Shown: positions 1 to 35,119 of the stretch, piece after piece | Layout: each line of letters starts with the position of its first letter | How positions within the stretch are numbered: position 1 is the first letter of the stretch | Notes under the pieces: model-generated | Database searches by the model: none | Told to the model about the DNA's origin: nothing | What the model saw: the letters and a program-made list of their open reading frames with translations, nothing else | From: a virus | Length of the DNA stretch: 35,119 nt | Virus record (IMG/VR): IMGVR_UViG_3300005613_000218 | Location: 1 to 35,119 of that record | Direction: 5' to 3' (one strand) | Made by a program: the position numbers and the translations under genes

Positions 1-123
1 ACAAGCCCCGATACTATTTGGTATTCAAAAATCGTAATCCCGGGCACCCCGGTCGAAATGTCAGATTTCCAAACGTTTTATGTTTCTCCTACACAAAGCG
101 CACAAGGAACAACTGGTATTGTT
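1..123. repeat. Terminal direct repeat, left copy (circular assembly overlap)
   Basis: The first 123 bases are identical to bases 34997-35119. The reading frame entering here is the same frame that leaves the right end. This is what a linear contig of a circular or circularly permuted phage genome looks like. The repeat lies inside a single coding gene, so it is more likely an assembler overlap than a physical terminal repeat. Removing one copy leaves 34,996 bases. Confidence 0.95.
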
Positions 124-1044
124 ACAGCTCTTGCGCCCATGGACGATAAGTTAATTGTGTTTAAAGAAGATGCGATTTATTACATCAACGGCGTTGGCCC
201 CGATGCTACAGGAGCCAATAGCCAATACAGCGAGCCCATATTTGTAACAAGTACCGTTGGTTGCAGATATCCAAAATCGATTGTGTTTATTCCTAATGGC
301 CTTATGTTTCAGTCAGACAAAGGCATTTGGATTTTAGGACGAGACTTATCGACAAATTACATTGGAGCCCAAGTTGAGGCTTTTACCGAGGGAGCTGAAA
401 CCATTACGGCCCTAAACATACCAAACACAAATCAAGTGCGGTTTATCATGGATAGCGGCATTACAATTATGTATGACTACTTTTTTCAGCAATGGGGAAG
501 TTTTACCGGCATTGGGTCAATAGCCGCCACTTTATACAATCAATTACATACTTATTTTGACCAATACGGGCGTTTATTCACTGAGAACCCTGGAAGCTAT
601 GTTGACGGCACAAATCCAGTCAATATGCGTTTTAAAACAAACTGGTTTGCAATGGCTGGCATTCTAGGTTTTCAGCGTGCTTATTTCTTATTTATCTTGG
701 GCCAATATCTTTCTCCGCATAAACTATTGATTAATGTTTCGTACGATTTTAACCCGAATGCGACGCAGCAGCTCACTGTCACACCAGATAATTACGCATC
801 GGTCTTTGGCGGAAATCCTGTATTTGGCTCTGGTTATGTTTTTGGTGGCCCTACTCAAGTTGAAAAGTGGCGCTTGATGTTACAACAGCAAAAGTGTGAT
901 TCAGTACAATTTGAGTTTATTGAGCAGTATGATCCATCTTATGGGGTATCTCCAGGAGCCGGGCTTACATTATCAGGACTCAACTTTGTTGTTGGAGTTA
1001 AACTTGGATACCCAACAATCTCAAGGTTCAATACAGCAGGGTAA
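1..1044 (+). CDS. Tail nozzle / DNA-stabilisation protein (P22 gp10 or T7 gp12-like), C-terminal part
   Basis: This is the last 347 codons of a gene that begins at 33056. Across the circular join the product is about 994 residues: 647 codons before base 1 and 347 after it. The part here is beta-rich with many aromatic residues. It contains segments such as LIVFKEDAIYYING and GLMFQSDKGIWIL, which are typical of the beta-propeller platform in podovirus nozzle proteins. The family forms the distal tail tube and keeps packaged DNA from leaking. The stop codon is followed after one base by the GNAT-like gene. Family assignment rests on the look of the protein and its place after the adaptor and fibre genes; the exact family is inferred. 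Confidence 0.75.
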   Translation, partial: TSPDTIWYSKIVIPGTPVEMSDFQTFYVSPTQSAQGTTGIVTALAPMDDKLIVFKEDAIYYINGVGPDATGANSQYSEPIFVTSTVGCRYPKSIVFIPNGLMFQSDKGIWILGRDLSTNYIGAQVEAFTEGAETITALNIPNTNQVRFIMDSGITIMYDYFFQQWGSFTGIGSIAATLYNQLHTYFDQYGRLFTENPGSYVDGTNPVNMRFKTNWFAMAGILGFQRAYFLFILGQYLSPHKLLINVSYDFNPNATQQLTVTPDNYASVFGGNPVFGSGYVFGGPTQVEKWRLMLQQQKCDSVQFEFIEQYDPSYGVSPGAGLTLSGLNFVVGVKLGYPTISRFNTAG

Positions 1045-1045
1045 T

Positions 1046-1420
1046 ATGAACGTAAGGCTTTTAAACAAAAAAACCGAAATGGACAAAGTAAATAAATTTG
1101 TCCCGTTTGAAGTAAAGTCTTCTGATTTGCCGGGACACACTTATTGCGCTGTATATAAAGATGATATCGTTGCTATTGCAGGTCTTAGACTGATGGAAGG
1201 CGAAGTTTGTTTTATTGATTCGATGGCAACAAATCAAAATTTTGAAAGCACCGTGAGGCATGAGGCTTTGGATTTATTAACAAAAACAATTTTGGAATTG
1301 GCTAAAAACCTAAACTTTAAAAAGGTTTTTGCAACAACCAGAGAAGAATGCATTATTACCAGGGCTGAAAGGCATGGATTTAAGGTTTCAAAAGAAAAAA
1401 TCATACTGAGGACGTTATAA
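1046..1420 (+). CDS. Small GNAT-like N-acetyltransferase fold protein
   Basis: The product is 124 residues. The frame is open further upstream, but the chosen ATG lies one base after the nozzle stop and has an AGGG element just before it; the upstream part only shadows the nozzle gene. The order of elements resembles a compact GNAT: a strand with AVYKDDIVAIAGLRL, a strand with VCFIDSMATNQ, then a long helix, a strand KKVFATT, and a final AERHGFKVSKE segment like the GF near the end of many acetyltransferases. The canonical acetyl-CoA loop (Q/RxxGxG/A) is not evident, so activity is uncertain. Small GNAT-like proteins sit among structural genes in many podoviruses. Its target, if any, is unknown. 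Confidence 0.55.
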   Translation: MNVRLLNKKTEMDKVNKFVPFEVKSSDLPGHTYCAVYKDDIVAIAGLRLMEGEVCFIDSMATNQNFESTVRHEALDLLTKTILELAKNLNFKKVFATTREECIITRAERHGFKVSKEKIILRTL

Positions 1421-2709
1421 TGATTACTAGAGATAAATTACAAAATAGACCCATGAATTTTTTAGGGGGTCTTTTCGGCGGAAGTTCTGGGGCTAACTGG
1501 CAAGCTGAATACGCAGCAAGCCCAGCTCAAGCACAACAACTTTACGGTCAACAACAACAGGCCTTAAGAAACCAACAAGCATTTACTCAAGCCCTTCAAG
1601 CACAAACGCCTCAAGCTATCCAACAACAAATGATGTTGGGACAACAGCTATCGGCTGCAACACAAGGACAGGGACCGAGTGTTGCACAATCTCAGTTAGC
1701 TGAAACAACGGGCCAGAATGTAGCAAGACAACAAGCCATGCTTGCAGGCCAACGTGGCGCTAGTGCCAATGTGGGACTACTGGGAAGAAACATTGCTCAA
1801 GCGGGTGCCCAAACACAACAACAAGCTGCAGGACAAGCTGCAACTTTAAGAGCACAAGAGCAATTAGCAGCAAGACAACAATTAGCAGGCCTTACAGGTC
1901 AACAATTAGGGCAAGTTCAGGGCGCTCAGCAATTAGGCATTCAAGGGGTTGGAGCAGCACAACAAAACATTTTAGATGCGATCGCAAGAAGAAACCAAAC
2001 ACAAGCGATTATCGCTTCTGGAAACCAAGCCTTTCAGTCTGGACTTGTCGGCGGTGTTATTGGAGGAGCGGGCCAAGCTATTAGCGGAGGATTTGCTAAG
2101 GGCGGAGAAGTAACAAAAGACAAAGAAGAAGAAGACAAAGAAGAAACTGCCGGGGAAAGATTTGCAAAAGGCTTTCAAGCTGGAATGTCTGGAGCACAAG
2201 GAAATTACCAGGCTGGAGCACAAGCGGGGATGGGCGCAGGAAAAGCAGTAGGAGGAGCGCTTGCTAGTTTATTTAAACCAAAAGTAACTGGACAAACTCA
2301 AGGCGGATACGCTGGCGCAAATTTAGGCGTTCCTACACAAATGCCCGCTCCCGTAAATCCCATGGTAACACCGCAAGCAATTGGGCAAATGAAATTACCT
2401 GATTATCAGCCCGGATTTGCAGAAGGCGGAAAAGTTCCCGCAATGGTAAGCCCCGGAGAAAAATACTTGCCACCACAAGAAGTAAAAAAGGTTGCAGCAG
2501 GACAAAAAGAACCGCACAGAGCCGGAGTAAAAATTCCAGGACAAGCAAAGGTACAGGGGGATAGCCTTAAAAACGATACCGTTCCAATGACGCTAGAAGA
2601 AGGCGGAATAGTAATTCCTAGAAGTGTAATGAATTCTAAAGACCCTGCAGAACAAGCAAGAAAGTTTGTTAATGCTGTACTAGCCAAGAAACAGTCAAAG
2701 AGGAAATAA
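1420..2709 (+). CDS. Gln/Ala/Gly-rich internal virion protein
   Basis: The product is 429 residues. The ATG overlaps the previous stop by one base (TAATG) and has GAGG eight bases upstream; a second in-frame ATG at 1453 is possible. Residues about 25-200 are extremely rich in Gln and Ala with helical periodicity. A glycine-rich hydrophobic patch follows (GLVGGVIGGAGQAISGG), then a Lys/Glu tract. The C-terminal third carries repeated motifs FAKGGEV, FAEGGKVPAMVSPGE and LEEGGIVIPRSVM. These recall short repeats common in phage ejection and tape-measure-like proteins. It stands first in a run of three genes in the place of podovirus ejection proteins, so it probably travels inside the capsid and is injected with the DNA. 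No enzymatic motif is visible. Confidence 0.6.
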   Translation: MITRDKLQNRPMNFLGGLFGGSSGANWQAEYAASPAQAQQLYGQQQQALRNQQAFTQALQAQTPQAIQQQMMLGQQLSAATQGQGPSVAQSQLAETTGQNVARQQAMLAGQRGASANVGLLGRNIAQAGAQTQQQAAGQAATLRAQEQLAARQQLAGLTGQQLGQVQGAQQLGIQGVGAAQQNILDAIARRNQTQAIIASGNQAFQSGLVGGVIGGAGQAISGGFAKGGEVTKDKEEEDKEETAGERFAKGFQAGMSGAQGNYQAGAQAGMGAGKAVGGALASLFKPKVTGQTQGGYAGANLGVPTQMPAPVNPMVTPQAIGQMKLPDYQPGFAEGGKVPAMVSPGEKYLPPQEVKKVAAGQKEPHRAGVKIPGQAKVQGDSLKNDTVPMTLEEGGIVIPRSVMNSKDPAEQARKFVNAVLAKKQSKRK

Positions 2710-2710
2710 A

Positions 2711-4408
2711 ATGCAAGATTTGTATCGAGGCTTTAAGAAAGTAAATGAAGATGAACAACGGGCCGTGCTTAAACACGAAAACGGCCACGAGTTGGTTATT
2801 GCTAAAAGCGGTATTAGTAAAAAACAAAAGCGTGCTTTAGATAAGCTTCCTATTCACCAAGCTGAAGGCACACCAATTGAAGAAGAACAGCCTCAAGTGC
2901 CAGAGCCACAATTAGACTCTGGAAACGCTTTAAAACAAATCGGCGCTCAAATCACAGAAGCCGTTGCACAAAAAGTAATTGAGGGTGCAGAGGAAAGCAT
3001 CCCTTCTCAAAGACAGCCCGCCTCTGTGACTCCAGAAGAGATGGCTGCATTACAACAATATTCAGAACAGCAACAAGCGCCGGTTGAACCAAGGCCCGAA
3101 GAAACTCCCGCTCCTGGGCTTTCTGCATACGGAACTCCAGAACAAAAAATGGCTGCTCGTATACCAAGTGAACCAAGCGGATTTGGTGCTGCTATAATGG
3201 AGCCGCAAGCTGTTCAAGAAAGAGAAATTGCCGCCCCCGGAGAAACAGGACCAGGAATTTTAGGCGCAACAACTCCTAGCGTTGGCGAAACAGAGCCTCA
3301 ACCAGAAATTGAACCTCAAAGACGGCTTGATTTGAGTAGGGCCATCCAGCCTCCGTCTGTGGTTAGGCCCCCAGAAGAAGTAATGGTTGACCCAAACGTA
3401 AGCGATACTGAAAGAGCAAACGCGTTTATTATGGCCGCTCAAAACGTGCAGGCAAAAATTGAAGATGCAGATAGGGCTTTTAGGGAAGAAATGAGAAAGC
3501 CAGAAAATCAAATTAATCCAGATAGATTTTATGAATCTATGTCTACTGGAAAAAAAATAAGAACAATGATTGGAATTATTTTAGGCGGTGCAGCCGGAGG
3601 AATTTTAAGACAAGAAAACCCGGTCATGGCCATGCTTAACAAGCAAATTGAAAGGGACATTGAAAGCCAAAAGCTTGCCCAGGCTGGAAAAATGAATTTA
3701 TACAAACAAAATTTAGAGATTTTAAAGGACGGAAGGGCTGCCTATTTTCAAACGGCAACTCAGCTTAGAAGTATTGTTGACATGAAACTACAGGACGCCA
3801 AGTTGCAATTAGATCCTAACAACCTTGCAGGAAGAACGGCTTTAGATGCTGCGATTGCAGAAAACAGGCTTAAGGCACGAAAAGCAAAAGATGAATCAGC
3901 AAGAATTGAAATGACAAAACAGTTTGAAAGGGCGCAACAAATTAACCCGTCTTTAGAAATACCGGATAGGTTAGATGAGCGCCTAGAGTCTGCTGTAAGA
4001 GTCACTGACAAAAAAGGAAGATCCGTAAAGCTGTACGCAAGAAACAAAGGCGCGGTAAGTGATTTACAAAAAAGAAGCGATGCAATTGCTTCTGCTGAAT
4101 CTGCTTTAAGAAGAATTATAACTTTTAACAATCAGTACGGAAGGCAACTTGAAGTGCCTGGAATCGGAGTGGATGTTTTAGGGGAAATGGCAAACGCAGC
4201 AGAATCTTTAAATGCAGAAGCAAAAATCGCAATAGTAGGCCTTTTATCTACAGGACAAATTAGCGAACGAAACGCGAAACTTTTTGAAGATATTTTACCT
4301 AAAGCAGGCGGCTTAAAAATGGAAGACGCAAAACAAAAAGCTGCGCAAACAGCCAAGCTTTTAAAAGACATGAAAGACTTATTAATACAAAACAATTTGA
4401 CTAAATAA
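2711..4408 (+). CDS. Internal virion (ejection) protein
   Basis: The product is 565 residues and starts one base after the previous stop. The N-terminal half is low-complexity and rich in Pro, Glu and Gln (about residues 55-240), probably disordered. A short glycine-rich hydrophobic stretch follows (TMIGIILGGAAGGIL, about residues 285-300). The rest is mostly charged helix likely to form coiled coils. This disordered arm, membrane-active glycine patch and helical rod layout fits a podovirus ejection protein that crosses the envelope during infection. Function is inferred from position and composition; no family was recognised with certainty. Confidence 0.55.
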   Translation: MQDLYRGFKKVNEDEQRAVLKHENGHELVIAKSGISKKQKRALDKLPIHQAEGTPIEEEQPQVPEPQLDSGNALKQIGAQITEAVAQKVIEGAEESIPSQRQPASVTPEEMAALQQYSEQQQAPVEPRPEETPAPGLSAYGTPEQKMAARIPSEPSGFGAAIMEPQAVQEREIAAPGETGPGILGATTPSVGETEPQPEIEPQRRLDLSRAIQPPSVVRPPEEVMVDPNVSDTERANAFIMAAQNVQAKIEDADRAFREEMRKPENQINPDRFYESMSTGKKIRTMIGIILGGAAGGILRQENPVMAMLNKQIERDIESQKLAQAGKMNLYKQNLEILKDGRAAYFQTATQLRSIVDMKLQDAKLQLDPNNLAGRTALDAAIAENRLKARKAKDESARIEMTKQFERAQQINPSLEIPDRLDERLESAVRVTDKKGRSVKLYARNKGAVSDLQKRSDAIASAESALRRIITFNNQYGRQLEVPGIGVDVLGEMANAAESLNAEAKIAIVGLLSTGQISERNAKLFEDILPKAGGLKMEDAKQKAAQTAKLLKDMKDLLIQNNLTK

Positions 4409-4410
4409 TC

Positions 4411-7347
4411 ATGGCAGATACACCGAACAAAATACCCTTATTAACTGGCGGTCAATTATACGAAGCAGATCCAGAGGAAGCGGAATATTTAACCGGTCTT
4501 GGATTTGAAACCGTTGCTCCCGAAGACTTGCCATTTTATGAAGCCTCTCAAACCGGTATTGGCTTACTAGAGGCTGGCGCCAGGGGCCTTTTTGGTCCGC
4601 TTGCTACAGCCGCAGAAGTAGCCTTAGGAGTAGAGCCGGAAGCAATAAGAAAAAGAGAAGAAATTTCAGTTGGTAAGCCCTTATCAACAGCGATTGAACT
4701 TGGTGGATTAATTCTTCCAGGAATGGCAATTAGTAAAGCAGCGTCACTGGCAGCAAAAGGTGCTCAAGCTGCAAACACTTACAGCAGGCTTGCTGCTGCA
4801 TCAAAATTTACCTTGGGGGGCGCGGCTGAAATTGGTGGAAGTGCTGCCGCTGCTGGTATTGAGGGGGCGGTGGCAAGGGTTGCTACAAAATACGGAATTG
4901 AAAACGCTGTGTTCGGGGCTGCGGATGAAATTGATAAAATGTTATTGTCCAACGAACCTCAAGACGCATTACAAAATGCCCAAAATGTTGCAGTTGGAGC
5001 AGGGCTTTCTTTTCTTGTTGGGGCAGGATTAGGCGCTGGAGCTGGTAAAGTTTCAGAACTTTGGAAAGCAAAAAAAGCAGGTAAAACTGCTGCCGTTCTA
5101 CAACAGGCGCAAAAAGATGCAAACCAAGTAGTTAATCAATCAGAAATTTTAGCTCAGCAGGGAATCGTTACGCCGAAGGTTCCGCCCTCAGCAGAAGACT
5201 TGGGACAGGCTGCAAGCCAAACAATCAAATCTTCCGATGACCTAATGAAGGTTGTAGAAGGGTTGCCAGAACTTGAAGCAATTCCTTTGGAAACAAGAAA
5301 AGTAGTTGAAGAGGCGCAAGACAGGCTCAGAGCGCAAGGATTATTAAAATTAGAAGCGCACGAAGGAATGCTCAAAGCGCTTGAAGACAAGCAGCTTGCA
5401 AACATATTAAATGTTGCAAAAGAGCGCGGGGATGATTTGGCAAAAGCTCAAATTACTTTTGAGCAGCACATAAAAAGAAATTCAGTTGATGGCGTAGCGG
5501 AAACAATTAACTCGTTATCTCCAAATCCAATCTCAGATTCTTTACAAGCCGGACAAAAGTTTATTGATTTGGTAACAGACACCTATGACAAAACCAAAAA
5601 AGGATTTGAATCGTTTTTTAAACAATTTGACGTTGTAGGAACCAATAAGCTTGATGATGTTTCATCTCTTGCAACCTCTTTAGATCAATCTATTCCAGGA
5701 GTGGCAAACACCATAGAATTAGTCGGTGACGGAGTTCTAAAATTAAAACCGTATGAATCAACATTTCCTTACTTAAGACAAACACACAGAGCGATTGGCG
5801 ACGTCGTAAAAGCCCTAAATAAAAAAGATTTAACCATTGGGCAATTAAGGTCCGTTAGAAAAAACCTAGATAACTATTTAACAATGGCAACCCCTCCAGA
5901 AGCAAAGACACAAATTTCTAGGCTTAAAAAATCTTTAATGGATGTAATTCAAGAAAACGTACAAAAAGTTGATGACAGTTTAGAGGTTAGAGAAACGTTT
6001 AAAAACTACAGACAAAACGAAGAGTTTAGAGAGGCGCTAGAAGTTATTTTAGGCGGAAGATTTGGTGCGGAGGGTGTATTAGAAAAACAAATCAAACCTG
6101 AAAACGTTTTAAAAAGATTATTTGCAAATACTGTTGCCGTACAAGACGCGAAAGCTTTGCTTGGCGACAAGTGGAATAGCATTCTTGCTGATTATTTGGC
6201 AGTCGTTGAGAAATCAGTAGTTGACAGAAACACAAAAATATTTAGTTCCGCAAACTTTAATAATTTTTTAAAATCAAAGAAAAATGTGCTTGATGTTGCA
6301 TTTGAAGGACAAGAACAAAAGCTTCAAAACCTGCTTGATTTTACAACGCTCATGCGGATTATTCCTGACAGAACTCCGGCAAATCCGTCTAGAACAGCTC
6401 CGACGTTACTAGAATTAGGAAAACAGCTTTTAGGAATAGGAAACGTTTTGACCCCTGCTGGGGCTGCAGAAAAAGCAGCTGATTTAGCAATGACAAAGCT
6501 AAATGAAAGGGCGATGAAGCAAGGCTTTGATTCTTTATTTAAAGACAAAGCAGCAAAGCCCGGCGTTGGAATGTATCGATTTTTAGAGTCTGCAAAAAAT
6601 GTAAGCGCAACCGCATTTGAAGCCATGCAAGAATTTGTAAAGCAATCGGCTAAGGGCGCTTATTTAACAAGGGACGCAATTAAAAGCATTTTTAATGATG
6701 AAAAGCAAAGCCCTGTACAAACTCCCAGTGAGCGCTCGTTGCAAAGCCTAGACAAAAAGCTTTTGCAAATGGAACAGAACATGGAAGACATTTTAGAATC
6801 TGGCGGCGATGTTGGTTATTATATGCCGGAACAGGACACCGCTCTTGGAGTAATCAATTCTAGGGTTATTGGGTATCTTGCAACACAAAGACCCGGCGTA
6901 AAACAATCGGGCATTTTAAATGATGAAAGACTTCCGACAAAGCCAGAAATGCAAAAGTATTACAGGACTTTGCAAATAGCAGAACAGCCCGCTATGGTTT
7001 TAAAAAGAATTAAAGAAGGAAGCCTAATTTCTAAAGACGTTAAAGACATTCAGGCAATGTATCCAGAAACGTACAATTACTTTTTAAATAACCTTACAGA
7101 AGAAATTGTCGATAGAAAATCCGAACAAAAACCCATACCATTTAGAACAAGAAAATCCTTGTCTTTGTTTTGCGCGTTGCCGTTAGACACAACCTTAACC
7201 CCGCAAGCAATCCAGGCCGCACAAAGCACTTACGCCCCTAAAAACTTACCACCTCCTCAAACTCCACAATTTGCGCCGAAATCGGGAAGAAAGTCTCAGA
7301 TGCCTAGTCTTACTGAAACAGAGCAGCAAAGGCGAATGCGGCAATAA
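4411..7347 (+). CDS. Large internal virion (ejection) protein
   Basis: At 978 residues this is the largest wholly contained gene. Its ATG lies two bases after the previous stop. The N-terminal region has several Gly/Ala-rich hydrophobic segments (for example GGLILPGMAISKAASLAAKG and VAVGAGLSFLVGAGLGAGAG, within residues about 90-215) that could insert in membranes. The middle and C-terminal parts are long charged helices, and the last 50 residues are Pro/Gln-rich. No lytic transglycosylase signature was found. Size and its position as third in the ejection block match the large DNA-ejectosome protein of podoviruses. Role inferred: part of the channel that carries the genome through the cell envelope. 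Confidence 0.6.
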   Translation: MADTPNKIPLLTGGQLYEADPEEAEYLTGLGFETVAPEDLPFYEASQTGIGLLEAGARGLFGPLATAAEVALGVEPEAIRKREEISVGKPLSTAIELGGLILPGMAISKAASLAAKGAQAANTYSRLAAASKFTLGGAAEIGGSAAAAGIEGAVARVATKYGIENAVFGAADEIDKMLLSNEPQDALQNAQNVAVGAGLSFLVGAGLGAGAGKVSELWKAKKAGKTAAVLQQAQKDANQVVNQSEILAQQGIVTPKVPPSAEDLGQAASQTIKSSDDLMKVVEGLPELEAIPLETRKVVEEAQDRLRAQGLLKLEAHEGMLKALEDKQLANILNVAKERGDDLAKAQITFEQHIKRNSVDGVAETINSLSPNPISDSLQAGQKFIDLVTDTYDKTKKGFESFFKQFDVVGTNKLDDVSSLATSLDQSIPGVANTIELVGDGVLKLKPYESTFPYLRQTHRAIGDVVKALNKKDLTIGQLRSVRKNLDNYLTMATPPEAKTQISRLKKSLMDVIQENVQKVDDSLEVRETFKNYRQNEEFREALEVILGGRFGAEGVLEKQIKPENVLKRLFANTVAVQDAKALLGDKWNSILADYLAVVEKSVVDRNTKIFSSANFNNFLKSKKNVLDVAFEGQEQKLQNLLDFTTLMRIIPDRTPANPSRTAPTLLELGKQLLGIGNVLTPAGAAEKAADLAMTKLNERAMKQGFDSLFKDKAAKPGVGMYRFLESAKNVSATAFEAMQEFVKQSAKGAYLTRDAIKSIFNDEKQSPVQTPSERSLQSLDKKLLQMEQNMEDILESGGDVGYYMPEQDTALGVINSRVIGYLATQRPGVKQSGILNDERLPTKPEMQKYYRTLQIAEQPAMVLKRIKEGSLISKDVKDIQAMYPETYNYFLNNLTEEIVDRKSEQKPIPFRTRKSLSLFCALPLDTTLTPQAIQAAQSTYAPKNLPPPQTPQFAPKSGRKSQMPSLTETEQQRRMRQ

Positions 7348-7348
7348 A

Positions 7349-7374
7349 TTGGCGTAAACAACCAATAATGTAAG
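7349..7374 (+). promoter_or_regulatory. Conserved 26-bp intergenic element, copy A
   Basis: TTGGCG followed directly by TAAACAACCAATAATGTAAG, lying just after the ejection gene stop and 37 bases before the next start codon. It matches copies at 22956 and 28680 over the whole length (TAAACAACCAA identical in all three, TTG and TGTAA also shared). Downstream are a small GGCC/GGCC inverted repeat (7377-7389) and the leader of a new unit. A late promoter or activator site is the likeliest reading. The spacing does not suit a normal -35/-10 pair. Confidence 0.65.
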
Positions 7375-7378
7375 TAGG

Positions 7379-7402
7379 CCCACAAGGCCCTAACCCACAA
7401 GG
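7379..7402 (+). promoter_or_regulatory. Duplicated CCCACAAGG in the leader of the 7412 gene
   Basis: CCCACAAGG occurs at 7379-7387 and again at 7394-7402. The second copy supplies the AAGGA ribosome-binding site of the 7412 gene. The duplication could be a decoy ribosome site or a protein-binding repeat, or simply a recent small duplication. Confidence 0.4.
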
Positions 7403-7411
7403 ACGGTTCAA

Positions 7412-7798
7412 ATGTCATCCAGAGTTCTTTTAAAGCCCCAAAAAGTAATGGACGCTGTTGTAGCAGACCAAAACCGCACAAGCCTTGTTACCAACGTAAA
7501 CATGATTTCACTAGCCTCCTACACAATCGCATGGGGAAATGGCGTGACCGGCGATTTTGATGTTGAAGTGTCAAACGATTACATTGCTCCAGTAGGAGTG
7601 CAACCAGAACAATTAGATGTTGGAACCTGGGTTCCCGTTACTCTTAGCACTTCGGTTTCTGCTTCTGGTACAGCCGACACGGCTTTTATCGACATTGCAC
7701 TAACCGGCGCTGCTTATATCCGACTGAAATTTACTGATACGAGTGGCGGTGCTGGCACTGGCACAATTACGGCAACACTTGCAGGGAAGGTTAGCTAA
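7412..7798 (+). CDS. Small beta-rich virion protein
   Basis: The product is 128 residues, with ribosome site AAGGA eight bases before the ATG. The sequence is beta-rich, with alternating Ser/Thr/Val/Ala and little charge; parts such as ASYTIAWGNGVTGDFDVEVSND and the final GTITATLAGKVS look like a single beta-sandwich. It is the first gene after conserved element A and its stop overlaps the start of the large fibre gene (TAATG), so the two are probably made together. A fibre-associated or decoration protein is plausible. I recognise no named family. Confidence 0.6.
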   Translation: MSSRVLLKPQKVMDAVVADQNRTSLVTNVNMISLASYTIAWGNGVTGDFDVEVSNDYIAPVGVQPEQLDVGTWVPVTLSTSVSASGTADTAFIDIALTGAAYIRLKFTDTSGGAGTGTITATLAGKVS

Positions 7799-10584
7799 TG
7801 CCTACTTATTCTAAATACTCCCCAATTAGCGGTGGGGGCGGAACCGGCGGTATTACATCTATTAATGCTGACACTACTGCTGCTCAGCTTATTGTCGGCG
7901 GAACAGGCATCAGCGTTGCCACAGCTCTTGGCACAACAACCATCACAAACACTTCTCCTGCCCCTGCGACAGGAAATTTAACAGAAGCAATTTCTACTAT
8001 TTTAACTATTACTGGAGGCACTGGCGCTGTTGTTGGCTCTGGGACCACGATACAGGTAGCACAAGCGGGCGCAGCTCAAGACGGCTTTTTAAGCTCTACT
8101 GATTGGAATACGTTTAACAATAAACAACCCGCTGGCACTTACGTTACAAGCGTGACTGGAAGCGCTCCTGTTTCAAGCACTGGCGGAACCACTCCTGCAA
8201 TTTCAATATCTCAATCTGGAGTTGCAACAGACGGGTACTTATCGTCAACCGATTGGAATACATTCAACAATAAAGCATCTTATCCCGCATTTTCGGATGA
8301 CCAAGTCTTGTACTCCACAACGACTGGAGCAGAATGGCGAACCGTTGGGACCGGATCTACTACAGCCGCATATCCAACCGATACTGTTATTCTTGGAAGA
8401 ACTAAGCCCGCTGGGTTAACTGGCACAACAAATACACTAATTGGAAGTGCTGGAAACAGTTTAACTTCATCAATTAATAACGTGTTAATTGGAAAAAATG
8501 CAGGAAACCTACTTACCTCGCAAGGGGTTCCAAGTTTAGCAATTGGAAATGATGCATTAAGTTCTTTGAACACCGTTGGAGCAACGCACGGCGGAGTAAC
8601 GGCAATTGGATTTGAGGCGGCAAAATTAATTACCGATTCAGTTATTTCTGCTGTCGGTCCGCCGGGGTATTATCCACCCACAGCCGTTGGATATAAGGCG
8701 GGTTCTGTAAATACGACTAATTTAACTGGGTGCGTGCTGGTTGGCTATTTAGCCGGGGCGGTTGGCACAGCCATTGGAGGGTATTGCACTTTTATTGGCG
8801 CAAACACCGGAAGTGGTAGCGGGTCATCAAATGTCGGAATTGGCGCAAATTGTGGGCAAAACATGAACGGTAGCGATAACATAGCTATCGGATTGCAAGC
8901 CTCTTCTTTTGCCGCCCTTTCTGGAGCGGGAAATATTTGCATTGGAACAAATTCAGGAAGAATTACTTCTGGATCAAACAATTGCTTTATTGGAAAACTG
9001 TCTGGAAATTCTAGCTCATACGGGGGTGCTGTGCCCACAACGGGCGGCAACAATGTTTTAATTGGAGCAGAAACTAGCCTTTTGGTTAATTCAAATTCGT
9101 CTGCAATAGCTTTGGGACACCAAGCTTCTGCTGGCGCTAATGAGTTATGTGTTGGGAGCGCTAACGCTCAAATAAATACTGTTTTATTAGGTCGGGGCGG
9201 CGCATCTCAAACAACGGCTAACGCGGTAAAAATTCAAACGATGCGCGCCTCTGGAACAAATACCAGCATGACCGTTGGCACTTTAACTCTTGCTGGAGCG
9301 CAAGGAACAGGAACTGGCGCTGGCGGGGATGTCATTATTTCAACCGCGCCTGCTGGATCTTCCGGATCTTCTTTAAATGCCCATGTTGAAAGAATGCGCA
9401 TTGATAGTAATGGTAATGTTCTTGTAAATTACACCACACTAAGAACTAATTTTTTTAATGGAGGCGTCGCCGCTGGAAGAATTAGTTTGGAAGGAACAAG
9501 TCTATCAACTTCTTACATATCTTCAGTAAGAAATTCTAATGATTCTTTTTCTTCTCTTTTAATGCTTGGTAAAACCAGGGGCACAGCCGTTGGAAGCAAT
9601 ACTATTGTTCAAACCGGTGATCAAGCCGGCTATTTAAGTTTTCAAGCAGCTGACGGCACAAATCTTATTGAAACGAATGCAATTGCAAGCATCGTTACTG
9701 GAACCCCTGGTGCCGGGTCTTTAACTGGCGATTTAATTTTTAGAGGTAATAACGCTGCTGCTAATACAAGCGAACGAATGAGAATGACTGGCTCCGGCAG
9801 ACTTCTTATTGGAACGACTACTAATTTTAGTAGTGCAACGTTGTTACAGGTATCAGCAAACACAAATACAACACAAGTATTAGACGGATATTCAAACAAC
9901 TCGTCTTCGCCCACAATTCTCACAAGAAAAGCAAGGGGAACCGCCGCATCACCAACGGCTGCACAAAATGATGATTTTTTAATGTTTTTAGGCGCGTATC
10001 CTTACGGTGCAACCGCATTTGCTTCTGGCACCAGGGCCTCTATTGCATTTAGGGCTGCGGAAGACATAACTGATTCAGCCCAGGGAACATATATAACTTT
10101 TAACACAACTCCAACTGGTTCCACGACGGTCGCAGAAAGAATGCGCATTAATAGCGCTGGAAACGTGGGAATTGGAACGGCAACGCCTGCCGAAAAACTA
10201 GAAGTTGCAGGCGCAGTTTTAGCAACCGAATATCGAGTACCTAACTATCGCTTAGACCCGCACACTCACGACGAAGGCACTGAAACAACCGATTTCACAA
10301 TTAACTGGTCTAACGGAGCAGTACATACAGTTACACTAAACGCTGCTGGGCCTTTAGTTATTACAATGAATAACCCAGTAGATGGCGGAGCATATGCTTT
10401 AAGAATTATCCAAGGGGCAACCCCCGGAACGGTTACATGGCCTGCAAACGTAAAATGGCCAGGAGGAACTCCACCAACGCTTTCAACTAACACCGGCGAT
10501 GTTGATCTTGTTAACTTGCTGTACTTTGATGATGGCGGCGGCAACACTTATTATTATGCAACGTCAGCATTAGCATTTGCTTAA
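7798..10584 (+). CDS. Large tail fibre / adhesin-like protein
   Basis: The product is 928 residues, with its start overlapping the preceding stop by one base. Residues about 90-160 carry two copies of a DG(F/Y)LSSTDWNTFNNK repeat seen in many phage fibres. Residues about 210-465 are a run of loose NxxIGxxAG repeats resembling the left-handed beta-roll heads of trimeric adhesins. Three later modules read ERMRI(D/N)SxGNVLxxx (about residues 531, 658 and 779); in other fibres these precede an intramolecular chaperone domain. No S74 chaperone peptidase is present. Instead there is a roughly 110-residue C-terminal domain starting at RLDPHTHDEG. The protein is most likely a trimeric host-binding fibre. 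Confidence 0.8.
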   Translation: MPTYSKYSPISGGGGTGGITSINADTTAAQLIVGGTGISVATALGTTTITNTSPAPATGNLTEAISTILTITGGTGAVVGSGTTIQVAQAGAAQDGFLSSTDWNTFNNKQPAGTYVTSVTGSAPVSSTGGTTPAISISQSGVATDGYLSSTDWNTFNNKASYPAFSDDQVLYSTTTGAEWRTVGTGSTTAAYPTDTVILGRTKPAGLTGTTNTLIGSAGNSLTSSINNVLIGKNAGNLLTSQGVPSLAIGNDALSSLNTVGATHGGVTAIGFEAAKLITDSVISAVGPPGYYPPTAVGYKAGSVNTTNLTGCVLVGYLAGAVGTAIGGYCTFIGANTGSGSGSSNVGIGANCGQNMNGSDNIAIGLQASSFAALSGAGNICIGTNSGRITSGSNNCFIGKLSGNSSSYGGAVPTTGGNNVLIGAETSLLVNSNSSAIALGHQASAGANELCVGSANAQINTVLLGRGGASQTTANAVKIQTMRASGTNTSMTVGTLTLAGAQGTGTGAGGDVIISTAPAGSSGSSLNAHVERMRIDSNGNVLVNYTTLRTNFFNGGVAAGRISLEGTSLSTSYISSVRNSNDSFSSLLMLGKTRGTAVGSNTIVQTGDQAGYLSFQAADGTNLIETNAIASIVTGTPGAGSLTGDLIFRGNNAAANTSERMRMTGSGRLLIGTTTNFSSATLLQVSANTNTTQVLDGYSNNSSSPTILTRKARGTAASPTAAQNDDFLMFLGAYPYGATAFASGTRASIAFRAAEDITDSAQGTYITFNTTPTGSTTVAERMRINSAGNVGIGTATPAEKLEVAGAVLATEYRVPNYRLDPHTHDEGTETTDFTINWSNGAVHTVTLNAAGPLVITMNNPVDGGAYALRIIQGATPGTVTWPANVKWPGGTPPTLSTNTGDVDLVNLLYFDDGGGNTYYYATSALAFA

Positions 10585-10586
10585 TT

Positions 10587-11672
10587 ATGAGCTTACTACG
10601 ATTAATTACATTTAGGCAGAGTCAGGCTCCAGTTATTGGATTGGACTGGCGACTTATTGGCCCTACTTATTGGTCCGATTATCAAGCAAGTATTAATCAA
10701 ACGATTGCAACTACTACGGTGGCGGATGTAACAACAACACCTTCTCCAACATTTACGCCTTCTAATGGATATCGACCTGGATGCCTTCTTCCTGATGGCC
10801 GTGTTTTTCTAGTGCCTAGAATAGGCAGTACAGCACTTATTTATGATCCAGTTACAGATACTACAAGTGTACCTAGTGGAAATTATTCGGGTGGCTTTAA
10901 TGGGGCAGTGTTGTTACCAAACGGAAAAGTATTTTGTTCTCCAGCAAACTCAACTACTGCTGTAATTTATGATCCAGTTACAGATACAACCACTACACCT
11001 AGTGGAACTTACCCCGAAGGAGACTCGTTTCGGAGTTGCGTATTACTTCAAAATGGTAGCGTTTTAATAATTCCTTTTTTCTCAGCAACAGCTCGAATTT
11101 ATAATCCCACTACAGATACAGTAAGTATTCCAAGCGGTATTGTGGGCGGCGGAGCAGCTTATTGGGGCGGCGTTAATTTACCTGATGGACGAGTCCTTCT
11201 TGTACCATACTTGGCTTCGACTGCTGTAATTTATGATCCAGTTACAGACACGACAACTACCGCTGCTGGAACTACAGGAGGTAAGGTTAGTGGAGTTTTA
11301 CTTCCAGATGGGAGAGCATTTCTATCGTCAGGTGGCGTGGCACAAATTTATAACCCTGTTACTAATTCAACTTTTTCAACAATATCTCTTGGTATAGATT
11401 CTTTCACTTGTGCCCTATTACCGGATGGTCGTGTTTTTGTAGTCGGGTATAATAGCACTACGTCTGTAATTTATAATCCTGCTAATAATACTGTTAGCAC
11501 TGTTTCAGGAAGTTACCCAGGAAGTGATGGCATAATCGGCGCAATTACACTTTTGGATGGTCGTGTATTTTGCGTTCCAGCAGTTTCAACGACCGCACGC
11601 ATTTATGGCGGTGGTGGCGGATTTAATTCAAACGTGAGTTTATCGGCTTATTATAATAAAGGTGGAATGTAA
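10587..11672 (+). CDS. Seven-bladed beta-propeller (Kelch/YVTN-like) virion protein
   Basis: The product is 361 residues, starting two bases after the fibre stop. After about 60 N-terminal residues come seven repeats of 40-45 residues. Each has the pattern LLPDGRVFLVP, then a small-residue turn, then (A/V)xIYDPVTDTTT, then SGxY. The seventh repeat is cut short after ARIYGGGGG, and the N-terminal segment TTTPSPTFTPSNGY looks like the strand that closes the ring. Several repeats are nearly identical in DNA (ATTTATGATCCAGTTACAGA at 10839 onward, 10964 onward and 11229 onward), which suggests recent internal duplication. It lies between the fibre and the lysis genes, so a receptor-binding or fibre-tip role is likely. 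It could also bind sugar at the propeller face. No catalytic residues are evident. Confidence 0.75.
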   Translation: MSLLRLITFRQSQAPVIGLDWRLIGPTYWSDYQASINQTIATTTVADVTTTPSPTFTPSNGYRPGCLLPDGRVFLVPRIGSTALIYDPVTDTTSVPSGNYSGGFNGAVLLPNGKVFCSPANSTTAVIYDPVTDTTTTPSGTYPEGDSFRSCVLLQNGSVLIIPFFSATARIYNPTTDTVSIPSGIVGGGAAYWGGVNLPDGRVLLVPYLASTAVIYDPVTDTTTTAAGTTGGKVSGVLLPDGRAFLSSGGVAQIYNPVTNSTFSTISLGIDSFTCALLPDGRVFVVGYNSTTSVIYNPANNTVSTVSGSYPGSDGIIGAITLLDGRVFCVPAVSTTARIYGGGGGFNSNVSLSAYYNKGGM

Positions 11673-11677
11673 TGTCC

Positions 11678-11708
11678 TTTGTTAAACTACAATAAATTGT
11701 AAATAAGG
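11678..11708 (+). promoter_or_regulatory. Degenerate copy of the late element, overlapping an inverted repeat
   Basis: TTTGTTAAACTACAAT followed by AAATTGTAAATAAGG resembles the 26-bp late element (TTG, TAAAC, CAATAA, TGTAA in the same order) with small gaps. It lies ahead of the lysis genes, where another late promoter would be expected. The core TACAAT-AA-ATTGTA (11688-11701) is a perfect inverted repeat. Support is weaker than for the three good copies. Confidence 0.35.
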
Positions 11709-11717
11709 TAAATTTTT

Positions 11718-11804
11718 ATGGCATATAAACCAGTATCTCAAATAGTTAGCGATAACAAAGACTCTGAAATACCGTTTATTATAACAAACTTTAATAAACT
11801 TTAA
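11718..11804 (+). CDS. Possible 28-residue peptide
   Basis: An ATG with AAGG nine bases upstream opens a 28-codon frame starting MAYKPVSQIVSDNKDSE and ending at TAA, two bases before the next start. The peptide has no recognisable motif. Its location in the leader of the lysis cassette and tight spacing to the next gene make a leader peptide or real micro-gene possible. It may also be a chance frame or a remnant of a longer gene. Confidence 0.35.
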   Translation: MAYKPVSQIVSDNKDSEIPFIITNFNKL

Positions 11805-11806
11805 AC

Positions 11807-12013
11807 ATGAACCAGAACTCTCTAAATGATTTTCACTTAGAAAAACTCTACGAGAGATTGCACCGTATCGAAGAAAAAATTGATAAGCTTCAAGAGTTTA
11901 AAGTAACAAGTTTAGCAACCGTAAGATTGGCAAGTTTAGTCGTCTCAAGTCTTTGCGGATTTGTGACGATGATAATTACTTCGCTAGTAAATTACTTAGT
12001 AAACAAATCTTAA
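11807..12013 (+). CDS. XhlA-like small membrane protein (lysis accessory / holin candidate)
   Basis: The product is 68 residues. Residues about 10-30 form a charged amphipathic helix (LEKLYERLHRIEEKIDKL). A hydrophobic segment at about residues 42-63 (LASLVVSSLCGFVTMIITSL) ends in a short polar tail. An N-terminal coil followed by one C-terminal membrane span is the layout of XhlA/hemolysin-type phage proteins that cooperate with holins and endolysins. It opens the lysis cassette. No clear ribosome site precedes it, so it may be coupled to the small frame before it. Confidence 0.6.
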   Translation: MNQNSLNDFHLEKLYERLHRIEEKIDKLQEFKVTSLATVRLASLVVSSLCGFVTMIITSLVNYLVNKS

Positions 12014-12023
12014 AAGGAGATTT

Positions 12024-12374
12024 ATGTCACCTAACTTAGAAAAACTTATTAAAGATTTAATTGATGTCGGTCTTGCTGCAAGAGACTTAGCTAACGGAAA
12101 ATTCTTGTCTGCAATTCGTAGAGGCGTTTCTTTAGCTGGAGAACTAGACGGCAAAAGAAACTGGAAAGCTTGCGGCGAAGAATTCTTAGCGTTGTCACAT
12201 AAAGACAAAGAGCCCATCATGGAATTTGTAAAAGAAAAACTAGCAGCTCTTGAAGACAAAAAGCTCGAAGACAAAGTTGCTAAGGGATTTGAGCTAGCTA
12301 TTGAACTTTCTGATCAAGTTGAAGACAGCGTTGGGATTGGTAAAAAAGTTGCTGACTTTATTAAGGGGGTCTAA
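12024..12374 (+). CDS. Unknown helical protein in the lysis cassette
   Basis: The product is 116 residues, with a strong ribosome site (AAAGGAGAT) before the ATG. It is almost entirely helical and charged, with no membrane span or signal peptide. Its start begins LEKLIKDLIDVGLAARDL, and a segment ALEDKKLEDKVAKGFELAI lies near the end. The stop overlaps the next start by one base. Its place between two membrane-type proteins and ahead of the endolysin suggests a lysis or superinfection role, but no function can be assigned. Confidence 0.6.
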   Translation: MSPNLEKLIKDLIDVGLAARDLANGKFLSAIRRGVSLAGELDGKRNWKACGEEFLALSHKDKEPIMEFVKEKLAALEDKKLEDKVAKGFELAIELSDQVEDSVGIGKKVADFIKGV

Positions 12375-12589
12375 TGCCTACATGGTTAATTCCCATTCTT
12401 AAATTACTAGGTCCTATTGCCCTGCGATTTGCTCTAAAGTTTTTAGAAAGCAAATACCCTGGCATCAAAGATTTAATTGATCAAATCATCAATTACGTTG
12501 GCGATGAAAAACCAGAGCACAATGTTGAGAGCATTAGAGAAGCACTAGGGCCTTGTATCGGATGCGCGACAGAAACAAAAAAAAGCTAA
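12374..12589 (+). CDS. Small protein with hydrophobic N-terminus (holin candidate)
   Basis: The product is 71 residues. Residues 1-24 (MPTWLIPILKLLGPIALRFA and on) are hydrophobic and could span or lie on the membrane; the rest is soluble and acidic with a CIGC pair near the end. It is coupled to the preceding gene (TAATG) and overlaps the endolysin start. Position and the N-terminal segment make it a holin or holin-partner candidate. It does not match a family I know. Confidence 0.5.
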   Translation: MPTWLIPILKLLGPIALRFALKFLESKYPGIKDLIDQIINYVGDEKPEHNVESIREALGPCIGCATETKKS

Positions 12590-12939
12590 CGTTAGTAGAA
12601 AAGCAGCAGCAATTTAGTTTGTTTGTTGCACGTTTCATAGAAGACTTAAGAAAAAGAAATTACTACGTTACGCTTGGTGAAGCATACCGCCCTGAAGCAA
12701 TGGCACAAATTTATGCAACGACGGGCAAAGGCATCTTAGCAAGCAACCATAGAATACGTTTAGCAATTGATTTAAACATATTTTATGAGGGCGGTTATCT
12801 CACCACAAAAGAAGATTTAGAAATTCCAGGAAGATTGTGGAAGAGTTATTCAACTGATTTGATACAATGTTGTTGGGGAGGAGATTTTGAGCGCGTAGAC
12901 GCCTTTCATTTTTCTTTCGAACACAATGGAATCAAATGA
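12562..12939 (+). CDS. M15-family peptidoglycan peptidase (endolysin)
   Basis: The product is 125 residues. A TTG three codons upstream is also open, but this ATG has AGGG eleven bases before it. Hallmarks of M15/VanY-type L-Ala-D-Glu peptidases are in order: GEAYRP (residues 39-44), SNHRIRLAIDLN with the zinc ligands His63 and Asp70, and GGDFERVDAFHFSFEH with the third ligand His116. These enzymes cut the peptide stem of peptidoglycan to release progeny. There is no wall-binding domain and no signal peptide, so it needs a holin to cross the membrane. It overlaps the gene before by 28 bases and the gene after by 14. Confidence 0.85.
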   Translation: MRDRNKKKLTLVEKQQQFSLFVARFIEDLRKRNYYVTLGEAYRPEAMAQIYATTGKGILASNHRIRLAIDLNIFYEGGYLTTKEDLEIPGRLWKSYSTDLIQCCWGGDFERVDAFHFSFEHNGIK

Positions 12940-13150
12940 CAAAAACGATTCTTTAAAACCAAAATACAAAGCTTATCTTTTTCTTGCGCCAAAAGTATTT
13001 CAAGTAAAATGGATCTATGGAGAAATTCCTGAGTATCAAACAATCGGCAACAAAGAACTAAAACTTAAAATGGTTCTTTGGAATTGCAATAACAGAGCCA
13101 CTTTAGACAAATACAAATTTATTGAAGTCCAAGCACTTATCTATAAGTAA
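12926..13150 (+). CDS. Unknown 74-residue protein
   Basis: The start lies inside the end of the endolysin gene. The protein is basic and beta-leaning, with motifs YKAYLFLAPKVFQVKWIYGE and LKMVLWNCNNRATLD. It has no signal peptide or lipobox, so it is not an obvious spanin. It is the last gene of the lysis unit and its stop abuts the end of the tRNA on the other strand. No function is proposed. Confidence 0.5.
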   Translation: MESNDKNDSLKPKYKAYLFLAPKVFQVKWIYGEIPEYQTIGNKELKLKMVLWNCNNRATLDKYKFIEVQALIYK

Positions 13151-13226
13151 TGGCTGGGCGAAAAGGGGTCGAACCTTTATAAACCAAGTTAACAGCTTGG
13201 GGCTTTACCAGTTAAGCTATCGCCCA
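13151..13226 (-). tRNA. tRNA-Asn (GTT)
   Basis: Read on the minus strand, this is a complete 76-base cloverleaf. Acceptor TGGGCGA pairs with TCGCCCA, followed by discriminator G and an encoded CCA. The D arm is GCTT/AAGC around AACTGGTA. The anticodon arm is CCAAG-CTGTTAA-CTTGG, giving anticodon GTT (Asn). The T arm is AAAGG-TTCGACC-CCTTT. All stems pair, so it should be functional. It is the only gene seen on the minus strand. It sits between the lysis genes and the early promoter, a common place for phage tRNAs, and also a possible relic of an attachment site, though no integrase is present. Confidence 0.95.
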
Positions 13227-13228
13227 GT

Positions 13229-13241
13229 GACAATTATTGTC
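13229..13241. promoter_or_regulatory. Inverted repeat GACAAT-T-ATTGTC, operator candidate
   Basis: A perfect 6+1+6 inverted repeat lies between the 5' end of the minus-strand tRNA and the early promoter candidate. It shares ACAAT/ATTGT arms with TACAAT-AA-ATTGTA at 11688. It could be a repressor or activator site for the early unit, or a symmetric site serving both directions. Confidence 0.4.
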
Positions 13242-13243
13242 TC

Positions 13244-13272
13244 TGGATTTTAGTTATCTAGTTTTGTATAAT
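13244..13272 (+). promoter_or_regulatory. Early-operon promoter candidate
   Basis: A perfect TATAAT (13267-13272) within TTGTATAAT lies 29 bases before the first early gene. A weak TGGATT at 13244-13249 sits 17 bases upstream as a -35. The predicted transcript would begin near 13280, at a small GCCC/GGGC hairpin (13280-13297) whose loop holds the GAGG ribosome site. It divides the lysis unit from the early genes. The same TTGTATAAT string recurs at 20053. Confidence 0.5.
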
Positions 13273-13301
13273 AGTTCAAGCCCGAAGCGAGGTGGGCAAA
13301 T

Positions 13302-14177
13302 ATGAAGATAACCAACAAACTCAATCTCCCCGAACCTTTTGTAAAAGCCGTATCAGAAAAAACCTACGACAACGAAGGCAGTTGGCGAACCGTCACACAA
13401 CTTATTGGCCCGCCTAAAATTGCAGCATTAAAACAAAAACACGAAGAAGAAATTGAGGTGGATGCAAGTGAACTTGTTTATACGTTCCAAGGCGAAACAG
13501 CTCATGCCACGATTGAGCGTGCTGCTAAGACGATGTGCAAAGAAGGTTGGCAAAGCGAAAAGAGATTATTTAAGACGGTACAGGGAAAGAAGGTATCGGG
13601 TGCTTACGATTTATACAATCCAAAAACGGGAGAATTGATTGATGTCAAAAACTCAACGGCGTGGAAAGCTAAGCGTGGAGAGGCTCCCGCCGAGTGGGTG
13701 CAACAGTGTAACCTATTGGCGCATCTTATACGGCAAGAAGGACACGACGTTAAACGGATCACAATTATTCTCATTATTAGAGATCATTCAAAACCTGAAT
13801 CTCGAAGAGACCCTGAATATCCGCAAACTCCCGTTGTGCAACTTGAAATCCCGATTTGGTCAGACGAAGAAGCCAAAACGTTCTTACAAGATAGGGTACG
13901 ACTACATTTACTTGCTGAAACTGAGGAAGTGGAGTGTACGCCCGAAGACCGCTGGGCAAAGCCGTCAATCTGGGCCATCAAGAAAAAAAGTGCTGCTAGA
14001 GCAATCGCCGGCGGACTCTTTGCCGTCGAAGAAAAAGCAAAAGAAAAACTAGCCGAACTGGGCCCCCAATACGAAATCGAATACCGCCCCGGAGAAAACG
14101 TAAGATGCGCTCTTTACTGCCCGGTTGCTAAGTTTTGCGCGCAGTATCAAAAGATATTGACACAGCAAGGCAAATAG
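13302..14177 (+). CDS. PD-(D/E)XK nuclease, Cas4/RecB-like, with C-terminal cysteines
   Basis: The product is 291 residues, with ribosome site GAGGTG. The nuclease core is visible: GAYDLYNPKTG with Asp near residue 102, LIDVKNS (about 112-118) as the D-x-K motif, and WVQQCNLLAHLI as the Gln motif helix. A CALYCPVAKFC cluster (about residues 268-278) closes the protein, as in Cas4/AddB-type exonucleases where such cysteines hold an iron-sulfur cluster. A fourth cysteine would have to come from further upstream (for example in TMCKEG). It is first in the early operon, fitting a role in recombination, end processing or host DNA breakdown. Exact substrate is unknown. Confidence 0.75.
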   Translation: MKITNKLNLPEPFVKAVSEKTYDNEGSWRTVTQLIGPPKIAALKQKHEEEIEVDASELVYTFQGETAHATIERAAKTMCKEGWQSEKRLFKTVQGKKVSGAYDLYNPKTGELIDVKNSTAWKAKRGEAPAEWVQQCNLLAHLIRQEGHDVKRITIILIIRDHSKPESRRDPEYPQTPVVQLEIPIWSDEEAKTFLQDRVRLHLLAETEEVECTPEDRWAKPSIWAIKKKSAARAIAGGLFAVEEKAKEKLAELGPQYEIEYRPGENVRCALYCPVAKFCAQYQKILTQQGK

Positions 14178-14190
14178 TGTTTTTAGGCGT

Positions 14191-14296
14191 TTCTTCCGGT
14201 TCCGTAGTCGACAGGGCCGGAAGTTAAACAGGCGTACCAGCGCCTTAAGAAATCTTGGGTTACGCATCGGACCCGAATGCGGTTCTTTTTCGGGTC
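14191..14296 (+). ncRNA. Structured intergenic region with three hairpins; the last may be a terminator
   Basis: The 145-base gap between the nuclease gene and the next start contains three separate inverted repeats. CTTCCGG/CCGGAAG (14193-14199 with 14217-14223), AGGCG/CGCCT (14230-14234 with 14241-14245) and GACCCGA/TCGGGTC (14270-14276 with 14290-14296). The third is followed by ATTTATTT and could act as a weak rho-independent terminator or attenuator. Density of pairing in a compact genome suggests a structured RNA or a leader control element. It matches no riboswitch I know. Confidence 0.4.
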
Positions 14297-14322
14297 ATTT
14301 ATTTAAACCACGGGACATAAAA

Positions 14323-14577
14323 ATGAATAATCAAGAGAAAACATATTCGGTTGATTTTAGCGGAGAAGGAATTTGGAGTTATATCGAAGCCGGAACCAAG
14401 GCGGCAAAAATTCTTCACGATCTTGAAGCCGCGATTAACAGCAAAGACAAAAAAGGCGGCTTTTGTGTGGATGATTTACAGGTTCCACTAAGCGCAATTA
14501 TAGCTCTTTCCGAAAGGATGATTGAGGATATTGGAATAGAAAACTTACCGAACAGAAGTTTAAATACGGTTAATTAA
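14323..14577 (+). CDS. Unknown 84-residue early protein
   Basis: The protein is acidic, with a beta start (TYSVDFSGEGIWSYIE) and helical remainder (AAKILHDLEAAINSKD, AIIALSERMIEDIGI). No strong ribosome site is seen; GGGA lies about nine bases before the ATG. It follows the structured intergenic region, so its expression may depend on that element. No family recognised. Confidence 0.55.
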   Translation: MNNQEKTYSVDFSGEGIWSYIEAGTKAAKILHDLEAAINSKDKKGGFCVDDLQVPLSAIIALSERMIEDIGIENLPNRSLNTVN

Positions 14578-14590
14578 AAACGGAGACAAT

Positions 14591-14854
14591 ATGCAATTAA
14601 CTAATCTCGAGCGTGCTTTATTACGCGCTGCTAACGCGTTTATTCAGGCCTACAGTGAATCGAAAGAGACCGGTCAAGGGGTAGGTAGCCATGCGCCACA
14701 ACAAACGCGCCAAAGCGCCCCTACAACGACTTCTAACGGTATCCCCGTTTGCTCTTTGCATGGTAAGGCTATGAGACCAAGTAAATTTAAGGACAATCAG
14801 TATTATTGCGGTGCCAAGCTTGATGACGGAACTTACTGCCGGGAAAAGGGTTAA
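14591..14854 (+). CDS. Small zinc-ribbon protein
   Basis: The product is 87 residues, with ribosome site GGAGA. Residues 1-25 are helical, 25-50 are a Ser/Thr/Gln-rich linker, and the C-terminal part holds Cys54, His57, Cys73 and Cys83 in a CSLHGKAM...YYCGAKLDDGTYC layout typical of small phage zinc ribbons. Such proteins often bind nucleic acid or partner proteins of replication. It sits three genes ahead of the replication initiator. The exact role is unknown. Confidence 0.65.
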   Translation: MQLTNLERALLRAANAFIQAYSESKETGQGVGSHAPQQTRQSAPTTTSNGIPVCSLHGKAMRPSKFKDNQYYCGAKLDDGTYCREKG

Positions 14855-14856
14855 GT

Positions 14857-15144
14857 ATGCAGAGTGACAATTTGTTTTTTGATCTGCAAGAAGAGCATTG
14901 GTATGTGTTTCTTAATAACGGGCGCTATGAAATTACTCACTGGCAAGACATAGATTTAAATTTGTTGCACGAGCTAGAACAAAATAACACGCCATTTTAT
15001 TTAGACAAAATTCATGCCGTTGACGCGGTCGAAGCGCATTTAAGTTATTTAGAGCGTCAAATCATTAAATCTAGAAAACAATTAGAACAGGACAAGCTTG
15101 AATGCATTGGTTTAAGCACTACAGCAACGCAAGCGAAGGATTGA
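14857..15144 (+). CDS. Unknown 95-residue protein
   Basis: The start is two bases after the zinc-ribbon stop. The N-terminal half is rich in aromatic and acidic residues (HWYVFLNNGRYEITHWQDID); the C-terminal half is a helix with coiled-coil character (HLSYLERQIIKSRKQLEQDK). Its last 43 bases overlap the replication initiator gene in another frame, so the two are likely translated in a coupled way. No function assigned. Confidence 0.55.
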   Translation: MQSDNLFFDLQEEHWYVFLNNGRYEITHWQDIDLNLLHELEQNNTPFYLDKIHAVDAVEAHLSYLERQIIKSRKQLEQDKLECIGLSTTATQAKD

Positions 15145-15827
15145 GCCTAAAAACCCTTTGGTCGAACAAAGATTATGAGGCAATAGCAGTCTTTTGGAGG
15201 CTGTGCGAATTGCTGTCAAAGCACGATTCTAAAGACGGCATACTGATTACGAACTGGGCGTTTATTGGGCGAGAAACGGGGATGAAACCAAGCAAATGTC
15301 GCCGGGTTCTCGCCCGTATCTCCGCCGTTTCTCTGTTGCGATACGAGCATGAAACGGACGAGATACAAGAATTTCTCGTTCCTAAGTGGTCGGAATTCCA
15401 GGAAACTAGGGGTAAAAAAAAGAATAAAAAAAATGAAATAGTGCCGGGAGATATAAGAAGTAAGAAGAAAGAAGTAAGATATAAGAAACAGAATATAGAA
15501 ACAGAAGTTTGCGTTGAACCAAAACAAGTTTTGGTTGCAACGCCTACTGTCAATAAAAATGATTTAACTTTTTTTATTAATCAAAAGCTTTTAGAGCTCT
15601 ATCCGCAGGAGTACCTAGACCGTGAAAAAGTAAAAATGGAGTTGTGGATTGCTAATAACCAGCATAAGAAGCCTAAATCCGATCGGGGTATGGTTCGGTT
15701 TGTAACAAGTTGGTTATCTCGGGGATGGGACCAATATCGTAAGGGCCTACAAACTAACGCGCCCAAAGAAAAATCGTGGATTGAATTGTTGAAAGAAGAC
15801 GAAAGGAAATTACCCGATGGAAATTAG
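15102..15827 (+). CDS. Replication initiator / helicase-loading protein (lambda O / DnaD-like)
   Basis: The product is 241 residues. The N-terminal 95 residues begin MHWFKHYSNASEGLSLKTLW and continue into a winged-helix region (FGR-like FIGRETGMKPSKCRRVLARI), as in phage replisome organisers. A very basic, low-complexity linker follows (about residues 103-135). The C-terminal part (about 160-225) is helical and contains GMVRFVTSWLSRGWDQY, like the DnaD/O C-terminal module. The next gene looks like a helicase loader, so the pair resembles lambda O and P or SPP1 gp38 and gp39. In lambda the origin lies within O at the same relative place; repeats here suggest the same. Confidence 0.7.
   Translation: MHWFKHYSNASEGLSLKTLWSNKDYEAIAVFWRLCELLSKHDSKDGILITNWAFIGRETGMKPSKCRRVLARISAVSLLRYEHETDEIQEFLVPKWSEFQETRGKKKNKKNEIVPGDIRSKKKEVRYKKQNIETEVCVEPKQVLVATPTVNKNDLTFFINQKLLELYPQEYLDREKVKMELWIANNQHKKPKSDRGMVRFVTSWLSRGWDQYRKGLQTNAPKEKSWIELLKEDERKLPDGN
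15405..15508 (+). other. Candidate replication origin inside the initiator gene
   Basis: The linker-coding part of the initiator gene is nearly all purine on the + strand and A-rich. It contains AGATATAAGAA twice (15449-15459 and 15477-15487, 28 bases apart) and GAAGTAAGA twice (15457-15465 and 15471-15479, 14 bases apart), beside a run of A tracts (15415-15440) that would melt easily. Iterons plus an AT-rich strand inside the initiator gene is how lambda and related phages arrange their origin. Low sequence complexity means some repetition could be chance. Confidence 0.45.
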
Positions 15828-16302
15828 TTTTTTCGATGTTGAAATGAACCGTCTTAAAAATCAATGGCCTAACGCATATTCCCCGGAAAGGATTAAAATC
15901 TTTTTTAATGCTTTAAGGGACGTGTCAAACTACGATTTTAGGGAGGCGGTTACTCATTGCCTTGCGACGTGTAGATCAGCTCCCTTGCTCGGAGAATTAA
16001 CCGAAGCCATCCATGTTGCACGCACAAATTATATTCAGCAAAAAAGAGCAGAAGAAGCTTCGATGTCTGGAATATTTTCTGGCATCCCAGAGACCGGCTG
16101 GGCTGATAAAGAATTCAAAGATAAGTGTATGCAACTTCTTAACGACAAACTGGATAAAAAAATAACGATTGAAGAATTTTATCAGGGTTGCGACTTGTTA
16201 GATCAGGCCGCCCTGTTGTACAAGAAAACTAAACAAAACCCATTCAAAAAACCGCCGGAGAAAAGAAAAGACCCGTACAAAGACGACGATGCAACAGTTT
16301 AA
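15817..16302 (+). CDS. Helicase-loader-like replication protein
   Basis: The product is 161 residues, overlapping the end of the initiator gene by 11 bases. The N-terminal 65 residues (FFDVEMNRLKNQWPNAYSPE, then FREAVTHCLATCRSAPLLGE) follow the pattern of small helicase loaders such as the SPP1 gp39 family: helix, W, a proline-turn, helix, then a proline or hydrophobic turn and E. The C-terminal tail is Lys/Pro-rich. With no helicase gene in the genome, it would recruit the host DnaB helicase. The assignment rests on pattern and on its position right after the initiator. Confidence 0.55.
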   Translation: MEISFFDVEMNRLKNQWPNAYSPERIKIFFNALRDVSNYDFREAVTHCLATCRSAPLLGELTEAIHVARTNYIQQKRAEEASMSGIFSGIPETGWADKEFKDKCMQLLNDKLDKKITIEEFYQGCDLLDQAALLYKKTKQNPFKKPPEKRKDPYKDDDATV

Positions 16303-16495
16303 ATCAAACTTTATTGTTCGCCGCGTTTTAAAAGAAGCTAAAATTCCTTGGTACCGAGTAAATTACAAATTGTTAGATCAAAAAGAATGGGCTTTGTTTG
16401 TTAGAAGCTTTGGTAATTATTGCGAAAGATTTGGTTTTTCTAAAAAACCAATACAAGAAGCCGAACAATTCATAAACGATTATTTAAAAAATTAA
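16289..16495 (+). CDS. Unknown 68-residue basic protein
   Basis: The start lies 14 bases inside the previous gene. The protein is small, basic and helical (MQQFKSNFIVRRVLKEAKIP, RFGFSKKPIQEAEQFINDYL). No motif is recognised. It belongs to the early operon by spacing and strand. Confidence 0.5.
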   Translation: MQQFKSNFIVRRVLKEAKIPWYRVNYKLLDQKEWALFVRSFGNYCERFGFSKKPIQEAEQFINDYLKN

Positions 16496-16512
16496 GTTTA
16501 CAAAATTAGAAT

Positions 16513-16542
16513 CATCGCTCAACATTTTTTGTTCAAGCGATG
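16513..16542 (+). promoter_or_regulatory. Hairpin burying the start codon of the DUF1064-like gene
   Basis: CATCGCT (16513-16519) is exactly complementary to AGCGATG (16536-16542), and the last three bases are the ATG of the next gene. AAC/GTT inside the loop can extend the pairing. No ribosome site precedes this ATG. Such a stem would block initiation unless opened, so it looks like translational control. Confidence 0.45.
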
Positions 16543-16899
16543 AGAAGCAATCTTAAATACCGCAGCAAGAGGGTTAAGCACGAAGGATTTTCCTTCGCCT
16601 CCCAGTTAGAAGCCGCAGTCTATCAGCATCTAAAAATTAGAGAAAAGTGCGGAGAAATAAAAGACATTCAAAATCAAGATCATGTTTATTTAACTAACGC
16701 CCGCATTTGTTACATTCCCGATTTTAAATTTTTTGATTGTACAAGCAACGAGTTTGCCTGGGCCGAAGCTAAAGGCTTTGAAACAGACGTCTGGAAAATA
16801 AAAAAAAGACTTTGGCAACATTACGGTCCAGGCAGACTTGAAATTTACAAAGGCAGTGCAAAGAAAATAAAACTTTTTGAAACGGTAATACCGAAATGA
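16540..16899 (+). CDS. DUF1064-like nuclease (PD-(D/E)XK, Holliday-junction type)
   Basis: The product is 119 residues. Motifs follow the DUF1064 pattern: FASQLEAAVYQHLKIREKCGEI near the N-terminus with the first acidic residue, CYIPDFKFFD with the catalytic Asp, and WAEAKGFETDVWKIKKRLW with E-x-K. These small phage nucleases resemble Holliday-junction resolvases or T7 endonuclease I and may debranch replicating DNA before packaging. It is likely expressed with its early neighbours, and its stop overlaps the next start by four bases. There is no ribosome site at the ATG; see the hairpin overlapping it. Confidence 0.75.
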   Translation: MRSNLKYRSKRVKHEGFSFASQLEAAVYQHLKIREKCGEIKDIQNQDHVYLTNARICYIPDFKFFDCTSNEFAWAEAKGFETDVWKIKKRLWQHYGPGRLEIYKGSAKKIKLFETVIPK

Positions 16900-17111
16900 G
16901 TTTGGCCGATGAAATGAAATATTGGCAAAGCCTAATCACTTTTAGTGACGAAGCCTGTTGCAGAAATTCTCATCAGTATTACAATTCAGCGTTAAAAATA
17001 GTTCCAAAGCCCGATGAAAATGTCTGCGAAAGAGAAAAGGCTTGGAGAAATTACGTCAGAAAACGGGACAATAATCCAAGGTTTCCGTTTGACAGAAAGT
17101 GGGTCGAATGA
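16896..17111 (+). CDS. Unknown 71-residue protein
   Basis: Coupled to the nuclease by an ATGA overlap. It contains CCRNSHQYYNSALKIVPKPDE and ends in a basic aromatic tail (RKRDNNPRFPFDRKW). No family recognised. It in turn overlaps the next small zinc-finger gene by four bases. Confidence 0.5.
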   Translation: MSLADEMKYWQSLITFSDEACCRNSHQYYNSALKIVPKPDENVCEREKAWRNYVRKRDNNPRFPFDRKWVE

Positions 17112-17242
17112 GCAAAAAACAAGACAGATCAAAAATCGCTGACAGAGTTAAAAGAGTATGTCTAAGATGTGCTAAATGCTTTTTGTCGCTGCACAAACAC
17201 AATCGTCTTTGTGACGTGTGCGCAACAAAAGAAGATTATTAA
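17108..17242 (+). CDS. 44-residue zinc-finger protein
   Basis: A short ATGA-coupled frame encoding a compact zinc-binding peptide: Cys18, Cys21 and Cys24, then FLSLHKHNRLC with His29 and His31, and Cys35 with Cys38. The CxxC...HNRxCxxC arrangement is common in very small phage proteins. The high density of metal ligands in 44 residues makes chance unlikely. The role is unknown; such proteins often bind nucleic acid or host factors. Confidence 0.7.
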   Translation: MSKKQDRSKIADRVKRVCLRCAKCFLSLHKHNRLCDVCATKEDY

Positions 17243-17253
17243 GGGAGAAAAAA

Positions 17254-17496
17254 ATGAGTGAAGAAAAATCAAAAATTATTCCATTACAAATTGTTGTGGA
17301 AGCAGGGCAGTTAGATAGCGAAACCGGAAAGCTTATTGAGCTAGTCGCGGGCCTTGAAAAACCGCTGGTTGAACAATTGGTCCGAGAAGTTTCTGCTCTT
17401 CAAAAAAAGATTGAACATTTAGAAAAACATTTAGAAGAGTTAAGAAGCGCAAAGGGCGTTGAAGGAAAAGAAGAAGATAAGGGCGAGCAACTGTGA
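17254..17496 (+). CDS. Coiled-coil protein, 80 residues
   Basis: The frame is open for 12 codons upstream, but this ATG has a clear GGGAG ribosome site seven bases before it. The N-terminal half is mixed (IIPLQIVVEAGQLDSETGKL); the C-terminal half is a heptad helix (LQKKIEHLEKHLEELRSAKG) ending in a Glu/Lys tail. Probably oligomeric. No family recognised. Confidence 0.6.
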   Translation: MSEEKSKIIPLQIVVEAGQLDSETGKLIELVAGLEKPLVEQLVREVSALQKKIEHLEKHLEELRSAKGVEGKEEDKGEQL

Positions 17497-17759
17497 GTTT
17501 ATTTAAAAAAGAAAAAAAAGAAATGACCCTGCAAGATGTTGAGCAGGAGTTTAACAAAGCGCAGTTTGAGTTAGGAAGCCTTACTTATCTTGCAGACCTA
17601 AAAACGCATGAACTCAATTTGTACAACGACCAAATAAACAAGGTCTTTGAAAAAATGAGAAAGCTTGCGCACAAGGGAAATTTGCTTCGGGGTAAGATTC
17701 AAACCGAAATCGAAGAAACAATAAAGGCAGGAGAAAAAGTTGAAAGCCCGCTTAACTAA
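17493..17759 (+). CDS. Coiled-coil protein with GTG start, 88 residues
   Basis: GTG overlaps the previous stop (GTGA). A later ATG at 17523 is an alternative. The protein is almost all charged helix (LQDVEQEFNKAQFELGSL, YNDQINKVFEKMRKLAHKG). Two coiled-coil genes in a row, tightly coupled, suggest the products may pair with each other. No named function. Confidence 0.55.
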   Translation: MSLFKKEKKEMTLQDVEQEFNKAQFELGSLTYLADLKTHELNLYNDQINKVFEKMRKLAHKGNLLRGKIQTEIEETIKAGEKVESPLN

Positions 17760-18069
17760 ACAATTGAAATGGCTTAATTCTTTTGTACCCGAAAGGTTAC
17801 CTCAAGGTATGACAGAGTTTAACCGATGGGTTGATGACATAAGCGAGCTAACAGAGTTACCCGTAAACGATAAATTAAAAAAAGTTGTGGGAACTTTGAT
17901 TTTGCAAATGCCGCCGCAAATGGCTTACGTCAAAAAAAGACACATTGCCAATCTTGTGAAAAAGGCTGCTGCAAATCAAGTAAGCGTTGAAGTTATAAAC
18001 ACCATCGATGAAAAACAAAAACAACAAGACACTTGCAGCGCTGATACAAACATGGGACCGCAAGCTTAA
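17740..18069 (+). CDS. Unknown 109-residue protein with TTG start
   Basis: The TTG has AGGAG seven bases upstream and overlaps the gene before by 20 bases, so the rare start is well supported; the first ATG is at 17809 without such a site. The protein is basic and helical (LKWLNSFVPERLPQGMTEFN, KKVVGTLILQMPPQMAYVKK). Its last 62 bases overlap the HTH gene in another frame. No function assigned. Confidence 0.55.
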   Translation: MKARLTKQLKWLNSFVPERLPQGMTEFNRWVDDISELTELPVNDKLKKVVGTLILQMPPQMAYVKKRHIANLVKKAAANQVSVEVINTIDEKQKQQDTCSADTNMGPQA

Positions 18070-18427
18070 AGAGTCTGGATTTGAAGACATCGAATGCCGT
18101 AAGACGGGCCTTCTAAAAGAATGGTCTGGAAAAATATTTTACGGCTCAACGCTGATAAGTGACGACAATTTCGTCGATAAAATTAATAAAATAAATAAAA
18201 AGTTTGGATACGGAAGCCTTACCTACAAAGAAAGCGAAGTAGAATATTATAGGCTTGCAAGCCAATGTTTACATGACAAAGAATTCAAATCCGAAATTCA
18301 TAAAAGTATTTGGGAACTCCATTCTGACGGTTTTAGTTACTCAGAAATCTCAACAAAATTAAATATTACCAGAAGGCAGGTACGATACGCAATCGAGTGC
18401 ATGGCTAAAGCTTTTTGTCTCAAGTAA
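18008..18427 (+). CDS. HTH protein, candidate late transcription activator (RinA/ArpU-like position)
   Basis: The product is 139 residues. The C-terminal 40 residues form a clear helix-turn-helix of the sigma-70 region-4 kind: IWELHSDGFSYSEISTKL, then NITRRQVRYAIECMAKAF. The N-terminal 85 residues are basic and unrecognised. Proteins of this size with such a C-terminal HTH, encoded late in the early operon and shortly before the terminase genes, are typical late regulators (RinA, ArpU families). No ribosome site is visible, so it may depend on translation of the gene it overlaps. It is the only DNA-binding regulator seen and thus the prime candidate to act on the 26-bp late element; that link is inference. 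Confidence 0.6.
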   Translation: MKNKNNKTLAALIQTWDRKLKESGFEDIECRKTGLLKEWSGKIFYGSTLISDDNFVDKINKINKKFGYGSLTYKESEVEYYRLASQCLHDKEFKSEIHKSIWELHSDGFSYSEISTKLNITRRQVRYAIECMAKAFCLK

Positions 18428-18451
18428 CCAATATTGAAGCAAAGAGGAGCT

Positions 18452-18775
18452 ATGCAGCAATTAATTACATACCGAGACCATTCTGCCGACGATGAAGCTT
18501 TCCTTTTTGCCACATACTTAAAAAATAATTGGTACAGACAAGAATCTAGCACCATGCTTCCAAAAAAAGTTTGGATGTGGGCCCAGCACAAGCGGCTTGA
18601 AAAGATAATGAAGAAACAAAGTATTACTATTGCGTGCTTAAAAGATGACCCCGATGTGATTTTGGGATACGGATTTTGGGACGAGGACAAGCCCTTCACC
18701 TACATCAAACTTGCATGGCGAAGCGAAAAACTTAATTTAGAAAAAGAACTAATCGAAAGGATAAAACAACCATGA
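18452..18775 (+). CDS. GNAT-like phage protein, apparently shortened
   Basis: The product is 107 residues from an ATG with AGGAG five bases upstream; a TTG six codons earlier is open but lacks support. It follows the first half of a phage GNAT family: an N-terminal FLFATYLKNNWYRQ segment, PKKVWMWAQHKRLEKIM, then the strands ITIACLKDDPDVILGYGFW and PFTYIKLAWR. The usual acetyl-CoA loop and later helices are missing, so it may be a truncated or diverged member without activity. The next gene overlaps its stop by four bases. Confidence 0.5.
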   Translation: MQQLITYRDHSADDEAFLFATYLKNNWYRQESSTMLPKKVWMWAQHKRLEKIMKKQSITIACLKDDPDVILGYGFWDEDKPFTYIKLAWRSEKLNLEKELIERIKQP

Positions 18776-19008
18776 AAAAACTAAGCCACATTTATTTGCA
18801 CAAGGCGTTTATGATGCCCGTTCTTAAACAAGAAATTAAGCGAACGCTTGATGATAAAACGTATCCAGGAATTGAAATGCACCTAGACGAATATGGCAAC
18901 GTGCACATTAAGTGGAACGACTGCGAATTTGGATTTGATAAAGGCAATATCATGTGTTGGATTGCCGCCAAAGAAGAAAAAAAGACAAGGACTACAAAGA
19001 GTGCTTAA
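18772..19008 (+). CDS. Unknown 78-residue protein
   Basis: ATGA-coupled to the GNAT-like gene. It reads as helix (FMMPVLKQEIKRTLDDKT) followed by a beta hairpin (EYGNVHIKWNDCEFGFDKG) and a basic tail. No family recognised. Confidence 0.5.
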   Translation: MKKLSHIYLHKAFMMPVLKQEIKRTLDDKTYPGIEMHLDEYGNVHIKWNDCEFGFDKGNIMCWIAAKEEKKTRTTKSA

Positions 19009-19390
19009 GATTGTTTTAGATTTTGTAAGAGCGTCTATTTTTTATTTGAGCGTTTGGTTTACGCGCTTTAAAGAACAAGCTTGGAAACCGTTTACAAAGC
19101 AACAGCAGAAAGTAAAAGCAACTAAGATTGCTTACAGGGCTGGCGAAAGCTATCGCCTGGGCGAATGCGTCGTTACTCTTGCAACATTCGGAGTCGAAGG
19201 AAAAGAAGAGGTTAGGAAAAAGATAGAGGCATTTAATGCATTAAAAGCGTTAAGGCATCAAGAACTCACAGAAAAAGCCGAAAAGATAATGCTCATGACG
19301 CCTGAGGAGCTCAAGGTTTACCAAGTCGATGAGTGGCTCAAGTCTAGAAAGGCGTTTAACGAAAAAAAATATTACGAGAATTTAAAATGA
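19001..19390 (+). CDS. Membrane-anchored protein, probable GTG start
   Basis: The frame extends back to an ATG at 18893, but that would overlap the previous gene by 116 bases. A GTG at 19001 with AAGGA nine bases upstream overlaps it by only eight, and then places a hydrophobic segment (IVLDFVRASIFYLSVWF) at the N-terminus as a membrane anchor. The rest (about 129 residues in all) is a basic helical domain with EECVVT-like strands (GECVVTLATFGVEGKEE). The start choice is a judgement. Function unknown. Confidence 0.5.
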   Translation: MLKIVLDFVRASIFYLSVWFTRFKEQAWKPFTKQQQKVKATKIAYRAGESYRLGECVVTLATFGVEGKEEVRKKIEAFNALKALRHQELTEKAEKIMLMTPEELKVYQVDEWLKSRKAFNEKKYYENLK

Positions 19391-20079
19391 AATTTCTGAT
19401 ACTATTTATTGCAAGCCTTTCTTTTTCGCTAACTAACGACCAAGCATTTAAAGAAATCCATGGTGATTTTACATATACAAAACAAGAGCGCGTCGATGCT
19501 CAAAACAAAATGGAACAGGTTAGCAGACGCCTTGATAACTTTATTGATTTATCTGACGGGGCTAATCGGGCTCTGGGATCTATTATTAGACTAGCCGTAA
19601 AAAACCTAAGACGCCGAAATTATTTAAAAACCGCAAGAAAATTAGAAATTGAATGGAGCATGATTGATGGCCGCATTGTAGAAATCGCAAAAGGCCAAAG
19701 AGATATTGGGGACTTTGAACCCATTTCCGAATGGCTTGCCCTTGCCTACGAAATAATTGAATTAAAACTTGGGTTTACAACTTGCCAAATACTAAGGCTC
19801 ACTGACATTAAAACCATTAACTTTGCCCTTCGCGTCGTTTTTAATCCCTGCCGATATGGTTTAGTTGAATTTAACAATCACTTTGTCGGCGACAAGTACA
19901 AGGGTCTTGCGCCCGTAGTGAGTTATTGGAGTGTTGTAACCGGATGCTCAATTGGAACTTTTGGCGCTGGCTATTTCTTTGTTTGCTCGCCCTTTGGTTG
20001 GCTTATCGAGCTGGGAGTCCTTGAAGTAGTCGCCCCCAGGCTTTCACCCAAATTGTATAATTTAGCGTGTCAAACATAA
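19387..20079 (+). CDS. Secreted or membrane protein of unknown function
   Basis: The product is 230 residues, ATGA-coupled to the gene before. The first 16 residues (MKFLILFIASLSFSLT) form a clear signal-peptide-like segment. Residues about 25-150 are charged helices. Near the C-terminus a glycine-rich hydrophobic stretch (VVTGCSIGTFGAGYFFVC, SPFGWLIELGVLEVV) could be one or two membrane passes. A sizeable exported protein just before the terminase genes is unusual; superinfection exclusion, envelope modification or a late-inserted moron are possible roles. I recognise no family. Confidence 0.55.
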   Translation: MKFLILFIASLSFSLTNDQAFKEIHGDFTYTKQERVDAQNKMEQVSRRLDNFIDLSDGANRALGSIIRLAVKNLRRRNYLKTARKLEIEWSMIDGRIVEIAKGQRDIGDFEPISEWLALAYEIIELKLGFTTCQILRLTDIKTINFALRVVFNPCRYGLVEFNNHFVGDKYKGLAPVVSYWSVVTGCSIGTFGAGYFFVCSPFGWLIELGVLEVVAPRLSPKLYNLACQT

Positions 20080-20089
20080 CGCGCGTTAT
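20053..20089 (+). promoter_or_regulatory. TTGTATAAT plus 14-bp palindrome ahead of the terminase genes
   Basis: TTGTATAAT (20053-20061) repeats the string of the early promoter candidate at 13264. It is followed 14 bases later by the perfect palindrome ATAACGCGCGTTAT (20076-20089), which includes the stop of the preceding gene. This may be a promoter with an operator or 5' hairpin; a packaging recognition site next to the small terminase gene is another option. No convincing -35 is visible. Confidence 0.4.
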
Positions 20090-20111
20090 TCTAACTTAGA
20101 GGTTAAAAAGA

Positions 20112-20396
20112 ATGCCGTTTGAAAAAGGAAGACAAAAGACTGGCGGAAGAAAAAAGGGCACAAAGAACAAAAATAACCTCATGGAAAAATTTGAGGAATG
20201 CAATTTTGACGTGGTTGCAGCGATTATTGAAAGCATTGCAGCTCAACCTGATTACATGAGAGCTGATACGCTGATAAAACTTTTAGAGTTTATGTATCCC
20301 AAAAAGAAGGCTATGGACGTCAATATGCTATCGCCTCAAGACGTTGTGCCGTTAGTGAAGGGTTGGCTCCAAGATGGAACAACGCTTGAGCAATGA
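20112..20396 (+). CDS. terS: Terminase small subunit
   Basis: The product is 94 residues, with GAGG ahead of the ATG. It opens with the basic GRQKTGGRKKGTKNKNN motif common in phage small terminases and their relatives, followed by two helices (FDVVAAIIESIAAQPDYM, ADTLIKLLEFMYPKKK) and a short C-terminal tail. The family recognises the packaging site and recruits the large subunit. It overlaps the large subunit gene by 23 bases, as is usual for the pair. Confidence 0.75.
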   Translation: MPFEKGRQKTGGRKKGTKNKNNLMEKFEECNFDVVAAIIESIAAQPDYMRADTLIKLLEFMYPKKKAMDVNMLSPQDVVPLVKGWLQDGTTLEQ

Positions 20397-21807
20397 AGAA
20401 ATCGCTTTATTTAAGGCGTTTCTTGCAAAAACAGAAAAGAAATCTTTTAACCTCGCAGACTTTTGTTTTGGTAAGCAACTCGACTTCGTGCAAGATTCAT
20501 CACCATTTGCCACGGCCGTTTGTAGCGTTCGGGCTGGGAAAACCGTGGGATGCGCAGCTGACCTTATTCACACGTCTTTGCAGCGAAAGGGCATCGTGTG
20601 CCTGTACATCACGCTCAATAGATTGTCGGCAAAACGAATTATCTGGCCGGACTTACTTAGAATTTGTAGAGAATACAACTTAGGAGCAAAAATCAATGAG
20701 TCTGAGTTATCACTTACGTTTCCAAACCGCTCAGTTATTTATATTTCTGGCGCTAAAGATAAGTCTGAAATTGAGAAGTTTCGGGGTTTGGCTCTTGCAC
20801 TTTGCTATATCGATGAATGCCAAGCTTTTAGGGATTACATCCGAGAACTTGTCGACGAAGTTATCGCCAAGCGACTCTTTGACTATGCTGGCCGTTTACG
20901 ACTTATCGGGACTCCAGGCCCCGTCCCTGTTGGATATTTTTATGAATGCTCTGTATCGAAACAATGGGCGCATCACTACTGGACGATGTTCGACAACCCC
21001 TGGCTCCCCATCAAGTCAGGACTCAGCCACGAACAAATCTTGCAGCGAGAACTTGACAGAAAAGGCGTTACACGAGAAGACCCCAGCATACAGCGAGAAT
21101 GTTTCGGAAGATGGGCTTTCGATCCTAATTCACTCGTCTTCAGATACAACGATTCATTAAACGATTATGATGAACTTCCAAGCCTGGGAAATAATTGGAA
21201 TTACGTTATTGGTTGCGATTTGGGCTTTGACGATTCTGACGCTATGGCTGTGCTTGCGTGGTCGGACCGAGATCCTAGATTGTTTCTTGTCGAAGAAGTC
21301 GTCAAAAACAAACAAGGAATCTCAGAATTTGCCGCCCAACTCGATACACTTATTAAGAGATATAATCCAACAAAAGTAGTTATAGACACTGGCGGCCTTG
21401 GTAAAAAGATTGCCGAAGAAATCACGAGGCGCTTTGCACTTCCTGTTAGTCCTGCGGAAAAACAAAGAAAATTTGAGTACATCGAATTATTAAACGATGC
21501 GCTTCGCACTCAGCGTTTCATGGCAAAAAAGAAATCTAGATTTGCCGAAGACGCTAAGCTTCTCGAGTGGGACCGAGATGAACCAAATCCTGATAAATTA
21601 AAGATAAAAGATACTTTCCATTCTGACATTTGCGATGCGGTATTGTACGCGTTTCGTGAAGCATATCATTGGTCTTACAAAGAAGAAGTTAAACTTCCTA
21701 AGCCTTATACCGATAGATGGTACTCACAGCAGGAAAAAAAGATGTGGGACCAAGCGTTCGAAAGACAGCGTCAAATGGAGTCTTATCAAGATCCGTGGTC
21801 TGAGTAG
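20374..21807 (+). CDS. terL: Terminase large subunit (packaging ATPase-nuclease)
   Basis: The product is 477 residues, a normal length. The ATPase domain shows an altered Walker A (CSVRAGKT, about residues 50-57), Walker B with catalytic Glu (LCYIDECQA, about 143-150) and the coupling motif GTPGP (about 179). The RNase H-fold nuclease shows GCDLGFDDSDAMAV (about 281), KVVIDTGG (about 335) and FHSDICDAVLYAF (about 415) holding the three acidic metal ligands. The C-terminal 50 residues are basic and Gln-rich. It threads DNA into the prohead at the portal and cuts it. The start lies inside the small subunit gene. Confidence 0.95.
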   Translation: MEQRLSNEEIALFKAFLAKTEKKSFNLADFCFGKQLDFVQDSSPFATAVCSVRAGKTVGCAADLIHTSLQRKGIVCLYITLNRLSAKRIIWPDLLRICREYNLGAKINESELSLTFPNRSVIYISGAKDKSEIEKFRGLALALCYIDECQAFRDYIRELVDEVIAKRLFDYAGRLRLIGTPGPVPVGYFYECSVSKQWAHHYWTMFDNPWLPIKSGLSHEQILQRELDRKGVTREDPSIQRECFGRWAFDPNSLVFRYNDSLNDYDELPSLGNNWNYVIGCDLGFDDSDAMAVLAWSDRDPRLFLVEEVVKNKQGISEFAAQLDTLIKRYNPTKVVIDTGGLGKKIAEEITRRFALPVSPAEKQRKFEYIELLNDALRTQRFMAKKKSRFAEDAKLLEWDRDEPNPDKLKIKDTFHSDICDAVLYAFREAYHWSYKEEVKLPKPYTDRWYSQQEKKMWDQAFERQRQMESYQDPWSE

Positions 21808-21839
21808 TACAATTTAAAATTCAAACCGAAAGGGCGGTA

Positions 21840-22592
21840 ATGAGTAACCTAAAAAGGGTTTTACACGTTTCCGATTGCCATCATCCATTCGTTAATAAAT
21901 CAGCCTGGAAGTTACTTCTCGATGTTGGTAAAGCATTAAAGCCCCATGAAATTGTTATCCATGGCGACTTTTTTGATTTCTATTCTGTCTCACGACATCT
22001 TCTTGACCCGCAAATGGATTTTAGAACTTGGAAAGATGAAATGGCCGCAGCAAGAGAAGGCCTTGATGAGCTGATAAGAGAAGTTCCGCACAAAAGTCTT
22101 GTTTATTTAGAGGGCAACCACGAAAAGAGACTGATAAAATACATCCATGAAAAAGCGCCAAAACTTGCAGGACTCTTTAAAGCAGAAGAGTGCATGGGAT
22201 TACCTAGAGATATTAAATACATCCCCTATGGCCAAATGGGTAAATACGTCATTGGCAATCTTGTATGCGTGCATGGTTCTCGTGCTGGCGAAAACCCAGC
22301 TGCCTCAATGGTCAAAAAGTTTAGATCGTCTGTTATCTTCGGACACACACACAAAATCCAGGAATACCACATCCAAAACGCCCACGGAGAAGACTTTGTT
22401 GCCCTAAACATTGGGTGGCTTGGAAATCAGCGTCAGGCTGCCGATTACATCCAGGACATATCCGACTGGACTCTTGGCTTTGGAATCACCTGGCATAAGC
22501 CGAGCGGCGCGTTCTTTCATCAATTGGTGCAGATTTATGTCGAGAAAGGGACCCATCAATGCCTATTCAAAGACGTAGTCTTCAAAAGATAA
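21840..22592 (+). CDS. Calcineurin-like metallophosphoesterase
   Basis: The product is 250 residues. All five motifs of the family are present in order: SDCHHPF (D-x-H, about residue 11), IHGDFFD (GD, about 41), LEGNHEKR (GNHE, about 91), VHGS (about 144) and FGHTHK (GHTH, about 168). The metals are expected to be Mn, Fe or similar. Such enzymes in phages include protein, RNA and nucleotide phosphatases and nucleases; the substrate here cannot be told. It sits after the terminase and is preceded by a weak GGGCGG ribosome site. Confidence 0.85.
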   Translation: MSNLKRVLHVSDCHHPFVNKSAWKLLLDVGKALKPHEIVIHGDFFDFYSVSRHLLDPQMDFRTWKDEMAAAREGLDELIREVPHKSLVYLEGNHEKRLIKYIHEKAPKLAGLFKAEECMGLPRDIKYIPYGQMGKYVIGNLVCVHGSRAGENPAASMVKKFRSSVIFGHTHKIQEYHIQNAHGEDFVALNIGWLGNQRQAADYIQDISDWTLGFGITWHKPSGAFFHQLVQIYVEKGTHQCLFKDVVFKR

Positions 22593-22813
22593 AACCAAAG
22601 GACCTGGTTGAGGTTACTTTTTTAGACCATGTTTCAACCGTTGGGGGCGTATCTGAACCCATTATGTGCAGGGTAATAGGCGAAGTTATTGCTATGGACA
22701 AACAAGCTATTTGTACTGCAAGTTGGCTTTCAATGGATAACGAAGCACATAATTGTGACAGCCACACAATTCTTATTGCGACAATAAAATCAATAAAAAA
22801 ATTAAAGAGATAG
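22559..22813 (+). CDS. Unknown 84-residue protein
   Basis: The start is 34 bases inside the phosphoesterase gene, with AAAGGG eight bases upstream. The protein is basic at both ends with a beta-rich middle (DLVEVTFLDHVSTVGG, CRVIGEVIAMDKQAICTASW), suggesting a small barrel. It is the last gene of the early/packaging unit. No family recognised. Confidence 0.5.
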   Translation: MPIQRRSLQKIKPKDLVEVTFLDHVSTVGGVSEPIMCRVIGEVIAMDKQAICTASWLSMDNEAHNCDSHTILIATIKSIKKLKR

Positions 22814-22861
22814 TCCCCCCAAGGCCTTCGGGTATCTGGGTTTAGTTAGCCTTGAAGGGAC
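22813..22861 (+). other. Long-range hairpin after the packaging genes
   Basis: GTCCC (22813-22817) pairs with GGGAC (22857-22861) and CAAGGC (22820-22825) pairs with GCCTTG (22849-22854), leaving only a two-base internal bulge each side. It starts on the last base of the stop codon. There is no T run after it, so it is not a classical terminator alone; an mRNA 3' stabiliser or processing site is possible. Confidence 0.4.
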
Positions 22862-22867
22862 CACTGT

Positions 22868-22926
22868 GCGTTTTCGTTGGTTTTTCGTTTCTTTGGGGAA
22901 GAAACAACGCTGCTTTTTACTATTTT
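22868..22926 (+). terminator. Probable terminator at the end of the early/packaging unit
   Basis: GTTTCTT-TGGGG-AAGAAAC (22887-22905) is a perfect 7-bp hairpin. It is flanked by a further GCGTT/AACGC pair (22868-22872 with 22906-22910), and T-rich sequence follows (TGCTTTTTACTATTTTT). The stem is A/T-rich, so strength is uncertain, but the position between two transcription units fits. Confidence 0.5.
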
Positions 22927-22955
22927 TAAACAAAACCGCAAGCTTTTTTATCAAT

Positions 22956-22981
22956 TTGTCCTAAACAACCAACTTTGTAAC
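22956..22981 (+). promoter_or_regulatory. Conserved 26-bp intergenic element, copy B
   Basis: TTGTCC followed by TAAACAACCAACTTTGTAAC, located after the terminator region and 46 bases before the first head gene. Five bases downstream is a CTGTC-actaaac-GACAG hairpin (22986-23002). It matches copies A and C over the same 26 positions and is probably the promoter or activator site of the head operon. Confidence 0.65.
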
Positions 22982-23027
22982 AAAACTGTCACTAAACGAC
23001 AGGATCAAACAAAACCTTGGAGCCACA

Positions 23028-23255
23028 ATGTCCCTGCCATTTGCACTTAAAGAAGACGATAAAAAAGGAGCCGCCGTGATTGTAGAGCATCGAAGTGAGC
23101 GCGAAGAGCGCCCAAGAAATTTAGGATTAGAAGCCGCAGCAGAAGAACTTTTAAAAGCAATGGAACGAAAAGACGTGCAAGGCATGGCCAATGCTCTAAC
23201 CAGTGCTTTTTATCTTCTAGACGCAATGCCACACGCTGAGGGAGAGCACGAGTAA
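23028..23255 (+). CDS. Small head-operon protein
   Basis: The product is 75 residues, with GGAG six bases before the ATG. It is charged at the N-terminus, then forms a helix (LEAAAEELLKAMERKDVQGM, ALTSAFYLLDAMPHAEG). Similar short acidic helical proteins often precede the portal gene in environmental podoviruses. It is the first gene after element B. The stop overlaps the next start (TAATG). Confidence 0.6.
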   Translation: MSLPFALKEDDKKGAAVIVEHRSEREERPRNLGLEAAAEELLKAMERKDVQGMANALTSAFYLLDAMPHAEGEHE

Positions 23256-23950
23256 TGCCGCTCATCGAAGGTAAATCAAAAAAAACGCTCCAAAAGAATA
23301 TTAAAACAGAAATCGAGTCGGGCCGTGACCCAAAACAGGCTGTTGCTATTGCCTATGCTGTAAAGCGAAGAAACATGGCAAAGGGCGGCGGATTGTACGC
23401 AAACATACACGCTAAGCGTGAAAGAATTGCTGAAGGAAGCGGCGAGAAGATGAGAAAGCCTGGAAGCGAAGGTGCTCCTACGGCAGACGCATTTAAACAA
23501 GCAGAAAAAACAGCCAACATGGCTGAAGGGGGAATGATGAAAGAAGCAATGTGCGCCCATGGTGGCAGAGTAAGCTGCAACAAGGGCTGTTACGCTGAAG
23601 GTGGAATGGTGCAAAACGAAAAACTAAATCCACATCATCAGCCCGCAATGGACCCGCAATTGAAACACCAAATTGCAACAATGAAAAAGCCCGGCATGAA
23701 TTTAAGCGAAGTTGCTAAGCTTGCAATGGGCGGAGTCGTTGAGCAAATCATGAAAGAACGAAAGAAAATGGCCGAAGGCGGAATGGTTGAAGAAGAAGAA
23801 AGACTTAGAGAGCCTGACTTTGAACCCGCGATGGACTTTTCTAATTACAATTATATGGAAGACGACGAGCACGATGTTGAGCCCGTTGAGATGAGCAACA
23901 AACTTGTCGGCCAAATCATGACGGATAGGAAAAAAAGAGTTTCAAGCTAA
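23255..23950 (+). CDS. Repeat-containing head-operon protein with EGGMV motifs
   Basis: The product is 231 residues. The N-terminal 45 residues (MPLIEGKSKKTLQKNIKTEI, then DPKQAVAIAYAVKRRNM) match a conserved module seen in many podoviruses. The remainder is low in secondary structure and repeats short motifs: MAKGGG, MAEGGMM, YAEGGMV, MAEGGMV, with a CAHGGRVSCNKGC cysteine patch that could bind metal. The C-terminal part is acidic. The same EGGMV tag ends the portal protein. Its location before the portal suggests a head assembly or internal virion role, but this is not established. Confidence 0.6.
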   Translation: MPLIEGKSKKTLQKNIKTEIESGRDPKQAVAIAYAVKRRNMAKGGGLYANIHAKRERIAEGSGEKMRKPGSEGAPTADAFKQAEKTANMAEGGMMKEAMCAHGGRVSCNKGCYAEGGMVQNEKLNPHHQPAMDPQLKHQIATMKKPGMNLSEVAKLAMGGVVEQIMKERKKMAEGGMVEEEERLREPDFEPAMDFSNYNYMEDDEHDVEPVEMSNKLVGQIMTDRKKRVSS

Positions 23951-24177
23951 TGGATTTAAAGGACTTAAAAGACCTTCTTCGGGTTTTACGAGATAAGGGC
24001 GTTACAGAATACGAATGCCAGGGAGTAAGACTAAAACTTTCAGAAGACGCCCCTTTATCTAAATACAAACGGCGGCAAGAGTTTGCAGAAATCGAAGGTG
24101 AGCCCGAGCTGACCGAAGAAGAACGGCTTTTTTACTCTGCGATTCCCCCCATGCAAGCAATTGAAGAACAACAATGA
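23950..24177 (+). CDS. Small protein before the portal
   Basis: The product is 75 residues, coupled on both sides (TAATG upstream, ATGA downstream). The first 32 residues (MDLKDLKDLLRVLRDKGV, then TEYECQGVRLKLSED) are a short helix-strand unit; the rest is acidic and probably disordered. Short proteins of this type commonly precede portal genes. Function unknown. Confidence 0.6.
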   Translation: MDLKDLKDLLRVLRDKGVTEYECQGVRLKLSEDAPLSKYKRRQEFAEIEGEPELTEEERLFYSAIPPMQAIEEQQ

Positions 24178-26093
24178 GTTTAAAAACAACTTTAAAATCT
24201 AATAGCGGAAGAACAACCAGAGTCTATAAGACTACTGACATGGGGATGCAAATAGATAAAGGCTACAGATGGTGGGAAGCGAGAACAACCGAAGAACGAA
24301 AAAACCAACTTCTTGCCACTGTAGCTTTTTTAAAACAAGGCCAAAAGTTTAGACAAGAAGAGGCGAGGGTTTACAGTCAACTATATACTGGAAAGCCAAT
24401 GGTCGGGTATGCAGGCCCCGCGTTCAGTAAAGTGAGTAACCCGCTCAATATTTCTCCAGGAAGACCCACATACAACCTTATTTCCTCTGTTGCTGACACT
24501 TTAGTTAGTAAACTCACTCAAGATAGGCCTGTGCCTGTATTTCTTACCGACAACGGCGATTACAAAGAAAGAAATTTAGCAAAGAAACTCAATGATTTCA
24601 TTTTAGGAGAGTTTTACAGAACAAAAGCTTACCAAATGGGAGAACAGCTTTTGGTCGATGCTCTTGTGCAAGGCACTGGAGTTTTAAAGATACATGAGAC
24701 CATGGACAAAAAGGTTGGCATCGAAAGAGTTTTGCCAATCGAACTTTTTGTGGATTTAGAGGAAGCAAGATTTGGCAATCCTAGAAGAATGTATCAAGTG
24801 AAATACATGGATAGGGCCATGGTTGAGAGTGCCTTTCCTAAGCATAAAGCAATGGCCGCTTCTGCTGACAAAGGAATTTTAGAGCAAAGTGACGCAGCTA
24901 GAAGCGTTGCTGATTTAGTAGTCGTTGTTGAGGGATGGGCATTACCAAGCGGTGAAGATACAAACGACGGCTATCACTCTATTGTTTGCAGCCAAGGTGA
25001 GCTCTTTGGAGAAAAGTGGACCAAACAAGAATTTCCTTTTGTGTTTTTGCATCACAAGAAAAGGCCTGAAGGATTTTGGGCGCAAGGAGTTGCTGAGAGC
25101 CTCATGGGCACGCAGCTAACTTTAAATGATTTACTTATCACCATTGCCCAATCGATTAGAACAATGGGAGTGCCAAGAGTATTTGTGGAAGAAGGAAGCA
25201 AAGTAAATAAGGCTTCATTTCAAAATAAAGTTGGGGTTATAATTCCTTATCGTGGCACCGCTCCTATTTTTGCTGTTAGCCCATCAAACGCTCCCGAGCT
25301 GTACGAAGAAAGAGCACGACTCATACAATTCGGTTTTGAGCAAGAGGGTCTGTCCATGCTTTCGGCAACGAGCCAAAAGCCAGCGGGTCTCAATTCAGGA
25401 GAAGCACAAAGAGTATATCAGGACATCAACTCAGACAGATTTGCGTCGCTAGAAAGAAGGTATACAAACTTTTATGTGGATTTGGCTTACCAAATTATTG
25501 ATAAGGCCCTTGATATCGCAAAGCGAGATGGAAGCTATACTACAATCTTTACAGACAGAAAACGAGGCTGCAAACAAATCGAGCTACCAAAAATCAAAAT
25601 GCTCGAAGACCCGTTCGTTATTCAAGCCTACGTTCAATCGTCACTCCCGAAAGACCCAGCCGGAAGACTGCAAAAAGTAACCGAAATGATTCAAGCCAAT
25701 ATGGTTACGATCCAAGAGGGTCGAAGACTTCTTGATTTTCCTGATCTTGGCCAAGTGGAAACGCTTGCAAATGCTTCTGAAGAAAGAATCTATTTCATTC
25801 TTGATGAGATTATTGAGAACGGTGTTTACGAAGGGCCCGACCAATTTATGAACCTTGCAAAGGCCACTGAAATCGTCACGCAATACATCAATCTTTACTC
25901 AACCTGTAAGCTTGAAGAAGAAAAGCTTCAAATGCTTCGAGACTTCTTTGCAGAAATTCAAGACTTGCAAATGGCTGCAATGCCACAACCTCCGATGATG
26001 CCTCCTGGAGGGGGAATTGAGAATCAATTAGCTGTGCCTGAAGCATTACCGAGCAGTCCAATGCTTCCGATGTCAGAAGGCGGAATGGTTTAA
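24174..26093 (+). CDS. Portal protein
   Basis: The product is 639 residues, within the usual range of podovirus portals. Recognisable pieces are the YTGKPMVGYAG and RPTYNLISSVADTLVSKL region near the N-terminus, the stem/clip regions with VVVEGWALPSGED, EGFWAQGVAESLMGTQLTLND, a central helix block, and an MVTIQEGRRLLDFPDLGQ segment near the C-terminus. The last 40 residues are Met/Pro-rich and end in SEGGMV. Twelve copies form the ring through which DNA enters and leaves. It stands between the small head genes and the scaffold. Confidence 0.85.
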   Translation: MSLKTTLKSNSGRTTRVYKTTDMGMQIDKGYRWWEARTTEERKNQLLATVAFLKQGQKFRQEEARVYSQLYTGKPMVGYAGPAFSKVSNPLNISPGRPTYNLISSVADTLVSKLTQDRPVPVFLTDNGDYKERNLAKKLNDFILGEFYRTKAYQMGEQLLVDALVQGTGVLKIHETMDKKVGIERVLPIELFVDLEEARFGNPRRMYQVKYMDRAMVESAFPKHKAMAASADKGILEQSDAARSVADLVVVVEGWALPSGEDTNDGYHSIVCSQGELFGEKWTKQEFPFVFLHHKKRPEGFWAQGVAESLMGTQLTLNDLLITIAQSIRTMGVPRVFVEEGSKVNKASFQNKVGVIIPYRGTAPIFAVSPSNAPELYEERARLIQFGFEQEGLSMLSATSQKPAGLNSGEAQRVYQDINSDRFASLERRYTNFYVDLAYQIIDKALDIAKRDGSYTTIFTDRKRGCKQIELPKIKMLEDPFVIQAYVQSSLPKDPAGRLQKVTEMIQANMVTIQEGRRLLDFPDLGQVETLANASEERIYFILDEIIENGVYEGPDQFMNLAKATEIVTQYINLYSTCKLEEEKLQMLRDFFAEIQDLQMAAMPQPPMMPPGGGIENQLAVPEALPSSPMLPMSEGGMV

Positions 26094-26113
26094 CCTTTTT
26101 AGCAAACAATAAT

Positions 26114-26127
26114 CTCGTCGCAACGAG
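26114..26127 (+). other. Short hairpin in the scaffold leader
   Basis: CTCGT-CGCA-ACGAG forms a 5-bp stem just before the AAAGGA ribosome site of the scaffold gene. Upstream AGCAAACAATAAT faintly recalls the late element. Probably a translation or RNA-stability element. Confidence 0.35.
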
Positions 26128-26140
26128 GAAAGGAACAACA

Positions 26141-27238
26141 ATGCCACTCAACGTAGAACCACGCGCTAATCCAGCACCACAAACGTCAACCCCAACGGCA
26201 AGACCACAAGTAAATTACGGTACACCTACGCCAACAACGGCAAGGGTCGAAGCCTTAAAGCAAAAACTAATCAATCCTACTCAACAACAGACTGCGGCAC
26301 CAAGGGTTGCTGGAAGTACAGCTAGACAAGAACAATATTCTAAGCAGCCACATCAAGCACCAAAACAAATTCCTCAACAAAATCAACAACGTACACAGCC
26401 AATGCAAGACATTGAGCCGCCCCCAGGGGGAATGCCAGCTGCTAATGTAGAGGCCCCAGCTAGTGATACAGTGTCACAAACAACCAATATTGTTGAGACA
26501 GCGGAAGAACCATCTTCGGAAGCAACCGAGAAGCCCGTTAGTCCTCAATTTGTCGCTCTCGCAAAACAAGAGCGAGCAATTCGGAAAGCCCGACAAGAGC
26601 TAAAGGCGCAGCAGGAGTCTTGGGAGCGTGAGAAAGCGACTCATATCAATCTCGAGCAGCTCAAAGCTGATCCGCTTAAAGCACTTGCCGAAGCTGGCAT
26701 CTCTTACGATCGCCTGACCGAGTTACAGCTAGGTCAGGTCAATCCAGATCCAAATCAACAACTTCTCGACAAGATTGCAGAACTGGAAAACAGACTCGCG
26801 CAAGTAGACGAGCAATTTACGAAACGTGATACAGCTCAGTACGAAGCCGCGGTCAATCAGATTCGTAACGATGTAAAGCTTTTGGTCGATTCTGATCCTA
26901 CGTTTGAAACAATCAAGGAAACTGGCGAGACAGAATCCGTGGTTGAACTTATTAGAAAGGTCTTTGACGCTGAAGGAACTATCCTCGCTGTAGAGGAAGC
27001 CGCCCGATTAGTCGAAGATAAGCTTTTAGAGAATAAGCTTGCTGAAATCGAAAAGCTTTCAAAACTTTCTAAATTTAAGTCGCGTTTAGGAAAGCTGGCA
27101 GAGACCCCAGCAGAAGCAAGTGAGTTGCAGCAACAACAAACCGCCACGACTCTTACAAACGAAGGTACGGTTAGCCGTCCTTTAAGTGCAAGGGAGCGGG
27201 CAATTCAAGCATTTGAAAAAGCTAAGTCTAACGGCTGA
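26141..27238 (+). CDS. Scaffolding protein
   Basis: The product is 365 residues, with AAAGGA ahead of the ATG. The first 145 residues are Pro/Gln/Thr/Ala-rich and probably disordered; the middle is a long charged helix (KQERAIRKARQELKAQQESW onward) and the end is basic (LSARERAIQAFEKAKSNG). This disordered arm, coiled rod and basic tail is the usual scaffold layout, and it lies directly between portal and major capsid. It would guide prohead assembly and leave the shell before or during packaging. Confidence 0.75.
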   Translation: MPLNVEPRANPAPQTSTPTARPQVNYGTPTPTTARVEALKQKLINPTQQQTAAPRVAGSTARQEQYSKQPHQAPKQIPQQNQQRTQPMQDIEPPPGGMPAANVEAPASDTVSQTTNIVETAEEPSSEATEKPVSPQFVALAKQERAIRKARQELKAQQESWEREKATHINLEQLKADPLKALAEAGISYDRLTELQLGQVNPDPNQQLLDKIAELENRLAQVDEQFTKRDTAQYEAAVNQIRNDVKLLVDSDPTFETIKETGETESVVELIRKVFDAEGTILAVEEAARLVEDKLLENKLAEIEKLSKLSKFKSRLGKLAETPAEASELQQQQTATTLTNEGTVSRPLSARERAIQAFEKAKSNG

Positions 27239-27285
27239 ATGGTTCGGCCAAAAGAGGCTTAGCTATTTAACCAAGGACTAAAACA

Positions 27286-28593
27286 ATGCCTACATTTGCT
27301 AGCTCGTCCAGCTCGATTGCAGTTCTTAAGGAATTGTATGTCGATAATTCGGACTTTATGAAAGACTTGGTCTATTCGAAGAATCCGCTTTTTGCTTTGA
27401 TGCCAAAAAACGAATCTACGGATGGACTAGCTGGAAAATACATTCCAGTCCCAATTCAATACGGAAACCCAATGGGCCGTTCGCATACATTTGCTGACGC
27501 CCAAACAAACCAAACACCGAACGCTTACCAAAGCTTCTTTGTTTATGTTGTTCAAGATTACCAATTGATCACCATCACCAACTTGCTTATTGAACAAACA
27601 AAAAGCAATGCTGGCGCTTTTGTTGACGAAATGAAGCGACAAATGGATGGCGGTATCAAGAACCTTTCAAACAACATGGCGTTTGAATTGTTCCATTCCG
27701 GTACCGCTACTCGTGGCGTGATTGGCTCTGCCATCACTAACCCATCGGTTGGCGTCTACCAATTCACACTTCAAAATCCACAAGACGTGGTGCAATTTGA
27801 AGTTGGAATGACCATTCAGGCTGCTGCCACAGATGGTGGCGCTCCTATCAACGCTGGAACGGACCTGGCTCTGGTTAGCTCTGTGAACAGAGCAACTGGC
27901 GTCATCCAATTCACTGTTGTATCAGGTGCTCCTCAATCTAACTGGTCAAACGGAAACTTCCTGACAGTTGAAGGGGACATCCCTGTAACTGGGGGTTCCG
28001 GATCAGGACCATTAGGCTCAGTAGGTTCTTACCTTGCAGCTTCAGGCTTAGCAGCTTGGGTTCCTGCAACCAGCCCTGCGCTTTCAGATTCGTTCTGGGG
28101 CGTAAACCGGTCGGTTGATCCTACTCGTTTAGCAGGTCTTCGTTATGACGCTTCTTCGTACTCAATCGAAGAAGGCGTTGTTAACGCTCTTGCCTTTGCA
28201 AACCGAGAAGGCGCTGATCCAGATACCCTAATCCTGTCTTTCCAAAGCTACAGCGCATTGGAAAACGCTTTAGGAGCCAAAGTGCAATATGTGGACGTGA
28301 AACACGAAGAAGCAAACATTGCTTTTGAAGGTATTCGTTTCCACAGTGCTTATGGCTATGTAACTGTAATGGCCGACAGAAGCTGCCAGCCCCTAACAGG
28401 TTGGTGCTTGAGCATGGATACTTGGAAGCTTCGCTCTTTGGGCAAAGCCCCCCATATCCTAACTTACGGACTTGAAGGCTTAGAAGGTCTTCGAGTTGGT
28501 AACAGCGATGCTCTAGAAGTTCGCGTCGGTGCTTACTACAATTACACTTGCAATGCTCCTGGGTACAACCTTAGGATCACATTGTCGGCGTAG
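27286..28593 (+). CDS. Major capsid protein
   Basis: The product is 435 residues, with AAGGA nine bases before the ATG. The N-terminal region (LKELYVDNSDFMKDLVYSKN, PLFALMPKNESTDGLAGKYI) and the later VDEMKRQMDGGIKNLSNNMA helix are typical of HK97-fold capsid proteins of environmental podoviruses. Residues about 155-240 form a beta-rich, glycine-rich segment that looks like an inserted surface domain. The C-terminal part (ALENALGAKVQYVDVKHEEA, then WKLRSLGKAPHI) fits the A-domain. The gene is followed by a strong terminator, in keeping with high expression. Confidence 0.88.
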   Translation: MPTFASSSSSIAVLKELYVDNSDFMKDLVYSKNPLFALMPKNESTDGLAGKYIPVPIQYGNPMGRSHTFADAQTNQTPNAYQSFFVYVVQDYQLITITNLLIEQTKSNAGAFVDEMKRQMDGGIKNLSNNMAFELFHSGTATRGVIGSAITNPSVGVYQFTLQNPQDVVQFEVGMTIQAAATDGGAPINAGTDLALVSSVNRATGVIQFTVVSGAPQSNWSNGNFLTVEGDIPVTGGSGSGPLGSVGSYLAASGLAAWVPATSPALSDSFWGVNRSVDPTRLAGLRYDASSYSIEEGVVNALAFANREGADPDTLILSFQSYSALENALGAKVQYVDVKHEEANIAFEGIRFHSAYGYVTVMADRSCQPLTGWCLSMDTWKLRSLGKAPHILTYGLEGLEGLRVGNSDALEVRVGAYYNYTCNAPGYNLRITLSA

Positions 28594-28599
28594 TGCCGA

Positions 28600-28618
28600 T
28601 CGAGTTTGAGCGACTCGA
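28600..28618 (+). other. Small hairpin after the capsid stop
   Basis: TCGAGT-ttgagcg-ACTCGA is a perfect 6-bp stem seven bases after the capsid stop codon and 22 bases before the terminator. It may protect the capsid mRNA end. There is no T run after it. Confidence 0.4.
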
Positions 28619-28639
28619 CAAGATGCGTAAAGAACACTT

Positions 28640-28683
28640 CTTGGGGTGCAGGGCAAACGCCTTGTGCCCCGAGTTGTTTTTGG
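28640..28683 (+). terminator. Strong rho-independent terminator after the major capsid gene
   Basis: CTTGGGGTGCA (28640-28650) pairs with TGTGCCCCGAG (28663-28673) in an 11-bp stem with three wobble pairs, with additional AGG/CCT pairing inside, followed by TTGTTTTT. It ends exactly where copy C of the 26-bp element begins, marking a clean boundary between two transcription units. Confidence 0.8.
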
Positions 28684-28705
28684 CCTAAACAACCAATCAT
28701 GTAAG
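28680..28705 (+). promoter_or_regulatory. Conserved 26-bp intergenic element, copy C
   Basis: TTGGCC followed by TAAACAACCAATCATGTAAG. Its first bases overlap the T tract of the capsid terminator, and the hairpin CCCAAG-acgtc-CTTGGG (28706-28722) follows with no gap. The next gene starts 82 bases downstream. This is the clearest terminator-promoter junction in the window and the best evidence that the element starts transcription. Confidence 0.7.
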
Positions 28706-28733
28706 CCCAAGACGTCCTTGGGATACTACTCGC

Positions 28734-28775
28734 CGAAGTTCTGCCCACTTCGTTGCTAGGGAAATTAAGGGCGGA
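28734..28775 (+). other. Possible pseudoknot in the leader of the 28788 gene
   Basis: CGAAGT (28734-28739) pairs with ACTTCG (28747-28752), leaving the 7-base loop TCTGCCC. That entire loop can pair with GGGCGGA (28769-28775) with one G-U pair, and GGGCGGA lies one base before the AAGGA ribosome site. An H-type pseudoknot this close to the ribosome site could tune translation. Confidence 0.4.
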
Positions 28776-28787
28776 CAAGGACACATC

Positions 28788-29444
28788 ATGGCTAATCGAA
28801 ATTGGCTCTCCAATAAAATGTATCAAATGGAAGCTTACCCCGTACTGGTAAGCTGCAACTTCGTTGTAGACGAAGCAAACGTAAACGGTCTTGGTCAAAA
28901 ATTCTTAAAAGGCGCTGGAGTTAAAAATGTTTACATGAAAACTTCCGCAACTCCTGCTGCCGGCAATCCTAATCCAGAAGACGGAATTATCATGATTGAA
29001 CTAGAAGATAATTATAATCGTCTTCTTAACGGATTTGCTTCTGCCGTATCTCCTCTTGATGGATCTTCTCAAACAGCAACGGTTGCTGGAAATATTGCGG
29101 TAATCGTATCTTTAGGAACCGCCACACTTGCTCAATGGCAAGCAGCCGGTCTACCAGTTGGAGTCACTCCAGCTGTTGGAGTTGCTTTTGTCGCAACTGC
29201 AACTGGCACAATCGGTGGCTCCGCAGCCGTACAAGGAGTTGGCGTATCAGGCGGAGTAAGTCTTGAAACTTGCGGAAATACAAACTTAAGTTTGGCAAGA
29301 GCTAATAGCCCAGTAAACGGCGGAGGACTGGTTTATTTACAAGCCCTTGATGCTGCCGGTGCTAAGGTTGCTCCCGCTGACGACACAGTAATTGCCGTTA
29401 GCTTGTATCTTTCAAACAGTTCTGTAACTGTACAGGGACAGTAA
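28788..29444 (+). CDS. Abundant-type virion protein (head decoration or major structural)
   Basis: The product is 218 residues, with AAGGA seven bases before the ATG. It starts MANRNWLSNKMYQMEAYPVL, a start shared by a family of structural proteins that follow the capsid gene in many podoviruses; the rest is beta-rich with Gly/Ala/Val/Thr repeats (AAVQGVGVSGGVSLETCGN). It has its own strong signals: element C ahead and a terminator behind, which suggests high and separately timed expression. Decoration of the capsid surface is the best guess. Confidence 0.65.
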   Translation: MANRNWLSNKMYQMEAYPVLVSCNFVVDEANVNGLGQKFLKGAGVKNVYMKTSATPAAGNPNPEDGIIMIELEDNYNRLLNGFASAVSPLDGSSQTATVAGNIAVIVSLGTATLAQWQAAGLPVGVTPAVGVAFVATATGTIGGSAAVQGVGVSGGVSLETCGNTNLSLARANSPVNGGGLVYLQALDAAGAKVAPADDTVIAVSLYLSNSSVTVQGQ

Positions 29445-29453
29445 AAACCTACT

Positions 29454-29498
29454 AGGGGTAGCTTGCAGTCTCCGGCAGGCTGCCCCTTAATTTATTTA
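29454..29498 (+). terminator. Rho-independent terminator after the 28788 gene
   Basis: AGGGGTAGC (29454-29462) pairs with GCTGCCCCT (29479-29487) in a 9-bp stem with one wobble, followed by TAATTTATTT. It leaves the 28788 gene as a single-gene unit between element C and this stop. Partial read-through would serve the tail genes downstream, for which no separate promoter was found. Confidence 0.7.
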
Positions 29499-29506
29499 GG
29501 AGTTGT

Positions 29507-30565
29507 ATGCCCATTCCTCTTTCTCCTAATCCGCAAGTAACATATTTACAGCAAGGTAATGGAAAAGTTCTTCTCTCCTGGAACGCAGTTCCCGGAGCCA
29601 CAAATTACCGTGTAGAAAGAAGTGTCGATGGTGTTACATACTCGCTACTTGCAAGTCCCACTGTTAATAAACATTTAGACACAACCGTAACGCCTAATAC
29701 CCAGTATTGGTACAGAGTTGCTTCAGAAGATACTGGCGTTGGTGGCGGTGTATCTGCTTTTGTTTACCCAACCCCTAATTCTATTGTGCCTGTTATTGCT
29801 GGATACATGAGTTTGCAGCAGTTGAGGCTTATGTCTCAGCAAAAGGCTGACAGGATCAATTCTAATTTTGTAACTTTGCCTGAGTGGAATTCGTATATCA
29901 ATTTAGCAAGTGATGAACTTTATGATCTTATTACAACGGTGTATGAGGATTACCAAGTGCATGATCCGGTCTACTTTACAACCACGGGAACGACTTCAAC
30001 TTATCCGCTGCCGGACGGGATTACTACTTTTCAAGATAAGCAAGGAAACAACATTGTTCCTCCACCGATTTATAAACTAGCAGGAGTTGATCTTGGCCTT
30101 AACAACGCTCCGAATGGTTTCGTTACCGTTCAGAAGTACAACTTTATTGATAGAAACCGCTACATTTTCCCCAACACTTCAAGCACGCTTTATGGTGTCT
30201 TTGGCTTACAGTACAGACTTGTCGGAAACTCTATTCGTTTCATTCCACAACCAGCATCTAGTCAGCCTATTGGGATATGGTACGTTCCTAGAAGAACTCA
30301 GCTCCTAGAAGAAAACGATGTGACTGACGGCTACAACGGCTGGACTAATTACATTATTGCAAGGGCTGCTAAATACGCGCTCGACAAAGAAGAATCAGAT
30401 ACAAGTAAGCTTGACATGGAAATTGCTTATCTAAAGCAACGAATTGAAGAATCTGCGCCCAACAGAGACGAGGGACAAGCTGATACGGTGTCAGATGTGA
30501 GAAGCGTGTACGGCTTTGGTCCTAATGGCGGCGGCTGGGGAGGACCTTTTGGCTCTGGGTGTTAA
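29507..30565 (+). CDS. Head-tail adaptor with N-terminal fibronectin type III domain
   Basis: The product is 352 residues, with AGGAG just before the ATG. Residues about 5-90 form a typical Fn3 domain (VLLSWNAVPGATNYRVERSV, DTTVTPNTQYWYRVASED). From about residue 100 the protein continues as a podovirus adaptor like P22 gp4 (MSLQQLRLMSQQKADRINSN, TLPEWNSYINLASDELYDLI, and YIIARAAKYALDKEESDTSK). The adaptor joins the portal to the nozzle and closes the head. Fn3 domains are frequent on phage surface proteins and may bind host sugars, but a fusion at the connector is uncommon. The tail end is glycine-rich (NGGGWGGPFGSGC). Confidence 0.75.
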   Translation: MPIPLSPNPQVTYLQQGNGKVLLSWNAVPGATNYRVERSVDGVTYSLLASPTVNKHLDTTVTPNTQYWYRVASEDTGVGGGVSAFVYPTPNSIVPVIAGYMSLQQLRLMSQQKADRINSNFVTLPEWNSYINLASDELYDLITTVYEDYQVHDPVYFTTTGTTSTYPLPDGITTFQDKQGNNIVPPPIYKLAGVDLGLNNAPNGFVTVQKYNFIDRNRYIFPNTSSTLYGVFGLQYRLVGNSIRFIPQPASSQPIGIWYVPRRTQLLEENDVTDGYNGWTNYIIARAAKYALDKEESDTSKLDMEIAYLKQRIEESAPNRDEGQADTVSDVRSVYGFGPNGGGWGGPFGSGC

Positions 30566-30850
30566 ATGCAATTACCGTTGAAGCTTACAGTGGATTTAAT
30601 GCAGACAAGGTGGAAAAGTTTAATTGATCCACTTTTAGAAAACCCACTTAATGACATTTCAATTATTGATAATGTCGTTCTAGCAATTGGTGACAACGTG
30701 ATTAATCACAAATTAGGAAGAAAACAACAGGGATGGCTTGTGTTAGATGTAAACGCAAGTACCACAATTTACAGGTCGGCAGATTTTAACGACAAAACAT
30801 TAACGCTAAATTCTTCTGCTGCTGCAACAATTAAATTAGGGGTATTTTAG
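30566..30850 (+). CDS. Small conserved podovirus virion protein
   Basis: The product is 94 residues, with its ATG directly after the adaptor stop. The sequence (MQTRWKSLIDPLLENPLND, NVINHKLGRKQQGWLVLDVN, IYRSADFNDKTLTLNSSAA) matches a small protein regularly found between the connector and fibre genes of podoviruses. It is beta-rich and probably part of the tail or fibre base. It overlaps the next start by one base. Confidence 0.65.
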   Translation: MQLPLKLTVDLMQTRWKSLIDPLLENPLNDISIIDNVVLAIGDNVINHKLGRKQQGWLVLDVNASTTIYRSADFNDKTLTLNSSAAATIKLGVF

Positions 30851-31953
30851 TGGCTTCTCCCAACATGAATTTGATTATTCCAGTGCCCACGCAAACGCTA
30901 GGGCCCCTTTACGCAGAACAAATTGCAGCCTGCTTTAATAGAATTGATTCTCATAACCATACATTCGGAGACGGATCACAAATTCCTCTAAGCGCACTCA
31001 ATGTTGCTCAGGCGCTCCCGATGAATAATTACCCCATCACTAGCGCCTCTTATGTTTCTCTTGCAGAGCAAATAACAGGGCCCTCGCAAAGCGGTTCTTT
31101 GTATATGCAAGGCGGGGAACTTTATTTTAGAAACGGCACCAGCACTTTTGACATAAAAATTACAAATGGAGCAGTTGTAAATGTGCCTGGAACTGCTGGC
31201 TTTGCAGGACTTCTTCCCCCCGCAAGCGCTACATATGCAGGAAGTGATTTTATTTTTCAGTCTGGCACTAACATTGCCGGAAATTTAGACGCTGCAAGCA
31301 TAAAAATAAGAAACACAAATCCTTCTAGCAACGCAATTACGATTAATGCACCAAATCCTTTGCCCGCTAATTATTCTTTAACGCTCCCTTCTTCAGGACC
31401 ATCGGTAACCTCTATTTTAGAATTTGATTCTTCTGGAAACGCATCTTTTGTTGCTGCTGGAGGCGTTGGAGCCCCAACTGGTACGGTTACCATGTATGCT
31501 GGCTCTTCAGCTCCTTCCGGTTGGGTTTTTTGTGATGGTGCAAACTATGACTCTGTTGCAAATCCACAATATGCAGCCCTTTTTGCTGCAATAGGAACGG
31601 CATTTGGGGGAACCGGAGCAAATGATTTTAACGTGCCTGATTGCAGAGGCGTTTTCGTTAGAGGTGTCGGATCTCAAACAATAAGCGGTCAAACATACAC
31701 CGGAAGCTTAGCAACAAAACAGGTTGATAATTTAGAAAGTCATGATCACGGAGGAAACACTGGAAGCAGCACCGTTCCGTGTAACATTAATAACTTAATT
31801 AATTCTGGCCCAAGCATTGGAACAATTCAAACTCAACAAGCTTTCTCTGGCACGCTAACAAACTCCGGTCACACGCATACCATTTCAGCAAGCGGAAGCG
31901 GAACCGAAACTTATCCGGCAAATATTGCTTTAAATTATATAATTAAACTTTAG
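30850..31953 (+). CDS. Tail fibre with collar domain (GTG start)
   Basis: The product is 367 residues; the GTG overlaps the previous stop. The first 130 residues, beginning MASPNMNLIIPVPTQTLGPL, form an anchor shared with the next gene. From about residue 211 a phage tail collar domain is clear (GTVTMYAGSSAPSGWVFCDG, then NDFNVPDCRGVFVRG), followed by ESHDHGG and SGHTHTIS histidine motifs that bind metal in trimeric fibre tips, and a final ANIALNYIIKL. It is probably a host-recognition fibre or spike. Confidence 0.8.
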   Translation: MASPNMNLIIPVPTQTLGPLYAEQIAACFNRIDSHNHTFGDGSQIPLSALNVAQALPMNNYPITSASYVSLAEQITGPSQSGSLYMQGGELYFRNGTSTFDIKITNGAVVNVPGTAGFAGLLPPASATYAGSDFIFQSGTNIAGNLDAASIKIRNTNPSSNAITINAPNPLPANYSLTLPSSGPSVTSILEFDSSGNASFVAAGGVGAPTGTVTMYAGSSAPSGWVFCDGANYDSVANPQYAALFAAIGTAFGGTGANDFNVPDCRGVFVRGVGSQTISGQTYTGSLATKQVDNLESHDHGGNTGSSTVPCNINNLINSGPSIGTIQTQQAFSGTLTNSGHTHTISASGSGTETYPANIALNYIIKL

Positions 31954-31960
31954 AGGATTT

Positions 31961-33055
31961 ATGGCATCACCAAACATGGGGTTAACAATACCGGCACCAA
32001 CAGTAACAGAGGGGCCAGAGTACGCCGAAGATATACAACAAAACTTCAATCTTATTGATTCGCACAATCACACAAGCGGGCAAGGGTCACTCATTCCATT
32101 AAACGCCCTTACAATTAGTCAAAACTTAAACATGAATAGTTACTCAGTGACTAATTTAAAATCAACGTCACTGGTAAATCAAATTAGTGCTCCAGCTGAA
32201 AACGGATCTGTTTACATGACCGGAGATAATCTTTACTGGAAAGACGGCACCGGCTCTCATAACGTACAAATTACAAATGGAAACTCTTTAGCAGGAGCAG
32301 CGGGGACGATTACAGGAATTCCCACCGGAACCGCAAGCGCAGCTTATTTATCCATCCCTGGAACCTTCAGGTTTCAATCATCTACAAATACCGGAGCCGA
32401 TGTTGATTGCAGAACTATTACGCTTAGAAATAACGTAGCACTTTCTTTCGGGATGCAGGTTCTTCCTCCGGCCCTAACAGCAAACTTGCAAGTAACAATG
32501 CCGCTTCCTCCCCTTGCCACAAAATTATTATCAATGACTTCTGCCGGCGCTCTTAATGCAAATATTGATGCCGATAACACAACAATCGAAATTGTTACAA
32601 ATAATTTACAGGTAAAAGATGACGGAATTACTACTGCAAAAATACTTAATGGCGCTGTGACAAATGAAAAACTAGGTGCCCTAGGACAACAAACTAGTTC
32701 TCCAAGTGGAACTTTTACAACAACTTCAGCAACATTTTCTTTAATCACAAACCAAACAGTTACAATTACCACAACCGGAAGACCCGTTATGATTATGTTT
32801 CAGGGCGGCACCTTGCAAGTAACTGGAACAAGCGGGCTTACAACAGACAGAGCAGAAATATCAATTTTGCGAGGAGGGTCTACTCAAGTTGGATTTGGAA
32901 CTTTTGGCGTAAGTGACATTCGAATACCCGCAACAAGCATTATTGCAATAGATCCGATTGGTGCCGGAACACACACTTATACGGCAGAAGCTAGAACTTT
33001 AAGCGGAATTACATTAAACGTAATTGGCGTTAATTTAATTGTATTTGAGTTATAA
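31961..33055 (+). CDS. Second tail fibre, paralogous anchor with a different tip
   Basis: The product is 364 residues; GAGG lies six bases before the ATG. The N-terminal part (MASPNMGLTIPAPTVTEGPE, NLIDSHNHTSGQGSLIPLNA) aligns with that of the preceding fibre. The middle has a DGITTAKILNGAVTNEKLG motif common in fibres, and the C-terminal 120 residues are a beta-sandwich-like domain (SATFSLITNQTVTITTTGR onward) with no collar domain. It is probably a second receptor-binding fibre fixed to the tail by the same kind of anchor. Confidence 0.75.
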   Translation: MASPNMGLTIPAPTVTEGPEYAEDIQQNFNLIDSHNHTSGQGSLIPLNALTISQNLNMNSYSVTNLKSTSLVNQISAPAENGSVYMTGDNLYWKDGTGSHNVQITNGNSLAGAAGTITGIPTGTASAAYLSIPGTFRFQSSTNTGADVDCRTITLRNNVALSFGMQVLPPALTANLQVTMPLPPLATKLLSMTSAGALNANIDADNTTIEIVTNNLQVKDDGITTAKILNGAVTNEKLGALGQQTSSPSGTFTTTSATFSLITNQTVTITTTGRPVMIMFQGGTLQVTGTSGLTTDRAEISILRGGSTQVGFGTFGVSDIRIPATSIIAIDPIGAGTHTYTAEARTLSGITLNVIGVNLIVFEL

Positions 33056-35119
33056 ATGGCATTACAAAAACAACAAGTAGCTGTCAATTTTGGGCAGGGT
33101 TTAGACACCAAAACTGATCCATGGCAAGTGCCAGTGGGAAGTTTTCTTAATTTAGAAAATACCATATTTAATAAAATAGGACGGCTTGAAAAAAGAAATG
33201 GCTTTGAACAAATTGGCTCATTGCCCAATGAAAACGTATATGGTCTTGCAACATTCAAAGACCAATTAACACTATTAGGAGATAATCTTTACGCTTATCA
33301 AGACGGCGGTACTTTTTTAAATCGGGGCCCCTATCGCCCCTGCAAAGTAGAATCAAAATCACTTCTTAAAAACATATTTAATCACGTTCAATGTGATTCT
33401 GCCGTGTCTGGCGACTTAACTTGCGTTGCCTACACAACAGCGCTTGGCGGAGGAGCATTTGGTTACGAGTATGCAATATTAAACGCAAACACCGGGCAAG
33501 CTGTTGTATCAAGAACGGCATTGACAGGTACAGGCGGCAATCCAAACGGAAGTCCTAGAGTAATTTTGTACAACAATCACTTTGTCATTGCTTACAGCGT
33601 TCTCGTAGGAGCGGCAGACCAATTACAGTTTATTAGAATTCCCGTAAATAACTTAATTGCATCCTCTCCCGCTGTTATATCAACCGACTTTGATTATTTA
33701 ACCGGACAAAACTTTGATTTAGTCGTTGGTCAGTCAAACTTATACGTTGCTTGGAACAGAGCAAGCGGAAATGGTGTTTACGCAGCCGTTATTGATGTTG
33801 GATTTAATGTTGGTTCTCCGGTATTAGTAGAAGCATCAAGAGTTGCAAATGTGATGTCTTTGTCTTTTGACAACGATTCTTCTTTCAACAATTTAAGCGT
33901 TGTTTATTATGATGCAGCAGCCGGGTTAGGGCGGATTGCAATATTAGATTTAAATTTAAATTCTGTATTAGTTCCTACAACCTATTTTACTTCAACCCCC
34001 CCGTTTGACATTTTAAATTTAACCTCTCTATCTAATGCAGGGGTTTGCACAATAATTTATGAATTAGAAAACGAATATTCGTACAATTCTGTTGCAAACA
34101 ACCTAACAAAAAAAGTTGATGTAAACACAGCTGGAACCGTTGGAGCCACAACAACTATCGTTGACGGTAACGGTCTTGGGTCAAAAGCATTTAAAATTGA
34201 TGGAACCGCATACATCGTAACAACTCACCAAGATGTCACTCAAGACAGTTATTTTGTAACAGACTTGTCTGGAAATGTTGTGGCAAAATTTTCTTACACA
34301 ACTGGCGATGGTTACGTTACAAGAGGCGTTCCTAATGTAACAGTTGTTGCAAATGTAGCTAGACTTGCTTTCTTGCAAAAAACACAAAGCGTGGCAGGGG
34401 CAAGCGGGGCAACAGAAGGAGCTGGAGTAAATCAGCTAGATTTAACAGTTGGCGGAGTACCAGTTTATTCAGCAGAACTAGGAAGCAATCTAAACATTTC
34501 TGGCGGAATTCAATGGTCTTATGATGGGGTTACTCCAGTAGAAAATAATTTTTTATTATATCCAGAAAACCTTGACGGAGCAGCAACAACTGGCGGCTCG
34601 ATGGCCGCGCAAATCTATCGATATGCTGCAATTTATGTTTGGGTTGATAATCAAGGAAACACAATAAGAAGCTCGCCGTCAGAAGAAATAGAAGTTAATT
34701 TAGTTGGTCCAAATAATGCAATTGACGTAAACATTTCTACTTTAAGACTTACTTACAAAACAAACGTTTTGATTCAATTGTATCGTTGGTCTCAGGCAGA
34801 ACAAGTTTTTCATTTTACCGGAGGAATAGTAAATAACCCGAGTGTTAATTTTGTTACTTTTGCTGACACTCAGACAGACGCTTCGATTATTGGAAATGAA
34901 ATCCTATATACAAATGGGGGAATTTTACCAAACCTGCCGGGACCCCCGTGCTCTGCAATGACTTTGTTTGATAATCGATTGTGGGTTATAGACTCCACAA
35001 GCCCCGATACTATTTGGTATTCAAAAATCGTAATCCCGGGCACCCCGGTCGAAATGTCAGATTTCCAAACGTTTTATGTTTCTCCTACACAAAGCGCACA
35101 AGGAACAACTGGTATTGTT
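33056..35119 (+). CDS. Tail nozzle / DNA-stabilisation protein, N-terminal part (runs off the end)
   Basis: The ATG follows the fibre stop with no gap. The frame stays open to the end of the window, and at 34997 enters the repeat that continues at base 1, giving 994 residues in all. The N-terminus (MALQKQQVAVNFGQGLDTKT, DPWQVPVGSFLNLENTIFNK, RLEKRNGF) is the characteristic opening of T7 gp12/P22 gp10-type nozzle proteins. A beta-rich body follows with PPCSAMTLFDNRLWVID just before the join. It sits after adaptor and fibres, as expected for the nozzle. Confidence 0.8.
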   Translation, partial: MALQKQQVAVNFGQGLDTKTDPWQVPVGSFLNLENTIFNKIGRLEKRNGFEQIGSLPNENVYGLATFKDQLTLLGDNLYAYQDGGTFLNRGPYRPCKVESKSLLKNIFNHVQCDSAVSGDLTCVAYTTALGGGAFGYEYAILNANTGQAVVSRTALTGTGGNPNGSPRVILYNNHFVIAYSVLVGAADQLQFIRIPVNNLIASSPAVISTDFDYLTGQNFDLVVGQSNLYVAWNRASGNGVYAAVIDVGFNVGSPVLVEASRVANVMSLSFDNDSSFNNLSVVYYDAAAGLGRIAILDLNLNSVLVPTTYFTSTPPFDILNLTSLSNAGVCTIIYELENEYSYNSVANNLTKKVDVNTAGTVGATTTIVDGNGLGSKAFKIDGTAYIVTTHQDVTQDSYFVTDLSGNVVAKFSYTTGDGYVTRGVPNVTVVANVARLAFLQKTQSVAGASGATEGAGVNQLDLTVGGVPVYSAELGSNLNISGGIQWSYDGVTPVENNFLLYPENLDGAATTGGSMAAQIYRYAAIYVWVDNQGNTIRSSPSEEIEVNLVGPNNAIDVNISTLRLTYKTNVLIQLYRWSQAEQVFHFTGGIVNNPSVNFVTFADTQTDASIIGNEILYTNGGILPNLPGPPCSAMTLFDNRLWVIDSTSPDTIWYSKIVIPGTPVEMSDFQTFYVSPTQSAQGTTGIV
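34997..35119. repeat. Terminal direct repeat, right copy (circular assembly overlap)
   Basis: Exact repeat of bases 1-123, in the same coding frame of the nozzle gene. It shows the molecule closes on itself. The true physical ends of the virion DNA cannot be read from this. Confidence 0.95.

Follow-up and report, generated by a model that had tools for sequence, protein, structure and literature searches.

A 26-bp element that recurs at five places in the window (the whole stretch of viral DNA analysed, 35,119 nucleotides) is probably a phage-specific late promoter or operator, in which columns 1-17 would be read by a phage factor and columns 18-26 would serve as the start region. Comparison of related genomes shows five sites at fixed junctions and on a fixed strand, with a genome-specific matching that has sharp edges at columns 1 and 17. 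The window encodes a T7-type connector/portal, a capsid protein, a terminase and tail fibres. Comparison of its ends finds positions 1-123 and 34997-35119 to be identical (123 bases), which looks like the mark of a complete genome, either circularly assembled or terminally repetitive.

A pattern scan of the whole window with TTGKCSTAAACAACCAANNNTGTAAS gives exact matches at 7349-7374 (copy A), 22956-22981 (copy B) and 28680-28705 (copy C), all on the + strand and all intergenic, in agreement with the sequence-only reading; there is no fourth match at up to three mismatches, and none is expected in 100 shuffles. That reading had counted three copies in all and overlooked two others, which are retrieved by a weight matrix made from copies A-C: copy D (18415-18440, TTGTCTCAAGTAACCAATATTGAAGC) and copy E (26471-26496, GTGTCACAAACAACCAATATTGTTGA). 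The bases AACCAA at columns 12-17 are common to the five copies, all of which are on the + strand at transcription-unit boundaries. Copy A is upstream of a 128-aa ORF (7412-7798) and the fibre gene (7798-10584), copy B is upstream of the head operon (ORF 23028-23255 onward), and copy C has the capsid gene on one side and ORF 28788-29444 on the other. Copy D spans the stop codon of ORF 18008-18427, a gene for a helix-turn-helix (HTH) protein, with the next ATG (18452) 11 bases on; copy E lies in the presumed scaffold ORF (26141-27238), approximately 790 bases upstream of its presumed target, the major capsid gene (27286-28593, + strand, PHROG 9953). The names "small virion protein" and "decoration protein", previously given to the products of genes behind copies A and C, fit the positions of those genes but find no PHROG match, and are positional only. 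Behind the capsid gene is a terminator-like hairpin (28640-28681, + strand) with a 15-bp stem at 28640-28673 and a T tract at 28674-28681, of which the last two T are the first bases of copy C, as had been noticed before; because copy C follows the terminator directly, new initiation is needed there. Within ORF 23255-23950, 128 bases (23390-23517) have 70-77% DNA identity to T7-like cyanophages and a roseophage, the sole DNA-level match to cultured phages within the searched interval 22900-29500, and part of the protein encoded by this ORF has a second copy elsewhere in genome G008.

Viral contigs searched with the capsid and portal proteins yielded dozens of relatives, and several long records were read whole. 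In relatives with a major capsid protein 82-96% identical, each of these five junctions again has an element, invariably on the coding strand, except that some of the genomes are without copy D (a clear copy was not found in G004, G006 or L169). The layout is the same in another spelling: TTGGCTTAAAAATACAGTTGTGTAAG in G001, TTGCCTTAATTAAACAATAGCGTAAG in G004 and TTGTATCAAATAGCCTAAGGGTGTAGA in G006. Relatives devoid of any conserved element at the junctions of copies A-C had been named as the outcome that would speak against the earlier proposal; what the relatives keep there is an element of the same strand, specific to each genome. A scan of 2.9 million viral contigs with a 19-base core pattern gives 39 exact matches, of which 38 are chance matches outside the group and only one contig (L023/L143) is a relative, so the element is not a generic promoter word. 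More distant genomes (capsid 55-57% identical) have an analogous element, nTGTG-N6-AnaGCA-NN-TTTGACG, at junctions C and B, placed at 7320 and 2254 of L061 and at 16862 and 11586 of L146; only C-like and B-like elements were seen in this distant group, not all five. Among cultured phages, no related capsid, portal or HTH protein was found and terL is at most 38% identical; a search for the host through capsid or portal relatives in GTDB genomes found none.

Near-identical records were collapsed beforehand to give a statistics set of 45 sites from 11 genomes or genome types; set L136 combines three contigs that come from a single sample and are taken to represent one phage type. The invariant part of the element had been given as TAAACAACCAA, and over the 45 sites it contracts to G3 and A12 (45/45 each), followed by C5 (43), C15 (42), G22 (41) and T21 (40). 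When genome labels are shuffled within each junction, with genomes treated as exchangeable, the agreement of columns 1-17 between different junctions of one genome is 0.788 as compared to 0.638 permuted (0/5000); the corresponding values are 0.789 and 0.334 for column 4, 0.871 and 0.666 for columns 12-17, and 0.503 and 0.489 (660/5000) for columns 18-26. In five-base steps, the excess of within-genome matching starts at column 1 and falls after column 17, and the flanking bases are at chance level, which implies that the copies are not recent duplications. A smaller excess at columns 21-26 (11/3000) is obtained with flanks taken directly from the genomes, and in earlier data these columns agree better at the same junction across genomes (0.731) than within a genome (0.563). 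Copy E alone, despite lying in a gene, matches its own genome's version (E-only permutation, 0/5000). A search of genome G015 seeded with its D copy (beginning TTGTCTCAATTACACAA) returned four further + strand copies at the predicted junctions, one preceding the 128-aa ORF, one preceding the head operon, one within the scaffold gene and one separating the capsid gene from the gene that follows; its 17-mer at up to two mismatches has five matches where none is expected. A spelling proper to each virus at the same places is what would be expected if each uses a matching switch protein.

Genome-specific spelling would also be a property of a repressor operator resembling a stoperator, at which a bound phage protein blocks or ends transcription, as the repressors of cluster A mycobacteriophages do. 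According to two accounts (PMC9283540, PMC6550527), asymmetric sites of one orientation near gene ends with a genome-specific consensus are hallmarks of stoperators too, and the weak dyad of 17 bp suits a dimer. Such an operator is unlikely here, however, as the sites number no more than five and each precedes a late unit; copy C is right behind a terminator, where initiation must restart; columns 21-26 are conserved as well; and no integrase was seen among the scanned ORFs.

If the element is a promoter, the position of its RNA 5' end is constrained by what follows it. At copy B, a ribosome-binding site (AAAGGA, AAAGGG or AGAGGA) is found 1-6 bases past column 26 in G001, L138, L141 and G006; a start codon is 10-16 bases from D copies; and covarying hairpins at copies A and C begin at columns 27-31. 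Ribosome-binding sites occur at 25 of 42 real start codons of the window versus 12% of other ATGs, and thus those behind the element are likely to be used. With ribosome-binding sites and hairpins directly behind the element, the RNA 5' end of such a promoter would be at or before approximately column 28. Behind copy C and ahead of ORF 28788-29444, the leader at 28700-28790 (+ strand) is predicted to be structured, with a 5' hairpin, an H-type pseudoknot and pairing to the ribosome-binding site. The pseudoknot has ten pairs, all standard in 11 sequences and eight of them changed on both sides (0/500 shuffles), and its model finds the copy in G015 (E 9e-11); the UGUCCUUG/CAAGGACA pairing could hide the ribosome-binding site, and most of the leaders compared have a segment able to pair in this way. 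The leaders have no match in Rfam, and the leader of 28700-28790 is possibly a new cis-regulatory RNA.

One structured leader downstream, together with the adjacency of ribosome-binding sites and hairpins, would be compatible with an element that works in RNA, where late mRNA would be bound or processed immediately before the ribosome-binding site. An RNA-level function is likewise unlikely: at copy C the upstream transcript should stop at the T tract just ahead of the element, copy E sits mid-gene, the genome-specific columns 1-17 give no conserved stem, and a fast-evolving DNA-binding protein covaries with the element.

Readings of the element as a sigma-70 or a sigma-54 promoter are rejected on position. 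Recognition by sigma-70 had been doubted for want of proper spacing, and this holds: TTG is at column 1, but 20-21 bases separate it from NGTARN where a sigma-70 promoter has 16-18 between its hexamers, and there is no sigma-70-like match on the + strand near the copies. With a -10 box at TGTARS, the start would fall near column 33, and ribosome-binding sites and hairpins would be cut off; a start at column 28 could be served, as a suggestion only, by a weak AANNNT at columns 16-21. Sigma-54 (GG at -24, GC at -12), likewise judged a poor fit earlier, is rejected over the 45 sites, in which column 4 varies between C, G and T, column 14 is always A or C, and no GC occupies the -12 position. A weak sigma-70-like site (13260-13233) lies just upstream of a tRNA-Asn(GTT) gene (13151-13226), which runs on the - strand, against the direction of the phage genes. 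As for an enzyme of the phage itself, the statement that no RNA polymerase is encoded is borne out by a search with PF00940, which has no match in this genome (G000) or its relatives and finds the control enzyme of S-TIP37 at E 6e-70. The polymerase motif set was not found in the large ORFs, all non-structural ORFs are shorter than 300 aa, and the 978-aa ORF had no hit in a PDB sequence search. An unrecognised single-subunit phage RNA polymerase would agree with the length of the putative promoter, its contact with the RNA start and the 5' hairpin, in the manner of T7-type promoters, and the Syn5 promoter ATTGGGCACCCGTAA loosely shares TTGG...CA...GTAA (PMC3950665), but with the PF00940 and motif searches empty and no non-structural ORF of that length, its existence is very improbable. 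That the copies are chance matches or functionless repeats of recent duplication has their small number in its favour and nothing more, and with none expected, flanks at chance level and sites conserved across genomes it is scarcely credible.

For a promoter or operator read by a phage factor, the likeliest reader is the product of ORF 18008-18427 (+ strand, 139 aa), a candidate specificity factor with a sigma-region-4/LuxR-like HTH at its C-terminus according to sequence comparison and structure prediction. The C-terminal part is predicted with high confidence and aligns to sigma region 4/LuxR-like structures with Z up to 7.2 over 52 residues, this being a common fold; the N-terminal half is modelled with low confidence. 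The resemblance to sigma region 4 is at the level of fold and weak by sequence, the family matches all being below threshold: late transcriptional activator phrog_836 (E 0.024), NF005385 of the Xpf type (E 0.027) and Sigma70_r4_2 (E 0.0005-0.004). Sigma region 2 (PF04542) was not found in five genomes of the group with controls positive, although a very divergent region 2 could escape. The HTH protein is 60% identical between G000 and G001, as compared to 79% for the preceding protein, 90% for the portal and 96% for the capsid, and by this measure its ORF is fast-evolving. The recognition helix reads DK-x-RR exactly in the three of nine genomes that have C at column 4 (G004, G014, L124), and the other six have R/K-rich recognition helices and G or T at column 4. 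Terminase and portal trees group G004 with G006, L138 and L141, whose elements are of the other kind; in the portal tree, L136 (same contig as L124) joins G005, and G014 joins L049, again with elements of the other kind in each case. Because the kinds of HTH and element cut across these lineages, the two appear to have undergone joint changes on more than one occasion, among nine genomes with few independent changes; the HTH family tree gave no resolution. The trio of LPQG-motif protein, HTH protein and acetyltransferase-like protein (17740-18775) is kept even in distant relatives on contigs of up to 58 kb (L174-L180).

In the proposed mechanism, each phage would encode its own version of a factor that reads columns 1-17 (TTGnCtYAAWTAnMCAA, weakly dyad-symmetric), DNA would melt or RNA would start within columns 18-26 (TnnTGTAR), the RNA 5' end lying near columns 24-28, and the HTH protein would bind the element and activate the host RNA polymerase. 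We infer the start of RNA at the element, its binding by the HTH protein and the activation of host polymerase from sequence comparison. One consideration against a promoter is that with a 17-bp dyad and a start no later than column 28, the centre of the bound factor would be near -19, which sets it apart from ordinary activators of sigma-70 promoters. A more specific possibility, offered tentatively, is that in a podovirus-like lineage with no polymerase of its own the small HTH protein acts as the specificity part of host RNA polymerase, with the 17-bp module spanning approximately -27 to -11 and transcription beginning at its right-hand edge, and that the regulator and its five sites co-evolve as lock and key in each phage. 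The activator-dependent or altered-polymerase promoter suggested by the sequence-only reading gains from the conserved junctions and from the failure to find a phage polymerase or, on the + strand near the copies, a sigma-70-like site; the candidate regulator and two of its sites had escaped that reading.

To our knowledge, the way in which phages of T7-like appearance with no RNA polymerase turn to their late genes has not been established for uncultured lineages. The sites, the candidate reader and nine HTH sequences, each with its own version of the element, form a natural matched set for testing recognition, and a search for short words that match within a genome and differ between relatives can reveal promoters whose number is too small for ordinary motif finding.

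Among known systems, the late regulators of temperate phages of Gram-positive bacteria offer one parallel: Ltr genes are directly upstream of their promoter (PMC13123087), and copy D is on the end of the candidate regulator gene in the window and several relatives, G004, G006 and L169 being without it. RinA, Ltr/LtrC, ArpU, Alt of TP901-1 and Xpf of PBSX act mainly at one promoter, through repeats that occupy approximately -107 to -32, ahead of a -10 box that can be recognised (PMC13123087), whereas the element has five dispersed sites, each apparently abutting an RNA start, with no recognisable sigma-70 boxes, and the HTH protein has no significant sequence match to these regulators (NF005385 being the best). 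The phage sigma factor promoters of phiEco32 and 7-11, TAATGTATA (PMC4331800), are similarly few, dispersed and strand-consistent late promoters, and copy A holds TAATGTAAG (7/9 bases); the differences are the failure to find sigma region 2 here and the additional 17-bp genome-specific module of the element. With T7-type promoters the element shares its length, its conservation, its variation from phage to phage, its place beside a putative RNA start and a 5' hairpin, and it differs in that no polymerase gene was found here. Mycobacteriophage stoperators are likewise intergenic sites of one orientation with a consensus specific to a genome group, but here the sites number only five and each stands before a late gene unit.
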